Shown here: piece after piece, positions 1 through 64,000 of the stretch | Position numbering within the stretch: position 1 is the first letter of the stretch | How the letters are laid out: the number at the start of each line of letters is the position of its first letter | DNA from: Candidatus Zixiibacteriota bacterium | GTDB lineage: Bacteria; Zixibacteria; MSB-5A5; GN15; FEB-12 | Direction of reading: 5' to 3' | NCBI GenBank assembly: GCA_029860345.1 | Contig: JAOUBJ010000015.1 | Span: forward strand, 1 to 64,000 | Length of the DNA: 64,000 nucleotides | Notes under the pieces: generated by a model | Told to the model about the DNA's origin: nothing | Databases searched by the model: none | Seen by the model: only the letters and a program-made list of their open reading frames with translations | Translations under genes and position numbers: made by a program

Positions 1-37
1 TGCGTAGGTTCTTCTCTGAGAAATCCAATTCTCGCAT
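1..37 (-). CDS. 5' end of a gene running off the left edge (partial)
   Basis: Only the first twelve codons are inside the window (MRELDFSEKNLR). The start is supported by a strong Shine-Dalgarno (AAGGAGG) eight bases upstream of the ATG at 35-37, read on the minus strand. An alternative in-frame ATG at 41-43 sits too close to the ribosome binding site. The product cannot be named from this fragment. Confidence 0.5.
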   Translation of the reverse strand, partial: MRELDFSEKNLR

Positions 38-374
38 GGGCATATCCTCCTTGGAAAGCTGTTAAGTGGATATGCCCTATTTCTTTGTCAAAAATCCACC
101 AATTTACACAAGAAAATTTACGCTAACACGAAAGATTGTCCCCTTTTGCCGGGCAGGAAGACCCGCAATCAGTACCTTCACATCCTGCTAGATTTGAGAG
201 TGGAGTTGGGCGACCCCGCCCGACGCCTGCTCTCGTGGCTAACAGCTGTCAGGCGAGTCGCCGTACAGGCCCTGGAATTTGCAGCCATTTAGATTTTGCC
301 AATCTTACTATGGAGCCTTATACTTCCCGCGTTATCGAAACGATAGAGATGAACCAGAGCAACGGAACGCAACC
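38..374. other. Divergent intergenic region with a shared upstream element and a double-hairpin repeat
   Basis: This stretch separates the minus-strand gene at the left edge from the plus-strand membrane/TPR gene. At 98-130 it carries an AT-rich element that closely matches 56157-56189, upstream of the glycosyltransferase-like gene. At 204-270 lies a copy of the family A double-hairpin repeat. A TTG at 279 opens the same frame as the downstream gene but falls inside or right after that repeat and has no good ribosome binding site, so I treat this region as non-coding. Confidence 0.5.
204..270 (+). repeat. Family A dispersed double-hairpin repeat, copy 1
   Basis: The left half, GTTGGGCGACCCCGCCCGAC, folds as an 8-bp stem (GTTGGGCG with CGCCCGAC, one G-U pair) and a four-base loop. 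After about 25 bases the right half, GTCAGGCGAGTCGCC, begins a second palindrome whose ideal form is TCAGGCGAGTCGCCTGA. The same two-part unit recurs at 22002-22076, 46221-46295 and 56022-56095, and the left half alone at 12393-12413. Confidence 0.75.
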
Positions 375-2426
375 GTGGCGCGAAAACGCAGTGAACGATC
401 AGACAACCAGCCCATAATCTGCCTCGGGGTTTACTACCTGGTGGTGGGGCTGTTCATTATCGGTATGACAGCAGCCGAGGAACGGGTGTGGGGCTTTAAT
501 TGGTATGCACATTTTCCAACCGTTTGGCAAATCCTGCCGTTACTGTTCGCCCTGGCGGCCGGACCGGTGGCCTGGCGTCTCAGCCTGCACTTTCATCGCC
601 CAATCAGCAAAGAGGAAACAGGGGCAAGTCCGGCGGGGTTTTTGTATGTGGCGATACCGATGGTCCTTTTGTCCGGTTTACTCTATGTGCTGTTTCCCGG
701 CCGGACTCATTTCCTTGGCGACGGCTACCAGTTGTTGTCGCGGCTGGCCGATGGTTTGGGCTCGGTGAAATCGTGGGATGTGGGTGCCACCCTCATCAAC
801 GATGCCGTCTTCGCCCTGACCGAGGGCGACAATCCACAACGGGCGCTGACAACTTATCGAATCATCTCAGTCTCGGCAGGCCTCCTGATGCTGGGCGTCA
901 CGACTATTGGGGCCATGCTGCTTTTCAAAGATACGCCGCGCCGCATTCTCTTCTTTTTGGGGCTGACTACAGGCGGCTATGCTCTGATGTTTTTCGGCTA
1001 TGTCGAAAACTACGCACTCTTGATAGCCCTGCTCACCCTGTACACTCTTATCGGTTTGTTGGTGCTCAGGGGTCGGCTGTCCGCATGGTGGGCACTGCCG
1101 GTTATGGCGGCGGCAGGTTTCATACACATCTTCGGACTAACGCTGTTACCAAGCCTGGTTTATCTGCTGCTCAGGCGGAGCGGCCCGGTGCTGCGGTTGG
1201 CGGCATTGCCGCCAAAGACGAAACTGATCGTCGGCCTGGTCGCACTGTTTCTCGGCCTGGCCCTGTATCATTATCTGAATATAAGCCTGCGGTTTTTCAC
1301 TTTTGCATTTCTGCCGATCATACCGGACCAGTTCACGGTAGAGGGGGACTACCTGCTGTCGGTCAAACATGCGATCGACACGCTCAACCTTTTGGTTCTG
1401 CTGGTTCCCGGACTGTTTGTGCTCGTCGTAGCCATTATGTTGACATGGGGCAAAAAGTTCGTCGAATCCGTCGAAAACCGATTCTTGCTCATCGTAACAC
1501 TGTCAACTTTGGCCGCGGTGTACGTTTTCAATCCCGGCATCGGCATGCCGCGCAACTGGGACTTGTTTTCAATCGTAGGTGTTCCGTTGGCCGTCATGTG
1601 CTACTATGCGCTGTTGTCGTCCAGATCAAAAAGTGTCGTGCCGATTATGGCCTCGTCGTTGGCCTGCATTCTGGGCCTGATGCTGCTCGCGCCGCGAGTG
1701 GCCTCGCAAGCGACGCCTCGGGTGGCTATCGCTCACTTGAAAAACTACCTCGAGCTGGACAAGGCTCGCAACCGCAACGCACGACGGTTACTCATAGACT
1801 ACTACAAGCAGACCGGCGACAGCGCCTCGGCAGAGCGCGAGTTGGCTTTAGCCACTCAGGATTTTCCGGAGAGCGGCCTTAATAGTCGCGGCAAACAGAG
1901 CCTGCAGGCGGGCAGATTCGACCAGGCCGAGGCTGATTTCAAGAAGGCGATCGACCTCAACCCGCTGTTCTATGATGCCTACGCCAATCTGGCCAACTGT
2001 TGTATCGAGCGGGGACTTCTGGACAGCGCCTTAGTGCTCCTGGAGGTAGCGGATGGACTCAACCCATACAATGCCACGACCTCCAGCAACATCGGCACTG
2101 TCTACCTGCGTCTCAACAAGTTAGACCAATCATTTAACTTCTTCCATGAAGCGTTGCGCATAGACAGCAGTAATCAAAACGGGTTGGTGGGGCTGGCCTC
2201 GGCCTATCTTAAAGCGGGTCAGCCGGAGCGTTCGATTGAGTACGTGACAAAGCTGCATAACAGTTCCGACATCGCCTACCTGTATTTCCAGCAAGCTACC
2301 GAAGCCTACCTGGAGGTGGGCTTTGATACCCAGGCGCGGCAGGCGTTCGGTTTTGCCAAGCAACGCGGTCTTGGCGCTGCGGAGATACGCAGCATGATCG
2401 ACCGCTACCCGCAGTTGGTGGAGTAG
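375..2426 (+). CDS. Polytopic membrane protein with C-terminal TPR domain
   Basis: A 683-residue protein. From about residue 15 to 445 it alternates hydrophobic helices and short loops (roughly ten to twelve membrane segments by eye). The last 200 residues are soluble and hold tetratricopeptide repeats, for example AGRFDQAEADFKKAIDLNP followed by LANCCIERGLLDSALVLLE. This layout resembles membrane glycosyltransferase-like proteins with TPR tails, but no catalytic motif was identified, so the function is unknown. I prefer the GTG at 375 (giving VARKRSERSDNQ) because the open frame's earlier TTG at 279 overlaps a dispersed repeat. Ribosome binding sites are weak for both, so the start is uncertain. 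Confidence 0.75.
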   Translation: MARKRSERSDNQPIICLGVYYLVVGLFIIGMTAAEERVWGFNWYAHFPTVWQILPLLFALAAGPVAWRLSLHFHRPISKEETGASPAGFLYVAIPMVLLSGLLYVLFPGRTHFLGDGYQLLSRLADGLGSVKSWDVGATLINDAVFALTEGDNPQRALTTYRIISVSAGLLMLGVTTIGAMLLFKDTPRRILFFLGLTTGGYALMFFGYVENYALLIALLTLYTLIGLLVLRGRLSAWWALPVMAAAGFIHIFGLTLLPSLVYLLLRRSGPVLRLAALPPKTKLIVGLVALFLGLALYHYLNISLRFFTFAFLPIIPDQFTVEGDYLLSVKHAIDTLNLLVLLVPGLFVLVVAIMLTWGKKFVESVENRFLLIVTLSTLAAVYVFNPGIGMPRNWDLFSIVGVPLAVMCYYALLSSRSKSVVPIMASSLACILGLMLLAPRVASQATPRVAIAHLKNYLELDKARNRNARRLLIDYYKQTGDSASAERELALATQDFPESGLNSRGKQSLQAGRFDQAEADFKKAIDLNPLFYDAYANLANCCIERGLLDSALVLLEVADGLNPYNATTSSNIGTVYLRLNKLDQSFNFFHEALRIDSSNQNGLVGLASAYLKAGQPERSIEYVTKLHNSSDIAYLYFQQATEAYLEVGFDTQARQAFGFAKQRGLGAAEIRSMIDRYPQLVE

Positions 2427-2733
2427 TAAGCTCCTGGTGATGAATTGATATTCGCCCCAAACAAGGTATGAGGCGGCCACACGCCGCGCCCCGTGAAAAT
2501 GTCAACCAGCTGTCACTCCGGGCCTTGACCCGGAGTCCATATTCTCTTGGGCCGTCATGCGATCCCAGCTGTGTTGGCAGGTCTGAAGACAGACCTGCCC
2601 TACAAAACTATTCCACCGACCCCTTGCGTACACCAGGAATCCCACCCGACGCAAAGCCTCTGGGTGGGGTACCAAAGGTGGTGCATGTCATACTGAGCGC
2701 AGTCGAAGTATGTGCCCACCACAACCTCACCTG
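2427..2733. other. Convergent intergenic region packed with dispersed repeats
   Basis: Three short repeats follow one another between the convergent genes. A family D fragment (CCCCAAACAAGGTATGAG) lies at 2456-2490. A family B hairpin (CCACCC...GGGTGG around GACGCAAAGCCTCT) lies at 2640-2673. A family E fragment (TACTGAGCGCAGTCGAAGTA) lies at about 2692-2712. No gene is supported. Confidence 0.6.
2640..2673 (+). repeat. Family B hairpin repeat, copy 1
   Basis: CCACCC and GGGTGG form a perfect 6-bp stem closing a 14-base loop that reads GACGCAAAGCCTCT, followed by GGTACC. Near-identical copies occur at 18119-18155 and 18229-18270. All three lie between genes. Confidence 0.7.
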
Positions 2734-5700
2734 TTACTTCACCAACATCATCTTTCTGGTCTGGCCAAATCGAGCGCTCTCCAATCGGTAGAAATAGACT
2801 CCGCTTGAAACCGCCCGGCCCAGATCATCTCGACCGCTCCACGACACCGTATGATGACCGGCCACTACGTATTCATCGACCAGCGTTTTCACACGCTGCC
2901 CGAGAACATTGTAAACATAAAGTGTCACTTGACCTGAGGTAGGTAACCCAAACGTGAGACTGGTATTCGGGTTGAAGGGGTTGGGGTAGTTGCTGCCCAG
3001 ATAATAGTCCTCCGGCAAGGTTGGGTCGGGTGAAATCTGAACTCGACTGAGGCTAAGCTGGTACTGTCCGGGAGCGAGTTCGATGGTCTGATCATCTTCA
3101 ACAGTCAGATCAAACTCACTGCCTGGCTGAATAACCGATAGATGGTAACCGCTCGACTTCAGGTCGGTCACGCCGGTCACATCTATACTGACACCTGCCG
3201 AACCGACCAACTGAAGCGTCCACTCCTGATGGTCTGATGGTTGTCTGATATCCTGGATATAACGGCCGAACTGATGCTCCATTTCCGTCAACAACACCAT
3301 CGTTCCCTCAGTGGCGACAAAGGCCGGGGGTGGTGCCGGCAGATCATACTGTGCGTCAAAGCCGTTTTGCGCCTCCTCGGCCATGCCAAAAGTGACACTG
3401 GAATGTTCGCTGGCCAGACGGATGGTGAGCAGGCCGTCGCCCCCGGCCGCCTTGGCCGGTAGGTCTGGATGATCGTTGTCCGCGATAGCTACCGGCCCGG
3501 TATTGGTTACACAGAGCTTTAGCCCCTCGACCAGCGCGGCGAACCACTGACCATGGCCGCTATGCAGCATCGATGTCATGAAGTAGTGGTTGCCGAAATA
3601 GCCGTAGAACACGGGGGAGACCCAACCGGCCGCGGCTGCCTCCATGATGGGCAAGCGGAAACCGCCCGAGTCGACCATGGCGGCAAAGGCGTCCACGTTG
3701 TGTCGATACGGATTGCCGAGCAGGTTCCATCCCAGCCTGAGATCAAGGCAGACAATGCTGTCGTGAGGCTGGATCGGGTCGCCCTCATAGTCGACCGTTG
3801 TAGCCTGGGGGAGAAGCAGCCAATAAGCGGGGCCGTGCCCAACAAATTCGTTCGGAGAAAAATACGCGCCGTCCCACCCGTACAACTGATAGAAAGGCGC
3901 ATCATCCAGAAAGACTGCATCCGGCGATCCATCACGCACGACCAACGGCGATGAAACCAGGTTCCAGCCGCCGGTGTAGTTTTGGTAGGCTACTTCGAAA
4001 TCGCAAGCCCTGATAATAAAACGGTCCTCACCACCGTCGGACATGAATCCATAACCATGCCGGACGAAATCATCTGACAAGAGTTGTCCTGCCTCGTTGA
4101 ACAGAGAGATAGTGTAATTGGTCGGGTCGTGTGCGGCGATCGGGTCCAGATGAACCTCGGTGGGATGGTTCGTCTGCACCACCATCTCCCACTCCTTACA
4201 CTCCTGCTGCAAGAGGGAGCGGAAGTCGGTCGCGAACTCATCCTGAAACTGTCCCCACTCCGGATGGGGGAAGAAGACGCGCACGTAATCGCCCGGCGGC
4301 GCAGGTGCCTTGAACTGATCGAGCAGTGGATCGAAACCGTCGTGGGCAGCCGAATCAACTCCAAAGTGGGCGGTGATATCCTCAAGCCCGCTGCCGGTGT
4401 GGGCATTGATACCGACATCGAAGCCTACGTGTGTGATACCGGGCTGTACCATCAACTGGACAGGCACGACCACAGGGGAGTTCTGGGCGGTCGGTGACTC
4501 GAAGAACAGTCTGCCACCATAAGGACCAATAGGCAATCCGTCGGCTTCCACCATTACCACCACTGAGTCAGGTGTGCTTCCGCTTCCCGCATGGGGGATA
4601 AGCCACGATACATCCGAGACTACCTGGTAGTCGTCCGATACCGGTCCGGCCGAGTGAATACTCATGGTCTGCGGCGGTGGGTCGGGCTCTCCCCGGACTT
4701 TGAAGAACTCAAGTTGTGAAGGCGCCACCACCAGATCGGAAGGCGGCCGGTTGGCGATGATGAAACAGTGCGGTCCATCCCAGGCGGGGAAGACAAGGCC
4801 ACCGCCGCTGCTACTTTGCCAGCCCCACAATCCGGAAGGCGGGAACCAGGATGAATCAATGCAGATGACCCCGTCCTCATACACCGTATCGATCGGTCCT
4901 ATTTGCAGGGTCAGGGCGATATCGTCGAAGCCGGGCGGAAGACCGCTGGCAAAAATCTTCACGGCACCAAATCCGACGGTGTCGGCGCCCATGCCGTTGT
5001 TGCTGAAATCGGAAAAGAACACACCGAGATCAAACTGCTCCATACCCAGACTACCGGTAGTGTCAAGTCTGGTCGACGTCCAGTGAGCGCCGGTGGTTGA
5101 TCGAACCCTGAAACCATTGACCAGACCGTTGTAACTGTTCGCATCTCCCGTGATGCGCAGGAAAAACGTGATCTCTTCATTGGTCAGTATCTTGTTGTGG
5201 TTGAACAGTCCGTCGACATGATCCAGTGTCACCGCCGGTCCGGTTGGCAGTACGCGCAATACAACCGTTATTGGCACCGGTGAGTTGTCGACTTGCGGCG
5301 CGTGGATCGTCATCATCCCATAATGAGTTCCGGCCGGGAGGATATAGGGATCGACCGATACAAGTACGCGGCCCGGGGTAGACCCGCTCATCGGGGTGGC
5401 GCCCAGCCACGGGACCGAATCAATCAGCACCGAGTAATTGAGTGGATCGCCGTTGGATGCGACCATGATCGAATCCCAGAGCAACAGACTCTGCCCGACA
5501 TGTGTTTCGAATTCGAGAATCTGCGGCGATACGATAAGACTGTCACCGGTGATCTCCCTTTGAATATCAAAGCAGTGCGGCCCGTCCCAGGCGGGGAAAA
5601 CGTCGATACCACCCGACGCCGCCCATTTCCAAACGCCGGACGGCGGATAATAGGCAGAGTCAAGACAGATTGTTTTCCCGGCGTGGATCGGGTCGATGGG

Positions 5701-6111
5701 TCCGATGGTGATGGTAAGGGCGACATCATCGAAACCGGCCGGCATTCCTGTGGAGAAAAAGCGCAGCGCGCCCAGGCCGACAGTGTCGGCGCCTTGTCCG
5801 TTGGCTGAGAACTTGGGCAGGAAAACGCCGCCGTCAAACTGCGTTTTTCCAAGCGTGCCGGTAGTATCGTGATAGACAGATGACCAGGTGGCGCCATTTG
5901 GCGAGAATACCTGGAAGCCGTTGGCGATGCCGTCGAAACTGGTGTCGGTGGGGTTGGATATCCTGATGTGGAATACGACAGCCCGCCCGGTGCCCAGAGT
6001 CGAACTACCGGCCAAGCCATCAACATGGTCGAGGCTGATCGACTGAGCGAACGTCTGAACGGTCAGAAGCAGTATCAGTGCGAATGCATACGACAGAGAT
6101 TTGAATCTCAT
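2734..6111 (-). CDS. Large secreted protein: two LDHVDGL modules, BACON-like repeats and a T9SS-type C-terminal sorting domain
   Basis: 1125 residues with a clear signal peptide (about 1-23, ending TVQTFAQS). Residues 27-182 and about 297-455 are two copies of a roughly 160-residue module that opens with LDHVDGL and closes with PAWDGPHCF. It recurs at the N-terminus of the adjacent TSP3 protein. Each copy is followed by a roughly 100-residue beta-sandwich segment resembling BACON/Ig-like domains (SWLIPHAGSGSTPDSVVVMV, then PVVVPVQLMV). The centre is of unknown fold. The C-terminus is a FlgD-like T9SS type A sorting domain (YYLGSNYPNPFNPNTS, then YNVLGQRVKTLVD, SSGVYFYRL, ending MMLVK), suggesting outer-membrane export by the Por/T9SS route and surface attachment or release. 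The start has GGAGG five bases upstream of the ATG. No enzymatic motif was seen. Confidence 0.85.
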   Translation of the reverse strand: MRFKSLSYAFALILLLTVQTFAQSISLDHVDGLAGSSTLGTGRAVVFHIRISNPTDTSFDGIANGFQVFSPNGATWSSVYHDTTGTLGKTQFDGGVFLPKFSANGQGADTVGLGALRFFSTGMPAGFDDVALTITIGPIDPIHAGKTICLDSAYYPPSGVWKWAASGGIDVFPAWDGPHCFDIQREITGDSLIVSPQILEFETHVGQSLLLWDSIMVASNGDPLNYSVLIDSVPWLGATPMSGSTPGRVLVSVDPYILPAGTHYGMMTIHAPQVDNSPVPITVVLRVLPTGPAVTLDHVDGLFNHNKILTNEEITFFLRITGDANSYNGLVNGFRVRSTTGAHWTSTRLDTTGSLGMEQFDLGVFFSDFSNNGMGADTVGFGAVKIFASGLPPGFDDIALTLQIGPIDTVYEDGVICIDSSWFPPSGLWGWQSSSGGGLVFPAWDGPHCFIIANRPPSDLVVAPSQLEFFKVRGEPDPPPQTMSIHSAGPVSDDYQVVSDVSWLIPHAGSGSTPDSVVVMVEADGLPIGPYGGRLFFESPTAQNSPVVVPVQLMVQPGITHVGFDVGINAHTGSGLEDITAHFGVDSAAHDGFDPLLDQFKAPAPPGDYVRVFFPHPEWGQFQDEFATDFRSLLQQECKEWEMVVQTNHPTEVHLDPIAAHDPTNYTISLFNEAGQLLSDDFVRHGYGFMSDGGEDRFIIRACDFEVAYQNYTGGWNLVSSPLVVRDGSPDAVFLDDAPFYQLYGWDGAYFSPNEFVGHGPAYWLLLPQATTVDYEGDPIQPHDSIVCLDLRLGWNLLGNPYRHNVDAFAAMVDSGGFRLPIMEAAAAGWVSPVFYGYFGNHYFMTSMLHSGHGQWFAALVEGLKLCVTNTGPVAIADNDHPDLPAKAAGGDGLLTIRLASEHSSVTFGMAEEAQNGFDAQYDLPAPPPAFVATEGTMVLLTEMEHQFGRYIQDIRQPSDHQEWTLQLVGSAGVSIDVTGVTDLKSSGYHLSVIQPGSEFDLTVEDDQTIELAPGQYQLSLSRVQISPDPTLPEDYYLGSNYPNPFNPNTSLTFGLPTSGQVTLYVYNVLGQRVKTLVDEYVVAGHHTVSWSGRDDLGRAVSSGVYFYRLESARFGQTRKMMLVK

Positions 6112-6547
6112 CTTTTCCTCCAGCGATGTTACGGACTCAATACCTGCGAGTAAGGATGTGTAAATTGTGACTCACGACTCCAATATAGCCGAATCCCGGC
6201 CACTGGCAAGGCAAAACGTCTGTGCGTACATCGGAGTTAGGCCGTTCTCCCGCCCCAGTGTTTGTTGAAATACCCACGGAACCGTCATGGCGAGGTATCC
6301 GGAATCTCGCGGGATGCGGTGGCCGTCTCAGTTTGTTGCACAGGTGTCATGCCGAGCCGAGTCGAGGCATGAGATTGCCGCGCTTCACCGCCCCGCCTGC
6401 GGCGGGGATCACTCGCAATGGCGCCAAACGGGACGTTGTCAAAGGGTCCCGCAGGCGGGGTGGAGTGGCCACTTATCCAAAAAAAGACCACCCCTGTCTC
6501 TCAACAGGAGTGGTCATCCAATTCAATTCAGAGTTGGCGGCGTGAGA
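6112..6547. other. Intergenic region with repeats and a terminator
   Basis: Between two minus-strand genes. It contains a family E repeat fragment at about 6352-6372 (TGCCGAGCCGAGTCGAGGCA), then at 6370-6420 a repeat of the form GAGATTGCCGCG...CTCGCAATGG that is also present at 54213-54262. The terminator of the TSP3 gene is at 6479-6515. No supported gene. Confidence 0.6.
6479..6515 (-). terminator. Rho-independent terminator of the TSP3/dockerin gene
   Basis: On the minus strand, GACCACTCCTGT and ACAGGGGTGGTC form a 12-bp stem with one mismatch and a short loop (6486-6515), followed directly by a run of seven T. It lies about 33 bases beyond the stop codon of the TSP3 gene. Confidence 0.8.
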
Positions 6548-9500
6548 TTACCAGGGGCAATCCACCGGAGGCGGTCCGCCGCCGAACATATAGTCAACAA
6601 CGTAGACGAGATCGGCGATATTGATCTCACCGTCACCGTTGACGTCACCCTCCTCATAGCATGGCAGCGCCGGGCCGCCGTTGAACATATAGTCGACCAA
6701 GTATACCAGGTCGGCAACGTTCAACTGCTCACCCATGAGGCCGTCAATGTTGCCGCGGATGCCTTCGCAACACCCGTCGCATACATCCCCGATACCATCG
6801 TCATCGATGTCGCTCTGATCCGGGTTCCAATCGTCCGGACAGTTGTCGCAGACATCTCCGACACCGTCCAGCGAATCGAGATCGCTGTCTTCCTGACCGG
6901 GGTTTGCGTCGTCCGGGCAGTTGTCACAGGCCGAACCCAGATCGTCACCGTCAGGATCTTCCTGGCCGGGGTTGTGATCGGTCGGACAGTTGTCCACGTC
7001 GCCGCAATGACCGTCGTTGTCGATGTCATTGTCCGGATCGTCGGGGCATTCATCGCAGACATCGCCGATACCGTCGTTGTCGCGATCCTCCTGGTTGGCA
7101 TTGGAAACATCGGGACAGTTGTCACAGGCGTTGCCCAGGATGTCGCCGTCGTTGTCCTCCTGTCCAGTGTTGGCATCCTCGGGGCAGTTGTCACAGAGGT
7201 CACCGACATCATCACCGTCGCCGTCCTCCTGACCGGAGTTGGCGTCGATAGGACAGTTGTCGCAGACGTCACCGACCGTGTCACTATCACCGTCCGCCTG
7301 GTTGGTGTTCTGATCATCCGGACAGTTGTCGCAGACGTCACCTACGGCGTCAAGGTCGCTATCGGACTGATTGGTGTTGGCATCATCCGGACAGTTGTCG
7401 CAGACGTTGCCTACGTTATCATTGTCGTTATCGGCCTGATCGGTATTAGGCTGGTTGGTGCAGTTGTCGCAGGTGTTGCCGACATCGTCGCCGTCGGTAT
7501 CGGTCTGATTCGTGTTCGGATCGTCCGGACAATTGTCACAGGCGTCTCCGACCGTGTCGTTGTCACCGTCACTCTGCGAAGGATTGGCGTCTTCCTGACA
7601 GTTGTCACAGGCATTGCCGACACCGTCAGTGTCGTTGTCTTCCTGACCCGCGTTGGGCGTGTCGGGACAATTATCGTCGGGGCAAGTATTGGCCGGGAAG
7701 CCCGGATTACCGGCGCCGTCGTCATCGGTGTCGGTGCAGTCATCGCAGGCATCACCAAAGGTGTCACCGTCGGCGTTTTCCTGCAGCACATTGTGCACCG
7801 TGGGACAGTTGTCCACATCGGCGCAATGACCGTCGCCGTCAATGTCGTTGTCCGGATCGTTGGGACAAGCGTCGCAGGCGTTGCCGATACCGTCGTTGTC
7901 GTCATCTTCCTGGAAGGGATTGATGTCGTCAGGACAGTTGTCGCAGGCGTCGCCTATCTGATCGCCGTCGGCATCAGCTTGCGACGGGTTGGCATCGGTG
8001 GGACAGTTGTCGCAAATGTCACCTACGCCGTCAGTGTCGGCATCTTGCTGGCCGGGGTTCGGATCATCCGGACAGTTGTCGGTGGCACAGGTATTGGCCG
8101 GGAAACCCGGATCGCCGGCGCCGTCACCGTCGGTATCGGTGCAGTCGTCGCAAGCATCACCAAAAGTGTCACCATCGGCATTTTCCTGAAGCACATTGTG
8201 CACCGTGGGACAGTTGTCCACATCGGCGCAATGGCCGTCACCGTCGATGTCGTTGTCCGGATCGTTGGGACACGGGTCGCAAACGTTGCCGATACCGTCG
8301 CTGTCGTCATCCTCCTGGAAGGGATTGATGTCGTTGGGACAGTTGTCGCAGGCGTCACCGATCTGATCGTTGTCGGCATCGGCTTGTGACGGGTTGGCAT
8401 CGGTGGGACAGTTGTCACAGATGTCACCGACGCCGTCGGTGTCGCCATCTTCCTGACCGGCGTTCGGATCGTCCGGACAGTTATCATCGGGGCAGGTGTT
8501 GGCCGGGAAGCCCGGATCGCCGGCGCCGTCACCGTCGGTATCGGTGCAGTCGTCGCAGTCATCGCCAAAGGTGTCACCATCGGCGTTTTCCTGACCCGGG
8601 TTATGCACCGTGGGACAGTTGTCCACATCTGCGCAATGTCCGTCGCCGTCGCCGTCATTGTTGGGATCGTTAGGACACGGGTCGCAAAGATCGCCGATGT
8701 TGTCACCGTCGCCGTCGGCCTGATTGGTGTTGGGCGTGGTGGGACAGTTGTCGCAGGCGTCACCGACTGTGTCGTTATCACCGTCGGTCTGACTGGGGTT
8801 GGCCGTGGCCGGACAGTTGTCACAAACATCACCCACACCGTCGGTATCGGCATCAGCCTGACCGGGATTGGGGGTGTTGGGACAGTTGTCGGTCGGGCAG
8901 GTGTTGACCGGGAAGCCGGGATCGCCGAATCCGTCACCGTCGGTGTCGGTGCAGGTGTCGCAGTCGTCACCTATGTTGTCACCATCGGTATCCTGCTGAC
9001 CGGGGTTGGCTACTGTAGGACAGTTGTCGCAGTCGTCACCCTTGCCGTCGTTGTCACCGTCGGCCTGAGTCGGATTGGGATCGGTGGGACAGTTGTCGCA
9101 CAGATTACCCACGTCGTCGCCGTCGGTATCCATCTGGTTGGTGTTGGGATCGGTCGGACAGTTGTCACAAACGTCACCAACCGTGTCACCATCGCCGTCG
9201 GCCTGGTTTGTGTTGGGATCGACGGGACAGTTGTCGCAAACGTCACCGACCGTATCGGTGTCACCATCGGCCTGATTGGTGTTGGCGTCGGTGGGACAGT
9301 TGTCGCAAACGTCGCCGACGTTATCGTTGTCACCGTCGTTTTGGTTCGTATTGGGATCGGTCGGACAGTTGTCGCAGAAGTCGCCCACTGCGTCGGTGTC
9401 GACGTCCGACTGGTTGGTGTTGGCCACGTCAGGACAGTTGTCACAGACGTTGCCGACGTCGTCGTTGTCGTTATCGGCCTGATTACCATTCAGGTCGTTG

Positions 9501-10807
9501 GGACAGTTGTCGCAAACATCACCGACATTGTCGCCATCGACGTCGGCCTGGTTAGTGTTGGGATCGGCCGGACAGTTGTCGCACACATCGCCGACATTGT
9601 CACCGTCACCGTCGGCCTGATTGGCGTTGGGATGAGCGAGACAGTTGTCGCAGTCGTCACCCACACCGTCGCCGTCCCAGTCGGCCTGGCCGGGGTTGTT
9701 GGTGTTGGGACAGTTGTCACAGGCGTCGCCGATACCGTCAAAGTCTGCATCCTGCTGGCCCGGGTTGGGCGTGGAGGGGCAGTTATCCTGCTGGCAGGTG
9801 TTGTTCGGGAAGCCGGGATCGCCGAAGCCGTCACCATCGGTGTCGGTGCAGTCATCGCAGGCGTCGCCGATATTGTCACCGTCGGCGTCTTCCTGTCCGG
9901 GGTTATTAACGGTGGGACAGTTGTCGACATCGCCGCAGTGTCCGTCGTTGTCGATGTCGTTGTCCGGATCGTTCGGACAATCATCGCAGAGGTCACCAAT
10001 GCCGTCGCCGTCGGAGTCATTTTGGTTGGGGTTGGGCGTGGTGGGGCAATTGTCGCAATCGTCACCGACCGTGTCGCTATCGCCGTCGGCCTGGGTGGGG
10101 TTGTCGACGGTTGGACAGTTGTCGCAAGCGTCACCGAACTGGTCTGTATCGTTATTCTCCTGCCCGGAATTGAAAGTCGACGGACAGTTGTCACAGGCGT
10201 CGGCCGTGCCGTCGCCGTCTGAGTCATTGGGATCATCCCAGCAGGCATCTACCGTCCAACAATGGGGACCGTCCCAGGTGGGGAAATATGAGATGCCGCC
10301 GCTCTTGGCCCACTTCCAAACTCCGGTAGGAGGAAAGTAACTGGAGTCAAGGCAGATAGTCTTTCCGTTGTCGAGGTCGCTGACAGGGCCTATCGTCAGC
10401 GCGTAGGCGGTGTCGTTGAAGCCGGTCGGCAAACCGGCCGAGGTCATGCGCGAACCGGAGAAAGCCATGGTGTCAGCGCCGCAGCCATCTACGCCAAACG
10501 GTATGATCTGAAAGAGCAAATTGAAAGCGGCTCCCCAGGCCAGAGTGCCCAGAGTATCACCGGTCAATGTGGTCCAGCAGGCGCCGTCGGGGGAATATAC
10601 TTGCCAGGCGTTGGCTATGCCATCGACCGTACCGCCGGTATTATTGTCCAGCCGAAGGACAAAACGAACCGGGTTGTCGGTTGGTATTCGACCACCCGCG
10701 GTCAATCCGTCGACATGATCGAGCGTGAAAGCTCCGTCCTGTGCCATTGCTGTTCCGAACGAGAACAACAGCGCCACCATGAGTAGTTTTAACAAGGTGC
10801 CTCTCAT
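6548..10807 (-). CDS. Giant thrombospondin type 3 repeat protein with N-terminal LDHVDGL module and C-terminal dockerin
   Basis: 1419 residues. Signal peptide about 1-22 (ending FGTAMAQ). Residues 29-186 are the same LDHVDGL...WDGPHC module found twice in the neighbouring T9SS-tagged protein. Residues about 190-1350 are some fifty Asp-rich calcium-binding thrombospondin type 3 units (typical core [16 protein letters not shown]), extremely acidic and Cys-paired. Part of the array is built from a larger unit of about 136 residues, repeated with high DNA identity. Residues about 1353-1419 are a dockerin-like pair ([16 protein letters not shown] and [19 protein letters not shown]). The expected role is a long, calcium-stiffened surface or extracellular stalk; no catalytic domain is present. 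The start has GGAG eight bases upstream of ATG. Because of the repetition, assembly errors in copy number are possible. Confidence 0.88.
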
Positions 10808-10908
10808 ACGTGTGTCTCCTCTCTGCGGACAGTTGGTGAGAATTCCTCCGTGTGCATTTTTGCCATGTTGTTTTTTTTATAGGACCTGCTAATGCTTGAC
10901 AACAACCA

Positions 10909-10937
10909 ATTTAACTACTCGAACGGCGTTTTGTCAA
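10909..10937 (-). promoter_or_regulatory. Candidate sigma-70-type promoter for the TSP3 gene
   Basis: On the minus strand TTGACA (10937-10932) and TTAAAT (10914-10909) are separated by 17 bases, about 100 bases before the TSP3 start codon. The -35 sits in an inverted repeat, GCTTGACAA at 10894-10902 and TTGTCAAGC at 10931-10939, which could be an operator. The -10 is only a partial match. Confidence 0.4.
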
Positions 10938-11096
10938 GCTAAATATTGTGCAGCGCTATCCACGCTTGAGTGCGCAAAAGGATGCCTATAGTTGCAATGC
11001 GGATCGTTTCATGCGTTGTTTTTGAAGTTGTCAACCAGCTTGAGGCAGTCTATACTTCGGGCGAGTCGGCAAACGCTAACAGGTGGTAAACACAGT

Positions 11097-12320
11097 ATGG
11101 ACAAGAAAACCGGTAATATCGTATTGATCGGCATGATCGTAGGGGCGGTTCTGGGAGTAATCGGCGGCTATTTTGTGGGGGAGTGGTTTCTTGCGATCAG
11201 TTTTCTGGGAACGATGTTTCTCAACGCCTTGAAAATGGTCGTCGTGCCCCTGATTGTGGCTTCGATGATCGTCGGTGTTGCATCGCTGGGTGATGTCGGC
11301 AAACTGGGCCGGACAGCCGGTAAGACCATTCTCTATTATGTCATCACGACCGGCGTGTCGGTCTTTATCGGGCTTGTGCTCGTCAACCTGTTCCGACCCG
11401 GCGTGGGGGTGGAGGCATTCGGCGCCTTCGTGCCCGATTTGGTTGCCGACAGCCAGGAGAAGACGCTGATTGATGTACTGGTCGGCCTGATCCCGCCTAA
11501 TATCTTCGCGGCGGCGGCGCAAACGAAAGTACTGCCGTTGATTGTCTTCTCGCTACTGTTTGGCGGTGTGTTGGTCAGTATCGGTGAGAAGGGCAAGGTG
11601 GTAATCAGGTTTTTCGAAGGTCTCAACACCGCAATCATGAAAATGGTCACCCTGATAATCTACTTCGCACCCATCGGCGTCATGGCCTTGATCGGCGGTA
11701 TCGTGGCTTCCAACCGTGAGACACTCGACCAACTGGCCTCAGGTCTGGGCTGGTATGTCCTGACCGTGATCGTCGGATTGGCCATCCACGCTGTTGTTGT
11801 CCTGCCCGCTCTATTGTGGTTTTTTGGTCGACGCAGACCGTTCGCATACTTTCTTAACATGGGTCAGGCCTTGACCACTGCCTTCACCACTGCCTCGTCG
11901 TCGGCCACCTTACCGATCACGATGGAATCGGTCGAGGAGAAAAACAAAGTCGACGGCCGTGCGGCTTCGTTCGTGTTACCGCTCGGCGCCACCATCAATA
12001 TGGACGGCACCGCACTCTACGAAGCGGTGGCCGCTATGTTCATTGCGCAGATATACGGTATCGATCTTTCTGTCGGTCAACAGATGGTGATTTTCCTGAC
12101 CGCTACGCTTGCCTCGGTCGGTGCGGCCGGAATCCCCCACGCCGGGACGGTTACAATGGTGTTCGTGCTGGCAGCGGTGGGGCTGCCGCTTGAGGGGATC
12201 GGTTTGATTTGGGCGATTGACTGGTTCCTAGACCGTTGTCGCACCACGGTGAATGTCTGGGGCGACTCGGTCGGTGCGGCGGTGATTGCCGAAACTCGGG
12301 AGATCAAGGAGACTGGTTAG
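11097..12320 (+). CDS. Dicarboxylate/amino acid:cation symporter (DAACS family)
   Basis: 407 residues, matching the usual length of the GltP/DctA-type secondary transporters, which move acidic amino acids or C4-dicarboxylates inward with sodium or protons. Family hallmarks are visible: the serine-rich re-entrant loop TASSSATLPITM and the ion/substrate-binding helix NMDGTALYEAVAAMFIAQ. There are eight or so hydrophobic helices. The ATG at 11097 (MDKKTGNIVLIG) was chosen over an upstream in-frame start because a hydrophobic helix follows at once and AGGTGG lies about 11 bases upstream. The substrate cannot be deduced. It stands alone, divergent from the TSP3 gene. Confidence 0.9.
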   Translation: MDKKTGNIVLIGMIVGAVLGVIGGYFVGEWFLAISFLGTMFLNALKMVVVPLIVASMIVGVASLGDVGKLGRTAGKTILYYVITTGVSVFIGLVLVNLFRPGVGVEAFGAFVPDLVADSQEKTLIDVLVGLIPPNIFAAAAQTKVLPLIVFSLLFGGVLVSIGEKGKVVIRFFEGLNTAIMKMVTLIIYFAPIGVMALIGGIVASNRETLDQLASGLGWYVLTVIVGLAIHAVVVLPALLWFFGRRRPFAYFLNMGQALTTAFTTASSSATLPITMESVEEKNKVDGRAASFVLPLGATINMDGTALYEAVAAMFIAQIYGIDLSVGQQMVIFLTATLASVGAAGIPHAGTVTMVFVLAAVGLPLEGIGLIWAIDWFLDRCRTTVNVWGDSVGAAVIAETREIKETG

Positions 12321-12681
12321 CCCATGAATGGGTCTCTCGCACTTCGTGCATGGCAGCATCGCTGGGATGCTGCCCTACTCCTGAAAGTGGCCTTGGGCGA
12401 CCCCGCCCGACGCTGAAAGTTCGACCTCATGCTGAGCGAAGTCGAAGCATGAACTTCTAGGCAGATTCACCCTTCGACTCCGCTCCGGGTGAGGATGGAA
12501 GGGCGCGCAGCGCGAAAAAGGGATTTGTCACCCCCTCCGAAACTGGGTGGCACCCTCAAACCCGGTTTGGGGGTGTTAAGTGGATGTCTGCCGCTCACAA
12601 GAACCACGTGAATCGAAGATGGATTCCGGGTCAAAGCCCGGAATGGCAGACCGGGTAGCAGCCGTCTACACTAACTTAGTA
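12321..12681. other. Intergenic repeat cluster
   Basis: Between two convergent genes lie the left half of a family A repeat (12393-12413), two family E fragments (about 12431-12452 and 12470-12495), a family C hairpin (CACCCTCAAACC with GGTTTGGGGGTG, about 12550-12576) and an ATTCCGGG...CCCGGAAT inverted repeat (about 12624-12645). No gene is supported. Confidence 0.6.
12393..12413 (+). repeat. Family A repeat, left half only (copy 2)
   Basis: TTGGGCGACCCCGCCCGACG: the left hairpin without the right palindrome. Follows the symporter gene. Confidence 0.6.
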
Positions 12682-13416
12682 CTAATGTCCCCCCGGCATC
12701 GGCATGGCCACTTGCGTGTATCCCTCCGGAATAGTGAAGGCGTCTTTGGGTGCATCCTCTTTCTCGACGTCGACTAACTCCGATGATGAACGCATCGTTT
12801 GACCCATTACTTCGGTTGTGGTTGTTTCTTTGACGGTCAACCCCTTGATCTTGCCGAACTGCTTGATGGCGTTTTCGTAGTCGGGCATATAGGCCATCAG
12901 ACTATTGAGAATCTTGTGATAAACCTCGGTGTTGATTTCGATATCCCCGGTAGCCCACACCTCGGTGCTCGACTGCATCATGCCCATTTTCTTTTCAATG
13001 ATGTACTTGTGACAATTCCATTCGCCGATCTTCTGTTTGTCTCCAGTGGGTGATACTACAACTGTCATGGTCAGCATGCTCAACATTTGCTTCATCTGAG
13101 GGTCTGTCGACTCGGCGATTTCACCCAGCACGATCTCGGAGTACTGTTTGTTGGTATGGTCCAGTTGCACCAACTTGCCCACGTCACCCAGCAGGATCAT
13201 GGCGGCAGTGTCGCCGGCATCAAGGCGCGCATTGTTCTCGGACAGCCAGATGGTATTGGTATCGTGTGTGGCAGGCATGACCTGTCCCATTATCTCAACA
13301 GCGTCGGTTTGGAACAACTGTCTGATGCGTACATCGGCGGTGGCATCGGCCACCCAGACAAAGAGTACAACTATTCCCACGTTTCTGATCAGTTTGAAGG
13401 CGTTGCTGAGATACAT
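12682..13416 (-). CDS. Exported protein of unknown function, DUF4412-like
   Basis: 244 residues with an N-terminal hydrophobic segment (NVGIVVLFVWVADATA) typical of a signal peptide. The mature part is a beta-rich domain that includes LLGDVGKLVQLDHTNKQYSE, a WNCHKYIIEK motif and a C-terminal stretch ending PEGYTQVAMPMPGGH. The pattern (a value tracked through 'unchanged state' strands and a conserved C-H-K motif) resembles DUF4412-type periplasmic proteins; no biochemical role is known. The ATG at 13416 was chosen because AAGGAG lies eight bases upstream. A GTG three codons earlier overlaps that site. Confidence 0.7.
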   Translation of the reverse strand: MYLSNAFKLIRNVGIVVLFVWVADATADVRIRQLFQTDAVEIMGQVMPATHDTNTIWLSENNARLDAGDTAAMILLGDVGKLVQLDHTNKQYSEIVLGEIAESTDPQMKQMLSMLTMTVVVSPTGDKQKIGEWNCHKYIIEKKMGMMQSSTEVWATGDIEINTEVYHKILNSLMAYMPDYENAIKQFGKIKGLTVKETTTTEVMGQTMRSSSELVDVEKEDAPKDAFTIPEGYTQVAMPMPGGH

Positions 13417-13772
13417 TTTCTTCACTCCTTAGTTTACAAATCGCCCTGGGGATATCTGGTGGTCCGAAGCCGTTGGTCAAGATACCTTCCATATCCACAG
13501 GCAAGGCACGGTGCACTCGTCTGAGCATAGTCGTTACCTGCTTCGACATCAAGACAAAAAACTTGAGTGACAGTTAGTCGGCAGGGTCTCTCTGGCGCAC
13601 CCATGAGTACTCTTCGTATACCGGGTCAGACCGGTCCTGTTCCGGTTTTTGTATTGACAGGTGGAAACAATCGCCTATTTTACAATAAGTTAACACAGGT
13701 ACATGCTAACAGCCCTCATGAGTTACCACTTTTTGGACGATTAACATCGTGAAAGTCTCTATCGGAGGAGTA
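13417..13772. other. Divergent intergenic region
   Basis: This holds the promoters of the divergent DUF4412-like gene and the M4 peptidase gene. A direct ribosome binding site for each is present at the edges and one candidate plus-strand promoter lies at 13654-13681. An imperfect hairpin of GGTCAGACCGG and CCGGTT type lies at about 13623-13648. No further gene is seen. Confidence 0.5.
13654..13681 (+). promoter_or_regulatory. Candidate promoter of the M4 peptidase gene
   Basis: TTGACA (13654-13659) is followed after 16 bases by TATTTT (13676-13681), about 90 bases before the start codon. The -35 is perfect and the -10 is a 4/6 match. Confidence 0.4.
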
Positions 13773-16700
13773 ATGAAACGTCTTGCGACAGCACTCTCAT
13801 TGACACTGGCTATGGTGGGTTCCGCCTTGGCTGCGAATTCCGAAGAATCTGCGTTTGGTCCCAATCTGCTTCAGAACCATCCTGATGTGACAACATATCG
13901 CGCTACCGACGAAGGTGTCACCCGCTATGTCGAAGGAGACCTCATGCGGGCGGTACCGCGCGGGCAAGAAGAGGCGGCGACCATTTCGTTTTTTGAGGCC
14001 AACAAAGGCGCCTGGCGCATGATGCAACCAAGCCAGGAGTTGCAAATCAGCCGGACCCAGCAGGATCAACTGGGCATGACGCACCTGCTTTTCGATCAAT
14101 ATCACCAGGGTGTCAGAGTGGTTGGTGCACAGTTGCGATCGCACTTCTCAAGCGACGGAGAGTTGCGAACGGTCAATGGTTACTATGTGGCTGACCTCGA
14201 CGTGGACGTAGCTCCGGTTTTGACCTCCGAGGCAGCCGTCCAGCGGGCGCTCGAACACCTTGCGACCATTTTCGGAACAGCTCGACCGGATGATCCTGAG
14301 TTGGTGGTGTTCCGTTGGGAGGGCTTCGACTATCTTTGCTGGCGGACCTTTCTGTGGTCGGACAGTCCGATGGGTCGCTGGGAGTATCTTGTCGACGCCC
14401 ACTCCGGTGAGATCGTTTTCAATGCCAACCGAATCATGGATGCCAACGACGTCGGAACGGGTATCGGGGTCATGGGTCAGTGGCGTTACCACATTGATAC
14501 CGATTGGAACGGTTCTCAATATCAGATGCGCGACTACACCCGACAAACCGCCAATAACCCGCACGGCCACGATGGACAAATGCCCTCAGGCAGTTACATT
14601 CAGACCAACATCGCCGGCGGTTCGCTGCCGGGCTCAATTGCCACCGACGCCGACAACACCTGGGACCTATCCTCGCAAGCGCCGGCCGTGGATGGACATG
14701 TCTATTCGATGTTGATGTATGATTATATGCTGGGTCATTTCGGTCGTAACAGTTTTGACGGCAGTGGTTCCACCATGCTCACCAGTGTCAACTACTCGGC
14801 CGAAGGTGATAACAATGCCTACTGGAACGGCAGCCAGATCGTTGTCTGGAGTTGGTCGACCGGTTGGCGTTCGCTGGCCGGTTGCCCCGATGTCATTGCA
14901 CACGAGTGGGGCCATGCCGTGACCGACTACGGTTCCAATTTAGTCTATCAACTTGAGTCCGGGGCGCTTAACGAGTCGTTTTCCGACATGCTGGGCGCCG
15001 CCTTTGAGTTTGCGCATGATTCTATGGATACGCCCGACTGGCTGATGGGGGAGAACGGCACTACCAGCGGCAGCGGTTTTCGCGATATGGAGAACCCGCA
15101 CAACAACGGCGATCCGGATTTCTACGGCACCTCCGATCCCTATTGGGTCGATGTCGACGGTTGTTCTCCATCCCCCTTCAACGATTACTGCGGTGTCCAC
15201 ACCAACAGTGGCGTCGGTAACAAGTGGTTCTCCCTGTTGTCCGACGGTGGCACGCACCATAGTGTTACGATCACCGGCATCGGTCATCAGAATGCCATTC
15301 TGATTGCCTGGCGGGCCAACGAGTTTTATTGGGGAGTGAATACAGATTATCACGAGGCAGCCCTGGGTACTATCTCGGCGGCCAACGACCTTGACCCCAC
15401 CGGCGCATGGACAGTGCAAGTGGCCAACGCCTGGAATGCCGTCGGTGTATCGACGCCCGGTCCGTCGCTGGTTTTCTCCTACCCCCTGGGTGTTCCGGAG
15501 ATACTCACGCCCGGCGCCGAGACGACTTTTGAAGTGGTGGTCAGTGGCCAATTGGGCGGCGTCCCGGTGGCAGGTAGCGGCAGACTCTTTTATCGTATCA
15601 ATGGCAGCGGTTGGCTGGATGATCCGATGACTTCGCTGGCCGACAATCATTACGAAGCGACCCTTCCGGCCATTGACTGCGGCAGCGTCCTCGAATTCTA
15701 TGTCCGTGCTCGGGAAGCAGCCTCGGCCTACTTTTACGATCCCGACCCTTCCGCACCCTACCGCGCCGACCCGGCCACCAATGTTATCACTGTGTTCGCC
15801 GACGATTTTGAAACCAACCAGGGCTGGACCGTAAGCGGCGACGCCGGAGACGGCCAATGGAACCGCGGCGATCCGGTGGGCGGCGGCGATCGCGGCGATC
15901 CTCCCGATGACTTCGATGGCTCCGGACAATGCTACCTGACCGACAATGTCGACGGCAACTCCGATGTCGACGACGGTACTACGATTTTGACCTCACCGAC
16001 TATCGATCTGTCGGTGGGTGATGCCAAGATTCACTACGCTCGCTGGTATTCCAACAACAACGGCGCTGATCCCAACAACGATGAGATGTATGTCCGGGTC
16101 TCCGACGATGACGGCGCTAACTGGGTATTGGTGGAGACGGTGGGACCGGTCAACGAAGCAGGCGGCAGTTGGTACGAAAACAGCTTTGTCGTCTCCAACT
16201 TCGTCACACCGACCAGTCAGGTCAAAGTGCGCTTCGAAGTTAGCGATCTCAACGCCGGCTCGGTGATTGAGGCGGCCATTGATGACGTAACGGTCATAGT
16301 ATACGAATGTGAGCAGAACCGCCCGCAAATTGTCGAGGAGGATATCCCCGACTGGACCGAGGGCAGACCGTACTCGGAGCAACTACAGGTGTCGGGCGGG
16401 GCAGCGCCTTATGTCTGGAGCGATAAAGACGGCGATCTGGTCGGAACCGGTCTCAGTCTGTCCGCCGGCGGATTGGTTTCTGGCACGCCACTTTCCAGCG
16501 GCGGTCACTTCTTCACGGCCATGGTGCTGGACGACAGTGGCTACACCGATGAACAGTTGTTGACCTTCACTATCAATCCACCGGTGCAGGTCACGACCAC
16601 CAGTCTGCCGGATCAGACAGCGGGCGCATCGTACTCGCAAACGCTCACGGGTACAGGCGGCACCGGCACTCTACTCTGGAGTGACAAATTCGATGATCTA

Positions 16701-18092
16701 ATCGGCACCGGCCTCTCGCTCTCGACCGGTGGTGTGGTTTCCGGTACGCCGACGGCCGGCGCTGTTTCGTTCACGGCCGTGGCCACCGATCAGGTGGGTG
16801 CCAACGGTGAACAGGTGCTGAGCATGACCATAAACCCGGAGCTTGTGATCTCCACCGGTACTTTGCCCGATGGGGTGCAGGGGGCCGAGTACTCACTCCA
16901 GATAGCCTCCACCGGCGGCACCGGCAACCAGACCTGGAGCGACAAGAACAATGATCTGACCGGGAGCGGCCTCACACTTACACCGACCGGTCTGCTTATG
17001 GGCATCCCCTTTGTGGCCGGTGAGGTCAGTTTCACGGCGCGAGTTACAGACGAAGGTGGCGGTGATGCGGAGAAGTTTTTCAGTTTCGATATCGCTGCCG
17101 CTGTCGGCATCGTTACCGCCGGTCTACCCGACTGGACTGTTAACGCTGCTTATTCACAACAACTTGATGCTGCCGGTGGCAGCTCTCCCTATACCTGGGT
17201 CGATCGAGATGGCGACCTGGTGGGGACCGGGCTGACCTTGTCGACCGATGGTCTGTTGTCGGGTACGCCTACCAGCGTCGGGGGCATCACCTTTTGGGCA
17301 CTGGTCACCGACGACGTCGCCGGTACCGACGAACGACAATTCAGCATCACCATCAACCCGGAACTGCAGTTTACAACCATAGTGCTGCCCGATTGGACAC
17401 AGGGCATCGCATTTTCGGAGCAGATATTCACCAGTGGCGGAACCGGCGCCAAAACTTTCAGCGACCAGGCTTCAGAACTGACCGGGACCGGACTGACATT
17501 GTCATCGACCGGCCAGGTGTCAGGCGTGCCTTTGGCCGTCGGGCCGATCAGTTTCACGGCCCTGGTTACCGATGAGGGAGGCGGTAGCGCCACTCAGCCC
17601 TTCGCCTTCACAATCAATGTCCCGATCGCTGTGACCACGACTTCGTTACCCGACGGTGCCGTTGACGCTTCATACACCGAGCAACTTGAATCATCCGGTG
17701 GCACCGGCGCGGCTCACTGGACCGATAAGAACGGTGATCTAGTGGGCACCGGGTTGACTTTGTCAGAGAGCGGCTTGCTTAGCGGGACGGTTGCGTTGGA
17801 GCAGATTATCACGTTCACGGCGCAAGTCACCGACGATGTCGGCAGTGTCGATGAAAGTGTGCTGGCTTTTGAGATTTTCCTGTCGTTTGTTTGTGCCGAC
17901 ATCGACAACGACGGTGAAGGACCCAACATTTCCGACTTGGTATATCTCGTCGATTTCATGTTCAACGGCGGCCCGCCGCCGGACATTATGGCCGCCGCCG
18001 ATTTCGATGCCGACGACCAGATCACAATTGCCGATCTGGTGGCGCTGGTCGACTTCATGTTCAACGGTGGTGCGCCCGTCACCTGCGATTAG
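13773..18092 (+). CDS. Secreted M4-family (thermolysin-like) metallopeptidase with Ig-like repeats and C-terminal dockerin
   Basis: 1439 residues. Signal peptide about 1-21, an FTP/PepSY-type propeptide (about 30-180), then a thermolysin-type catalytic domain. Zinc ligands are visible: HEWGH at 377-381 with Glu401 in GALNESFSD. The DYCGVHTNSG segment matches the conserved M4 region before the catalytic His. After it come an Ig-like segment, a jelly-roll domain starting DDFETNQGWTVSGD, and six putative Ig (He_PIG) repeats of about 88 residues (SGGTGTLLWSDK...GTGLSLS...VSGTP). A dockerin-like pair closes the protein (DLVYLVDFMFNGGPPP). Role: extracellular protein digestion, probably surface-held. 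The start was moved to the ATG at 13773, right after GGAGGAG; the GTG at 13749 has no ribosome binding site. Confidence 0.9.
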   Translation: MKRLATALSLTLAMVGSALAANSEESAFGPNLLQNHPDVTTYRATDEGVTRYVEGDLMRAVPRGQEEAATISFFEANKGAWRMMQPSQELQISRTQQDQLGMTHLLFDQYHQGVRVVGAQLRSHFSSDGELRTVNGYYVADLDVDVAPVLTSEAAVQRALEHLATIFGTARPDDPELVVFRWEGFDYLCWRTFLWSDSPMGRWEYLVDAHSGEIVFNANRIMDANDVGTGIGVMGQWRYHIDTDWNGSQYQMRDYTRQTANNPHGHDGQMPSGSYIQTNIAGGSLPGSIATDADNTWDLSSQAPAVDGHVYSMLMYDYMLGHFGRNSFDGSGSTMLTSVNYSAEGDNNAYWNGSQIVVWSWSTGWRSLAGCPDVIAHEWGHAVTDYGSNLVYQLESGALNESFSDMLGAAFEFAHDSMDTPDWLMGENGTTSGSGFRDMENPHNNGDPDFYGTSDPYWVDVDGCSPSPFNDYCGVHTNSGVGNKWFSLLSDGGTHHSVTITGIGHQNAILIAWRANEFYWGVNTDYHEAALGTISAANDLDPTGAWTVQVANAWNAVGVSTPGPSLVFSYPLGVPEILTPGAETTFEVVVSGQLGGVPVAGSGRLFYRINGSGWLDDPMTSLADNHYEATLPAIDCGSVLEFYVRAREAASAYFYDPDPSAPYRADPATNVITVFADDFETNQGWTVSGDAGDGQWNRGDPVGGGDRGDPPDDFDGSGQCYLTDNVDGNSDVDDGTTILTSPTIDLSVGDAKIHYARWYSNNNGADPNNDEMYVRVSDDDGANWVLVETVGPVNEAGGSWYENSFVVSNFVTPTSQVKVRFEVSDLNAGSVIEAAIDDVTVIVYECEQNRPQIVEEDIPDWTEGRPYSEQLQVSGGAAPYVWSDKDGDLVGTGLSLSAGGLVSGTPLSSGGHFFTAMVLDDSGYTDEQLLTFTINPPVQVTTTSLPDQTAGASYSQTLTGTGGTGTLLWSDKFDDLIGTGLSLSTGGVVSGTPTAGAVSFTAVATDQVGANGEQVLSMTINPELVISTGTLPDGVQGAEYSLQIASTGGTGNQTWSDKNNDLTGSGLTLTPTGLLMGIPFVAGEVSFTARVTDEGGGDAEKFFSFDIAAAVGIVTAGLPDWTVNAAYSQQLDAAGGSSPYTWVDRDGDLVGTGLTLSTDGLLSGTPTSVGGITFWALVTDDVAGTDERQFSITINPELQFTTIVLPDWTQGIAFSEQIFTSGGTGAKTFSDQASELTGTGLTLSSTGQVSGVPLAVGPISFTALVTDEGGGSATQPFAFTINVPIAVTTTSLPDGAVDASYTEQLESSGGTGAAHWTDKNGDLVGTGLTLSESGLLSGTVALEQIITFTAQVTDDVGSVDESVLAFEIFLSFVCADIDNDGEGPNISDLVYLVDFMFNGGPPPDIMAAADFDADDQITIADLVALVDFMFNGGAPVTCD

Positions 18093-18118
18093 CGGCTTGC
18101 CTGCGTCGTTGCACATAA

Positions 18119-18155
18119 ACCCACCCGGCGCAACGCCTCTGGGTGGCCTACCGTG
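18119..18155 (+). repeat. Family B hairpin repeat, copy 2
   Basis: Same element as at 2640-2673: CCACCC, loop containing GCGCAACGCCTCT, GGGTGG. Two bases differ in the loop and the trailing GGTACC is degenerate. Confidence 0.65.
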
Positions 18156-18228
18156 GTGTACGTGCTCGTGCGCCACGGGGCAGGGGCAGACCGACAGACC
18201 CGTTTATGTGAGAGCGTCTGCCGCCCAC

Positions 18229-18270
18229 CAAACCCACCCGCCGCAAAGCCTCTGGGTGGGGTACCGTGCC
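18229..18270 (+). repeat. Family B hairpin repeat, copy 3
   Basis: CCACCC and GGGTGG surround GCCGCAAAGCCTCT, followed by GGTACC. It is about 110 bases from copy 2, so the two stand in tandem after the peptidase gene. Confidence 0.65.
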
Positions 18271-18403
18271 GTCATGCGACCCCGCGTGACGGCGCCCGCA
18301 GGTCCCCACCCCCTGCAGTATCTACGTTAGAAATGTCAGGACCACAATCCGCCGCGGCGGACTGACCTACGAAGATGCTGAACGCCTTGATCCCGAATTG
18401 GCC

Positions 18404-18431
18404 TTGCAAAATCCGTCGTGGTCGTTATATT
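18404..18431 (+). promoter_or_regulatory. Candidate promoter of the FG-GAP/dockerin gene
   Basis: TTGCAA (18404-18409) and TATATT (18426-18431) are separated by 16 bases, about 100 bases upstream of the start codon. Confidence 0.35.
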
Positions 18432-18533
18432 TGAACGTGCCCCGCCCCGTCTTCGTGATGGCCGGAACCAACCAATCCCGACCACGATTTACCACGATCG
18501 TGTCGGCTACATTCATTCGGAGGTATCGATTCC

Positions 18534-20774
18534 ATGAAGGTTAAGCATACTTTAATGTTGTTCACGTGCATTCTGGCGGCCGGCGTGTGGGCCACTCCCC
18601 CGATAGATACCAGCCCCTTCTGGCAGTCCGGCGAGTTCAACGTCTACGGAACCGGCATGATCTGGGAGGATTGCAACAACGATGGTTATATCGACGCATT
18701 TTTCGGCAACGGTAACGATATAGTGTTGGCCCAAAACTCGATCTACCTGTCGAACTACGGCACCCTTCCCACCAGCGCCAGTTGGTATTCGTCAAACGCC
18801 GAGTATTCCGGTCACTGTGCCGTCGGCGATATCGACGATGATGGATACGTCGACTTTGCCGTAGCCAACTATCTCGGCTCCGGTGGATTCTCCACGGCCA
18901 ACTATTCCAACCTTTATATGAACACCGACGGCCTGCCGAACCCATCGCCTGACTGGTACAATGCCGATTCCATCTATACCTTTTCCTGCGCCATGGGCGA
19001 CCCCGATGGTGACGGCGACCTGGACCTGGCTTTTGCAACCGGTGACGCTTACACCAGCGTGTATACGCCGGAACGAATCTACTTCAACGTGGACGGCTCG
19101 CTTGAAACCATGCCGAGCTGGCAGACGGCCATCGTGGATGCAACCATGGATGTCACCTGGGGGGATGTCGACAACGATGGTGACCTGGACCTGGCTTTCG
19201 CCTACGACAACATAGGAGTGGCCGTTTTTTTCAACAATGCCGGCACCATGTCGACCGTTCCCGGTTGGCAGTCTTTTCAGGCCCAACCGGCCAATACTTT
19301 GATCTTCGGCGACGTCGACGGCAATGGCTGGCTGGATTTGGTCGTGGCCTTCAACAATCAGCTTGGAACCGGGGGGTACTTCCGGGTTTATTTCAATGAC
19401 GGCGTCGGTAACCTGAACGTCAATCCCGGCTGGGAGTCGGCCACAGCCGGTTATGGATCGGGCGTCTCGCTTTACGATTATGACAACGACGGTGACAACG
19501 ATCTGGCCGCCGGACGATGGTTCGATCCGGCTCGGATATATGAAAACACAGGCTCGACATTTACCACCACGCCGGTGTGGCGGGCCGATCCATCGACCGT
19601 GGTCGAAGAAATGGCTTGGGTGGATGTCGACGGTGACGGCGTGGAAGAGATAGTCGACACCTTCTACACCGCCGGGCGGAAACTTCTGTACACCCAACGT
19701 CAGCCGCTGTACAGCCTTGATTCTGTGGTGGTCGATGGTGTGCCTTTATCGCCCGAGGACTACTGTTACGATCTGGTCTCCGGATGGGTCTCTATGGCCT
19801 CGGCCCTCACAAGCTATGCGCACGTCTACTACAAGTACTCTTTCAAAAACGATTTGGCTATCTCGCACTGGGACACCTACAACATGGTCTTCGGCAACAC
19901 CAGCCGTCCGCTGGTAGACTTCTATGCCGACACGACCATCGGATGGGCGCCCTTCACCGTACAGTTCACCGACAGTTCGATAGGCGCCACCGAATGGCTC
20001 TACCATTTCGGGGACGGCGATAGTTCGACACTGAAAGACCCATTGCACACCTACTACGGTGGCCAAGCGCACGACGTCCGGCTGCGTACCATGTTGCCGG
20101 ATGGTTCGCACAATCATACCAGCCGCAAGATGATCGTGACCCTGGCCGACACCATTTTCATCTCCGATGGATTCATGCCGCCGGGCGGAACCATGACCGT
20201 GCCGGTCTACCTGCGCAACGCCCACCCGATGGATGAGCTGCAACTTCCAATCCGATACGATGGTGACGTTAGTCTGACTTATGACTCGTGGGACACCACC
20301 GACTGTCGTACCAATTACTTCGATTATGTCGAGTTGGTTCAATATGCGCCGTCATCCAAGAAGATCGCCTTTCAATTTAAGGCCGGGCGCAACGTGGGGA
20401 ATCCACCTTTGGCGCCGGGTTATGGTCCGATAATAAACCTGCACTTCAGTGTGGGCGCCGGGTCGGGCGCAAACGTGCTGGACACTGTCACTTTGGGTGG
20501 TCGCGAACTGGACCTGGATGCCGGCTATGCGATCTATCAACCGCGCGTGCAGACGGGGATATGGCAGAGTGGTCTGTGCGGCGATATCGACGGCAACGGC
20601 ACGGTGGGGGATATCGCCGACCTGGTCTATCTGGTCGACTATATGTTCTCAGGCGGGCCGCCTCCACCCAATGTCAATGCAGCCAATGTTGACGGCGACA
20701 ACGGAATCAATATCGCCGACCTCGTTTACCTGGTCGATTGGATGTTCAACCTCGGGCCGGGACCACTGTGCTGA
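18534..20774 (+). CDS. Secreted FG-GAP/VCBS repeat protein with PKD and cohesin-like domains and C-terminal dockerin
   Basis: 746 residues. Signal peptide about 1-20 (ending AAGVWA). Residues about 30-400 are calcium-binding FG-GAP/VCBS repeats that probably fold as a beta-propeller (repeated GDVDNDGDLDLAFA). A PKD-type domain follows (WAPFTVQFTDSS, then WLYHFGDGDSS). Residues about 540-660 resemble a cohesin-type beta-sandwich: PPGGTMTVPVYLRNAH, an inward-facing IRYDGDVSLTYDSWDTT strand pair, and ILHFSV-like ends. The cohesin call is tentative. The C-terminus carries a dockerin-like pair ([19 protein letters not shown] and [18 protein letters not shown]). Expected to be exported and surface-exposed; no enzyme motif. 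GGAGG lies ten bases before the ATG. Confidence 0.85.
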   Translation: MKVKHTLMLFTCILAAGVWATPPIDTSPFWQSGEFNVYGTGMIWEDCNNDGYIDAFFGNGNDIVLAQNSIYLSNYGTLPTSASWYSSNAEYSGHCAVGDIDDDGYVDFAVANYLGSGGFSTANYSNLYMNTDGLPNPSPDWYNADSIYTFSCAMGDPDGDGDLDLAFATGDAYTSVYTPERIYFNVDGSLETMPSWQTAIVDATMDVTWGDVDNDGDLDLAFAYDNIGVAVFFNNAGTMSTVPGWQSFQAQPANTLIFGDVDGNGWLDLVVAFNNQLGTGGYFRVYFNDGVGNLNVNPGWESATAGYGSGVSLYDYDNDGDNDLAAGRWFDPARIYENTGSTFTTTPVWRADPSTVVEEMAWVDVDGDGVEEIVDTFYTAGRKLLYTQRQPLYSLDSVVVDGVPLSPEDYCYDLVSGWVSMASALTSYAHVYYKYSFKNDLAISHWDTYNMVFGNTSRPLVDFYADTTIGWAPFTVQFTDSSIGATEWLYHFGDGDSSTLKDPLHTYYGGQAHDVRLRTMLPDGSHNHTSRKMIVTLADTIFISDGFMPPGGTMTVPVYLRNAHPMDELQLPIRYDGDVSLTYDSWDTTDCRTNYFDYVELVQYAPSSKKIAFQFKAGRNVGNPPLAPGYGPIINLHFSVGAGSGANVLDTVTLGGRELDLDAGYAIYQPRVQTGIWQSGLCGDIDGNGTVGDIADLVYLVDYMFSGGPPPPNVNAANVDGDNGINIADLVYLVDWMFNLGPGPLC

Positions 20775-20804
20775 GATTGCTCCGGGCTATTCGATAGATT
20801 TGGC

Positions 20805-20850
20805 AAAGAAAACGACCGTCTCCGCAACCGGAGAAGGTCGTTTCTTTAAT
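20805..20850. terminator. Bidirectional rho-independent terminator
   Basis: AAACGACC (20810-20817) pairs with GGTCGTTT (20836-20843), and an inner CTCCG/CGGAG stem extends it. A-rich and T-rich flanks make it work on both strands. It lies between the convergent FG-GAP gene and the small lipoprotein gene. Confidence 0.8.
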
Positions 20851-20880
20851 TCAACTTGGACCGCTTTGGCAGCTATCGAT

Positions 20881-21312
20881 CTACCGAGCGTAGGTGCTGG
20901 TGAAACCGTCGGCAGCAGTTTGTGAAAGAACCAGCGTGTCGGCGTCCAGCCGTCCAATGACATCCGCCGGAAGCATGTTATCGCTGTATCTCACCACCCA
21001 AACCGGCCCGGTACCGCCGGGAAGGGTTTCAAACGATCGAATGTACATCCCGGCCGATTCGATCTCACCATCGCGAGTGTACACATAGTTGCTGTCACTG
21101 TCAAAAACCAGTTGGCGAGTGAAATCCACGCTGTCGGCATAAATCGTAATGCCTGCAATCCCGCCATGAGACATAACCCAGGTCCAGGCGCCTACTTCGC
21201 CCAGGTCTACATCTACACCGGCCGGTGGCGTCCCGCGCGAGCAGGACAAGAAGGCACAGCTTAACACCAGCATTACTATCGCCAAAAAGCTTATCAGTCT
21301 AACTTTGGTCAT
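20881..21312 (-). CDS. Small exported (lipo)protein, paralogue of the next gene
   Basis: 143 residues. A hydrophobic leader (LISFLAIVMLVLSCAFLSC) is followed by Cys-Ser-Arg, as expected for a lipoprotein or secreted protein; the lipobox is not canonical. The mature domain (GAWTWVMSHGG..., DTLVLSQTAADGFTSTYAR) aligns over its whole length with the neighbour at 21390-21833, so the two are tandem paralogues. The conserved pattern (W-x-W near the start, D-[TS]-LVL-x8-Y near the end) suggests a lipocalin-like beta-barrel, but this is a guess and no function is known. Confidence 0.75.
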   Translation of the reverse strand: MTKVRLISFLAIVMLVLSCAFLSCSRGTPPAGVDVDLGEVGAWTWVMSHGGIAGITIYADSVDFTRQLVFDSDSNYVYTRDGEIESAGMYIRSFETLPGGTGPVWVVRYSDNMLPADVIGRLDADTLVLSQTAADGFTSTYAR

Positions 21313-21389
21313 ATCGTTTTCCTCTTCGGACTACTCCTTTACGAAGAATTTCAAACCTCTCATCGGTTGTTCCAATGCCCGGGCGCCGA

Positions 21390-21833
21390 TCATAACCGAA
21401 AGTAAATGTGGGTATAGCCGTTCACTTTCAGATCAGTCAGCACAAGCGAATCCCGCCCCGGAAACTCGATTATTTGCGGCACGTGGATATCATTGTCGTA
21501 GCGCAGCACCTTCACGCGCTCGGAGCCAACGTTCTCCCAGTCTATGCTGTATCCGGAAGTGTAGTCCGGCTCGATAAAATTCGCACCCTTCTGGACTTCG
21601 TAGAATTCTACCACTTCAAGATCGGTGAAATACAGAACGCGAAGGAACGACACCGAATCAACGTCCAATTCTTCATTATTCAGGCCACCTGACGAGTGTA
21701 GCCAGCCCCAGACACCTTGTTCGGCCGCAAATTCCGATTGGACCGGGGCGGCATCACGGGAACAACTCATGCCGATGACGGCAAGTGTTGCCATGACCAA
21801 CGCCAGAATAACCGCGGGCGCTGTTTTCTTCAT
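21390..21833 (-). CDS. Small exported (lipo)protein, tandem paralogue
   Basis: 147 residues starting at MKKTAPAVIL, chosen because GGAGG lies eight bases upstream (GGAGGTTGTGATAATG). Upstream in-frame codons would only add a non-hydrophobic extension. Leader LALVMATLAVIGMSC, then a domain homologous to the adjacent gene: GVWGWLHSSGGL matches GAWTWVMSHGGI, and DSLVLTDLKVNGYTHIYF matches DTLVLSQTAADGFTSTYA. The pair is probably co-transcribed (77 bases apart). Function unknown. Confidence 0.75.
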   Translation of the reverse strand: MKKTAPAVILALVMATLAVIGMSCSRDAAPVQSEFAAEQGVWGWLHSSGGLNNEELDVDSVSFLRVLYFTDLEVVEFYEVQKGANFIEPDYTSGYSIDWENVGSERVKVLRYDNDIHVPQIIEFPGRDSLVLTDLKVNGYTHIYFRL

Positions 21834-22172
21834 TATCACAACCTCCATATCACCAAATAAGTCGTTTCCTGTCTTGTCAATAGGCCGTTTAGCCTTTTGA
21901 TCGCGAGCAAATCTACGAAAACTGCAAACGTTTGTCATCGTTTTTTTTGTACGTTTATTATTTGCGAGGGGGGGGGTGATTCGACACACGATTCAAGTGG
22001 TGTTGGGCGACCTCGCCCGACACCGGCCATCCAACCCAGTGGCTGTCAGGCGTGTCAGATGACAGCACCCACACCGTAACGCACGTCACCTGTTGGTGCA
22101 GTGGCTTATTCAACAGTTTCTACCGTCGTGATATAATGTCGGGTTCAGTTGGCCGGTTCGATTGTGATCGTC
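21834..22172. other. Intergenic region with family A repeat
   Basis: Contains a run of ten G (about 21968-21977), then family A copy 3 at 22002-22076. Nothing else recognised; no gene supported. Confidence 0.5.
22002..22076 (+). repeat. Family A dispersed double-hairpin repeat, copy 3
   Basis: TGTTGGGCGACCTCGCCCGA followed by CACC, then GTGGCTGTCAGGCGTGTCAG and GACAGCACCC. The left hairpin is intact; the right palindrome has degenerated from TCAGGCGAGTCGCCTGA. Confidence 0.7.
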
Positions 22173-23087
22173 TTATTCGCCGGATGCGAAATGTCGATGG
22201 CGCGAGTTATTATGATGGAAGGGGTCGCCTGCCGGCAGATCCCACCAGACATCGTCGGGATCGGCCCGGCGAATCATTCCGACCATCAGCGGGTTGATCC
22301 CCTGGTGGCAGCGCAGGAGAACCTCGTCATAGTCGAGCCCGATGATTTCCCACTTTCCGGAACCGGTCGACATGACATAGCGACATGGCTTGACCACGCC
22401 GGTGCATAGCGACTGAGCGCCGGAGAATACTTCGTGACCCTCGCGCAACGACAGCGAGTAACGCTGGTTGCCTCGGGTAGGGCGACACTGAAAAACATAG
22501 TACGGCTGCATACCGGCTTTGGCGGCGGCATACCAGATATCGGCCAACAAGTGCGGGTCGTCATTGATGTCTTTGAGCAGGGGAGTCTGAACGTAGAAAG
22601 TATAATCAGGGAAGTCCTTTACGACATCGGCCAGCTCTTTGCGAATCTCCTCCGGTCTGACCACATGCGCCACAACGTATACTTTCTTGCCGTCGAATCG
22701 CGGAAGGCTCCGGCGGTAGCGCACAGGATCGTGCACAATGGCTCGCGACCCTATGCGCACGTCGTGCAGATGTGTCATTCCAGCCATGCCGGCCAGCAAT
22801 TCGTCCAGCAATTGAGGTTTGGCCAGAAGGGCATCGCCGCCACTCATCAGTACACTGCGTACCTCAGTCTGTTTGCGAAGGTACTCAAGCGCCTGTTTGG
22901 GATCGACTGCGACATCGTTTTCGAGCGCCTCGCCCTCAAACAGCCGCTTGCGAAAACACCAGTCGCAGATCGAGTGGCAGTCTTCAGCGACAAAAAGCAG
23001 TACCGTCTCGCGATACTTGTGTTGCAGGCCGGGGATACGGAAGTTCTTATTCTCGTTCGACGGATCGTATTTGTATAACTCACTCAA
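22173..23087 (-). CDS. KamA-like radical SAM protein (short lysine 2,3-aminomutase homologue)
   Basis: 304 residues. The radical SAM cysteines are C37, C41 and C44 (DCHSICDWCFRKRLF), the arrangement seen in the KamA/EpmB/YodO group. Further family features are the glycine motif VLMSGGDALL and IGSRAIVHDPVR (KamA: IGTRxPVVxPxR). True lysine 2,3-aminomutases are about 410-440 residues and bind PLP through a Lys near the C-terminus; this protein is much shorter and no such Lys motif is obvious. It may act on another substrate or lack PLP. The TTG start at 23087 has an ideal AAAGGAGG six bases upstream. It appears monocistronic. Confidence 0.85.
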   Translation of the reverse strand: MSELYKYDPSNENKNFRIPGLQHKYRETVLLFVAEDCHSICDWCFRKRLFEGEALENDVAVDPKQALEYLRKQTEVRSVLMSGGDALLAKPQLLDELLAGMAGMTHLHDVRIGSRAIVHDPVRYRRSLPRFDGKKVYVVAHVVRPEEIRKELADVVKDFPDYTFYVQTPLLKDINDDPHLLADIWYAAAKAGMQPYYVFQCRPTRGNQRYSLSLREGHEVFSGAQSLCTGVVKPCRYVMSTGSGKWEIIGLDYDEVLLRCHQGINPLMVGMIRRADPDDVWWDLPAGDPFHHNNSRHRHFASGE

Positions 23088-24013
23088 GGCAAGCCTCCTT
23101 TATTTGCAGTCCGCAACAGTCAGTGGCCTCGAATCCGTTCGTATAGGCCGCGTCACCTCTTCGTCCGGTTGACCGTAGTCCTAACCCTCCCCTAGAGTTA
23201 TTACGGCATAAGCTGTGAGCAGGCGCCGCTTAAGGCGCCTGACGCCCGGTTGCGGACTTATTGTCACCTATATTTTAGCGCACATAGCTGATTCTGTCAA
23301 GCTCTGGGACCAACTATTCTACTATCCAATACGCCGGATATTCACTCATAGTTTCGATTGGCACTTGAGTTTGGTTTCGCTACCCCATGACTTGCAAGTA
23401 CTTAACGAGCGTCGACAGGGGCGCGAGATCGGTTTGAGTCAAATAGAAAAAGTTTGTGCCATTGATTGGTTTTAGTGGCCGCGCCGGGCCTCCGCTTGTG
23501 TGATGACTCGGTTTTCTGTTGGTTTTCGGCTGATCGCTTCCAACCGGGACGGCTTGCCTGGGCCGGCTCAAGCAGAGCACCACGGGATGCCGAACGGATT
23601 GCTTCAAGAAGAGATAGTGGCGAACCAACTGCCCCCGTGAACTTCGAGAACGGTTCGAAACCGTGCCCATTGAGTGCCTGCCAGGAATCATGACATGGAT
23701 CACAATTTCTATCAAGAAAGCAACGACCAGCCCTCAGCTTGACACGAGTTTAGGTGGGCGGTGTAGTTGAATCCGTCCAAGAAACCTGATTCCGGATGTC
23801 TGGTAAGTCTGGCAGGTCACTGGTCATGAGCACCTTGACCGGTCCCGAAACCTTGCAATGTTGCAACTGTCATAACATAGGTCATCTGGTGCACGTTTGT
23901 CAAGCGAAAAACGGGCAAGAATCCCTTTGATAGGCTTAGCGACGGGTGTACATTATTAGTGTCTCAAGTGTTTCAGAGCCTTCACCGTCATCAAAACCAT
24001 GACGGAGGATAAT
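23088..24013. other. Long region (926 bases) without a recognisable gene
   Basis: A strong hairpin, CAGGCGCC with GGCGCCTG and a 6-base loop, lies at about 23220-23241, without a T run. Short open frames exist on both strands (for example minus 23380-23715) but have no plausible ribosome binding site, no recognisable motif and composition like intergenic DNA. The last 100 bases should hold the promoter of the N-terminal-dockerin gene. This could be decayed coding DNA. Confidence 0.4.
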
Positions 24014-24841
24014 GTGAAAAGAAGTGCTGCCATTATCACACTCGGCTTAATGCTGTTGTTGTGCGCCGTTGGTTCTCTACACGCCGAACGCTGTTGCCAT
24101 GGGATGCGCGGCAACATCGACTGGAGCCCAACTGACGATCCCGATATTGCTGATCTGGTCTATCTGGTCGATTACATGTTCACCGGCGGACTGCCACCGG
24201 CCTGTTTTGCAGAAGCCGACGTGAACTGGGATGGGGCTATCGATATCGCCGACCTGGTCTATCTCGTAGATTACATGTTTAGCGGCGGGCCACCGCCGGA
24301 GTTCTGCGTTCAGGGCGGCCTTGAGGACATCATCCTGCCTCTTACTGTGGGCAACTACTGGACCACAAGTGTGATCGAGTACAACGAGTCCGGCCAGACT
24401 ACCGCCGAGTATGAAGCAACAGCTACAGTCATCCGGGATACGACAATTGATGATTGGGTATGGCACTTCATGGCCAGTGATACCGGCGTGACCGACACTG
24501 CGCTGTGGACCAACAAAGAAGACGGGGCGTGGATGTGGACCGATTCAACCGGCCAACCCCAGGCGCTGATGATGAAGTACCCGGCCTCGGCGGGGGAGAG
24601 CTACCCGATCTATGCCGTTACCGTCACCGTTGAGTCGATCAGTGAAGTGATCACCGTTGAAGCCGGGACCTTTGTGTGCAACCTCTATCGTGCCCACATC
24701 CCTGTCTTTGGCACGGTGGGCAAGATATGGGCATGTCCCAACATAGGGGTGGTTCGAGCCGAGGAATACGGTTTGACTTTGTTCGGCACCTATCTCTCGC
24801 GCGAAGTCGAACTTCTGGATTTTGCTGTTGTCGTACAGTAA
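24014..24841 (+). CDS. Secreted protein with an N-terminal dockerin-like pair
   Basis: 275 residues. A signal peptide (about 1-25, LGLMLLLCAVGSLHA) is followed immediately by a dockerin-like pair (about 27-100: RGNIDWS..., [38 protein letters not shown]). Residues about 105-275 form a beta-rich domain of unknown function that begins LPLTVGNYWTTSVIEY. That segment resembles exported domains tagged in many FCB genomes by a 'P-l-x-x-G-N-x-W' opening. In the other proteins here the dockerin is C-terminal. I chose the GTG at 24014 because GGAGG lies five bases upstream; the ATG at 23999 precedes that site. Confidence 0.8.
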   Translation: MKRSAAIITLGLMLLLCAVGSLHAERCCHGMRGNIDWSPTDDPDIADLVYLVDYMFTGGLPPACFAEADVNWDGAIDIADLVYLVDYMFSGGPPPEFCVQGGLEDIILPLTVGNYWTTSVIEYNESGQTTAEYEATATVIRDTTIDDWVWHFMASDTGVTDTALWTNKEDGAWMWTDSTGQPQALMMKYPASAGESYPIYAVTVTVESISEVITVEAGTFVCNLYRAHIPVFGTVGKIWACPNIGVVRAEEYGLTLFGTYLSREVELLDFAVVVQ

Positions 24842-24947
24842 TAAAACATCGTCCTTTGCAATTAACGAATGTGCTCAGTTTAACTCAAATCATGGACCGC
24901 TGTAAAGGCTAGTCGCCTCGGGGGTCCGCAGCCGAGGAGGTAGAAAG

Positions 24948-26414
24948 ATGCCGGGAGAATTCTACAAGCCCAGTTTGCACAGATCGAGTCAGTCGCTTGA
25001 TGACTCGGTGCCGATTGTAGCCAACGTCAGGACGGCTTTCAAGGCCATGTATGAGACGGCGGATTTCCTGTCGGCGCGGGACGGTGGAAAGATACCAGGC
25101 AACCGTTACACCTCTGCTGCATACTCGTCGATTATCCACAACCATCTTCAGGGTTTGGCGCGTTTGCCGAACCGCAACTACATGGTAATATCGGGGGGTG
25201 ATCAGCACCGTAAACTCGGATCGCTGTTCGTGGTCAGGATGGCCTCGCGGCCGACCGACTCAGCTTGGCGTTCCAACGTCATAATCGAAGGTAAGCCGCC
25301 GCAGGATGACAAAATCGTAACCGTTCTCTGCCCCAACGATAAGAAACTTGGTCTCAACGACGAACTCTGGCACATAGGGGGATTGAGCACCTGTGGTGAT
25401 GTACTGGCGGCGCCGGCCGAGTCGTTCGATGGCAAATCGGCTGTCATCTTCTACAATTTACAAAACCCTGAACAGCCAAAACTATTCGGCCCAAAAGTCA
25501 GAATCAACAGACCCACCTCCAGAGCGGGCGCCGTGGCCTTGACCACTCTTCCCGGCGGCTACAAGCTGGCTGCCGTGCTGGGCTTGCACAACGATGATAA
25601 CAGGAGATACATAGATTTATATCTGTCCAAAGTAGCCGGCTGGTCGGAAGGATTCAAGCTCGTTGATTCGTTTTGCACACACGATAAGTTTGACGACTGG
25701 CAGAACATGAACTTCATACAAGAAAGCGGTGGCAAGCTCTATCTTGCCGCGACCCGGAACACCAGAATTCTGCCGGGAACGTTCGGAAAAGACATGGCCC
25801 ACCTGTACGAAGTAAAACTGCGTCCAGGGAATCTCAACCGTATCAGGCCGGACAACTGTTCTTTTGATACGGTGAACGAGGTTCATACCCGGCAGTTTAT
25901 AAATAAGCTCATCCGTAAGACAAAAAAACGTTACAGTCATTACCAATCCAACATGGCCGCCGGAGCCGGGGTCTATCTTCATCCCAGCGGATCGCTTTTC
26001 ATTTATTCATGCTTCCATTGGCGCTATCGCAATCGAATCGCCTTCGCCGAGTATCGCCCCGATCCAAAAACCTTCACCCCTGATGTTATCGACTCGCTCG
26101 ATGATGCCTGGGTCGACATGTTCTACCACGATACATACAAAGGACGGCGACTGGGTCTGGTCGGGCGGTCGGATGCTAAGATTGCAGATTTCAGCAAACT
26201 GGCCGTTCAGGGTTTGTCGTTTGGGAAAAACCTGTCCTCGGTGCGCTATCAGATTCCAAAGGGTTGGAAGCTCAGGCTGTATCGCCACAAAAACTTCCGA
26301 ACCAAAAATGATCACTATGATCTGATCGGTAACGGTCGCCTTAAGACGGAGCGTGACTTGAACAAGGTTAAGTTCGGCGATAAGACCTACTCGTGCGAGT
26401 ATCTTGAGGCGTAG
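24948..26414 (+). CDS. Hypothetical protein with possible beta/gamma-crystallin-like C-terminus
   Basis: 488 residues, no signal peptide. Strong GAGGAGG ribosome binding site. Residues about 60-400 contain recurring strand-loop patterns (MVISGGDQHRKLGSLFVVRM, YKLAAVLGLHNDDNRRYIDL, KLYLAATRNTRI, GSLFIYSCFHWRY) consistent with a beta-propeller. The last 60 residues (RYQIPKGWKLRLYRHKNF, then DLNKVKFGDKTYSCEY) resemble beta/gamma-crystallin Greek-key domains, which bind calcium in some bacterial proteins. No catalytic signature is visible and the function is unknown. Confidence 0.7.
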   Translation: MPGEFYKPSLHRSSQSLDDSVPIVANVRTAFKAMYETADFLSARDGGKIPGNRYTSAAYSSIIHNHLQGLARLPNRNYMVISGGDQHRKLGSLFVVRMASRPTDSAWRSNVIIEGKPPQDDKIVTVLCPNDKKLGLNDELWHIGGLSTCGDVLAAPAESFDGKSAVIFYNLQNPEQPKLFGPKVRINRPTSRAGAVALTTLPGGYKLAAVLGLHNDDNRRYIDLYLSKVAGWSEGFKLVDSFCTHDKFDDWQNMNFIQESGGKLYLAATRNTRILPGTFGKDMAHLYEVKLRPGNLNRIRPDNCSFDTVNEVHTRQFINKLIRKTKKRYSHYQSNMAAGAGVYLHPSGSLFIYSCFHWRYRNRIAFAEYRPDPKTFTPDVIDSLDDAWVDMFYHDTYKGRRLGLVGRSDAKIADFSKLAVQGLSFGKNLSSVRYQIPKGWKLRLYRHKNFRTKNDHYDLIGNGRLKTERDLNKVKFGDKTYSCEYLEA

Positions 26415-26570
26415 ATTGGGTTCTCAGTACAAGGGTAGGTCAGGACCCTAGCGGTCATGGCACTTGGGTTCGGCAAACGCCCTCCCATAAACGGGTCCGG
26501 TGGTCTGCCCTTGACACCATGGCGCGCGAGGGTGTGTTCCACGCACGAGTTCACTTGGCGCCTCCGGCGA

Positions 26571-26981
26571 CTACAGCTTCTCGACCCGGAAGTTGACTGT
26601 ACCGCTGAAGTTGACCAGCGACACTCTTACAGCCCAGTTACCTGCAACGCCGACGCTGCTTTGTTCGTTGGCGCTGGCCACCAAACCGTTTGAGTATACC
26701 TGCATGTCATCGGCATCAAGAAGTACCACTGATGCCATCCCCTCGGCGGTAACGGTTGAATGATCGATAGTGGCCTGCGCTCCGGTATTCGACCACTCGT
26801 AGGTCAAGGTAGCACTGACGTTGTCGGCGTCGGTGATCTGAAACTGAAAGGCGTCGGCCTCATTCACCACTTCGGGTTCAAAGGCAGAAATCGGGTTTGG
26901 GTTGCTGCCGGAGCAACCTGCCAATATCGGCAGGATCAAAAGCAGGGGCAGCCATCTGATTGCTGTTGTACGAAAGTTCAT
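26571..26981 (-). CDS. Small lipoprotein
   Basis: 136 residues. Signal peptide II with a good lipobox (ILPILAGC, acylated Cys23), then a serine/asparagine linker and an Ig-like beta domain (DNVSATLTYEWSNTGAQATI, ending SGTVNFRVEKL). Probably anchored in the outer membrane. GAGGTG lies about seven bases before the ATG. Function unknown. Confidence 0.75.
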   Translation of the reverse strand: MNFRTTAIRWLPLLLILPILAGCSGSNPNPISAFEPEVVNEADAFQFQITDADNVSATLTYEWSNTGAQATIDHSTVTAEGMASVVLLDADDMQVYSNGLVASANEQSSVGVAGNWAVRVSLVNFSGTVNFRVEKL

Positions 26982-27402
26982 AAGAGCACCTCACAGCAGT
27001 GAATCTTGTCGGCGATCAAACCAAACGTATATAGAGTGACTCCACGTTGCGTATGTGGATGATATCGGTTTCTGGGAACTGCTTCTTTAGCTTTATGTCG
27101 GGATACTGCAAAGAGCAGACAATTACACGCCGCTCGGAAGCACACCGATGTTCTTCGACGTCTCCACAGGGTCCTTCACACCGCGGGCCGGTCAAACACA
27201 AACGGAGCCTGATTTACCCACAAAGTTGGCTTGCTGTACGTATACCATTTGGATATCCTATGAGGAGATCATAGATTTAATGGGTCAGCGAGCTCTAATA
27301 TCGCGATGTGGCCGGAGAGGATTACTGCGAGGACTATCGCGGTTGGGCGACTAACAGGGTCTAAACAGGATTGAAAGCTGTGTTCATTCAAAGGAGGATC
27401 GC
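26982..27402. other. Divergent intergenic region with a possible gene remnant
   Basis: Upstream DNA for the lipoprotein (minus) and the VCBS/dockerin gene (plus). On the minus strand 27016-27201 an open frame ends RRVIVCSLQYPDIKLKKQF followed by PETDIIHIRNVESLYIRLV. This looks more protein-like than random DNA but has no ribosome binding site and may be a fragment of a decayed gene. Nothing else is recognised. Confidence 0.35.
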
Positions 27403-28671
27403 ATGGTGAAGCACATGTTCGTAGTAACAGCGGTGGGATTGGTTCTATGCGGAGGGTCGGCCCACGCCTTGTACCCCATCTTCGACGCTCCGGTTCAGTA
27501 CTTTGGGGGCGCAGGCATGACCGAAGTTGTCGCCGTTGACCTTGACGGAGACGGTGACAGAGACCTGGCAACAGCCGATTTCACATCGAATTATTTCACA
27601 GTCTTGTTGAACGACGGAGACGGCGCCTTCGCCTACAGGCAACACTACTATCTGGGTTTCTTGATATCAGGCTCCACGGATATTTGTGCGGCTGATCTCG
27701 ATGATGATGGAGACATTGATCTGGCCATTTCGAGAATGTATGACCCGTCCACTGTGGCGGTCTTGATCAACCACGGTGATGCCACTTTTGAGACTCCGGT
27801 CCACTACGACGTGGATAACGGGGCGCGTGGGATCTTTGCGGCTGATCTCGACGGTGACCTCGACAAAGACATTGTGACGACCAGTTTCACTTTCAACACG
27901 GTGTCGGTCTTGAAGAACAACGGTGATGGGACTTTTCAGACGGCAGTAGATTTCTCGGCCGGACCCGGCGAGGTTGACGGCGCCGAGGATGTGGTTGCCG
28001 GTGACCTTGACGGCGACCTGGACCTGGACCTGGCCGTGGCCAACAGCACAACAGGCGACGTCTATGTCTTGCTCAACAACGGTGATGCGAGCTTCTCAGC
28101 GCCACTTGCCTATGCAGCCTTAGGTGATCCACGTGATATGAGGATAGCCGACCTGGATGCCGACGGTGATCGCGATTTGGCCATGTCGATCGCGGCTTCG
28201 GACGAAGTGTCCCTCTTGCTGAACAACGGCGACGGCACTTTCGCGGCGGCAGTCCTGTATCCGGTGGGGGATAGTCCTCAGGCTCTGTTTGTCGGCGATC
28301 TGAATCGCGATGGCTACAACGATCTGATGACGGCCAATTTCCATGCTACCGATGTGTCCATCCTGTGGAACAACGAAGATGGCACGTTTTCGACAGCCGA
28401 TACTTACGAAACCGGCACCATGAGCCCCAATGCGATCACCGCCGGCGACCTGGACGGTGACGGCAACCTTGACTTGGTTGTGGGTCACTATCTGGTCTTG
28501 ACAGATGGCCGGTTAACGGTACATCTGAACCTGCTGCCGCCATCGCAGCCGTGTGGTTGTTGTACGGTTGCGCCGGGCGATCTGGACGGCGACGGTACGG
28601 CCAGCATTTCGGATTTGATCTACTTGGTGGATTACATGTTCTTCAGCGGCCCACCACCCATCTGCCAGTAA
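27403..28671 (+). CDS. Secreted FG-GAP/VCBS repeat protein with a single C-terminal dockerin-like unit
   Basis: 422 residues. Signal peptide about 1-20 (VTAVGLVLCGGSAHA). Residues about 30-385 are seven or so FG-GAP/VCBS repeats, each with a DLDGDGDRDLA-type calcium loop and an SVLLNNGDGTF strand; these are expected to close as a beta-propeller. After CGCCTVAPGD comes one dockerin-like unit (LDGDGTASISDLIYLVDYMF, then FSGPPPIC). Having one unit where the others have two is unusual. The ribosome binding site AAGGAGG is five bases before the ATG. Likely a surface-associated, calcium-dependent binding protein; the ligand is unknown. Confidence 0.85.
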   Translation: MVKHMFVVTAVGLVLCGGSAHALYPIFDAPVQYFGGAGMTEVVAVDLDGDGDRDLATADFTSNYFTVLLNDGDGAFAYRQHYYLGFLISGSTDICAADLDDDGDIDLAISRMYDPSTVAVLINHGDATFETPVHYDVDNGARGIFAADLDGDLDKDIVTTSFTFNTVSVLKNNGDGTFQTAVDFSAGPGEVDGAEDVVAGDLDGDLDLDLAVANSTTGDVYVLLNNGDASFSAPLAYAALGDPRDMRIADLDADGDRDLAMSIAASDEVSLLLNNGDGTFAAAVLYPVGDSPQALFVGDLNRDGYNDLMTANFHATDVSILWNNEDGTFSTADTYETGTMSPNAITAGDLDGDGNLDLVVGHYLVLTDGRLTVHLNLLPPSQPCGCCTVAPGDLDGDGTASISDLIYLVDYMFFSGPPPICQ

Positions 28672-29489
28672 GGGTTTTGGATCTTGGTAGGTCGGAACCC
28701 CTTGCGGTTCCGACACCGGTAATCCTGGGTCTTGCTTTGCGCCTACCGAATAACACACCCCTGAATCCCCTCTCAAGAGGGGACCCACAAATGGGCTCTT
28801 GCCCTTCGCGCCCGGCAACCTCACCCGTGCGAAGTCGAAGGGGGACCACAAGAAGCTTTATTGCGCTTCGCGTCCTCCTTTCTGTCATTCCGGGCCTTGA
28901 ACCGGAATCCAGTTCCTGGATCGCAGACTGGATTCTGGCCTTCGCCAGAATGACAGAAGTGAACGAGGCCGGTTGCCGTGCAAATGGGTTTGTTTTGCGG
29001 AAAAAAGTGTCTTCCGTTGACGGCAGAGGTCCCATTCGATCTAACTTTCAGCCCAAACCAGGTTTGAGACGGACACGCGGACAGCGAGCAAATGGCTTCG
29101 GTTTGTACAATCGTGTATTCTGATAATAGAATCGATGGTGATTACGAAGCGGGTACATATAGGGCCTGATTCCAAAGCTGACCTATGCGGGTGAATGCTT
29201 GACCGAGATGTAGATAGCGATTGGTGAGATTCGTAGTTCATTGGGAGCAGTCCTTTTGCCAAGCAGCGCACCGCTGCATTATGCTTGGAGTTGGTGGCGA
29301 TTTTGGTGATAAATCAGCCATAAATGGCCCTCTTGCGCTTTGGATCCCGGTGTGAACGGCGGACTCCCAAGCTGTCGCGCGGGGTCGCACGACAGCACAA
29401 GTAGAGATGGATGCCGGATCAAGTCCGGCATGACCGGCAAGCCGGTTCTTCGCGCTTCGCGCTCCCCTCAAGTCACGCCTCAGATACTC
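28672..29489. other. Long repeat-rich intergenic region (818 bases)
   Basis: Inverted repeats follow each other: CGGAACCCC...GGGTTCCG type at about 28693-28712; CCCCTCTC/GAGAGGGG type at 28765-28782; a family E fragment at about 28824-28840; ATTCCGGGCC...CCGGAAT and TTCTGGC...GCCAGAA at about 28885-28955; a family D copy at about 29048-29075; and GCCGGATCAAGTCCGGC at about 29413-29430. No coding region is supported. Confidence 0.55.
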
Positions 29490-30839
29490 CTACAACTTCA
29501 TCCGCTTGAAATAATCCCGCGTTGCACGTAGCACAGCCGGTGAAAGGAGTAGCGTGCCGATCAAAGTCGGAATAGCCATCATGGCGAAGAAAGTATCGAG
29601 AAAGTTCAACAGCATGTCCTGAGTCCAGACGGCAGCCAAAATCAAACTCAAGATGTAGACATAAATATAGTAACTGCCGAACTTCCAGCCAAAAAGATAC
29701 CTCGAACATTTCAAACTGTAGTACGAGTACGAGATCATCGTCGATATAGAGAACAGAACGATTATTAAAGTCAGCACATACCGTCCCACATTCGGCATCG
29801 CTTTGGCGAAAGCGTTGACCGTCATCACCACGCCGTCGTCGGCCGCCGAAACACCCGTGGATAGAATAACCAATGCTGTCATCGTACACACTATGTTGGT
29901 ATCGAGAAACGGCCCGAGCATAGCGATCAATCCCTCACGCACCGGCTCCTTGGTCTTGGCTGCGCCGTGGGCCATCGGCGCCGTGCCGAGTCCGGCTTCG
30001 TTGGAGAAAGCCGCCCGTCGGATCCCCTGATGGATCACCTCGCGAAAAGCTACGCCGGTTCCGCCTCCGATCAGAGCTTCACCACCGAACGCCTGGTCGA
30101 CGATTGAGTACAGAATACCGGGCACCGCGGCGATGTTGCTCAGGATCACGTACATTGCCGCTATGATGTACAGCACGAACATACCGGGTACAATCTTCGA
30201 CGTCACCTGTCCGACTCGCACAATGCCGCCGAGGATTACAACGCCGACGATCAGACACGATACAATGCCGGTCCCGAGCCGGCTGATTCCCCAGTCGGCG
30301 TACAACAGTCCGGAAAGTTGGTTGGTTTGGAACATGGCCAGACAACCGATCATGCCGAACACCGCGAACATGACAGCCAGCGGTTTGAAATACTTGCCCA
30401 GGCCGACTTCGATGAAGTACATCGGGCCACCCTGTTCAATGCCACGTTCATCCTTCTTGCGGTAGAGACAAGCCAGCGTGCATGTGAAGAACTTGGTCGA
30501 CATACCGACCAGCCCAGCCACCCACATCCAAAAGATAGCACCGGGACCGCCCATCGACACGGCAATGGCCACGCCGGCAATATTGCCCATGCCGATAGTG
30601 GCGGATAGCGCAGACGACAGCGCTTGAAAGTGCGATATCTCACCCGGATCATCGGGGTTGTCGAACTTGCCGGTCAGTATCTGAACGGCATGTTTGAGGG
30701 CGCGAAAGGGAAGAAACCGTCCGGCGATTGTGAAGTAGATACCAGCGCCGACCAAACCGACTATCAGCGGCATCCCCCAGGCATAGTCGACGGCGGTGGC
30801 GAAGAAACTGTCAAAGGCGGAGGCTAAGTTGTCCAACAA
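29490..30839 (-). CDS. Alanine/glycine:cation symporter (AGCS family)
   Basis: 449 residues, the usual length for the family. These transporters import alanine or glycine with sodium or protons. The signature NEAGLGTAPMAHGAA is present, as are SALSATIGMGNIAGVA near the N-terminus and about ten to eleven hydrophobic helices. Read on the minus strand, the start is a TTG with AGGA seven bases upstream; no ATG is available nearby. Its 3' end faces the repeat-rich region. It is probably transcribed alone: the next minus-strand gene starts far upstream. Confidence 0.9.
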   Translation of the reverse strand: MLDNLASAFDSFFATAVDYAWGMPLIVGLVGAGIYFTIAGRFLPFRALKHAVQILTGKFDNPDDPGEISHFQALSSALSATIGMGNIAGVAIAVSMGGPGAIFWMWVAGLVGMSTKFFTCTLACLYRKKDERGIEQGGPMYFIEVGLGKYFKPLAVMFAVFGMIGCLAMFQTNQLSGLLYADWGISRLGTGIVSCLIVGVVILGGIVRVGQVTSKIVPGMFVLYIIAAMYVILSNIAAVPGILYSIVDQAFGGEALIGGGTGVAFREVIHQGIRRAAFSNEAGLGTAPMAHGAAKTKEPVREGLIAMLGPFLDTNIVCTMTALVILSTGVSAADDGVVMTVNAFAKAMPNVGRYVLTLIIVLFSISTMISYSYYSLKCSRYLFGWKFGSYYIYVYILSLILAAVWTQDMLLNFLDTFFAMMAIPTLIGTLLLSPAVLRATRDYFKRMKL

Positions 30840-30921
30840 TAGTATGTCCTGCTCTGCGTGGTTGTCTTTCGGTTGGGCTACAATAAACTGAATTCGCTAA
30901 CTGTGCGCAACCGATCATTGT

Positions 30922-31950
30922 TCACTCCACCAGACCCTCAAATTCCGGATCGTTGTTCAGACCCGCCAGGTCGTTGTCTTTGGCCGCCTGGGCTTTCAGT
31001 TTGGGATTCAAACCTAATGCCTGCTTCAACGCATCCATCGCCGTAGCCTTGTTGCCTGCCGCCAGTCGGATCACGGCCAGATCGTACAGTACCTCCGGAT
31101 ACTCCGGGGCCAATTCGGCCGTGCGTTCCATGTGGGGGAGAGCTAAGGCGAACTTCTTCTGTGTGAATAAGGTCCACGCTTCGTTCCAGGCATAGTTCAT
31201 TTGCGCGATGTTCAAGATGCGGCCGAGTTCCTTGAACGGTTCGGCGTGGTCATCCACACGAATGTCAATCGCACGATCGGTGTACCCCCCGTAGCCGGTC
31301 GCCTCTTTCACCACAAGCATCGCCGCCGACTGTTTGCCGCGCGAATCTCCACCCTCGGCATCACCGGCCAACATAGCCGCGTACATGCGGTCGGCCAGAC
31401 TGCCTTCGGTTTTGAGATACGCTCTCTCCATCGCCTCGACCACCGCTTCGCCGGTCAAGATATTGCCCTGCACGGCATAGTTGGGACCGGATCGTCCGCC
31501 CGCCCAGTGCAGGCAACTGTCGCCGGTGTAGGTGGACGAGCTGCCGTCGGCTGAGACAATGCCGAACTGCCGACGATTGGGGTTGTCATCGTTGCGTACC
31601 AGCACGTCGCGCACTTCAGCCGGGTTCAGGCCTTGCTCAAGCAGATTAAGCCCCCGCCATCCGAAAGTAGTGTTGGCGAAAGACTGTGTCGCCACCGCGC
31701 CGATGTCTGCTTTAGCCCAGGGTACGACGTTGCCGACCGCGAAGAATCTCGAAGCCACGGCCACACCCAACTCGCCAGTCGCCGAATCGCGGGCGACGAT
31801 TGAGAACGTAGCGACGGGTGTTCTTGCGTCTGATGTAGAGTTGTCTGAGGCGAAGACTACTCCGCAGAGAATCATAACCGTCAATGACGGACAAAGGATT
31901 CTCTTTGTGGCCAGTAGTGCGATGCCCTTGAGACTGGTTCGGCTTGGCAT
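30922..31950 (-). CDS. Exported DUF1028 family protein with TPR tail
   Basis: 342 residues. A hydrophobic leader (SLTVMILCGVVFAS) precedes a DUF1028 domain (about 45-250): ATFSIVARDSATGELGVAVA, GAVATQSFAN, GNILTGEAVVEAM. DUF1028 proteins are predicted to have an Ntn-hydrolase-like fold; substrates are not established. Residues about 265-342 are TPR-like (WTLFTQKKFALALPHMERTA, then LYDLAVIRLAAGNKATAMDA). The ATG at 31950 was chosen for its GAGGAG site; the longer frame overlaps the upstream gene. It follows the lycopene-cyclase-like gene by only ten bases, so the two form an operon. Confidence 0.82.
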   Translation of the reverse strand: MPSRTSLKGIALLATKRILCPSLTVMILCGVVFASDNSTSDARTPVATFSIVARDSATGELGVAVASRFFAVGNVVPWAKADIGAVATQSFANTTFGWRGLNLLEQGLNPAEVRDVLVRNDDNPNRRQFGIVSADGSSSTYTGDSCLHWAGGRSGPNYAVQGNILTGEAVVEAMERAYLKTEGSLADRMYAAMLAGDAEGGDSRGKQSAAMLVVKEATGYGGYTDRAIDIRVDDHAEPFKELGRILNIAQMNYAWNEAWTLFTQKKFALALPHMERTAELAPEYPEVLYDLAVIRLAAGNKATAMDALKQALGLNPKLKAQAAKDNDLAGLNNDPEFEGLVE

Positions 31951-31960
31951 TGTTATCTCC

Positions 31961-32911
31961 TCAATCTGATTTCGATGATTCCGGCTTACTATCCGCGCGG
32001 TGCGGAGTTTTGCGTCGCGGCTTCGGCAGGTACTTCTCGTCTTTCCAGGCTTCATACAGGGGCGCCCACATGGCGCCGAAGGTGGCGGCGAACACATATT
32101 CTTCCAACGGTGCGTGTCCGATCCAGCAGCCGGATAGATTCTCCATTGACCAGTGGTCGTAGAAATTAGGGTAGAAGAGTCCCACCACCTCAAGCACCAC
32201 AGCATAGATTACAGTGAAAGTAATGGCGCCGCCGAGCACCTGCCATTTGATCTTGGGCCGACGCCACCAGATGAAGGCGCCAACCGCGACACAAGTGAAT
32301 CCGGCATCATAAATGATGTTAAGGCCGAATTGCGACGTGGTTCCGAACATCGCTAAGAAAACTAACAACAGGAGCATGTTCTCGTTTCGGACTTGAGCTT
32401 TGGTTGGGCAGATGCGACTGTAACTAACTGTAGCGGTGTTGAATCGCTTCTGCTCTTTGAGTTGCAATCTTAAGGCCAGATATATCCATTTGACGGCCTT
32501 CCATAACCAGTAATCGATGGCTCTTAAGGCCTTGTTGATCTTTGGCAACTCTGGGGCAATCCCCGCTATCCCTCCGACTGCAAAACAGAACACGAAGCTT
32601 TCGAAATCCCATCGGCAATACTTGAGGATCGACGGCGGGTCCCAATACTCCGGGACGAATAGTGGCTCGGTGATACCGAGAGCACAGCAGGCCCAACTGG
32701 CCCACCAGAATTCATGGTGGTTTTTCTTCGCCTTTCTTGCCTTCTTTGAATCCTCCGGTTCTTCCGGGCCTTCGGGTTCTATCAAGCTTTCAGGATACCT
32801 GGAAACTTTCCGTTTCAGCAAGATCAATACAGCTATCCAAAAGAACATCAGGATGCAGCACCCAAATAGATACGCATTCATCTCGGGTTTCCACTGAATA
32901 CCTGCAAGCAT
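31961..32911 (-). CDS. Polytopic membrane protein resembling a lycopene cyclase domain protein
   Basis: 316 residues, with about seven to eight membrane segments by eye, interrupted by a charged loop (residues about 38-65, rich in E, K and P). Near the C-terminus GHAPLEEYVFAATFGAMW resembles the P-[LI]-E-E-x-x-F motif of the small CrtY/CarR-type lycopene cyclase domain. A second repeat, as in the heterodimeric bacterial enzymes, is not obvious. No other carotenoid gene is in the window, so the activity is unproven. GAGGAGG lies nine bases before the ATG. Co-transcribed with the DUF1028 gene. Confidence 0.6.
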   Translation of the reverse strand: MLAGIQWKPEMNAYLFGCCILMFFWIAVLILLKRKVSRYPESLIEPEGPEEPEDSKKARKAKKNHHEFWWASWACCALGITEPLFVPEYWDPPSILKYCRWDFESFVFCFAVGGIAGIAPELPKINKALRAIDYWLWKAVKWIYLALRLQLKEQKRFNTATVSYSRICPTKAQVRNENMLLLLVFLAMFGTTSQFGLNIIYDAGFTCVAVGAFIWWRRPKIKWQVLGGAITFTVIYAVVLEVVGLFYPNFYDHWSMENLSGCWIGHAPLEEYVFAATFGAMWAPLYEAWKDEKYLPKPRRKTPHRADSKPESSKSD

Positions 32912-33243
32912 AGATCAGGTCCTCCTCTTATTAGCTTTTACAAGACAAAGCTCACTCTGTAATCACACCGAATAGTGAACGGCATAATTCTGACCAGCCG
33001 GCAACAGCAATCTTTACTCAATGGTGATCGGCTCCATACAATGAACATTCGGGGAACGATCCCACCCAAAAAATGCCCATTCTCGTTCACAGGATGTGTG
33101 TTCGGTGCCCGGGTGGGCAAGAAAAAAACTATTGGCAACCTACCTGAAAAAGCTCGAACTTAAAACCTTGTCAGGCTCAGTTCCCGGCTTGTCTTGTGTG
33201 ATACCGGCGCAGGAGTTCCATCGGCCGGACCAAGGAAGTAGCA
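32912..33243. other. Divergent intergenic region, nothing recognised
   Basis: 332 bases between the minus-strand membrane protein and the plus-strand small membrane protein. No repeat family, RNA gene or convincing promoter was identified. The end carries AAGGAAG, the ribosome binding site of the next gene. Confidence 0.4.
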
Positions 33244-33672
33244 ATGAATTGGACAATCCCCGAACCCGCTGTCTCACGTAAGGCGCTCATACTGTCGGCC
33301 GGTTTATTCTGGGTGATTGGCGGTGTTGTGCTGGTCATTCGCGCCGGGCTGATATTCAGGGGCGGTGTAGATTTGGTGTGGCCGGCCGCAATCGGGGTGG
33401 TGCTTGGCTCGCTTAAGCATCGGATTGTGTTTTCCAAAGTGGTCGCCGTCAATCTCCAACGCATTCGTGAATTATCCCCCCACAAAGACAAGCTGTGCCT
33501 GTTCGCATTCCAGTCGGTTGAGTCATACCTGTTTGTGATTCTGATGGTTGGCTTGGCCCATGGCCTTCGGTATGTCGGGTTGCCGCCCGCAGTCCTGGCG
33601 ACAATCTACCTGGCCATCGGCGCCGGCCTGCTTTTGTCATCGGTGGGCTACTTCAAATCGACTGATTGCTGA
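33244..33672 (+). CDS. Small membrane protein of unknown function
   Basis: 142 residues with four likely membrane helices: ALILSAGLFWVIGGVVLVI, VWPAAIGVVLGSL, YLFVILMVGLAHGLRYVGL and AVLATIYLAIGAGLLLSSV. A cytoplasmic loop (LKHRIVFSKVVAVNLQRIRE) joins helices 2 and 3. AAGGAAG lies five bases before the ATG. The family is not recognised. It precedes the heme operon by 317 bases in the same direction but is probably a separate transcript. Confidence 0.7.
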   Translation: MNWTIPEPAVSRKALILSAGLFWVIGGVVLVIRAGLIFRGGVDLVWPAAIGVVLGSLKHRIVFSKVVAVNLQRIRELSPHKDKLCLFAFQSVESYLFVILMVGLAHGLRYVGLPPAVLATIYLAIGAGLLLSSVGYFKSTDC

Positions 33673-33846
33673 GCAAGTGGCACTCAGGTCAGGCTACATT
33701 GTTGCGGCAGGTTCCGTTAATCGCATGTGGGACAGCCGTTTGCGCATGAAGGGTTGTTCCGGGCCTGGATAGCTCCACCTAAGTAACAGTCCTACATTAC
33801 GTTATGGTCATCTTTGGGCGAGTCGGGAAAAGTCTTCCGCTCAAAA

Positions 33847-33865
33847 AAGTCACGTAAGTGTCACG
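33847..33865 (+). promoter_or_regulatory. PhoB/OmpR-type direct repeat, upstream box of the heme operon
   Basis: GTCACG occurs at 33849-33854 and again at 33860-33865, exactly 11 bases apart (AGTCACGTAAGTGTCACG). PhoB-type response regulators bind tandem TGTCA motifs with this period. The first unit has AGTCA, the second TGTCA. Confidence 0.35.
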
Positions 33866-33903
33866 GGGACAATATTAGTTACTTTTTTCACAAAATATCT
33901 CAA

Positions 33904-33926
33904 TCTATGACAAACCGGTGACAAAC
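33904..33926 (-). promoter_or_regulatory. PhoB/OmpR-type direct repeat, promoter-proximal box of the heme operon
   Basis: On the minus strand TTGTCACCGGTTTGTCAT holds two TGTCA motifs exactly 11 bases apart, close to the classical pho-box layout. On the plus strand the same DNA reads GACAAAC at 33909-33915 and 33920-33926. It overlaps the candidate -35 and spacer, so binding would influence transcription directly. Confidence 0.4.
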
Positions 33927-33937
33927 TACACTATAGT
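33907..33937 (+). promoter_or_regulatory. Candidate promoter of the heme operon
   Basis: ATGACA (33907-33912) and TATAGT (33932-33937) are separated by 19 bases, longer than ideal for a sigma-70 promoter, which would fit activator-dependent transcription. It lies about 50 bases before hemA. Confidence 0.35.
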
Positions 33938-33989
33938 AGTTGTATTTTCCCACCGAAGTTAAGACAAAAGGAATGGACTTAGATAAGAT

Positions 33990-35264
33990 ATGAAGACAGA
34001 ATTCGGCATCCTCGGAACTTCAATCTGGCAACAGAACATGTCGCTCCTGGAGCGGTTGACCATAAACCGTGACGAGCGTGAGAGAATTCTACCTGAGTTG
34101 AAAACTCATCTGGGTGTGGATGAGTTGATATTCCTTTCGACCTGTAACCGCGTCGAGTTTATTTATGCTACCTCCTCAGAGGCCGGTTCCAGCCGGATTC
34201 TCCACAAGTTGATCGACTACTTCTGCTGCAACGGCAACAAGCTGAATTTCTTCCCCAACGATTTCTACCACTACTCAGGTCGCGAAGCCATCACGCATCT
34301 GTTCCGCACCGTGTCTTCGCTTGAGTCTTTGGTTGTTGGTGAGACCCAGATAACCGGTCAGTTCAAACAGGCGTTCCAGGATGCCACCGAGTCCGGAATC
34401 GCCGGTTCGTCGTTGGATGCTCTGGCTCGCCAGGCTCTGGTCGTGGCCAAGCAGGTCAAGCGCGACACATCGATTGGCGTCGGTGCCGTGTCGATGGCCT
34501 CGTTGGCCTCAACGCAGTTGGAGCCTATCCTGAACAAGAAGTCCGTTCCGGTGATCGCGCTGGTCGGTTCCGGCGAGATGACCTCCAAAGTAGCCCGGTA
34601 CATCCAGGAGATGGGCGAGGCCGAATTGTTGTTTGTAAACCGTACTCTGGCCAAAGCTGAGCAGTTGGCCGAGCAGTTCGGTGGCCGCGCGGTGTCACTT
34701 GCAGACTTCCAGCGGCAGCCTGAGCCGGTCGCTGCTATCGTTTCAGCAACCGCCGCTATCGAGCCGGTCTTTGACGGTGACTTCCTGAACCGCCTAAAGA
34801 CGAACGATCAGCCGATAATTTGTGTCGACCTGGCTATCCCACGTGACTTTGCCGACGTTTTCGGTCACTCCGACAACGTGACGCTGGTCGACATCCACGC
34901 CCTTAAGTCGCACGTTCAGGGTAATCTTCGTCAGAAGTTTGTCGAAGCGGGCAAAGCTGATGAAATCGTGCGCGCCGCGGTCAACAAGTTCATGTCCGAC
35001 CGTATCGAAGTGTCACTCAAGCCGATTTTTCATGATAGTTATCAGGCGTCCATTGAACTGGCTCGTGAAGCCATCGATGATTTGTTCGCCAACCGCAAGA
35101 GCAGTCTGCCGGCCGAGGAAAAGGAGCGCGTCATGCGCCTGGTCACTCGTCTGGTGGGACACTCAGCATTTCAGCCGGCGCGTTTGCTGGCCGATCGCCT
35201 CGCTCAGTCCCGCACTGAGTTGAATCTGAGCGACGCGCCTGTCATGCGTAAGGCCGCAGTGTGA
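33990..35264 (+). CDS. hemA: Glutamyl-tRNA reductase
   Basis: 424 residues. Reduces glutamate attached to tRNA-Glu to glutamate-1-semialdehyde with NADPH, the first committed step of the C5 heme pathway, in the cytoplasm. The catalytic cysteine is Cys52 in the signature FLSTCNRVEF. VVGETQITGQFKQAF is the conserved family motif of the catalytic domain, and VIALVGSGEMTSKVA is the start of the NADPH-binding Rossmann fold (about 188). The C-terminal dimerisation helix region follows about 320. First gene of the operon; its TGA overlaps the GTG start of hemC (GTGA). The nearest ribosome binding site (AAAAGG, 33966-33971) is rather far from the ATG, so translation initiation may be weak. Full-length for the family. 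Confidence 0.97.
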   Translation: MKTEFGILGTSIWQQNMSLLERLTINRDERERILPELKTHLGVDELIFLSTCNRVEFIYATSSEAGSSRILHKLIDYFCCNGNKLNFFPNDFYHYSGREAITHLFRTVSSLESLVVGETQITGQFKQAFQDATESGIAGSSLDALARQALVVAKQVKRDTSIGVGAVSMASLASTQLEPILNKKSVPVIALVGSGEMTSKVARYIQEMGEAELLFVNRTLAKAEQLAEQFGGRAVSLADFQRQPEPVAAIVSATAAIEPVFDGDFLNRLKTNDQPIICVDLAIPRDFADVFGHSDNVTLVDIHALKSHVQGNLRQKFVEAGKADEIVRAAVNKFMSDRIEVSLKPIFHDSYQASIELAREAIDDLFANRKSSLPAEEKERVMRLVTRLVGHSAFQPARLLADRLAQSRTELNLSDAPVMRKAAV

Positions 35265-36175
35265 CCCCCACAAAACTGATCATAGGTTCCCGCGGTTCCG
35301 ATCTGGCTTTGTATCAAGCCAACTTTATCCGTGACACATTGGTGCGTGATCGTAGCTGTGAGGTCGAAATCAAGATTATCAAGACCACCGGCGACAAGAT
35401 CGACTACGTGTCGTTCGACAAAATGGAGGGGAAAGGATTCTTCACCAAAGAACTCGAAGAAGCGCTGACGGCCAAAGAGATCGATCTGGCTGTGCACTCA
35501 TTGAAGGATTTGATGACCTCACAACCGGAGGGATTGAAACTCGGCGCCGTTGGCTATCGTGCCGACCGCCGGGAGATGCTTCTGATAAACAAAGCATCAG
35601 TGTCGGGTGAAAACGTCATCCCGGTCAAAGAGGGCGGCCTGATCGGTACCAGTTCCAACCGACGCAAGTGCCAGATTGCGCACCTCAACCCTAACGTGAT
35701 TATGAAGGACCTGCGCGGCAATGTCCCGACTCGAATTAGGAAATTGCGTGAGGCGATGTACGACGCTATCATAATCGCCGCTGCCGGGGTTACCCGGTTG
35801 GAGTTGGACGTTTCCGACCTCGAAGTTGTCCTGCTGGATGCCGACCGATTTTTGCCGGCGCCGGCACAGGGGATCTTGGGGATTCAGATTCGTTCCGGTG
35901 ATGACAGGGTCGAACAGGTAGTCTCGAAATTGGGCTCAGATCGGGATGCTGTTGCTGCCTCACTGGAACGCGGTCTGCTCGCACGATTCGATTCCGGCTG
36001 CTCTTTGCCGCTGGGTGTAGACTCCGATATGTCAGGTTCAGAGATGCGCCTGACGGCTGTTTTGGGTGTGGGCGAGGCCGATAGTTGGTCCGGTCTCAAA
36101 CGGGTCGAGATTGTCGGTACCGACGTTGATCGAATCGTCGACGATGCATTCGATGCACTGAACAGTGGGGAGTAG
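35261..36175 (+). CDS. hemC: Porphobilinogen deaminase (hydroxymethylbilane synthase)
   Basis: 304 residues. Condenses four porphobilinogen units into linear hydroxymethylbilane on a covalently attached dipyrromethane primer. Visible features: N-terminal IIGSRGSDLALYQA, the active-site Asp in LAVHSLKDLM, the arginine-rich substrate site IGTSSNRRKCQI and DLRGNVPTRIRKL, and the cofactor-attachment Cys247 in FDSGCSLPLGV. The start is GTG, overlapping the hemA stop by four bases, so the pair is translationally coupled. hemD follows after two bases. Typical family length is about 300-315 residues. Confidence 0.97.
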   Translation: MTPTKLIIGSRGSDLALYQANFIRDTLVRDRSCEVEIKIIKTTGDKIDYVSFDKMEGKGFFTKELEEALTAKEIDLAVHSLKDLMTSQPEGLKLGAVGYRADRREMLLINKASVSGENVIPVKEGGLIGTSSNRRKCQIAHLNPNVIMKDLRGNVPTRIRKLREAMYDAIIIAAAGVTRLELDVSDLEVVLLDADRFLPAPAQGILGIQIRSGDDRVEQVVSKLGSDRDAVAASLERGLLARFDSGCSLPLGVDSDMSGSEMRLTAVLGVGEADSWSGLKRVEIVGTDVDRIVDDAFDALNSGE

Positions 36176-36177
36176 CC

Positions 36178-36915
36178 ATGCGGTTGGGCGTTACGCGTGC
36201 TGTCGAGCAGTTGTCAGTACTTTCATCACGCGCATCTATTCAGGGGATTGAGATAGTCGCGTTGCCGATGACCCATCACCAGCCATTGCCGTTTGAATGG
36301 CCTGCCGGTGTCTCTCCCAACCAAGTCGACTGGCTATTCTTCACGAGCGCCAACGGCGTGCGAGGTTTCTTTGAACAGCTTGATGGTTCACCCTTCGACT
36401 CCGCTCAGGGTGAGGTTGGGGGAGCTCAGGGTGAGGTGGCTGGTGCCCGACCCAAGATCGCCGCGGTTGGTGACAAAACAACTCAGGCGCTGAAAGGGGC
36501 CGGGTGGACTGTCAGCTTTCAACCGACCGTGGCGAACGGTGAAGCGCTGTTTCGCGAGTTCGTTGGCTCGCATGTGGATGCCAAAGGAATGGTTTTTTAT
36601 GCACGCGCCAAACGGGTGAATTTCGATCCTGATGAGTTGTTCGCAAAAACCGGGTTCGACTACTACCCGATTATCTGCTACGAGACTAAAACCGCCGAGG
36701 TAAACCAACAGGTCGTTGCCATGCTTGAGGACAAAGATTATATTCTGTTCACTGCGCCATCGGCGGTGCGCGCATATGACGAGAAGTTTGGTCCGCCGAA
36801 AGCGATGCTTATTGCGATTGGACCGACTACAGCATCGGCTATGACCAACTGTGGATGGACAAAGTTCATGACTATGAAACAGCCCGATGTCGATCGGGTG
36901 CTGGAGTATCTGTGA
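36178..36915 (+). CDS. hemD: Uroporphyrinogen-III synthase, with an in-frame repeat insertion
   Basis: 245 residues. Closes hydroxymethylbilane into the asymmetric uroporphyrinogen III ring. HemD proteins are poorly conserved, but the pattern is clear: a two-lobed protein with DWLFFTSANGVRGFFEQL, KIAAVGDKTTQALKGAGW, YYPIICYETK and ILFTAPSAVRAYDEKFG, in an operon with the other hem genes. Residues 71-90 (SPFDSAQGEVGGAQGEVAGA) are an insertion between the first lobe's helix and the KIAAVGD strand. The corresponding DNA (36389-36443) matches the dispersed family E repeat found between genes elsewhere in the window. The reading frame stays open, so the enzyme may remain functional. The stop overlaps the hemB start (TGATG). 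Confidence 0.92.
   Translation: MRLGVTRAVEQLSVLSSRASIQGIEIVALPMTHHQPLPFEWPAGVSPNQVDWLFFTSANGVRGFFEQLDGSPFDSAQGEVGGAQGEVAGARPKIAAVGDKTTQALKGAGWTVSFQPTVANGEALFREFVGSHVDAKGMVFYARAKRVNFDPDELFAKTGFDYYPIICYETKTAEVNQQVVAMLEDKDYILFTAPSAVRAYDEKFGPPKAMLIAIGPTTASAMTNCGWTKFMTMKQPDVDRVLEYL
36389..36443 (+). repeat. Family E repeat inserted in frame in hemD
   Basis: CCCTTCGACTCCGCTCAGGG followed by TGAGG, then a second partial copy GCTCAGGGTGAGGT. The core matches intergenic CCCTTCGACTCCGCTCCGGG at 12470. It encodes residues 71-90 of HemD. Confidence 0.7.
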
Positions 36916-37895
36916 TGGAACCGACAAATCGTCCCCGCCGACTGAGGCGTACCAAACTCATTCGGGAGTTGGTCGGTCAGACAACGGTTGCCACCGAGCG
37001 TCTGATCCAGCCGTACTTTGTTACCGACGGCGTGGGTGTAAAAGTTGAGATCGGCGGTATGCCGGGGATATATCGTGAATCGGTTGACTCCCTGATGGAG
37101 TCTATCGAGAGTGACTACAAGCTCGGCCTCGACAAAGTGATGCTTTTCGGTGTGACCGACCGTAAAGATGCCAAAGCGTCGAGCGCTGCCGATGACAAGA
37201 ACCCGGTGGTGGCGGCCGTCAAAAAACTCAAAGACAAGTTCGGTGACGACCTGTTCGTCTCCGCCGACGTTTGCCTCTGCGCCTATACCGACACAGGGCA
37301 TTGCGGTGTTACCATCGACGGTGAAATCGACAACGACTCCTCCCTGCCGATTCTGGCCAAGATGGCCCTGGTGCTGGCCCAGGCCGGGTGCGATTGTGTG
37401 GCGCCTTCGGACATGATGGATGGACGTGTCGGCGCTATTCGCGAAACGCTCGAAGCCCACGATCTGGCCAACACGATCATAATGGCCTACACGGCCAAGT
37501 ATGCATCGTCCTATTACGGACCTTTCCGCGAGGCGGCCGGTTCGGCTCCGGGCAAGGGCGACCGTAAGGGATACCAGATGGACTTCCGCAATCGGACCGA
37601 AGCGTTGCGTGAATTGATGCTCGATGAAGAAGAAGGAGCCGACATCGTAATGGTCAAACCGGCGCTGGCCTACCTGGACATAATCGCAGACTTTCAGCGC
37701 AATACCGAGCTGCCGGTGGCGGCCTACAACGTGTCCGGCGAATATGCCACGGTAAAACTGATGGTTCAAGCCGGACAAGCGGATGAAAAATCGCTCGTAT
37801 TTGAAAACCTCACCGCCATCACGCGGGCCGGGGCGTCAATCATTCTAACATATCACCTGAGGGACATACTAAAAAATGAATGGCGGCAACCCTAA
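36915..37895 (+). CDS. hemB: Delta-aminolevulinic acid dehydratase (porphobilinogen synthase)
   Basis: 326 residues. Condenses two 5-aminolevulinate molecules to porphobilinogen. The two active-site lysines are Lys195 (AYTAKYASSYYGPFREA) and Lys248 (VMVKPALAYLD). Cys120, Cys122 and Cys130 in SADVCLCAYTDTGHCG form the catalytic zinc site, so this is a zinc-type enzyme, not the Asp-rich magnesium type. RNRTEALRE lies in the lid region. The start at 36915 (MEPTNRPRRLRR) overlaps the hemD stop by one base; a longer frame begins inside hemD and is unlikely. hemL begins 20 bases before the end of hemB. Confidence 0.97.
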   Translation: MEPTNRPRRLRRTKLIRELVGQTTVATERLIQPYFVTDGVGVKVEIGGMPGIYRESVDSLMESIESDYKLGLDKVMLFGVTDRKDAKASSAADDKNPVVAAVKKLKDKFGDDLFVSADVCLCAYTDTGHCGVTIDGEIDNDSSLPILAKMALVLAQAGCDCVAPSDMMDGRVGAIRETLEAHDLANTIIMAYTAKYASSYYGPFREAAGSAPGKGDRKGYQMDFRNRTEALRELMLDEEEGADIVMVKPALAYLDIIADFQRNTELPVAAYNVSGEYATVKLMVQAGQADEKSLVFENLTAITRAGASIILTYHLRDILKNEWRQP

Positions 37896-39183
37896 CACCG
37901 ACAAGTCTCAGCGTTTACTCAAGCTGGCCGAAGAAGTAACCCCCGGTGGCGTACACTCACCGGTTCGCGCCTTTGGCGCGGTCGGCGGATGTCCACGCTT
38001 CATCGAGCGCGGCGAAGGACCCTACCTGTTCGACGTCGACGGCAACAAGTACCTCGACTTCTGTTGTTCCTGGGGTCCCTTGATCCTCGGACATGCCGAC
38101 TCCGATGTCGTCGCAGCCGTCAAGGAACAGGTGGATCGCGGCATGACCTTCGGCGCCTCCACCGAGCTTGAGTACAAGCTGGCTCAGTTTATCGTAAGTC
38201 GTATCGAGGTTGTAGACAAGATTCGCTTTGTGTCTTCCGGGACCGAAGCTGTCATGTCGGCGATCAGACTGGCCCGTGGTTTCACCAAGCGCGACCTGAT
38301 TCTTAAATTCGAAGGTTGCTACCACGGCCATTCCGACCATCTGCTGGTCAAAGCCGGCTCGGGGTTGGTGACATTCGGCCAGACAGCGTCGGCGGGCGTA
38401 CCCGATGACATCACCAAAAACACCGTGGTATTACCCTTGGACGACGAAGAGGCGTTGCAGAAGTTCTTCGCCGAATATGGCGACAAACTGGCCGCCGTTA
38501 TCATCGAAGGTGTCCCGGCCAACAACGGACTGCTGATTCAACGTCACGACTACATGCGCCTGTTGCGCACCCTCACCGAACAACACGGCGTTGTGTTGAT
38601 TCTGGACGAAGTGATAACCGGATTTCGCATCGGCTTCGGTGGCGCCACCGAGTATTATGGTATCCGTCCCGACCTGGTAACCTATGGCAAGATCATCGGC
38701 GGCGGCATGCCGGTCGGCGCTTTTGGGGGAAGGGCGGATATAATGGACCATGTCGCGCCACTGGGCGCCGTCTATCAGGCGGGTACGTTATCCGGTAATC
38801 CGGTGGCCATGACAGCCGGTCTGGCTACGCTTGAAAAACTCGCCGCCGACAATATTTACGCTGAGATGGAGAACCGCAACCGACGGTTCGTCTCAGAGAT
38901 TACGACGCGCCTGGCTTCGAGCAGTGTGAACATCGCCGGAGTGGCGTCGATTTTCTGGATACTCTTCCAGCGTGATATTCCGCGTTCGGCAGCTGCAATC
39001 GACTCCGACGGCATCGCGCACTACAACCGGATGCACACGCGCATGCTAAACGCCGGCATCTACCTGCCGCCTTCAGGATACGAGGTCTGTTTCCTATCGA
39101 CGGTGCACACCGATGAAGTTCTGAACGAAGCGGCCGAGACAATCGCCCGTATAATCGGCGAGGAGGCACACCAATGGGCATAA
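37876..39183 (+). CDS. hemL: Glutamate-1-semialdehyde 2,1-aminomutase
   Basis: 435 residues, the standard length. A PLP-dependent enzyme that converts glutamate-1-semialdehyde to 5-aminolevulinate, forming a channelling pair with HemA. PLP-binding Lys272 lies in VTYGKIIGGGMPVGAFGGR, the cofactor-ring Asp244 in LILDEVITGFR, the phosphate-binding loop in VSSGTEAVMSAIRLAR, and YHGHSDHLLVKAGSG is specific to the GSA subgroup. The ATG at 37876 overlaps hemB by 20 bases, preceded by GAGGGAC. The 3' end overlaps hemE by 10 bases. Confidence 0.97.
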   Translation: MNGGNPNTDKSQRLLKLAEEVTPGGVHSPVRAFGAVGGCPRFIERGEGPYLFDVDGNKYLDFCCSWGPLILGHADSDVVAAVKEQVDRGMTFGASTELEYKLAQFIVSRIEVVDKIRFVSSGTEAVMSAIRLARGFTKRDLILKFEGCYHGHSDHLLVKAGSGLVTFGQTASAGVPDDITKNTVVLPLDDEEALQKFFAEYGDKLAAVIIEGVPANNGLLIQRHDYMRLLRTLTEQHGVVLILDEVITGFRIGFGGATEYYGIRPDLVTYGKIIGGGMPVGAFGGRADIMDHVAPLGAVYQAGTLSGNPVAMTAGLATLEKLAADNIYAEMENRNRRFVSEITTRLASSSVNIAGVASIFWILFQRDIPRSAAAIDSDGIAHYNRMHTRMLNAGIYLPPSGYEVCFLSTVHTDEVLNEAAETIARIIGEEAHQWA

Positions 39184-40199
39184 GCGACAGCTTGTTCATA
39201 AAAGCGTGCTACGGCCGGAACGATGGTGTTATTCCGCTGTGGATCATGCGTCAGGCCGGGAGGTTTCTGCCTGAGTATCGGGCCGTGCGGGAGAAAGCGA
39301 CCTTTGTCGAAATGTGCCGATCACCTGAGTTGATTGCCGAAGTGGTTCGGCAACCAATCGCACGGTTTGGTTTCGATGCTGCAATTCTGTTTTCGGATAT
39401 TCTCACAATGTTGACGCCCATGGGGCTGCCGTTTGAGTTTCCCGAAGGCGGTCCGCGCGTGTCGAATCCCATTCGCACGCCGGAAGACGTTGATCGGCTG
39501 GTCGATGTAAACGCGGAGAAGGACCTCGATTTTGTCCTTGAAGGTATCCGTGAAATAAAGAAGATCCTACCCGACACGCCGTTGATCGGATTTGCCGGGT
39601 CGCCGTTCACGCTGGCTTGTTATATGATCGAAGGTATGGGTTCCAAAAGTTTTGATAAGCCGCGACGGTTCCTGCACGAGTTCCCGGAAGCTGGTGATCG
39701 ATTGATTAGCTTCCTGGCCGACAACGTAGGTCGCTACCTCAAGGCGCAAATTGCGGCCGGTGCGGAAACAGTGCAACTGTTCGACAGTTGGGGGGGGATG
39801 CTCTCGCGCGAGGCGTATCGACGCTGGTCAGCCTCTCCGGCCCAGCGCATATTTGAGACCGCCAAGACCGAAGGTGTACCGCGTATATTCTTCGTGAACA
39901 ACGTTACGCCATATTTGGACTTGGTGAGTGACATCGATTGCGAGGTGGTCGGGGTGGACTTTCGCGCCGATCTGGCCCATTGTGCTGCTTCGTTACCGGG
40001 TAAATCAGTTCAGGGTAATCTGGACCCATCGGTGTTGTTCGGCACTCGCGAGCAGGTAGTGACACAGACAAAGCGCATTCTGAATAGCCTTGACGACCAC
40101 AGCCGGTTGATTTTTAATCTCGGCCATGGCATTCAGCCACAGACGCCGCTTCAATCGGTCGAAGCCGTTGTGGAGACCGTCCACAGTTACAGAGGTTGA
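39174..40199 (+). CDS. hemE: Uroporphyrinogen decarboxylase
   Basis: 341 residues. Removes four acetate carboxyls from uroporphyrinogen III to give coproporphyrinogen III. The N-terminal signature IPLWIMRQAGRFLPEYR (substrate-binding arginines) is intact. Other conserved parts are AAILFSDILTML (catalytic Asp), GFAGSPFTLACYMIEG, and the C-terminal FNLGHGIQPQTP. A TIM-barrel enzyme. It overlaps hemL by ten bases and its TGA overlaps the hemN start. Confidence 0.97.
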   Translation: MGISDSLFIKACYGRNDGVIPLWIMRQAGRFLPEYRAVREKATFVEMCRSPELIAEVVRQPIARFGFDAAILFSDILTMLTPMGLPFEFPEGGPRVSNPIRTPEDVDRLVDVNAEKDLDFVLEGIREIKKILPDTPLIGFAGSPFTLACYMIEGMGSKSFDKPRRFLHEFPEAGDRLISFLADNVGRYLKAQIAAGAETVQLFDSWGGMLSREAYRRWSASPAQRIFETAKTEGVPRIFFVNNVTPYLDLVSDIDCEVVGVDFRADLAHCAASLPGKSVQGNLDPSVLFGTREQVVTQTKRILNSLDDHSRLIFNLGHGIQPQTPLQSVEAVVETVHSYRG

Positions 40200-41599
40200 T
40201 GATGAATAGCGATTCTACCGCCACCACCATACCCATAGACCTCCTGCGCAAATACGACCGACCGGGCCCGCGTTATACCAGCTATCCGACGGCGCCGATC
40301 TGGAGTGAGGATGTCGGTGGCGATCGTTATGCCGAGGCGCTCAAAAAGGCGTCGGCAGTTGCGGACGTACCATTGTCGCTCTATTGTCACATCCCCTTTT
40401 GCCGGAAACGATGTTTCTATTGCGGTTGCAACACCTGTATCGTCAAAGGGGACACTTCAGTCGATGCCTACACCGAGGAATTGTGCAAGGAGATCGTGTG
40501 GACGGCTGAGCGGCTGCAACCGCGCCGGAAGGTTCGGCAGCTGCATTTTGGCGGCGGTACGCCGACCTATGTCGGTGTAGAGCGTCTGGGACAGATTCTC
40601 GATTGCATGGAACAGTCGTTTGAATTCGATGAAACGTGTGAACGGTCGATGGAGATTGATCCGCGACTGACCACGCCTGAGCAACTTGAGTTTTTGGCCC
40701 AACGTGGTTTCAATCGCATCTCGCTTGGTGTGCAGGATTTCGATCCCGATGTCCAGGTGTCGATAGGCAGGATACAGCCGCATGAGCAAGTGACGACCGT
40801 TCTCGGGCATTGTCGTCGGTTGGGATTCAAAGGGATCAACTTTGACCTCATCTACGGCCTGCCGTTGCAGACGGTGGGTAGTTTCTCAAGGACGCTTGAA
40901 CGGGTGATTGAACTGCGCCCGGACCGGCTGGCCGTATACTCGTTTGCCTTCCTGCCGACGGTAAAAGCGCACCAGTCGAAAATCGATCAGGGTGATCTGC
41001 CCACCACCGAAGTGAAGTACCAGTTGTTCGCCAAGGCTATCGAGATGTTCACCGGTGCCGGTTATAAACAGATCGGCATGGATCATTTCGCATTGCCCGA
41101 TGATGAACTGTCGCTGGCCCAGGCCGACGGAAGGTTGTATCGAAATTTCATGGGTTATTCGATTCAGGCGGCGCCGGAAATGATCGGCATCGGCATGTCG
41201 TCGATCGGATACGTGGACGATGGGTTCTTTCAGAATGTGTCCAAGCTAAAAGAGTATGGCCGACGCATCGATGACTCGAACTGTGCCGTGTATCGGGGGA
41301 TGAAACTCTCCGACGACGATTTGATTCGCCAGTATCTTATCACGTCCCTCATGTGCAATTTCCGACTCGACATTGCTCCGTTTGAAGAGCGCTTTGGAAT
41401 CAGGTACAACGACTATTTTTCCGAAGAGCGAACGCGCCTGAGCGGTTTTGTCGAGGATGCTCTGCTTGAGGTATCCTCCGACCGGTTGGTTGTGACTCAG
41501 GTTGGTCGCGCTTTTGTGCGCAATATTGCCATGACCTTCGATGCCTACCTGAAAGGGGATGCGCCGGGCAAGAAGGCGACCTATTCGAGAACCATTTAG
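40199..41599 (+). CDS. hemN: Oxygen-independent coproporphyrinogen III dehydrogenase
   Basis: 466 residues. A radical SAM enzyme that oxidatively decarboxylates two propionates of coproporphyrinogen III to vinyl groups, giving protoporphyrinogen IX. The cluster cysteines are C68, C72 and C75 in HIPFCRKRCFYCGCNTC, including the extra Cys typical of true HemN. The HemN-specific N-terminal motif YDRPGPRYTSYPTAP distinguishes it from HemW-type relatives. Other conserved motifs are HFGGGTPT and FNRISLGVQDFD, and a HemN C-terminal domain follows about residue 360. ATG codons at 40199 and 40202 are both possible; the second has better spacing from AGAGGT. hemH begins immediately after the stop. Confidence 0.97.
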   Translation: MMNSDSTATTIPIDLLRKYDRPGPRYTSYPTAPIWSEDVGGDRYAEALKKASAVADVPLSLYCHIPFCRKRCFYCGCNTCIVKGDTSVDAYTEELCKEIVWTAERLQPRRKVRQLHFGGGTPTYVGVERLGQILDCMEQSFEFDETCERSMEIDPRLTTPEQLEFLAQRGFNRISLGVQDFDPDVQVSIGRIQPHEQVTTVLGHCRRLGFKGINFDLIYGLPLQTVGSFSRTLERVIELRPDRLAVYSFAFLPTVKAHQSKIDQGDLPTTEVKYQLFAKAIEMFTGAGYKQIGMDHFALPDDELSLAQADGRLYRNFMGYSIQAAPEMIGIGMSSIGYVDDGFFQNVSKLKEYGRRIDDSNCAVYRGMKLSDDDLIRQYLITSLMCNFRLDIAPFEERFGIRYNDYFSEERTRLSGFVEDALLEVSSDRLVVTQVGRAFVRNIAMTFDAYLKGDAPGKKATYSRTI

Positions 41600-42556
41600 A
41601 TGGTCCAACAATCGGACAAACCCTGCGTTATTCTGCTGAGCATGGGAGGGCCTGAGACAACCGCTGATGTCCGTGAGTTTCTCTATAATATCTTTTGCGA
41701 TCGTAGTCTGATTCGATTACCCGGCGGGAGATTCTTCCAACGTTCGTTTGCCAGGTTGATTTCATCACTGCGTTGCTCAAAAGTCCAACGCCACTACGAC
41801 AGCATAGGTGGCGGGTCGCCGCTATTAATGTGGACGACCAAACAGGCCGCACAGATTGAACGACTGCTGAACCGTAAAGTGCCCGGTGTTCGTTGTCTTG
41901 TCGGCATGCGCTATTTTCATCCGCTGATAGAGGACACCCTGGCTGCAGCTCTCGAAGCTGGGTCCCGCAGGTTCATATTCCTGCCGATGTATCCACAGTT
42001 CAGCCGTGCCACAACCGGCTCATCGTTTCAAGTTGTTCGCCGGATTACCGAAGGCCGGGAGGTCGAATGTATATTCATCGATGACTTCCACGACGACCCC
42101 GGATACACACGGCTATTGAAAGAGCATATAGATGTGCATATATCCGCCGATGAAACGCTGCTCTTTTCGGCGCACAGTTTGCCGCAGAGATTCGTGGATG
42201 AAGGCGATCCCTATGTTCAGCAGGTACGGATCAGCGCCGGTTTGGCGGCAGGCGACCGCGAGTACGCTCTTTCATACCAGAGCCGGACCGGGCCGGTCAA
42301 ATGGGTGGGGCCGGATACGATTGTCGAGGCAAGACGACTGTTGAGTGATCCCCGGAAGAAGCTGTTTGTTGTGCCGTTGAGCTTTGTCTGCGACCATATC
42401 GAGACATTGTATGAGATCGACATCGACCTAAGACAGCAACTCGGTGCTGATGGATCGCGGATTCGCAGGATGCCGATGCTCAATGGTAACCCCGGGTTTT
42501 CTGAAGTGCTGGCCGACATTGTTACGCGAAAGGGAGGACTGCATGGCCTCGGTTGA
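41600..42556 (+). CDS. hemH: Ferrochelatase
   Basis: 318 residues. Inserts ferrous iron into the porphyrin to form protoheme. The catalytic His192 lies in LLFSAHSLPQRF and Glu268 in SFVCDHIETLYEID, the two residues that define the family. LLSMGGPETTADVREFLYN is the family N-terminus, SIGGGSPLL the porphyrin-wall segment, and RYFHPLIEDTL and MYPQFSRATTGSS are also conserved. The start codon directly follows the hemN stop. The last 14 bases overlap hemY. Confidence 0.97.
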   Translation: MVQQSDKPCVILLSMGGPETTADVREFLYNIFCDRSLIRLPGGRFFQRSFARLISSLRCSKVQRHYDSIGGGSPLLMWTTKQAAQIERLLNRKVPGVRCLVGMRYFHPLIEDTLAAALEAGSRRFIFLPMYPQFSRATTGSSFQVVRRITEGREVECIFIDDFHDDPGYTRLLKEHIDVHISADETLLFSAHSLPQRFVDEGDPYVQQVRISAGLAAGDREYALSYQSRTGPVKWVGPDTIVEARRLLSDPRKKLFVVPLSFVCDHIETLYEIDIDLRQQLGADGSRIRRMPMLNGNPGFSEVLADIVTRKGGLHGLG

Positions 42557-43910
42557 CGTTGTAATCGTGGGCGGAGGTATCTCCGGACTTGCGGCGCTGC
42601 ACTTTGTGCGGCAGTTGAAACCGAAGTTGAGTGTCAAACTGTTTGAGGCCGACTCACGACTGGGTGGAACCATTGGCACCGACCACGAAGACGGCTACAG
42701 TTTCGATTGGGGTCCCAATGGATTCCTGGATCGCGAACCGCTGACTCTGCGCTTCTGTGAGGAGTTGGGCTTGAACGATCAGTTGGAACGAGCCGGCGCC
42801 AATGTCAGCAACCGTTTTATCCTGCGCAAAGGAAAACTGCGCGCCGTTCCCATGTCTCCACCCGCTTTTGTGACATCCGATATCCTGGCCTTGTCCGGTA
42901 AGCTGCGAGTGATGATGGAACCTTTCGCGCGTGGACCGCGGGAAGATGATGAATCCATCTACGACTTCGTCCGCCGTCGAATCGGACGGCAAGCGGCCGA
43001 CTATCTCGTGCAGCCGATGGTGTCGGGTATCTATGGTGGATTGGCCGAACGCTTGTCGCTTGCGTCCTGCTTTCCCATTATGAAGCAGATGGAGGACGAA
43101 TACGGATCGCTGTTCAAGGCGATGATTGCAAAGTCAAAACAGGCCAAAGCTAAAGGCAAAAAGTCCGGCGGCCCCAGCGGTCCGGGTGGATGGTTGACCT
43201 CGTTCCGTGGTGGTTTGTTCAAACTCGTAGAGCGCAGTGAGCAACTCTACGCGGATGTCATCACGACCGGCAACGGTGTCGCTACTATTGCCGGTACTTC
43301 AGATGGCTATCAAGTAGTTCTTGAAGATAGCGCAGCACTGACGGCTCGGCAGGTCATTCTGGCCGTGCCGTCGTACCAGGCTGCTGCAATCGTCACCGAT
43401 CTGAATCAGCCGTTGGCAACGGCACTGCAAAAGATTCCCTACGCACCAATCTCGGTCGTCTGTCAGGGTTTCCGTGAAACGGATGTGCATCGCAAGCTGG
43501 ACGGTTTCGGTTTTTTGGTCCCGGCGCTGGAGCGCCGTCGGATTCTCGGCTCCATCTGGACATCTTCCATATTCACGGAGAGGGCGCCTGAGGGTCACGT
43601 GCAACTTCGCACGATGGTTGGCGGTGACGGTGATCATGAATCGATGCAGCTATCCGACGATGAGTTGGTTGGATGTGTCAACAAGGACCTGGATTCTATT
43701 CTGGGTCTATCCGGCGAGGCGGCCAAACTGAAACTATACCGCTGGCAACACGGCATCCCTCAGTTCAAAATCGGGCACGGCAAGATCATGACCGAGATCG
43801 AAACACAACTCAAGTCGCAGCCCGGCTTGCATCTCAGCGGCAACGCCTATTACGGCATCGGCCTCAACGACTGCGTTAAACAGTCCTATAGGGTAGTTGC
43901 ATCGATTTAG
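42543..43910 (+). CDS. hemY: HemY-type protoporphyrinogen/coproporphyrinogen oxidase
   Basis: 455 residues. A flavoprotein that removes six electrons from protoporphyrinogen IX (or, in monoderm bacteria, from coproporphyrinogen III). FAD-binding GxGxxG motif VVIVGGGISGLAALHF at the N-terminus; LFEADSRLGGTIGTDHEDGYSFDWGPNGF is the FAD/PPO region (two adjacent motifs); the C-terminal YYGIGLNDCVKQS is the family FAD motif. Because hemN is present just upstream, the natural substrate is probably protoporphyrinogen IX. HemY uses oxygen in known cases, whereas HemN is oxygen-independent, a mixed oxygen strategy. The ATG at 42543 was chosen (GGAGG close upstream); the longer frame starts inside hemH. 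Confidence 0.94.
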   Translation: MASVDVVIVGGGISGLAALHFVRQLKPKLSVKLFEADSRLGGTIGTDHEDGYSFDWGPNGFLDREPLTLRFCEELGLNDQLERAGANVSNRFILRKGKLRAVPMSPPAFVTSDILALSGKLRVMMEPFARGPREDDESIYDFVRRRIGRQAADYLVQPMVSGIYGGLAERLSLASCFPIMKQMEDEYGSLFKAMIAKSKQAKAKGKKSGGPSGPGGWLTSFRGGLFKLVERSEQLYADVITTGNGVATIAGTSDGYQVVLEDSAALTARQVILAVPSYQAAAIVTDLNQPLATALQKIPYAPISVVCQGFRETDVHRKLDGFGFLVPALERRRILGSIWTSSIFTERAPEGHVQLRTMVGGDGDHESMQLSDDELVGCVNKDLDSILGLSGEAAKLKLYRWQHGIPQFKIGHGKIMTEIETQLKSQPGLHLSGNAYYGIGLNDCVKQSYRVVASI

Positions 43911-44026
43911 CACGTTTACACTACAGTTTGTTCTTATCCTTTGCCTTTCCTCCGTCTATGCATGCAATAGTCATGCGAGTCTCGTTAAACGGCAACTTCT
44001 GGGAATTGTGCGCGAGGAGCTTCATC

Positions 44027-44737
44027 ATGACCCAAACTCACGAGGTAAGGACGGGCGATACGTTAGGCAAAATAGCGGCCAGGTATTACGGTAAGGCGTC
44101 GCTCTACAAAAAGTTGGCCGCCTACAACAATATCGAGAATGTCAATGTCATACGGGTGGGGATGAAGCTCAAGATTCCCAGCGAGACTGTCCTGGTGAAA
44201 GGTAAACCCGTCCCAACACCAGATGCGCCGCCTGACCATCGTGATCATGGTATTGTCTGTCCCACCGGCCTCAATCAGATCATCAAGACTTTCGGCGATG
44301 TCCGCAAGCACGTTGGCGCCGACGGCAAACCGCTGGCGTCGTGGGAGGCTGCCCACATGGTGCGGGCGCAGCTTCCTTTTACGATCCCGTTATCGTGGGC
44401 GCCCAGCCAGGTAGTCAAACGGCTGTATTGTCACAGGAAGCTGAAGGACCTGTTCAGAACTGTCTTCAATGAGATTGTCGAAGAAAAGCTCAAATCCAAA
44501 GTCGTCTCGTATGGCGGCTGCTTTGAGTACCGCCTGAAACGTGGCACTCATGAGCTTTCCACTCATAGTTGGGGGATAGCTATCGACCTGAACGTGAAGA
44601 CTAACCAGGTGGGCACGAAGGGCGATATGGCCCCGGGCATCGTGGCGGTATTCAAGCGGCATGGTTTCAACTGGGGAGGTGACTGGTCGGGGCGGCGATG
44701 CGACCCGATGCATTTTCAGTTCTGCGATGGGTATTGA
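44027..44737 (+). CDS. LysM plus M15-type peptidoglycan peptidase
   Basis: 236 residues. A LysM domain (about 2-50: HEVRTGDTLGKIAARYYGKA, then GMKLKIPSE) binds peptidoglycan. A linker of prolines leads to an M15-type (VanY/endolysin-like) domain: the metal ligands are the His and Asp of STHSWGIAIDLN and the His of DPMHFQF. Such enzymes cut D-Ala-D-Ala or L-Ala-D-Glu bonds in cell-wall peptides. There is no signal peptide from the chosen start (GAGGAG seven bases upstream), which is more typical of phage endolysins than of housekeeping carboxypeptidases. An upstream extension in frame contains a mildly hydrophobic stretch but has no ribosome binding site. It stands about 115 bases after hemY, same strand. 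Confidence 0.85.
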   Translation: MTQTHEVRTGDTLGKIAARYYGKASLYKKLAAYNNIENVNVIRVGMKLKIPSETVLVKGKPVPTPDAPPDHRDHGIVCPTGLNQIIKTFGDVRKHVGADGKPLASWEAAHMVRAQLPFTIPLSWAPSQVVKRLYCHRKLKDLFRTVFNEIVEEKLKSKVVSYGGCFEYRLKRGTHELSTHSWGIAIDLNVKTNQVGTKGDMAPGIVAVFKRHGFNWGGDWSGRRCDPMHFQFCDGY

Positions 44738-44821
44738 CGGGTAGCAAAGCGGTCCTGCAAAACCGGAGTGAATCGGATTGACCGCAGATGGAAGTTCCAC
44801 CGGTCCTTGTGGAGAGACCTG

Positions 44822-45814
44822 ATGACAACATTATCGGAAAGAACGAACATCATTAAGCAATTGAAGTACGCCCTGAGTATTGTGGCAATGTTGGCCGTGG
44901 CTTCGTGTGGCAAAAACCATAGCAACCCGGTCAATCGCACTTTCGATTCCATCCTTGATCTATATGATGAATACAGAGTTGTTCATTTAGGTGAACGGCA
45001 CTGGAATATGACCGATTACGATTTCCGAATATCCCTGATTAATTATCCCCGCTTTGCTGAGGTGGTAGACGATATCGTGATTGAAAGCGGAAACTATCTG
45101 TATCAGCATGTTCTGGACGAGTTCATTGTGGAACTCAAGGACCCACCCAAGTCCGAGCTGCAGAAGGTCTGGCGCAACACGGTGGTAACAACCGGTGTTT
45201 GGGACGCTACCATCTACAAAGAGTTCATTTATGCGGTGAGAGCGGTTAATGAGGGCCTGTCTCCGGACCAGAGGATCAGGCTGATTGCAGCCGAACCTCC
45301 AATAGAGTGGAGCAAGGTTCACACTGTCGATGAGTTTCAGGCATACTTCTGTCAACGCAGCACTCATACCCCTGCGATTATAAAAACAGAAGTCATCGAC
45401 AAGGGTCGGAAAGCCTTCGTTGTTTATGGCGGAGCGCATTTCTACAAGTCGGGCGGGACAATGGCCGGCTGCGCCAAGAACATAAGGGCAAATCTCGAAG
45501 AGATGACCGGCATTCAGGTGTTCAACATCGAGCCGGTAAGCGGCGATGAGACTTATCCCTGGAATTTCAATGACGTGATACCTTCCGACAGCGTTCCACT
45601 ATTTCTTAATCTCACGAAGACGGACGCCTCCGCTTATATGACGGCGCCACTTTCTGCAAACATCTTCGGCGAACAAGAGGTACTGTACGACGGAGTTCTT
45701 TATCTGGGACCAGGTCCGGACTTAGAGGCCGACTACGACCCCGAGGCTGCGAACGATTCAGTTTACCAGACGGAATTCGAACGTCGTCGTGCGATAGAGT
45801 CTCAAAGATGGTGA
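44822..45814 (+). CDS. Putative lipoprotein, possibly Tiki/ChaN-like
   Basis: 330 residues. Lipoprotein signal with lipobox VASC (Cys29). The mature protein starts with a segment VVHLGERHWNMTDYDFR followed by DIVIESGNYLYQ and later FVVYGGAHFYKSGG. The pattern GE-x-H near the start and a second GG-x-H later is seen in the Tiki/ChaN (haem-binding uptake) superfamily, in which these Glu and His residues bind metal. The assignment is tentative. If right, proximity to the heme operon would be notable. GGAGAG lies six bases upstream of the ATG. Confidence 0.6.
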   Translation: MTTLSERTNIIKQLKYALSIVAMLAVASCGKNHSNPVNRTFDSILDLYDEYRVVHLGERHWNMTDYDFRISLINYPRFAEVVDDIVIESGNYLYQHVLDEFIVELKDPPKSELQKVWRNTVVTTGVWDATIYKEFIYAVRAVNEGLSPDQRIRLIAAEPPIEWSKVHTVDEFQAYFCQRSTHTPAIIKTEVIDKGRKAFVVYGGAHFYKSGGTMAGCAKNIRANLEEMTGIQVFNIEPVSGDETYPWNFNDVIPSDSVPLFLNLTKTDASAYMTAPLSANIFGEQEVLYDGVLYLGPGPDLEADYDPEAANDSVYQTEFERRRAIESQRW

Positions 45815-45881
45815 CTTGGTTACCTGATTGAGCAAATCATGAGAAGCGGTTGTATATGAAGACGCGGTCAGTAACAAATAA

Positions 45882-45956
45882 TCGGGGTGAGAGGATTTGA
45901 ACCTCCGACGTCTTGCTCCCAAAGCAAGTGCGCTAACCAGACTGCGCCACACCCCG
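45882..45956 (-). tRNA. tRNA-Pro (TGG anticodon)
   Basis: Read on the minus strand: acceptor stem CGGGGTG/CACCCCG with discriminator A, D-loop with GGTTAGCGC, anticodon stem CTTGC/GCAAG with loop TTTGGGA (anticodon TGG), and T-arm GGAGGTTCAAATCCTC. Length 75 bases. CCA is not encoded. The cloverleaf pairs fully by eye. Confidence 0.95.
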
Positions 45957-46353
45957 AATCAGGCCAGACATAATAGCCCCAACCCCCACACCTGTCAAGA
46001 CGATATTGCCGCGCTCGCAACGGGCTGGGTGGCACCCTCAAACTCGGTTTGGGGGTGACTCTTGAGATTATCCGTCCCAAACAAGGTTTGAGACGGCCAC
46101 CCGCCGATTTTCTTGTAGGGCAGGACCGCTTCTGGTCCTGCCGATTTGGCGGGTTCACGCCGCGGCGCGCAGGCGAAGACGGACCCGCCCTACTCGTTAC
46201 CTTATTCAGTAAGCTCGTGGTGTCGGTCGACCTCGCCCGACACCAGTCTGCCGACGTGCCAGCCGTCAGGCGAGTCACCCGACGGCACCTGCAATCTAAG
46301 GCCCACCACAAACAGTTTTGAAAATTCCCGTCCGATCCGTAAATTCCACTCCA
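45957..46353. other. Repeat-rich intergenic region before rlmN
   Basis: Contains a family C hairpin (about 46027-46057, CACCCTCAAACTCGGTTTGG), a family D copy (about 46076-46106, CCCAAACAAGGTTTGAGACG), a further inverted repeat around 46114-46145 (GGACCGC...GGTCCTG), and family A copy 4 (46221-46295). This is the densest cluster of different repeat families in the window. No gene seen. Confidence 0.55.
46221..46295 (+). repeat. Family A dispersed double-hairpin repeat, copy 4
   Basis: TGTCGGTCGACCTCGCCCGA, CACC, then GTGCCAGCCGTCAGGCGAGT and CACCCGACGGCACC. The right palindrome is well kept with compensating changes (GCCGTCAGG... with ...CCGACGGC). Confidence 0.7.
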
Positions 46354-47406
46354 ATGAAAAAGCAAAACCTGATCGGACAAACGATCACACAGATGGAAAA
46401 GCTCATGACCGACATGGGCGAACGATCCTACCGCGGACGACAATTGTTTACCTGGCTCTATAGTGTCAGGCAGTACGATTTCGACCTAATGACCGACCTG
46501 TCGAAAGAGTGTCGCAAGAGGCTTGCTGAAAAATATGAGTTTACGGTTCCGTCAGTTGCTCATGAGGATGTCTCAACCGATGGCACCCGCAAGTTTCTGT
46601 TCGATCTCAATGACGGTGAGCAGATCGAAACTGTTCTCATCCCTGATCCGGAAGCGGACCGGTGTACAGTGTGCGTCTCATCGCAAGTTGGCTGCGCGCT
46701 CGGTTGTCGTTTTTGCGCAACCGCTACGCTGGGCTTCACGCGCAATCTGAGCGTGGGGGAGATACTGGGTCAGTTGATTCGACTGCGGGATAAGTTCGGC
46801 GAGGATGCTTTCACCAACGTCGTTTTTATGGGCATGGGTGAACCGATGATGAACCTGGATAACGTACTCGCCGCTGTCGGCATACTGTCTGCCGACGCCG
46901 GCATGTCTCATGCAGCCAAGAAGGTCACGATCTCTACCGCCGGTGTCATTCCGGCGATTCGCAAACTGGCCGACAGTGGAAGCAAAGCCAGGTTGGCCGT
47001 ATCACTGAATGCCGCCACCCAGGAGAAGCGGGTACAGATTATGCCGGTGAGTCGCAAGTATCCGCTCGATGAACTCATGAAAACCCTGGAATACTACACG
47101 ACCAAAACAGGGGCCAGAGTAACTTTTGAGTACGCCCTGTTTGCTGGATTCAACGATACCAAAGAGGATATCAAAGCGATCAGTCGCGTGGTGCGAGGAA
47201 TTCCTTGCAAAATCAACCTGTTGGCGTATAATCGTGTTAACAATCTGCCGTTTGAACGACCGTCTGACGAAAAACTGGATTGGTTTGCACGGCAGTTATA
47301 TCCCAAAGTGCCGGCCGTAACGGTGCGCAGGAGTCGAGGTGATGATATTGCCGCCGCCTGTGGCCAGTTGGCAGGTCGGGCAAAGAAGGCAGGAGAATCC
47401 AGATGA
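46354..47406 (+). CDS. rlmN: 23S rRNA (adenine-2503-C2)-methyltransferase RlmN
   Basis: 350 residues. A radical SAM enzyme that methylates C2 of A2503 in 23S rRNA (and A37 of some tRNAs). Cluster cysteines C114, C118 and C121 are in GCALGCRFCATATLGF. FMGMGEPMMNLDNV, SLNAATQEKRVQIMP and YALFAGFNDTKED are family signatures; the catalytic methyl-carrying Cys is in DIAAACGQLAG near the C-terminus. A TTG twelve codons upstream (46318) is an alternative start; neither has a good ribosome binding site. It overlaps the next gene by four bases (ATGA). Confidence 0.95.
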   Translation: MKKQNLIGQTITQMEKLMTDMGERSYRGRQLFTWLYSVRQYDFDLMTDLSKECRKRLAEKYEFTVPSVAHEDVSTDGTRKFLFDLNDGEQIETVLIPDPEADRCTVCVSSQVGCALGCRFCATATLGFTRNLSVGEILGQLIRLRDKFGEDAFTNVVFMGMGEPMMNLDNVLAAVGILSADAGMSHAAKKVTISTAGVIPAIRKLADSGSKARLAVSLNAATQEKRVQIMPVSRKYPLDELMKTLEYYTTKTGARVTFEYALFAGFNDTKEDIKAISRVVRGIPCKINLLAYNRVNNLPFERPSDEKLDWFARQLYPKVPAVTVRRSRGDDIAAACGQLAGRAKKAGESR

Positions 47407-48830
47407 TCAAGCCCGTTCAGTTTCTGATGGTAGCAGTTTTGACTCTCACCATATCCGCCTGTGCTCAGGCTCCCACGTCTGGAGTGATCGTCGGCAAAAT
47501 AGAACGCGACCTCCGGTGGGGTGATCGCAGAGCCAACTTCGATGTGACCAACAGCACCGAAGACCTGAAGTTTCTGACCGTAGAAGCCGAGATCGAGTTT
47601 ACCGGCGGGGGGCTCAATCCACACCGCCGGACGATAGCTCATGTCATTCTCCCGCCGGGTGCCACCGAAACTGTGTCGGCACGCCTATACATACCCGGAA
47701 ACTACGGAACGGCCAATGGGCAAATCAGGATTCACGACGTGGTTGACACTCTTGATATTATCCTGCCCAGTCAGAAATGTTTCGAAGACAATTTCATGAT
47801 CACTTTTCATCCGCCGGAAAGCATTCAGCCCTATCTGGAGGTTGAACTCACTTTGCCGCCGCGCGTGGACGAACATCCCGACTTCGATAACCAACTGGCT
47901 CGTTTGATGCTCGTTCTCCTCAACGAAGGCAAATCGCTTGACGAGATCGCCGCCATGACCGCGGCCGATACCGCCTTTGTGAAGACGATGTACGAGGCGA
48001 TGCAGTCCGACGGGTACGTTAAGTGGGAGGAGGACAGGTCGGTGTTGCAGTTTCCACTTATCACGGTGGACGAAGCGGAGCAGGCCAAGCAGATGGCCGA
48101 AAAGGTCTCCGATAGCCTGGTGGCAACCGTGCGTGGCAATCTGGCCAACTACCAGCGGGTGATTGATAGCCTGATTACCACCGGATCATTGTCGGCCGAC
48201 AGCAATTCCTTCCTGGACGGCGGTACCATCCTGCACCATCCTTACCCGGTAATAGCCGGGCTACTCTTGTGGTGGGACCTGGGCCAGAGTTTTATCACTC
48301 GCTCGGCGCCACTTCTGATCTATGACGGTACCGACGAGTGCAACGCACATATCCCCGCCTACATGTACGCTGTTCAGGGGGGAGCATATTTCAACGGCAC
48401 CAATTTCTATGCTCTGATGAGTAACAAAAGTCGCTTCGGCATCTCTTTCGGTGATAGTCTTCCCGTTCTCGAATGTGAGGAAAACTTTATCAGAGTTGGT
48501 CAGCAGAAGAGACCTGCTCGGTTCACATTTTCGAGTGAGTCTCGCCAGGAGACATTTACAATCGATACCGTTTTGGTTCGGCCGGCCTTGAACGCGCTGA
48601 AGGGGGAGGTCGACAGTTTGTTGGTGGATACCTATTTCCAGTTGAGAGACCTGGCCACCAGTTTTGGTCATGCCAAAGCATCTTACGGCATGCGCTACTG
48701 GTTTTGGAACCTGACCGCGAGTCGTACGCAGGTTAAACTGGTGCAGCAAGCAGTACTTAAGCGTCGCGGTAATGGTCAGTTCAAGTTCACACCCCACCGA
48801 GGTCGAGGACTCAGAGGTAAGAAAGGATGA
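47403..48830 (+). CDS. Lipoprotein of unknown function, co-transcribed with rlmN
   Basis: 475 residues. Lipoprotein signal with lipobox ISAC (Cys20). The N-terminal third is an Ig-like beta domain (DVTNSTEDLKFLTVEAEIEF, ATETVSARLYIPG). The middle contains a short helix-turn-helix-like segment (EGKSLDEIAAMTAADTAFVK, then SDGYVKW) and the C-terminal half has no recognisable motif. The start overlaps the rlmN stop (ATGA) and its own stop overlaps the next lipoprotein, so these three genes are translationally coupled. The family is not recognised. Confidence 0.75.
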   Translation: MIKPVQFLMVAVLTLTISACAQAPTSGVIVGKIERDLRWGDRRANFDVTNSTEDLKFLTVEAEIEFTGGGLNPHRRTIAHVILPPGATETVSARLYIPGNYGTANGQIRIHDVVDTLDIILPSQKCFEDNFMITFHPPESIQPYLEVELTLPPRVDEHPDFDNQLARLMLVLLNEGKSLDEIAAMTAADTAFVKTMYEAMQSDGYVKWEEDRSVLQFPLITVDEAEQAKQMAEKVSDSLVATVRGNLANYQRVIDSLITTGSLSADSNSFLDGGTILHHPYPVIAGLLLWWDLGQSFITRSAPLLIYDGTDECNAHIPAYMYAVQGGAYFNGTNFYALMSNKSRFGISFGDSLPVLECEENFIRVGQQKRPARFTFSSESRQETFTIDTVLVRPALNALKGEVDSLLVDTYFQLRDLATSFGHAKASYGMRYWFWNLTASRTQVKLVQQAVLKRRGNGQFKFTPHRGRGLRGKKG

Positions 48831-49264
48831 GATCGTTACCCACGGTTTTGGCTGCAATGATGGCTGGTCTGGTATTGCTGATCGGATGTGCCGAGGAGCC
48901 GCCTGCCCGCAACCACATTCCGATCCTCAAGGAACGACTCTTCAAACTGCAGGAAGCAGTGAAAGTGCAGAACCGAGCGGCTATCGACTCTCTGCTCTCC
49001 GTGCAAATCCTGGATGTCGATCAGGACTCCGACTCGTTGCTTAAGTTCACCTATGGCACCGACGGCAGTTTTGCGTTTCGCCAGTTTGCAACCGGGGGGA
49101 TCGTCTACACCAACGAGACAGCGCGCATTGAATGCTACACTATGGACAGCACCCAGACAAGAGATAGACCCCTGATCCTGACCTATGTCTTTGAACACGA
49201 CCAATGGTTGCTTAAGCGCTTCGAACCGGGTGAGGTTGAAGCCGATAGTTCCGACGCCATCTAA
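48827..49264 (+). CDS. Small lipoprotein
   Basis: 145 residues. Lipobox LIGC (Cys21). The mature domain (LKERLFKLQEAVKVQNRAAI, then FKYTYGTDGSF-like, ending YVFEHDQWLLKRFEPGE) resembles the NTF2/cystatin-like small periplasmic domains in which a helix packs on a curved sheet, but no family is assigned. Overlaps the preceding gene by four bases. Third gene of the rlmN unit. Confidence 0.7.
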   Translation: MRSLPTVLAAMMAGLVLLIGCAEEPPARNHIPILKERLFKLQEAVKVQNRAAIDSLLSVQILDVDQDSDSLLKFTYGTDGSFAFRQFATGGIVYTNETARIECYTMDSTQTRDRPLILTYVFEHDQWLLKRFEPGEVEADSSDAI

Positions 49265-49726
49265 GTCATGTCCGGAGTCGGCATCGTTTTGCAGGCCGAT
49301 CTGTTCGACGCATTCCATGTCATAAACACGGTCAGATTTGTCGTCTTTTCGCTTGACACGCCGGTGTCTGTTTCATATACTGGCCATAGTTACGACATCA
49401 TTGTACGACATCAGTAAACTAGGTTCGCAAAGAGTCGGTGACTCCGAAGGCAGTATTTGGGTTCACTCCGTGATATGCCTGGGATCACTTGATTGGCAGA
49501 GGGTTGACGGACGTCTGGGCACTGGTGGTTCTTAAAACTACATCTTCTGTTTCTTACATCAGCGTGATGAATAGTCGGTAAGCCAAACGCAAACCGTACG
49601 CCATCGTCCACTAACGGTACAAAACCCAGCCGTGGTGACCCTTCAGTCATGTCCTAAGCCGTAGCCCTAGCTGGCAGAGTGTGAACGAATCAGAGGCACC
49701 GATTCAGGCGCAGGTAGGATCAGGGA
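49265..49726. other. Intergenic region with a strong promoter far from the next gene
   Basis: 462 bases. A near-consensus promoter is at 49353-49381. The predicted transcript would begin about 49388 and have some 340 bases before the next start codon at 49727, space for a long leader or a small RNA. No clear open frame with a ribosome binding site lies in it. Confidence 0.5.
49353..49381 (+). promoter_or_regulatory. Near-consensus sigma-70 promoter
   Basis: TTGACA (49353-49358) and TATACT (49376-49381) with the ideal 17-base spacer. This is the best-looking promoter in the window. Confidence 0.65.
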
Positions 49727-50407
49727 ATGCCATTTGATAGCGAACATTCGCGCCGTACAGATTTGCCACTGAGCTTTCTCTGTGCGGGTAGTTCGGCGCT
49801 GCTGATTGCGGTGTCTCATCTGTATCCCGAATTCTGGTTCGTTTCCCTGATTGCTCTCATCCCCTTCTTGTGGCGTGCGGTCAGTGTGGGGCTTCTCGAA
49901 TCGATCCTCCTGGGCGTACTGCTGGCTGCATCTTACTGTTTTGTCTCATTTAGGTTGGACTCGTGGGCAACTCTCGGCGCCTTCCTGTTCGCGCTCGGTG
50001 GTTTGGTCGTCCTGTTTGCTCTCTACGGGACCGTTGTTAACAGAATAGGTAAGTATATTGGCATCAACGTCATCTTCATATCAGCCGTGTGGCTGCCGAT
50101 CGAATATGCACTGAGCCACTACACCGGTTTGGGTAGCCTCCTGGCAATGTCGGCCCCCGAGAGCGGCTTACTGTTCAGAATCGGCTCTCTATTTGGGATG
50201 CTGATGATCTCGTTTGCTATTGTTATTGTCAATTCGATCATCCTGATCATCATTAGACATATCGCTGATGCGTCACTTTCGCGCGGCATACTTCCCTCAT
50301 CGGATGCTGAACGTTCTTTAGTTTCTTTCAAGGAGATCATACTTGAAAGGCGCTACTGCATTTTTCCCGCTCCTCGTGCGCCACCGTTATCGAGAAATGT
50401 AACGTGA
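49727..50407 (+). CDS. Membrane protein resembling the N-terminal membrane domain of apolipoprotein N-acyltransferase
   Basis: 226 residues with about six hydrophobic helices. The pattern SSALLIAVSHLYPEFWFVSL, then IALIPFLWRAVS, and VWLPIEYALSHYTGLGSLLA recalls the membrane half of Lnt (L-x-W-x-x-x-[LV]-P-L-[LF] and the W-x-x-x-E motif). The nitrilase-type catalytic domain that follows in real Lnt is absent; the frame ends at residue 226 after a short polar tail. It may be a truncated Lnt or an Lnt-domain-only protein, and cannot by itself acylate lipoproteins. AGGATCAGGGA lies right before the ATG. Confidence 0.6.
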   Translation: MPFDSEHSRRTDLPLSFLCAGSSALLIAVSHLYPEFWFVSLIALIPFLWRAVSVGLLESILLGVLLAASYCFVSFRLDSWATLGAFLFALGGLVVLFALYGTVVNRIGKYIGINVIFISAVWLPIEYALSHYTGLGSLLAMSAPESGLLFRIGSLFGMLMISFAIVIVNSIILIIIRHIADASLSRGILPSSDAERSLVSFKEIILERRYCIFPAPRAPPLSRNVT

Positions 50408-50603
50408 CTATTTAATGGCGCGGATACCCTATATGTTTTCGGAGTGGGATGAGTCAATAGATCTTCCCCGTAAAACGCAGTATCGGTCAAAGGACCGACT
50501 CGGCAGTCGTGAGCGATAGGCCACCCCGCCAGCATGGTCATTGAGTCACACTCGCCCAACGCGAGTAAGGCTTGCCGATAACTTGAATCCGTAGGAGAAT
50601 ACA
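50408..50603 (+). promoter_or_regulatory. Candidate structured leader of the IPTL-CTERM gene
   Basis: Three hairpins with perfect stems lie in this 196-base gap: TCGGTC/GACCGA (50483-50498), CGACT/AGTCG (50496-50509, sharing three bases with the first, so only one can form) and ACTCGC/GCGAGT (50550-50566). The mutually exclusive pair is the kind of arrangement used in mRNA switches. No known riboswitch consensus was recognised. Confidence 0.35.
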
Positions 50604-51266
50604 ATGAAGTTTAGAATAGCAATGGTTGTTGCAATTGCACTGGCCTTCTCTTTGGTTGCTGCCCCGGCTTCTGTGCAAGCACAACCAACGAGAGTCACCG
50701 ACTGTGTCGGGCCTATCCCGCCTGGTTTTACTTACATAATCACTCCAGGCTTTTGGACCAGGAATGGTGTGGTCATCGGTGTAACTTTTCCCGCCGGTGG
50801 CAGCATTCCGCCACCCCCTAACCCGAAATGCCATTCCATCGTATTGCCGAATCCACCCAATGATTTTCATTACAATGGTGACGTGCTTATTTGTCCTCTC
50901 GGCAACATCACAGTCATCTCGGCTTCATACCAATGGAACATAGGTTTCCTTCCCAACCCTCCGATAATTGTTGGCGACACCCTCCTTGCCGACTCCATTG
51001 ATTTGGACTTGAACTATGACTACACCGGTGGCGGGGATGACCCGTATATGATGATCTCAAAGAATGGCGCTCCGGTGTACGAGGGGCTGCTATCAGGCGC
51101 CGACCTTGAGGCACTCCAACTGGATACCGTTGGGTATCGTGAACTCACCGAGATAGAACAGGTCCCAAGCCTTACCAATTGGGGTATGCTGGTCCTGATG
51201 GTATTGTTGGTGATCTCCGGTGTTTATGTTATCTACTACCGGCGGCGTGGTATCGCGCGACCGTAG
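50604..51266 (+). CDS. Secreted IPTL-CTERM (exosortase-sorted) protein
   Basis: 220 residues. Signal peptide about 1-27 (ending ASVQAQ). The mature part is beta-rich, proline-rich and unrecognised. The C-terminus is a tripartite sorting signal: VPSLTNWGM (IPTLSEWGM-like motif), a membrane helix (LVLMVLLVISGVYVIYY) and an arginine cluster (RRRG). This matches the IPTL-CTERM family processed by exosortase-type enzymes. No exosortase gene is in the window. TAGGAG lies six to seven bases before the ATG. Likely processed at the inner membrane and released to, or attached at, the cell surface. Confidence 0.82.
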   Translation: MKFRIAMVVAIALAFSLVAAPASVQAQPTRVTDCVGPIPPGFTYIITPGFWTRNGVVIGVTFPAGGSIPPPPNPKCHSIVLPNPPNDFHYNGDVLICPLGNITVISASYQWNIGFLPNPPIIVGDTLLADSIDLDLNYDYTGGGDDPYMMISKNGAPVYEGLLSGADLEALQLDTVGYRELTEIEQVPSLTNWGMLVLMVLLVISGVYVIYYRRRGIARP

Positions 51267-51499
51267 GTGGTCTTATTGATTATTGGTTTTCCGGAAGGGT
51301 CTTGAAACTAACGACCCTCGATGATGCCCAAAGCGGTGGTCTGTTCCCACGCTCCAATCGGGACCGAAGTGCAGATCACCGCTGGCATCGTTGTCCTGTT
51401 GCCTGACTTTCTCCTGGACGCCTGGTTATGGTGTCGCACTACGTCACTGGTTGGCCCGACCCTTCGGGCTGTCGGATGGTATGATTGCGCTGCCCGGGC

Positions 51500-52009
51500 C
51501 TAGTGCCCTTCCCAACTCATGAAATTCTTATACTGGGCCGAGGCAAGAAATGACGACGGGTCTTTCGCGAACGAAAGCATATTGTCGACCAGATAAATGT
51601 GGTTCTTCTCCTCGTCGGCGATCTTCTCAAGCAAGCGTCGGCGTTCACCGTCCGTTTCATTGGCGGCCGCTTCACGGTACATGGCTTCTGATTTTTCCTC
51701 GATAACAAGAGCCGCCTCCCAAAGGGCGCGGACGGTGTCACCACCGAGTGACTCGATCCCATCATCTACCATCTGCTGAAAGACCGACCGGACCACGGCA
51801 GGTGTTTCAGAACTTTCGCCCAGACTGGTCGCAGCATCGGATAGATTCCCTTGTGCCATATCCCGAAAAATCCGAAAGTGCTTTTGCTCCTCCTCAGCCA
51901 GAGTGAGCAGCACTTTCTTCAGGGCCGGAATCTCAGTTGCTGCGGCACCTCTTTCGTAGAAGGCCTGACCGTCGAGTTCCATCTGCATGGCTGTTTTGAT
52001 TATGTCCAT
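51500..52009 (-). CDS. Ferritin-like / rubrerythrin-domain protein
   Basis: 169 residues. A four-helix bundle with two diiron-ligand motifs: E-x-x-A-x-x-x-Y style MELDGQAFYERGA with EEEQKHFRIF, and IEEKSEAMYREAA with DEEKNHIYLV. The spacing (two E...ExxH pairs) matches the rubrerythrin/ferritin-like fold without the C-terminal rubredoxin domain. Such proteins handle peroxide or iron. The ATG at 52009 overlaps the stop of the aminopeptidase (TGATG) and follows AGGAGG; a GTG one codon earlier is possible. Second gene of a two-gene operon. Confidence 0.88.
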   Translation of the reverse strand: MDIIKTAMQMELDGQAFYERGAAATEIPALKKVLLTLAEEEQKHFRIFRDMAQGNLSDAATSLGESSETPAVVRSVFQQMVDDGIESLGGDTVRALWEAALVIEEKSEAMYREAAANETDGERRRLLEKIADEEKNHIYLVDNMLSFAKDPSSFLASAQYKNFMSWEGH

Positions 52010-53166
52010 CACGCCTCCTCATACGGGCCGTCAAGAATGGCCGAGGCGAGGTTCTCGGCTGAGAAACTTTTCTCCATGGCGGCATCGGTAAACACGCCGT
52101 CTTTGCGAACCAGCTTGTCATCAAAGTAAATCTCACCACCGCCATAGTCGGCCCGTTGGATTAACACCAGGTCCCAGTGGATTGACGACTGGTTGCCGTT
52201 GGGAGCTTCATCGTAACATTGGCCGGGGGTCAGATGAATCGAGCCGGCTATCTTCTCATCGAACAGCGTGTCCTTCATGGGGTGAAGAATAAACGGATTG
52301 ACGCCTATTGCAAACTCGCCGACATACCGGCTACCCTCGTCGGTGTCGAGAATCTTATTCAGTTTCTTGTCGTCACCCGAACAGGTGGCTTTGACGATCT
52401 TGCCGTTTTCGAAAGTGAATGAGATGTCGTTGTAGACCACTCCCTGGTACAACGATGGCGTGTTGTAAGTGATGGTGCCGTTGATCGAATCACGCACCGG
52501 CGCGGTGTAGACTTCACCATCCGGGATATTCCGCTCACCGTCACACTTTTCAAAGGGAATGCCTTTGATGGAGAAACTCAAGTCTGTTCCGGGACCCTTT
52601 AGCTGCACCTTGTCGGTGGCATCCATGAGGGCAGCCAACCTGTCCTGGGCTTTCGACATGGCAGCGTAGTCGGCGCAGCAAACTTCGAAATAGAAATCCT
52701 CGAACTTCTCCTGGGATGTTTCGGCCAGTTGGGCCATAGCGTTGTTCGGATATCGAAGCACCACCCACCGAGTACGCTTGACACGTTCTTCCAGATGAAC
52801 CGGCTTGTAGAACAACTTGTTGTTCTTATCCATCTGCGCTTGATCGATATCAGCAAGGTCAAAAGGATTGTTGGACCCGCGCAGACCGATATAGGCGTCG
52901 GCCCGAGTCATCAACTCCATGTGCAGCTCGGCCTGCTTCTTGAATTGATCGTCAGACGCTCTGCCGACCCATTGACGGATCAGCGACTCATCGTTGTAAT
53001 ACCAAAACGGCACGGCTCCAAGCTCCGTAGCCAGGCGGATGATCTGCTTGCCCAGCTCTATCGTCTCGATTCCCTTGATTTCCAAATACAGTACTTCACC
53101 CGGCTTGATTTTGACCGAGTATTCGAGCAATTGGCGGGCGAGTATTTCGTTACGTCTGTCTTTCAT
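52009..53166 (-). CDS. M29 family aminopeptidase
   Basis: 385 residues, near the 370-410 typical of the thermophilic aminopeptidase AmpS/PepS family. These cytoplasmic dizinc enzymes release N-terminal residues from peptides. Metal and catalytic residues are visible in IPDGEVYTAPVRDSINGTI, VGEFAIGVNP and SIHLTPGQCYDE followed by SSIHWDLVL (His and Asp ligands). The ATG at 53166 (MKDRRNEILARQLLEYS) has AAGAGG about ten bases upstream; the longer frame runs into the divergent DUF72 gene's promoter region. Downstream ferritin-like gene overlaps by one base. Confidence 0.92.
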   Translation of the reverse strand: MKDRRNEILARQLLEYSVKIKPGEVLYLEIKGIETIELGKQIIRLATELGAVPFWYYNDESLIRQWVGRASDDQFKKQAELHMELMTRADAYIGLRGSNNPFDLADIDQAQMDKNNKLFYKPVHLEERVKRTRWVVLRYPNNAMAQLAETSQEKFEDFYFEVCCADYAAMSKAQDRLAALMDATDKVQLKGPGTDLSFSIKGIPFEKCDGERNIPDGEVYTAPVRDSINGTITYNTPSLYQGVVYNDISFTFENGKIVKATCSGDDKKLNKILDTDEGSRYVGEFAIGVNPFILHPMKDTLFDEKIAGSIHLTPGQCYDEAPNGNQSSIHWDLVLIQRADYGGGEIYFDDKLVRKDGVFTDAAMEKSFSAENLASAILDGPYEEA

Positions 53167-53311
53167 GGCAGTGAATCCTCTTGGTAAAAATGTTACGATT
53201 TCGATGATACTACAAATCGGCAGCCGAAGCAAGAAGAGGTCGACGCTTGAACTATCTGTCTGAGCCGTCAATCGGCTGAACAATCTCAGGCAATCGCTGT
53301 TACAGATTATT

Positions 53312-54067
53312 ATGAGCATCAAGAACGCCAAAGTCGGTACCTCAGGGTTTAGTTACAAAGACTGGTTGGGGAACTTCTATCCCCAGTTTTGCCCGCCGGC
53401 TGACTTTCTCAGATTCTACTCCTCCGTGTTTACAACTGTGGAGATCGACGCGACTTTCTATCGGATTCCCAAACCGGAAACTGTCGAGCGTTGGGCCGGC
53501 CAGGTGCGAGATGGGTTTATCTTTGCGGCCAAATTCCCACGGACCGTGACTCATGAAGGCAAACCGGCCGAGCGGCTGAAGACCGCCATTGCTTTCACGG
53601 AGGTGATGCGCGGGCTGGGCGACCGTTTGGGACCGCTACTTCTGCAGTACCCCTACAGTTTCAAACCGACCGAGTTTGAAAACCTCCGCCAACTTTTGGC
53701 AGGACTACCGGCCGACTTGCGGATTGCTCTGGAACTGCGCAACAAAGCCTGGCTGAAGGAAGCTGAGTTGTTCGATCTTTTGCAGGAATATAATATTGCC
53801 TTCACCCTGATCGACCATCCCTGGATGCCCAGGCAGGAGATTGCAACCGCTGACTTTCATTATATACGTTTCCTCGGTGATCGTAAGCAGATCACCGATG
53901 ATTTCAGCCACGTCCGGATCAACAGGGAAGAGGACCTGGCCTGGTGGCGGCAGGTGATCGCCAAACTGGCCACCGATGGGCAGACTCTATACGCCTTTTT
54001 CAACAACCATTATTCCGGACATTCCCCCAGCACGGCCAGGCGGATGCTCGAACTGCTGGACGAGTAG
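53312..54067 (+). CDS. DUF72 family protein
   Basis: 251 residues. The family N-terminus VGTSGFSYKDWLGNFYP, the motif YSSVFTTVEIDATFYRIP, FIFAAKFPRTVTH and the C-terminal YAFFNNHYSGHSPSTARRM are all present. DUF72 proteins have a TIM-barrel fold and no settled activity. No good ribosome binding site is seen before the ATG at 53312, so the message may be leaderless or weakly translated. It is divergent from the aminopeptidase gene. Confidence 0.92.
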   Translation: MSIKNAKVGTSGFSYKDWLGNFYPQFCPPADFLRFYSSVFTTVEIDATFYRIPKPETVERWAGQVRDGFIFAAKFPRTVTHEGKPAERLKTAIAFTEVMRGLGDRLGPLLLQYPYSFKPTEFENLRQLLAGLPADLRIALELRNKAWLKEAELFDLLQEYNIAFTLIDHPWMPRQEIATADFHYIRFLGDRKQITDDFSHVRINREEDLAWWRQVIAKLATDGQTLYAFFNNHYSGHSPSTARRMLELLDE

Positions 54068-54613
54068 TCTGACCCTATAAGCGACGGAGAAAGGTCCGCT
54101 CGGGGCAGGTCGGGACGCGGGTATCAGCCATGGTCAGTGGTATCGGAAATGTCCTACTCTCAGGAATTGCGAGTGACAACAGGGAGGGCGGCATTTCCTG
54201 TCTCAGTCGGGTTTGAGATTGCCGCGTCGCCTCCGCCAAAGGCGGAGCCTCCTCTCAATGACTCACGAAGGGGTAGCCCAAATACACCCCCTGCGCAAAC
54301 CATTAAGCCATCGATACAGGCTGGCCAATGCAGGTAAAATAGGCCTGCGCACAGTCTGAGCAGTTTATGGTTGGGAGGCAGTAAAGCCCGGTCAACGCCT
54401 CATAGCGCATTAAGTTTCCCTCAAAACATCCGATAGCTGGCTTAAGGGGTCAATAATGGTCCCAGTCCATTTTTGACCATAGGTGGGGATCAAAAGGAGG
54501 CAAGGCTAAACACGCGGCTCTTGCTGCGCCACGAGAACAGCTTAAGAGACAGCGAATTACGATTCGGACGATGACAAGGCAACACAACATATTTTACGTG
54601 AAGGATGCGTAAC
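54068..54613. other. Intergenic region upstream of cheW
   Basis: 546 bases. At 54213-54262 lies a repeat (GAGATTGCCGCG...CTCTCAATGACTC) also present at 6370-6420. At 54448-54478 GGTCAA and TTGACC form an inverted repeat 19 bases apart, a possible operator. AAAAGGAGG at 54492-54500 looks like a ribosome binding site but has no start codon at a useful distance. No gene supported. Confidence 0.45.
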
Positions 54614-55111
54614 ATGGATACACAGGTCCTGGAAAAAACCGATAACGCTTTTGGTGAACAGACGGGTGAGCTCTTGCAACTCGTGTCGTTCAACATCGGT
54701 TCAGAGGAGTTCGGGGTCGATATCCTGAAGGTACAGGAGATCAACCGGATGGTCGAGATCACCCGTGTCCCGCAGGCGCCTCACTACGTCGAAGGTGTCA
54801 TTAACCTGCGCGGCAAGGTGATTCCAATTGTCGACCTGCGAAAGCGGTTCAATCTGGAAGTCAAAGAGTACGACAAGAACACCCGGATCGTCGTTGTCGA
54901 CATCAGCGGTAACATCATGGGTATGGTCGTCGACTCGGTCTCAGAAGTGCTCAGGTTGCCGTCCAACACCATCGAGCCGCCGCCGGAAATAGTGGCCAGC
55001 ATCAATTCTGAGTACATCAAAGGTGTCGCAAAACTCGAAGACAGACTATTGATTTTCCTTGATCTGTCGAAAGTAATCGATGTAAGCGAGATGTCGGGTA
55101 TTACAGCTTAG
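54614..55111 (+). CDS. cheW: Chemotaxis coupling protein CheW
   Basis: 165 residues. Links chemoreceptors to the CheA kinase in membrane arrays. The typical CheW core is complete: LVSFNIGSEEFGVDILKVQEI begins the domain, then VPQAPHYVEGVINLRGKVIPIVDLRKRF, MGMVVDSVSEVLRLP and LLIFLDLSKVI. The ATG at 54614 is nine bases from AAGGA; the ATG at 54605 overlaps that site. No other chemotaxis gene is near, so it is an orphan cheW, with its own terminator downstream. Confidence 0.95.
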   Translation: MDTQVLEKTDNAFGEQTGELLQLVSFNIGSEEFGVDILKVQEINRMVEITRVPQAPHYVEGVINLRGKVIPIVDLRKRFNLEVKEYDKNTRIVVVDISGNIMGMVVDSVSEVLRLPSNTIEPPPEIVASINSEYIKGVAKLEDRLLIFLDLSKVIDVSEMSGITA

Positions 55112-55144
55112 ATTCCTAATTACTTCGTTAGCGAATCACGACTG

Positions 55145-55176
55145 GGACCGGCGAGCCACCGCCGGTCCTTTTTTTT
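55145..55176 (+). terminator. Rho-independent terminator of cheW
   Basis: GGACCGGC (55145-55152) pairs perfectly with GCCGGTCC (55161-55168) around an 8-base loop, followed by eight T. It lies 34 bases after the cheW stop. Confidence 0.92.
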
Positions 55177-55203
55177 GTTAGGGTCAGACTCGATATCCTG
55201 GAA

Positions 55204-55938
55204 TCAGTCGTCCTTCTGAACTCCGTCACCGGTCATGGGGACGAATCGAACCGGAATAATGTTGGACTCCCTGATTTCATCACCGAACTTTTCGATCAAC
55301 ACTAATTCCTGCCAGAACTCCCCGACCGGGACTACCATCCGACCGCTGTCGGCCAGTTGCTCGATCAGTGGGGCAGGTACTTTTGGTGGAGCACAGGTCA
55401 CGATGATCCTGTCGAACGGTGCATGCTCCACCCATCCGGCATAGCCGTCGCCGCACTTTACCGTGACGTTGTCGTAGCCCAGCGAATCCAACAGTTTCGC
55501 CGAACGTGCAGCCAGCGGTTTGACGATTTCGATTGTAAAGACCCTGGTGGCCAACTCGGACAGCACGGCTGCCTGGTATCCCGACCCGGTACCTATTTCG
55601 AGCACTTTTTCATCGCCGTCCAGTTTCAACAACTCGGTCATCAGCGCCACAATGTATGGTTGCGAGATGGTCTGGTCCTCACCGATCGGCAGGGGATGGT
55701 CGGCATAGGCATGCGAGCGGAACTCTCCGGGCACGAAAAGATGGCGCTCAACTTTGTGTAGCGCCTCCAGTAGGCGTTGATCCGATACACCGCGGCTGCT
55801 GATTTGGTTTTTAACCATGGCCCGACGCTCCTGGGCCAGGTTGTCGCGGGACTTCGGTTGTTCCGATTGGCAGGCTCCTCCAAGGGTCAACAATGCCGCT
55901 ACCAGTAATAGCATTCGCAGTCGATTGGCTGTAAACAT
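55204..55938 (-). CDS. pcm: Exported protein-L-isoaspartate O-methyltransferase homologue
   Basis: 244 residues. PCMT enzymes methylate L-isoaspartyl residues of aged proteins with S-adenosylmethionine. Family motifs: MVKNQISSRGVSDQRLLEAL, HLFVPGEFRSHAYADHPLPI, QTISQPYIVALMTELL, and the SAM-binding VLEIGTGSGYQAAVLSEL. Unlike the usual cytoplasmic enzyme it begins with a signal sequence (MLLLVAALLTLGGAC), so it is probably periplasmic or a lipoprotein, although the lipobox is imperfect. The ATG at 55938 follows AGGA by eight bases. Confidence 0.9.
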   Translation of the reverse strand: MFTANRLRMLLLVAALLTLGGACQSEQPKSRDNLAQERRAMVKNQISSRGVSDQRLLEALHKVERHLFVPGEFRSHAYADHPLPIGEDQTISQPYIVALMTELLKLDGDEKVLEIGTGSGYQAAVLSELATRVFTIEIVKPLAARSAKLLDSLGYDNVTVKCGDGYAGWVEHAPFDRIIVTCAPPKVPAPLIEQLADSGRMVVPVGEFWQELVLIEKFGDEIRESNIIPVRFVPMTGDGVQKDD

Positions 55939-56261
55939 ACTCTTGTTCCTGACACTACCGGGTTGGCGATAAATCGCCATCTTGCACCTCGCGCATTGTG
56001 TCCATATCAGGTTTTAGGTGCTGTTGGGCGACCCCGCCCGACACGTACTGTCCGATCCACTGGCAGTCAGGCCAGTCGCCTGATCGCACTCACACTTACA
56101 CATCTCATTATTGGTAGACTGACCTACAAAAGTCAAACCCGTTGTTATTTCATTCTACCAATTTACACAACTTAGTTTACACTACCAACTACGACACAAG
56201 TTTGACTAATAATCATACGGATCATATCTTGAGCATGAAACAAGAATTAACAGGACACTAC
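55939..56261. other. Divergent intergenic region with family A repeat and shared element
   Basis: Family A copy 5 is at 56022-56095. An element at 56157-56189 resembles 98-130: ACCAATTTACACAA is identical and the next 19 bases share TTTAC, CTA and CA. Upstream in-frame start codons of the next gene lie here but have no ribosome binding site. Confidence 0.5.
56022..56095 (+). repeat. Family A dispersed double-hairpin repeat, copy 5
   Basis: TGTTGGGCGACCCCGCCCGA, CACG, then CCACTGGCAGTCAGGCCAGT and CGCCTGATCGCACTCACA. Both hairpins are close to the consensus. Confidence 0.72.
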
Positions 56262-57452
56262 ATGCAGCCGAATCGGATTCAGTTTCTATATACGAACATA
56301 GGACGAGGACACCCGTTCTATCTCGACGGTATCATCGAAGCCCTGATTCGTAAAGGGCAAATCGGACTGGTGCGCGGCGAGACCGATGTGTTTGCAATCT
56401 CCGGCGGGATTACAAAGACGGCCTGGCAACTAGTGCGCTTGATGTACCGCCTCGGTTCTTCAGGCGGTCTGACCGGACATCTCTATAACCGTCTTCGGAG
56501 CGATGCCGACTATAATCGTCCGGGTATGGTACAACGAATCTTGTCACGATCTGTGATTCGGGAGTTTAACCGGCGGACAGACCCGATAGTCGTGGCGCAT
56601 CCGATTCTGACGGCGGCGCTGCGCGGAAGATCAGAAGTCATCTACCAGCACGGAGAGTTAGCTGCGCCGAGTGAGTCGTTGGTGCATGGGGCCACGAAAG
56701 TACTGGTTCCGACCGAGGAAACGGCAGGCCGATTCGTAGAGATCGGTTACACACCCGAGAGTGTCTTGGTAACCGGCCTGTGCATCGAACCACCCCTGGT
56801 GCGGCAGGCCGGGGATGCCTTCGAGACTCGACTTGACCGCCTGGGGCAGACAGACTCCAGAACCGGAGCGTTCTTTTCGTCGGGGGCAGAGCCGACCGAA
56901 CATGTGAAGAGACTGTCGTTGGCTGCTATGTCGGTCGCGCATGCTGGAGGTCGCGTCATTGTTTTTGTGCAGCGCCATGGTCGCCTTCAGAGAGATAGTA
57001 CTGAGCAGCTTGACAAACATGGTCTGCGCTACACTATTCTCAATGAGCACGATCCGGTAGTGTCGGATTCAGATGCTGTTACACTCATCACCTTTGCTAC
57101 GCGGCGTGAACTTGCTCACCGTACCGCCCAGTTGTTCCCGGAGTTTGACTTCATGGTCGCACCGGCCCATGAGCGCAGCAACTGGGCGCTCGGTTTGGGT
57201 TTGCCGATGTTCATTGTTGGCCCGCAGATTGGTTCCTACGCCCCGCACAACAGTTGCCGCCTGCTCGACGAGAAGGTAGCGGTTTTAATCAACACTGAGG
57301 ATCATGCGAGAAACCTTGAGCGCCTGGTGGTCGGGTCTGGTAGTGCAGAGCGATTGTCGGCCATGGCCCGGGCTGGATGGGGGAGACATGCAATCAACGG
57401 TTTTGAAGTTATTGCAGACTATCTGCACGACGAATATGCGGCACATCAATAA
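56262..57452 (+). CDS. Glycosyltransferase-like protein (GT-B fold, MurG-like)
   Basis: 396 residues. N-terminal IQFLYTNIGRGHPFYLDGII resembles the G-x-G-H nucleotide-sugar glycosyltransferase start (MurG/diacylglycerol glucosyltransferase type). Later motifs are VVAHPILTAAL, KVLVPTEETAGRFVEIG with SVLVTGLCIEPP (also seen in MurG-type enzymes), and a C-terminal donor-site region FDFMVAPAHERSNWALGLGL with FIVGPQIGSYAPHNS. Probably transfers a sugar to a lipid or surface polymer; the substrate is unknown. The ATG at 56262 follows AGGA; two upstream frames-in-phase ATGs (56142, 56235) lack ribosome binding sites. Confidence 0.7.
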   Translation: MQPNRIQFLYTNIGRGHPFYLDGIIEALIRKGQIGLVRGETDVFAISGGITKTAWQLVRLMYRLGSSGGLTGHLYNRLRSDADYNRPGMVQRILSRSVIREFNRRTDPIVVAHPILTAALRGRSEVIYQHGELAAPSESLVHGATKVLVPTEETAGRFVEIGYTPESVLVTGLCIEPPLVRQAGDAFETRLDRLGQTDSRTGAFFSSGAEPTEHVKRLSLAAMSVAHAGGRVIVFVQRHGRLQRDSTEQLDKHGLRYTILNEHDPVVSDSDAVTLITFATRRELAHRTAQLFPEFDFMVAPAHERSNWALGLGLPMFIVGPQIGSYAPHNSCRLLDEKVAVLINTEDHARNLERLVVGSGSAERLSAMARAGWGRHAINGFEVIADYLHDEYAAHQ

Positions 57453-57967
57453 TGAACGGTAGGGTGGGTCCTTCTTCTCCTGCGAGCCACGGCGTGGGCC
57501 CGCCGTTCCGAGGTTGCTAAGCTCACCGCTCACCCCTCGACTGCGCTCGGCGTGACATGGGTGGCCCATCAGCTTGGGGTGTGTTGAACAAGCTTCTCTT
57601 GTGTGTTGCGGTGGGTCTTGCCGATTCGCACCAGCGAATTCGTGTGACCCGCCGTTCTGTCCCAAACTCAGATATAGTTTTTGCCTTTGGAGAATCACGC
57701 GAAGCGCGTGATGTCGGGTCTCTAAGAGAAGAGAGACCCGACCTACTGTTAAGAGGAGTGAGTTCCGGGCCACTCGAAGAGAAGATGGATTCCCGCCTTC
57801 GCGGGAATGACAGGGAGGGACGGGAATGACAGAGTTCGGGCGGCCGTCCCAACCCTGGTTTGGGGCGGACTGGCGGTGAGGAGCATAATCAAACAAGGCC
57901 AGCCATGCCACTCAACCACCCCCTTTCAGCTTGTCTATTCTGCACAGCGGCTTATATTGGGCCGATC
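57453..57967. other. Repeat-rich intergenic region before the MFS gene
   Basis: 515 bases. Family E fragment (CTCGACTGCGCTCGG) at about 57534-57556; GAAGATGGATTCCCGCCTTC followed by GCGGGAATGACAGG (hairpin CCCGCC/GGCGGG type) at about 57779-57812; and a family D-like copy (CCCAACCCTGGTTTGGGGCG) at about 57846-57870. Several short open frames are accidental. Confidence 0.5.
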
Positions 57968-59182
57968 ATGGTAAAGCGCAGTCTTGAGTTCATTCGACAG
58001 TTTGATCGCAATTTGTGGGTGCTGGCTTTCGGTTGGCTGGTCGGCGCCATGGGTTTCTCTGCCTCAATGCCGTTTATTTCGATTTACTTCCACAGTGAAT
58101 TCGATTTTTCGATGACTGAGATAGGTCTCTTCTTCGGCGTGATGACAATCGTGCGCTCACTCTGTCAGTTGATCGGGGGAGAGGTGTCCGACCGGCTACC
58201 TCGAAGTTGGATGCTGGTCTACTCGCAGCTGTTCAGGGCGGTGTCATTCGGTCTGATTGCGATATCGATTTATTTTGACTGGGGTTTCTGGGCGGTGGCG
58301 CTGTCGCTGTTAGTCTCAGTGGTTTTCGGCGCCGTGTTTCATCCGGTGGCCAATGCTCTGGTCTCGGATCTCCTGCCCCAGGAGAAACGACTTGAAGGAT
58401 ACGCCATCACTCGGGCCGCCGGCAACCTGGGCTGGGCGGTGGGGCCGGCCATAGGCGGCTTTCTGGTGGCTGCTTCTTACGATATCTTGTTTTCCATATC
58501 GGCCTTGATAACTTTTGTCTCGGCGGTAATCTTCTGGGCCATGCTTCGCATTCCGAAAGCGATCTCACCTCTGGACCGTTTTAGGATTTCGGATATGATC
58601 GCCATCAGAAAAGATCCCTGGCTGGCCCGCCATTCCATGCTGGTCTTTCTGCTGTACTTGGTGGTGGCGCAATTGATAGTTCCTTTCTCGGTTTATGCCG
58701 TAGAAATCACATCGGCCATCAGTAAGATGCAGTTGGGATACTTGTTTACTTTGAACGGCCTCATGGTAGTAGCTCTGCAGATTCCGATCACCCGACTTCT
58801 GGCCCGGTTCAGTCTGGCCGCCCAGATGGCCCAGGGCGCTTTTCTCTATGCCGTCGGATATAGTCTGATTGGATGGATGGTCGGGTTTGAGTATTTTGCC
58901 TTCGCTATCGTCATTGTCACTCTTGGCGAGATGGCCATGTCGCCACCTTCGTTGACGATGACCTCGCGGTTGGCGCCGGAAGGTCGTATGGGCCGTTATA
59001 TGGGTATCTACAGTTTCTTTGTGGCCACCGGCTGGTCGATAGGCCCGCTCTTCGGCGGCATCGTGCTTGATTTGTTTGAATCATCACCGGCAATGGCCTG
59101 GGCCGTTATCTCCGGCGCTGCGCTGCTGTCGTGCCTCGGATATTTGTGGTGGCGAAAAGGCTTTGTTGAAAAAGTGGGATGA
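57968..59182 (+). CDS. MFS transporter
   Basis: 404 residues with twelve predicted membrane helices. The loop between helices 2 and 3 is GGEVSDRLPRSWMLVYSQLF, the G-x-x-[SD]-D-R-x-x-R/K MFS signature. FHPVANALVSDLLPQEKRLEGYAITRAAGNLGWAVGPAIGG is the typical helix 4-5 motif of drug-efflux-type MFS proteins (two adjacent stretches). The second half repeats the six-helix pattern. Substrate unknown. The ATG at 57968 (MVKRSLEFIRQFDRN) fits a cytoplasmic amphipathic start; an upstream ATG (57905) adds a further hydrophobic stretch and neither has a clear ribosome binding site. Confidence 0.88.
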   Translation: MVKRSLEFIRQFDRNLWVLAFGWLVGAMGFSASMPFISIYFHSEFDFSMTEIGLFFGVMTIVRSLCQLIGGEVSDRLPRSWMLVYSQLFRAVSFGLIAISIYFDWGFWAVALSLLVSVVFGAVFHPVANALVSDLLPQEKRLEGYAITRAAGNLGWAVGPAIGGFLVAASYDILFSISALITFVSAVIFWAMLRIPKAISPLDRFRISDMIAIRKDPWLARHSMLVFLLYLVVAQLIVPFSVYAVEITSAISKMQLGYLFTLNGLMVVALQIPITRLLARFSLAAQMAQGAFLYAVGYSLIGWMVGFEYFAFAIVIVTLGEMAMSPPSLTMTSRLAPEGRMGRYMGIYSFFVATGWSIGPLFGGIVLDLFESSPAMAWAVISGAALLSCLGYLWWRKGFVEKVG

Positions 59183-59264
59183 AACCTGGAGCGATGCATC
59201 GATCCAAAGGCCCCATAATACACATTCCGTAATCGGCACCGCTTGCCGCTGTGAAGCCCGGCTA

Positions 59265-61883
59265 CTATCGAATGATACCGAATTTGCCTATCTGAGTACG
59301 GTCTTCGGATTCCACCACGAAATAGTACAGCCCGGTGACGGCCAGCTGCGTGTTGCGTGTTATCAGATTCCATTGGTCGTGCGAGGCGGTTGGGTCGGAT
59401 GGGTCCATGTCGTGACGCAGCTCTCTTACCATGTCACCATCGAGGGTGAATATCCTGATAATGCACTTGGCCGGCAGGTTGGCAAAATGTATCCGGTGCG
59501 AACGATCTTCCGCTTCATCCCGGTCCAGACGGCTCTCCAACCCTCGGTCGACGTATCCGGCATCGATCCGATACGGATTGGGATAGACATACGCCTCCAG
59601 TCCGTCTGTAGCAACCTGGTCGGCGGAGGACAGTGCATAAGCCATCTGAGCGCCGTTTACAACCGAGGTCTCAAGGGCCGGCAGGTCGGATATGGGTGAC
59701 CCGAAATCGAAGGCCGTAACGTTGACGTAATATGGTACCGTGGGCAACAACCCATCAATGACCATTTCATACTCGAAATATTTAAGTTTGCCCTCTTCGG
59801 TTAGTTCCTCCGGTTGCGCCGAGTCCGGAATAAGGCTGCTGGGGTACGGTTGGTTTGGAAAACGTTTGCGAATGGGTGTCTGGCTGCCCAGGTCGGAGAC
59901 GTTATAGTCCTGGGCCTCGAAGACGAATGTCGATTCCGGGAATTGGGGGTGGGTGAAGGGGCTGGAGTGTGTGTAGATCTCCGGGTCAAACTCGGCGTCC
60001 CGGCATGAGTCGGCATAGAGACAACGTAATGAGTCAATCGTAAACGGGATATCCAGTAGCAGGTACTCACCATCGACAAAAACGAGTTTGTTGTAATCCT
60101 CCCGATCATAGGAAGCAATCATCGAGAAACTTGATGGGCGATCGTCACGTCCCAGATAGACTCGATAACCCTCAAAATCAACCACCTGCGAGAATATGTC
60201 GCGGGTTGTTTCCGAACGCAACCCGTTGAAGCGGACCACCAGGCTGCTGGGTGAAGGAGCTACGGCAATGTCCGGAGCCGGAGGCGGTCCGGCGCCCCTG
60301 AAGTCCGGCACGCCGTCACCTTCATAGAACAGAGTGTCGCAGGCGGTGTATTCGATAATAGTCAAGGTGGTGTCTTGGCCGTCGATAGTGGTGTCGACGG
60401 TTTGAATTATCGAATCGGTACAGCAGACCCTGTATTTGCCGAAATAACCGTCGTCATCGGTGTCGATTCCCGGATTGTCATAGACCCATGAAGCCCACCG
60501 AGAGTTGGCGGCCAGACCCGAAAAATCAAGCGAGGCGTAAAAAATGTCGGGTCGATTGACATCCCACAAGCCTTCGAAATTGCCGGGATCGCTGTGCACG
60601 AAGGCGCCGCCCAACCATGCGAACGACACCGGCAGTTCTTGTCCCGGATGGATGTCGAAAGGACCGAATGACAACAAGTATCTGCAGTCGTAGCCGTCGG
60701 CAATGTCTTCGGAATTCTCCGGTGGTGGAAGCCAGCCGGAAATGCTGTGATTCTGATCCACGTAATACTGGTCATAATCAAATTCTCTGTGGCTCAACAG
60801 GTAGTACTTGTTGGCATCTCCTTCCGGCGTTCCCAAACGCGCCCCCAAACTTCGCCAGGGATCTTCCGGGGTGCCTTGCATGCGCGGTCCGAAATCCCTT
60901 GTTGGATCGGAATAATCGATAATCCACCAATTGAATGAGTATTCCGGTTCCTCCGCCGGTGTGCGCACAACGCGAACGCCCACGGCATGCGGTACCGACT
61001 TTTCATCCCAGGCGCCACCGGCCGGGTCGCCGTCGTTATCGGTGTGATAAGCGACATTGATGGTGTCGACATAGTTGCAACCTTCGGGCGCCGGATAGGT
61101 ACGAAGGAATCCGACCATGTCGTCGTTCCAGTGGGCGCCGTCTCGGTTGGTGGTGTGCCACACATCACCATCCAGCCAGATACCGAGATATACATCTTCC
61201 AGCAACTTGGTGTCGATATTCTCAACGCGGTAATCGAATAGAATGAAGTCATCGGCGTAGGAATAGCTCCAGGCCATGGAGCGCTGTGTAACTTTTATGC
61301 CCAGCGGCTTATGCGGTCGGCCGTCGGTATTGTCGATGGCGACATATTGATTGTCCGTCAGGGTGTCCGTATACTCGCAGATGATGTCTTCTTCGGAGCG
61401 AGCCGTGGGAGCGTAAAACTGGCTGTTGGGGTCGATAGATTCATATTTGAAATCCCCGAACGGCTTGGCGTCCGGCCAGAATTCGGTCGTTACATAGAAG
61501 TCCTCGTCACCCACCGACACCAGGGTATCACGGCCCTTGATGGCTCCTGCCCATACGGCGGCCACCCATAAATAAACCAGATTACTGTTTTTGGGGAAGA
61601 TGCACGATGGTACTCCTTCGCCGGTGAGAGGGTCGAGAATTGAACTCCCGCGCGTGCCGAAGGTGCCGTTATTGGCAATGGCTAATTGGATGTTCCCGCG
61701 ATTGTGCGCGGCGTACTCGACCACCGGACCGGCCGTCGAGGATGCCCCCTCCTGAGATCGTTCGTATTGACCGGTCTTGGGATTGATCTGACGTGCTTCG
61801 CCAACAGCTATAGCGAGGAGCAAAATAAAGGCCGACCAGGCAACTGCGCCGGAGCGGCCATTGAATCCGACAGACACTTTCAT
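59265..61883 (-). CDS. Large secreted protein with T9SS-type C-terminal domain, tandem paralogue 1
   Basis: 872 residues. Signal peptide about 1-30 (FILLLAIAVGEA). No catalytic motif. The central part contains repeated aromatic/acidic motifs (YSYADDFILFDYRVENID, DVYLGIWLDGDVW, DDMVGFLRTYP, CRYLLSFGPFDIHPGQ). A fibronectin/Ig-like segment follows (FNGLRSETTRDIFS...VDFEGYRVYLGRDD). The C-terminus is FlgD/T9SS type A like: YVYPNPYRIDAGYV, IRIFTLDGDMVREL, TGLYYFVVE, ending KFGIIR. It is clearly homologous over its whole length to the next gene. Probably exported across the outer membrane by a type IX system. Start at 61883 (MKVSVGFNG) gives the best signal peptide. Confidence 0.82.
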   Translation of the reverse strand: MKVSVGFNGRSGAVAWSAFILLLAIAVGEARQINPKTGQYERSQEGASSTAGPVVEYAAHNRGNIQLAIANNGTFGTRGSSILDPLTGEGVPSCIFPKNSNLVYLWVAAVWAGAIKGRDTLVSVGDEDFYVTTEFWPDAKPFGDFKYESIDPNSQFYAPTARSEEDIICEYTDTLTDNQYVAIDNTDGRPHKPLGIKVTQRSMAWSYSYADDFILFDYRVENIDTKLLEDVYLGIWLDGDVWHTTNRDGAHWNDDMVGFLRTYPAPEGCNYVDTINVAYHTDNDGDPAGGAWDEKSVPHAVGVRVVRTPAEEPEYSFNWWIIDYSDPTRDFGPRMQGTPEDPWRSLGARLGTPEGDANKYYLLSHREFDYDQYYVDQNHSISGWLPPPENSEDIADGYDCRYLLSFGPFDIHPGQELPVSFAWLGGAFVHSDPGNFEGLWDVNRPDIFYASLDFSGLAANSRWASWVYDNPGIDTDDDGYFGKYRVCCTDSIIQTVDTTIDGQDTTLTIIEYTACDTLFYEGDGVPDFRGAGPPPAPDIAVAPSPSSLVVRFNGLRSETTRDIFSQVVDFEGYRVYLGRDDRPSSFSMIASYDREDYNKLVFVDGEYLLLDIPFTIDSLRCLYADSCRDAEFDPEIYTHSSPFTHPQFPESTFVFEAQDYNVSDLGSQTPIRKRFPNQPYPSSLIPDSAQPEELTEEGKLKYFEYEMVIDGLLPTVPYYVNVTAFDFGSPISDLPALETSVVNGAQMAYALSSADQVATDGLEAYVYPNPYRIDAGYVDRGLESRLDRDEAEDRSHRIHFANLPAKCIIRIFTLDGDMVRELRHDMDPSDPTASHDQWNLITRNTQLAVTGLYYFVVESEDRTQIGKFGIIR

Positions 61884-61893
61884 CGAATTGAAT

Positions 61894-64000
61894 CTACATG
61901 ATGACGGCCAGTTTGCCGATCTGGACGTCTCCGTTTGGACTCTCAATCGTCCAATAGTAGAAGCCGCTCACGATCATCTGAGTGTTGCGAGTAATCAAAT
62001 CCCAGGTTTCATGCGAGGCTTTGGAATCGGTTGTAGGGTCCTTGTCGTGTTGGATCTCGCGCACCAGATCACCGTCGACGGTGAAAATACGAATCGTGCA
62101 TTTGGGCGGGAGGTTTGCAAAGTTCAGAATCCTGGTACGATCGGGAGGACGGTCGTCGTCGATACGGCCTTCAAACCCGCGTTCCCTGTAGTTGCCGTCA
62201 AGTCGATATGGGTTGGGATAGATGTAGGCCTCAAGTCCTTCGCTGGCCACCCTATCGGTAGTGGACAGCGGGTAGGCGCTCTGGGCGCCTGCGGATACCG
62301 ACGTCTCCAGCGAAGCCAGCCCGGATTCCGGGGAGCCGTAGTCAAAGGCGGTGACGTTCACGAAATACGAAACGGTCGGCAGGAGGCCGTCAATAATGGC
62401 TTCGTACTCAAAATATCTCAGATATCCATCAGGGGTCAACTCTTCCGGCTGGGCGGAATCGGGAATCAAGCTGCTGGGATACGGCTCATTCGGGAATCTC
62501 TTCCGAATCGGCGAACCCGGCCCATAGCTCGAGGCGTTGTAGTCCTGTCCCTCGAAAATGAATGTCGATTCCGGGTAGTCGGGGTGCTGGTAGGGACTGC
62601 TGCGTGTGTAAGATTCGGGAGTGAAGCTCATATCATCACATGAGTCGGCGTACAAACAACGCAAAGAGTCTACGGTAAAGGGAACATCAAAAAGCAAATA
62701 GATCCCTTCCTCCGGCACGAAGACCAGTTTGTTGTAATCTTCAACATCGTAGGAAGCAATGAGTCCAAAACTGGCAGCCCGCTCATCACGGGCCAGGTAG
62801 ACCCGGTACCCCTCAAAGTCGACATGGCGAGAGAAGACATCTTTGGTGGTCTCCGAACGAAGGCCGTTAAACCGGACGTTGATCTGCCCGGGCGAAGGCT
62901 CCAGCCAGAAATCCGGCGCCGGCGGCGGAGCAGCTCCGCGAAAATCGGGTACGCCGTCGCCTTGATAATAAAACGTGTCTGCTTCCACACAGGGGAATAC
63001 TATGCTGTCGATGGTATCCATCGCCACCGGGTCCTTCCAGAAAGTATCCGGAGGCATGGGCGGATCGTCGGCACAGCAGACGTGAAAGAGACCGGCAAAG
63101 CCGTCGTCATCAGTGTCTACACCGGGATTGTCATAAATCCAGGCGGCCCAGGTGGCGTTATTGGCCAAATCCGAGAAGTCGAGTCCTTCGTAATAAAGTC
63201 CGGGATCATCGGGCAGGTTGCCGATGTTCTCGGGGCGTTGATGCAAATCCATGCCACCTACGTATGCCAATGAAACCGGCAATGTCTGTCCGGGACGGAT
63301 CGAGAATGGCCCGAAAGAAAGCAAGTACCGAGTGTCATAACCGTCGGCGAAGTCGTCAACCTGGGTCTGATTGGGGTAAAGCCACAGAGTGTCCGTGGCC
63401 TGAATACTCTTGACAAAAGCCTGGTCGTAATCGAACTCACGGTTTCCCATGAAGTTATACTTATTGACGTCTCCTTCAGGTGTTCCCAGTCCGCCAGTAC
63501 CGAGGTCTCTGAAATTCTCCACGTTCTTTTGCCGCGGACCAAAATCCAGAGCGGACTGACCGTTGGAAATCCACCAGTTAAACGAAACTTCCATCTCCTC
63601 CGAAGGAGTACGCACCACCCTGGTGGCCGTAACGTGCGGGGCCGGGTTGGGGGCGCTAAAATCACCGTCGTTGTCGGCAATCCAGGCAATGTTTACGGTA
63701 TCGTTGAAAACACAGTCACCGAACTCGCCCGGATAGGTGTGAAGGAAACCGCAAAGATCATCGGCATATCCGGCGGTGTTGTTGCAGTCCCAGCATACGT
63801 CGGCGTCGACATAGAGACCCATATACACTTCGTCAATGTTCTGGAAGCCGATATTCTTGATTTGGTAGTCAAAGAGCACGAAATCCTCGGCGTAGGCGTA
63901 GGACCAGGCGTATGAGGCATCAGTGATCTCAATGTTCAACGGCGTGTGCATTCGCCCAAAGTAGTCGGGGGCTATTCCGTCGGTGATTGTGTCGGTGTAT
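61894..64000 (-). CDS. Large secreted protein, tandem paralogue 2 (partial at the window edge)
   Basis: Reads off the right edge: the frame stays open through 64000 (YTDTITDGIAPDYFGR precedes the first Met), and that segment aligns with YTDTLTDNQYVAIDNTDGR in paralogue 1, so the N-terminus lies outside. About 700 residues are visible. Same arrangement as its neighbour: WSYAYAEDFVLFDYQIKNI, YLLSFGPFSIRPGQT, FNGLRSETTKDVFSRHVDF, YIYPNPYRLDGNYRERGF, ending QIGKLAVIM. The C-terminal T9SS-like domain is complete. It ends ten bases before the likely start of paralogue 1, so the two are co-transcribed and arose by tandem duplication. Confidence 0.82.
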   Translation of the reverse strand, partial: YTDTITDGIAPDYFGRMHTPLNIEITDASYAWSYAYAEDFVLFDYQIKNIGFQNIDEVYMGLYVDADVCWDCNNTAGYADDLCGFLHTYPGEFGDCVFNDTVNIAWIADNDGDFSAPNPAPHVTATRVVRTPSEEMEVSFNWWISNGQSALDFGPRQKNVENFRDLGTGGLGTPEGDVNKYNFMGNREFDYDQAFVKSIQATDTLWLYPNQTQVDDFADGYDTRYLLSFGPFSIRPGQTLPVSLAYVGGMDLHQRPENIGNLPDDPGLYYEGLDFSDLANNATWAAWIYDNPGVDTDDDGFAGLFHVCCADDPPMPPDTFWKDPVAMDTIDSIVFPCVEADTFYYQGDGVPDFRGAAPPPAPDFWLEPSPGQINVRFNGLRSETTKDVFSRHVDFEGYRVYLARDERAASFGLIASYDVEDYNKLVFVPEEGIYLLFDVPFTVDSLRCLYADSCDDMSFTPESYTRSSPYQHPDYPESTFIFEGQDYNASSYGPGSPIRKRFPNEPYPSSLIPDSAQPEELTPDGYLRYFEYEAIIDGLLPTVSYFVNVTAFDYGSPESGLASLETSVSAGAQSAYPLSTTDRVASEGLEAYIYPNPYRLDGNYRERGFEGRIDDDRPPDRTRILNFANLPPKCTIRIFTVDGDLVREIQHDKDPTTDSKASHETWDLITRNTQMIVSGFYYWTIESPNGDVQIGKLAVIM

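Follow-up and report, generated by a model that had tools for sequence, protein, structure and literature searches.

The control of heme synthesis is poorly known outside well-studied groups. Two-component systems such as HssRS, HrrSA, ChrSA and ResDE act on heme handling or on redox-linked heme genes, and to our knowledge none of them is encoded between hemL and hemE of its own target operon. In Escherichia coli, PhoB is an OmpR-family regulator, and the Pho box to which it binds is made of TGTCA half-sites with an 11-base period.

HaeSR of Porphyromonas gingivalis is a hemin-responsive two-component system (PMC3764172, available text). For AlgZR of Pseudomonas aeruginosa, considered as a precedent, only the repression of hemN by AlgR is shown in the available part of the report (PMC4064291). 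A two-component system of Riemerella anatipestifer may be a further member of the family, with no heme link stated in the corresponding part of its description (PMC5399024). In Streptomyces avermitilis, Rex is described, in the text available, as binding rex-hemAC1DB at TTGTGCACGCGTTCACAA (PMC5355995). Judged by title and abstract, openly licensed papers yielded no description of a two-component system inside the hem operon of the phyla considered below, which is weak evidence of absence.

The locus analysed here lies in a 64-kb stretch of DNA (the window) from Candidatus Zixiibacteriota, a phylum of the FCB group. What it has in common with HssRS, HrrSA, ChrSA and ResDE is the two-component control, here predicted, of heme-related genes. 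With PhoB and the Pho box it shares an OmpR-family type of regulator and TGTCA half-sites at an 11-base period; in contrast to them, the conserved orientation found here puts TGACA on the coding strand. By kind, the predicted system belongs to the OmpR-family two-component systems and has a tandem operator, its likeness to PhoB being in the half-site only. HaeSR, compared by description, resembles this predicted system in that a kinase and a response regulator act on TonB-linked receptors, heme uptake and their own promoter, but the available text describes neither a tandem motif nor control of a hem operon (PMC3764172).

A tandem TGACA element upstream of the heme operon

An earlier note on this DNA had reported two TGTCA pentamers 11 bases apart on the minus strand between 33904 and 33926, a reading that inspection of the sequence confirmed. 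On the plus strand, TGACA occupies 33908-33912 and 33919-33923, with an 11-base period. GTGACA (33918-33923) is followed, 19 bases on, by TATTTT (Table 1). The window contains two copies of TGACA-N6-TGACA, against 0.17 expected; the second (2500-2515, minus strand) is found between the ends of the open reading frames 279-2426 (+) and 2734-6111 (-) and is probably due to chance. A scan for consensus sigma-70 promoters and terminators found nothing, and an RNA element, sought with Rfam at gathering thresholds, gave a tRNA as the sole match in the window.

A pair of GTCACG hexamers had also been noted. The two copies do lie 11 bases apart (33849-33854 and 33860-33865), but their membership in the element was not borne out. 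GTCAC-N6-GTCAC occurs once in the window versus 0.26 copies expected, and since at least one copy is present in 22 of 100 shuffles, the pair is by itself at chance level. Among 30 hemA upstream regions (see below) it appeared in the window's own only. The pair was rejected as part of the element on these two grounds.

Table 1. Coordinates of the features in the window.
Feature	Position	Strand	Basis or remark
GTCACG pair	33849..33865	+	Judged outside the element; in 1/30 loci, chance-level in the window
Rex-like operator TAGTTACTTTTTTCACAA	33876..33893	.	Degenerate left arm; 11 of 14 consensus positions
Tandem operator (predicted) ATGACA-N5-GTGACAA	33907..33924	+	Exact pair in 28/30 relatives and 25/70 other-phyla hemA upstream regions
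-10-like element TATTTT	33943..33948	+	19 bases 3' of second TGACA; best-scoring spacer in relatives
hemA (glutamyl-tRNA reductase), first gene of operon	33990..35264	+	ORF; orthologues in relatives and other phyla; name recognised from sequence
hemC	35261-36175	+	ORF; name recognised from sequence
hemD	36178-36915	+	ORF; name recognised from sequence
hemB	36855-37895	+	ORF; name recognised from sequence
hemL	37876-39183	+	ORF; name recognised from sequence
hemE	39174-40199	+	ORF; name recognised from sequence
hemN-like radical SAM protein	40196-41599	+	Pfam PF04055 with PF06969
hemH (ferrochelatase)	41600-42556	+	Pfam PF00762
hemY-like oxidase	42444-43910	+	Pfam PF01593

The segment hemC-hemD-hemB-hemL-hemE (35261..40199) has the same order in relatives, as detected by tblastn. 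Two neighbouring frames were also observed. A 142-residue membrane-like protein without a Pfam match is encoded before hemA (33244-33672, +), and by eye a similar frame seems to precede hemA in another genome (L012, G021). A lycopene cyclase-like protein (PF18916) is encoded close to the hem operon (31961-32911, -).

The tandem is conserved upstream of hemA in Zixibacteria

HemA was searched for in 61 genomes, of which 50 gave a match at E ≤ 0.001, and the best 30 loci, including that of the window, were scanned upstream. Exact TGACA-N6-TGACA was present in 28 of these 30 regions, as compared to 0.015 expected from first-order resampling; when spacings of 5 to 24 were tested, no period other than 11 was found in more than one region. 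HemA identity across the 30 loci falls from 100 to 35%, so the conservation of the site does not reflect general DNA similarity. One of the two remaining loci (L011) has TGACG-N6-TGACA, a single mismatch, at the same place. In the other (L022, genome G018) an exact tandem lies 1.3 kb upstream, ahead of the gene that precedes hemA, which from its sequence we take to encode ferrochelatase.

All 28 exact sites carry TGACA on the coding strand of hemA, and the minus-strand reading first given is therefore the complement of the conserved orientation. When spacers of 0-27 bases were scored over the 28 sites, the mean match to TATAAT peaked at 19 bases (3.11 of 6), the same spacer that had been proposed for a weak -35 element in the window. 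Judged from conservation across genomes, the TGACA pair before the heme genes is genuine, a switch site of ancient conservation. The description of an OmpR/PhoB-type tandem site in the promoter of the heme operon is upheld by these results, and two-component control is therefore likely.

In L338 and L333 (G039 and G052), a second tandem facing the opposite way lies some 135 bases ahead of the one at hemA; in G039 it points at a DtxR/MntR-like gene, giving a divergent heme and metal control region. Five genomes of the window's genus (G001, G003-G006) contain no window-type HemA, regulator or strong tandem, and the entire heme circuit seems to have been lost, or never gained, in them.

A kinase/regulator pair is embedded in hem operons of several phyla

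In six Zixibacteria (G052, G053, G045, G039, G042 and G050) the order is tandem, hemA, hemC, (hemD), hemB, hemL, kinase, regulator, hemE, hemN, hemH and hemY. G059 has a similar order, with hemC to hemL undetected, while in G040, G055 and G058 the pair stands beside the hem cluster. The operon of the window has the same hem gene order as the six, minus the embedded pair. A pair between hemL and hemE was also found in Bacteroidota, a gemmatimonadote, a planctomycete and a member of Thermoanaerobaculia. Overall, such a pair was seen within hem operons of other Zixibacteria, Bacteroidota, Gemmatimonadota, Planctomycetota and Acidobacteriota, in most cases between hemL and hemE.

In a broad scan of contigs for hemA, the best 80 loci comprised 10 from Zixibacteria (L201-L210, recognised by name or, for L201, by a match to G036) and 70 from other phyla, many of them from Mucilaginibacter. 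An exact tandem was present within 450 bases upstream of hemA in 25 of the 70, and both strands of the other-phyla loci (985,917 bases) contained no tandem besides these 25. The motif, whose absence upstream of orthologous hem operons would by the earlier note have refuted its reading, is present in relatives and in other phyla alike. Going by record titles, it was found in 23 of 25 Bacteroidota loci versus 2 of the 45 others, and the latter two, from a planctomycete and a gemmatimonadote, both have the embedded pair. Within the 70 loci, the tandem accompanied the pair in 16 of 18 cases, as against 9 of 52 loci lacking the pair (p = 9e-8, uncorrected for kinship). The exceptions with a pair are L240, with TGACC-N6-TGACA 57 bases upstream, and L267, with no tandem in the 330 bases available upstream and an altered recognition helix in its regulator. 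Nine other-phyla loci have the tandem and no pair nearby; the exact RT[VI]DNFI string (see below) was absent from the regulators of the five that were checked (L291, L292, L294, L295/L297 and L299).

A candidate regulator and its co-occurrence with the sites

The genome to which the window belongs encodes two OmpR-type regulators. The candidate (G000:C32:7541-8230) has a histidine kinase gene directly upstream and a winged-helix domain (PF00486) scoring 85.8 bits against a curated cut-off of 26.2, and it reached the cut-off of none of the 25 NCBIfam families listed. This kinase/regulator pair is on contig C32, away from the hem operon, with no pair between hemL and hemE, and the region upstream of the kinase gene has no exact tandem, hence no sign of autoregulation in this genome. 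The second regulator (C1) is RprY-like (300 bits versus a cut-off of 370) and forms a very long branch of unreliable placement in the regulator tree. It lacks the helix described below and no hem linkage was seen for it; it was set aside as the binder.

All hem-linked regulators whose end was readable, except that of L267, have the common recognition helix RT[VI]DNFI, instead of which two PhoU-linked regulators that were read have RSVDVQI. Of the 85 regulators placed in one tree, the 48 that carry RT[VI]DNFI were split from the 20 rows of PhoU-containing stretches with a support of 100/99. The other 17 rows have neither label and some were placed among the 48; since they include regulators of tandem-bearing Bacteroidota, the exact string is no strict requirement. 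The four hem-linked kinases that were read, from three phyla, share a tryptophan pair in the first membrane segment, a concrete spot at which to seek the signal.

A profile (R1) built from the 28 hemA sites was run on the 61 genomes, 47 of which have a regulator orthologue, defined as a match at E ≤ 1e-45. At E ≤ 0.05, profile matches were present in 45 of the 47 genomes with the regulator versus 4 of the 14 without it (p = 6e-7); at E ≤ 0.01 the figures were 38 of 47 and 3 of 14 (p = 8e-5), kinship inflating the significance of both. The association was also seen in the 25 genomes that lack this HemA, where sites occurred in 13 of 13 genomes with the regulator versus 2 of 12 without it (E ≤ 0.05), or in 8 of 13 versus 1 of 12 (E ≤ 0.01). 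G002, G008, G025 and G033 have sites and no detected regulator orthologue, while G017 and G059 have the regulator and a weaker profile score; G059 nonetheless has an exact tandem. In G037, G043 and G048, the tandem precedes the orthologue of the window genome's own kinase gene, followed by the orthologous regulator, hemE and hemN.

Other sites of the motif

A search of the window's own genome for the paired motif, a check advised earlier, showed no enrichment: there were 9 exact tandems versus 14 for a reversed-pattern control. Of the eight matches other than the hemA site, one is the copy at 2500 in the window; inspection of the other seven placed most of them within or between genes, in no clear promoter position. 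Since exact tandems are not enriched, the regulon of this genome may consist of the hem operon alone.

In the 61 genomes, 46 non-hemA matches to the profile were examined, covering E values up to about 0.05 plus four at 0.0508-0.065. A candidate gene lay downstream of 43 of them. TonB-dependent receptors follow 11 of the 46 sites, decaheme-type cytochromes 5, TetR regulators and kinases 3 each, and a 237-residue membrane protein 2. The remaining 22 sites, including the three that lack a candidate gene, represent single cases (including a ferrochelatase, a DtxR/MntR-like regulator and an Rrf2-like regulator) or probable chance matches. The two TonB receptors that were scanned gave their highest scores with models of heme, B12 and siderophore receptors, below the cut-offs. 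Several genomes without a HemA match (G010, G011, G035 and others; loci L089, L081 and L101) keep the regulator and have the tandem before TonB receptors; these organisms are possibly heme scavengers.

A connection to HaeR was sought through HmuY: the tandem was found at none of the best 30 HmuY loci from 198 Bacteroidia genomes, P. gingivalis not being confirmed among them, and the link is unsupported.

A Rex-like operator beside the tandem

In the family of the window, TTTTTTCACAA stands just before the tandem. TCACAA was found beside the tandem in 14 loci, 13 from this family and one from another. Ten of the 14 have a TTGTG arm, matching in 4 or 5 of its 5 positions, exactly where the Rex palindrome TTGTGAAN4TTCACAA would put it; the remaining offsets from 6 to 23 gave none, save four at one offset and one at another. 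A palindrome score of at least 11 of 14 was reached at 16 of the 30 loci versus 3.3% of resampled sequences, although one of the 16 matches (L033) shares bases with the tandem and probably does not count as a site of its own. The window's copy scores 11 of 14, with 3 of 5 in the left arm.

Rex is encoded in the window's genome (G000:C6:169787; 66.6 bits versus a cut-off of 27) and, counting this one, in 56 of the 61 genomes, some of which have neither the tandem nor this HemA. As far as the available text goes, the likeness to S. avermitilis lies in a Rex or, here, Rex-like operator in the promoter of a hemA operon, and several relatives of the window have an 18-base palindrome very similar to the one described there (PMC5355995). 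The differences, within the same limits, are that here the Rex-like site adds to the tandem, rex is outside the operon and the window's copy is degenerate (PMC5355995). The arrangement suggests, for the window's family, an extra redox control through the Rex-like operator. In L113 (G019:C11), the tandem lies upstream of a TonB receptor gene, and rex comes a few hundred bases or less after that gene.

Discussion

We consider it likely that a heme-dedicated OmpR-family two-component system uses the tandem as its operator and would probably activate the hem operon, with a Rex overlay in the window's family. The response regulator encoded at G000:C32:7541-8230 would bind in head-to-tail order with one subunit on each TGACA. 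The bound protein would overlap the -35 position of a weak promoter, whose spacer is 19 bases, and would most likely activate transcription from hemA to hemY. Activation is proposed since an 11-base direct repeat over the -35 region, together with a long spacer, is in keeping with head-to-tail binding by an OmpR-type activator. The signal may be heme, iron or redox state, since the target set points there. Many relatives encode the kinase and the regulator within the hem operon that they would control, which suggests feedback; in the window's family the two genes would act from elsewhere, outside the operon. Because the Rex-like operator abuts the tandem in that family, NADH/NAD+ repression via Rex probably overlays the two-component control. 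The proposal in the earlier note that heme synthesis is under a two-component regulator is thus likely to be right, given the conserved tandem, the embedded pair and the co-occurrence of regulator and site.

The possible link to phosphate raised in that note fared differently. TGTCA tandems at 11 bases do resemble the E. coli Pho box, and the PhoB and PhoR models give scores for the regulator and the kinase, as is usual within the OmpR family. However, PhoU was found in 56 of the 61 genomes, and in 20 stretches of 11 to 14 kb around it, the own genome's included, the tandem was absent from all 20. Both OmpR-type regulators of the window's genome (175.7 and 157.4 bits) are below the NCBIfam PhoB cut-off of 296.2, the PhoU-linked regulators (pst-linked and PhoB-like) differ in their helix and group apart in the tree, and the sites found stand before hem, TonB, cytochrome and kinase genes. 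The link was rejected on the PhoU stretches and the lack of a PhoB by the NCBIfam cut-off; that a PhoB orthologue binds the tandem and ties heme synthesis to phosphate is scarcely credible.

That a regulator of another family, or the second, RprY-like OmpR-type regulator, binds the tandem, the hem-linked pair being a mere neighbour, would account for the four genomes with sites and no detected regulator orthologue and for those tandem-bearing Bacteroidota that have no pair near hemA. We hold this to be unlikely, since the linkage, the co-occurrence and the tandems ahead of the kinase gene all indicate the linked regulator. It is very improbable that the tandem is a promoter feature only, a duplicated -35 for RNA polymerase, with Rex as the sole regulator. 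The second TGACA is indeed at a -35-like position and the Rex-like operator adjoins the tandem in the window's family, but the 28 sites, themselves chosen by that pattern, show no variation in either TGACA unit, the spacer measures 19 bases, and the genomes in which the TGACA pair stands before other genes are mainly those with the regulator; Rex, moreover, is present in genomes with neither tandem nor this HemA.

Where the kinase and regulator lie between hemL and hemE and the tandem operator before hemA, the hem operon would carry its own sensor. The reading of heme-dedicated two-component control supplies a specific candidate regulator, an operator and an expected set of targets; these are conserved in several phyla, among them culturable Mucilaginibacter, in which direct tests are possible. 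On balance, we lean towards the view that this is an ancient, apparently undescribed two-component system wired into the hem operon of at least five phyla (Zixibacteria, Bacteroidota, Gemmatimonadota, Planctomycetota and Acidobacteriota), which in Zixibacteria lacking HemA would control acquisition. If so, Zixibacteria without this HemA would have kept the regulator, with its operator at TonB receptors and cytochromes, and a controller of heme synthesis would have become one of heme or iron acquisition.

Follow-up and report, generated by a model that had tools for sequence, protein, structure and literature searches.

The closest known counterparts of the repeat reported here are the CGTC REPs (Di Nocera et al. 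2013, PMC3733652), whose published members, listed from five phyla, form a stem of 8-9 bp starting AT/AT with a loop of 4-5 nt and occur mainly as head-to-head dimers. TGTC and CCTC are named variants of the CGTC tag, and the literature records these REPs without an associated or flanked transposase (PMC3733652). Intragenic REPs have been reported in several species; intragenic CGTC repeats are most numerous in Rickettsia conorii, in which RPE-4 (CGTC-4) and RPE-6 (CGTC-1) both lie in frame within genes (PMC3733652). Here we describe a comparable case in the uroporphyrinogen-III synthase gene hemD of a Candidatus Zixiibacteriota bacterium (genome G000), found in a window of 64,000 nt (contig JAOUBJ010000015.1). 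The original prediction had likened this locus to Rickettsia palindromic elements, and the likeness extends to the tag, as RPE-4 and RPE-6 are in-gene CGTC-tagged REPs and the hemD repeat carries a TGTC/CCTC tag.

A dispersed palindromic repeat and its genomic setting

The repeat is an imperfect palindrome of about 26 nt with the consensus TCA-Y-S-C-Y-TCGACT-S-CGCTC-R-G-S-R-TGA, then CA or GG. The original prediction required other genomic copies of the core, and a 20-mer pattern of it found 414 matches with up to three mismatches in the 4.76-Mb genome, whereas the reversed pattern gave only 2. A weight matrix built from repeat copies found 397 in 2.44 Mb (51% of the genome, which is also the extent of the in-gene census) and none in a reversed-sequence control; a first sample of 2.05 Mb gave 348. 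With a palindromic unit inside the 20-40 nt range of REPs in general, a high copy number and a mostly extragenic distribution near gene 3' ends, the repeat is a REP-type element. A search of Rfam matched nothing except a tRNA, and the core string and its variants were absent, in any relevant context, from the literature searched.

The repeat has a stem of 5-7 bp below a mismatched apex of 12 nt, the second pair being C-G or T-A; folded as DNA, it forms a 7-bp stem with a 12-nt loop. Three stem pairs covary, with C-G or T-A at -1/18, C-G or G-C at 0/17 and T-A or C-G at 2/15, and are Watson-Crick in 83-93% of distinct copies compared to 47-60% after shuffling; covariation is absent from the outermost pairs, -4/21 and -3/20. 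At positions 20-23 most copies have GACA or GAGG (TGTC or CCTC when read on the opposite strand), and this difference separates two subfamilies, TGAC-A and TGAG-G. In the 2.05-Mb sample, 29 of 117 copies with the CCTC tag bear a tail of 1-4 extra tandem units of 19-24 nt, each consisting of GCTCAGGGTGAGG and locus-specific flank. In tailed copies such as those at C4:258205, C5:41618 and C4:140798, the units agree within a locus and differ between loci. This composition suggests that tails arise by local stepwise duplication from the 3' half of the hairpin.

Copies that the original prediction had placed at about 12470 and 57534, and in reverse at 2692 and 12431, were all recovered with the weight matrix, and all are intergenic. 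Those at 2687..2712 (minus strand) and 57531..57556 (plus strand) belong to the TGTC-tag subfamily, as does an additional intergenic copy at 6346..6371 (minus strand), and the copies at 12426-12451 (minus) and 12468-12493 (plus) form an inverted dimer with 42-nt spacing. Across the repeat family, inverted neighbors whose tags face outward are most frequent at a spacing of 41-49 nt, with 17 pairs compared to 0 in the other inverted orientation, as a REPIN-like unit would give. Direct-orientation neighbors are common too, and 196 of the 397 copies are singletons. The window also holds a second dispersed palindromic family, TTGGGCGACCYCGCCCGACRC (195-226, 12382-12413, 21992-22023, 46212-46243 and 56013-56044), and the dispersed repeats CCCACCCGNCGCAAAGCCTCTGGGTGGGGTACC (2633-2673, 18112-18152 and 18225-18265) and CCCAAACAAGGTTTGAGACGGCCAC (2449, 29045 and 46069). 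A large minus-strand ORF at 6776-10144 contains a direct repeat that recurs about 30 times at intervals of 69 nt (23 codons), by appearance of an acidic calcium-binding type.

Genes were called with a simple codon-usage caller, giving 1632 genes and 83% coding DNA. Intergenic DNA, the remaining 17%, holds 392 of the 397 copies, and the in-gene case in hemD is therefore the exception. Within the 2.05-Mb sample, copies are in excess between convergent genes (116 compared to 64 expected) and in deficit between divergent genes (42 compared to 84), a pattern described for REPs (PMC3733652). The five copies in called genes fall at three loci, with one in hemD, and the search for further in-frame copies that the original prediction had suggested led to two more in-gene loci in this 51% of the genome. 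One is the linker of a 774-aa DUF7948/SBBP protein (L192:1618-3939; C15:85618-87942 in G000), in which two copies in reverse orientation occupy residues ~60-84. The other is a gene for a 210-aa protein with two copies in its C-terminal extension, at and past the end of the alignment to its paralogues. No other ORF of at least 150 codons in the same 51% of the genome spanned a copy with coding-like flanks on both sides.

In the DUF7948 family (relatives at L257, L261, L264 and L265), the linker past the first ~45 residues is highly variable. The congener G005 has another palindrome, GTCATTCCCGCGCAGGCGGGAATCCAC, in frame at this site and read VIPAQAGIH, while the variant in G009 ends with GAGCGGAGTCGAAGGG, and a third repeat, GGGCGGCAGACGCCCTCGTCTGCCCC, occurs in G011 and G028. 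Peptides read from different in-frame palindromes among these relatives are VTLSAVEG, VIPAQAGIH and GRQTPSSAP. The linker is, by these comparisons, a hot spot for palindrome insertion, and disordered linkers seem to collect such elements. A count of 392 intergenic copies against a handful in genes shows that in-gene insertions are strongly purged or avoided, with the variable DUF7948 linker as a place where they survive.

The repeat-derived segment of HemD

Gene hemD (36178..36915, plus strand) encodes 245 aa in an open reading frame, with a HEM4 domain over residues 15-242 (Pfam, E = 5.4e-34). It lies in the order hemA-hemC-hemD-hemB-hemL-like, with hemA (33990-35264) preceding hemC (35261..36175, plus strand) upstream, and hemB (36918..37895, plus strand) followed by a glutamate-1-semialdehyde aminotransferase-like ORF (37876-39183) downstream; the neighbors are named from sequence resemblance. 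Gene hemD gave the single HEM4 match in G000 and, as the sole gene of its kind, is probably functional with the inserted segment in place. All positions invariant among distant HemDs (T56, S57, G98, T101, G215 and T218) are kept. Orthologues of hemC and hemB also flank hemD, or what is left of it, in G002, G001 and G005. In the congeners G001 and G005 (loci L054 and L055), only a deletion remnant lies between them, made up of an MRLGVTRA-like start, part of the middle and the final 33 residues, spread over different frames, and another, different HEM4 gene is present in an open frame of ~525 aa. Together, the remnant and the other gene suggest a replacement of hemD in some members of the genus.

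Residues 71-90 of HemD, SPFDSAQGEVGGAQGEVAGA, are encoded by repeat DNA with the frame kept, as originally predicted. The segment (36388..36447, plus strand) is a composite of a REP head and one 21-nt tandem tail unit. The head, TCACCCTTCGACTCCGCTCAGGGTGAGG, belongs to the CCTC-tag subfamily (36388..36415, plus strand) and encodes residues S71-E79 (SPFDSAQGE), its last base being the first of the V80 codon; this is one of two stop-free frames that the head offers on the strand read in hemD. Its core, CCCTTCGACTCCGCTCAGGG, is exact at 36391-36410, and the window has 2 matches with up to three mismatches compared to 0.01 expected. The motif GCTCAGGGTGAGG at 36403 is repeated at 36424, making the second half of the segment a 21-nt tandem unit. 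Two direct units of 21 nt, each GCTCAGGGTGAGGT plus 7 nt, thus occupy 36403..36444 (plus strand), the first being the 3' half of the head and the second the tail copy. With a weight-matrix score of 49.7 (the top score being 50.5), the hemD copy is among the best 23 of 397, which fits a recent arrival. Two further genomic matches to residues 71-96 of HemD proved to be intergenic, each a copy of the composite element in a frame open by chance.

None of the 15 aligned stand-alone HemDs, which come from the same family and order, has the segment, and their loop from FF..L to the K/R-x-A-x-V-G strand is shorter by 13 residues (by 14 or 15 in two or three cases). The segment is likewise absent from the HemD domains of 5 of 5 longer, fusion-type proteins, and the solved structure 3P9Z is shorter at this site too. 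On these alignments, the insertion is lineage-specific and postdates the split from known relatives; together with the high score of the copy, they uphold the proposal that a dispersed repeat was inserted into the gene. The insert had been put at 20 residues, and while residues 71-90 are indeed repeat-derived, HemD is longer than its relatives by a net 13 residues (39 nt). The flanking loop is 7 residues below what would be expected had 20 residues joined a relative-like loop, so part of the ancestral loop was presumably lost or overwritten. None of the relatives offers an alignable empty site and the nearest HemD is ~50-54% identical; consequently, the exact edges relative to ancestral hemD, and any target duplication, are unreadable. 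An AlphaFold model of HemD (mean pLDDT 82.5) has an unstructured stretch between a helix at 58-66 and a strand at 93-96, with pLDDT below 50 at 78-88. The insert is thus predicted to occupy a floppy surface loop, the location originally proposed, with the flanking helix and strand intact.

Origin of the insertion

We propose, with a probability of roughly 0.88, that a REP-type element entered HemD in the loop between helix and strand and is tolerated there. A palindrome with a CGTC-like tag would have entered the loop after the split from known relatives, its head in the stop-free frame giving SPFDSAQGE, and the 3' half of the head would have been duplicated in tandem beside it over 21 nt (7 codons), which preserved the frame. 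The resulting peptide, merely lengthening an exposed loop, may be a neutral or near-neutral passenger. More generally, the hairpin would enter mostly intergenic DNA and persist within a gene only if reading frame and fold tolerate it. Chance resemblance or an assembly artifact is exceedingly improbable; the locus is known from one draft assembly only, but the window would be expected to hold 0.01 matches to the core, the frame is intact, the head matches the family consensus and the tail resembles those of sister copies. The insertion could also be the first lesion in a dispensable, decaying hemD, as the remnants and the alternative HEM4 gene of G001 and G005 might suggest. We consider this quite unlikely, given that G000 lacks a second HEM4 gene and its hemD is otherwise open and keeps the invariant positions listed above. 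Adoption of the peptide, or of a hairpin in the hemD mRNA, for regulation, stability or interaction of HemD or the hem operon is very unlikely as well. An undamaged palindrome, in frame in the sole HEM4 gene, would be expected of an adopted element, but a recent insertion predicts it equally; moreover, the peptide is predicted by AlphaFold to be disordered, and the hemD strand, folded as RNA, scarcely beats shuffles (z about -0.9 to -1.1).

How the tolerated element reached hemD is a separate matter. We infer mobility of the repeat from its presence and absence, and the chances are about even that it spreads by single-strand DNA transposition of the hairpin, with a Y1/HUH (RAYT-type) transposase acting in trans. 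Five Y1-type transposase (Y1_Tnp) genes are present in G000, and a same-genus genome without any (G002) is also free of copies, although this is one genome. An alternative hypothesis, possible but somewhat doubtful, is that the repeat arrived from an intergenic copy by recombination, gene conversion or template switching, with no transposase involved. Tails that repeat locus-specific flank within a locus point to local, slippage-type duplication, and no transposase is reported in association with CGTC REPs (PMC3733652). REPs are also not enriched around Y1 genes in G000, as 1 of 5 has a REP within 300 nt compared to 21% of all genes. Hundreds of near-identical hairpin copies and inverted dimers of fixed spacing, however, would be hard to produce by recombination alone. 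Over 61 genomes, no clear correlation emerged between Y1 genes and the repeat, and in families f2 and f4 of the order, Y1 genes are numerous and copies almost absent. Neither adjacency (1 of 5, chance level) nor co-occurrence (61 genomes) tied the repeat to a RAYT. It is unlikely, if conceivable, that an orphan Y1 transposase actively mobilizes the repeat as a CGTC-like REP family in a host group new to such elements, while the 3' half of the element extends itself in ~21-nt steps and delivers growable, frame-preserving peptides to surface loops of conserved enzymes.

The hemD insertion is a clean case in which a conserved enzyme gained a peptide from a small palindrome that is probably mobile, and the gene is a handy test bed whose function can be scored by complementation.

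Relation to described palindromic elements

Like the CGTC REP super-family (Di Nocera et al. 2013, PMC3733652), the hemD repeat is a small palindrome in hundreds of copies, biased toward intergenic sites beside gene ends and occasionally in frame, with a TGTC/CCTC tag, an A-T pair opening the stem next to the tag, and no transposase flanked by repeats. In contrast, its stem of 5-7 bp and 12-nt apex differ from the 8-9 bp and 4-5 nt loop of those REPs, its second pair is C-G or T-A, its direct and inverted neighbors are both common, and one subfamily carries a 3' tandem tail. Because tag and distribution agree with the published super-family and stem and loop do not, we name the repeat CGTC-like and place it outside the four published families. 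GTAG-tagged REPs and REPINs with their RAYT transposases (PMC3116915, PMC2817692, PMC8266576) share an imperfect hairpin, a covarying stem and inverted dimers of fixed spacing; unlike these, the hemD repeat lacks a GTAG tag, and Y1 genes are flanked by it at chance level.

RPE-4 and RPE-6 resemble the hemD copy in lying in frame inside genes but differ in sequence and host. The wider RPE phenomenon is matched by in-frame copies in genes whose relatives are without them (hemD and, as a second locus, DUF7948), although copies here occur in few genes, at 3 loci among 1632 called genes in half of the genome. The palindrome GTCATTCCCGCGCAGGCGGGAATCC, in frame in the DUF7948 linker of G005, we take to be dRS3/CGTC-1-like. 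It parallels our repeat in having an in-frame copy at that linker, but its loop sequence is unrelated. REPs within genes, though uncommon, have already been described, and this case adds the sequence of the element, hemD as a target gene and the tandem tail.
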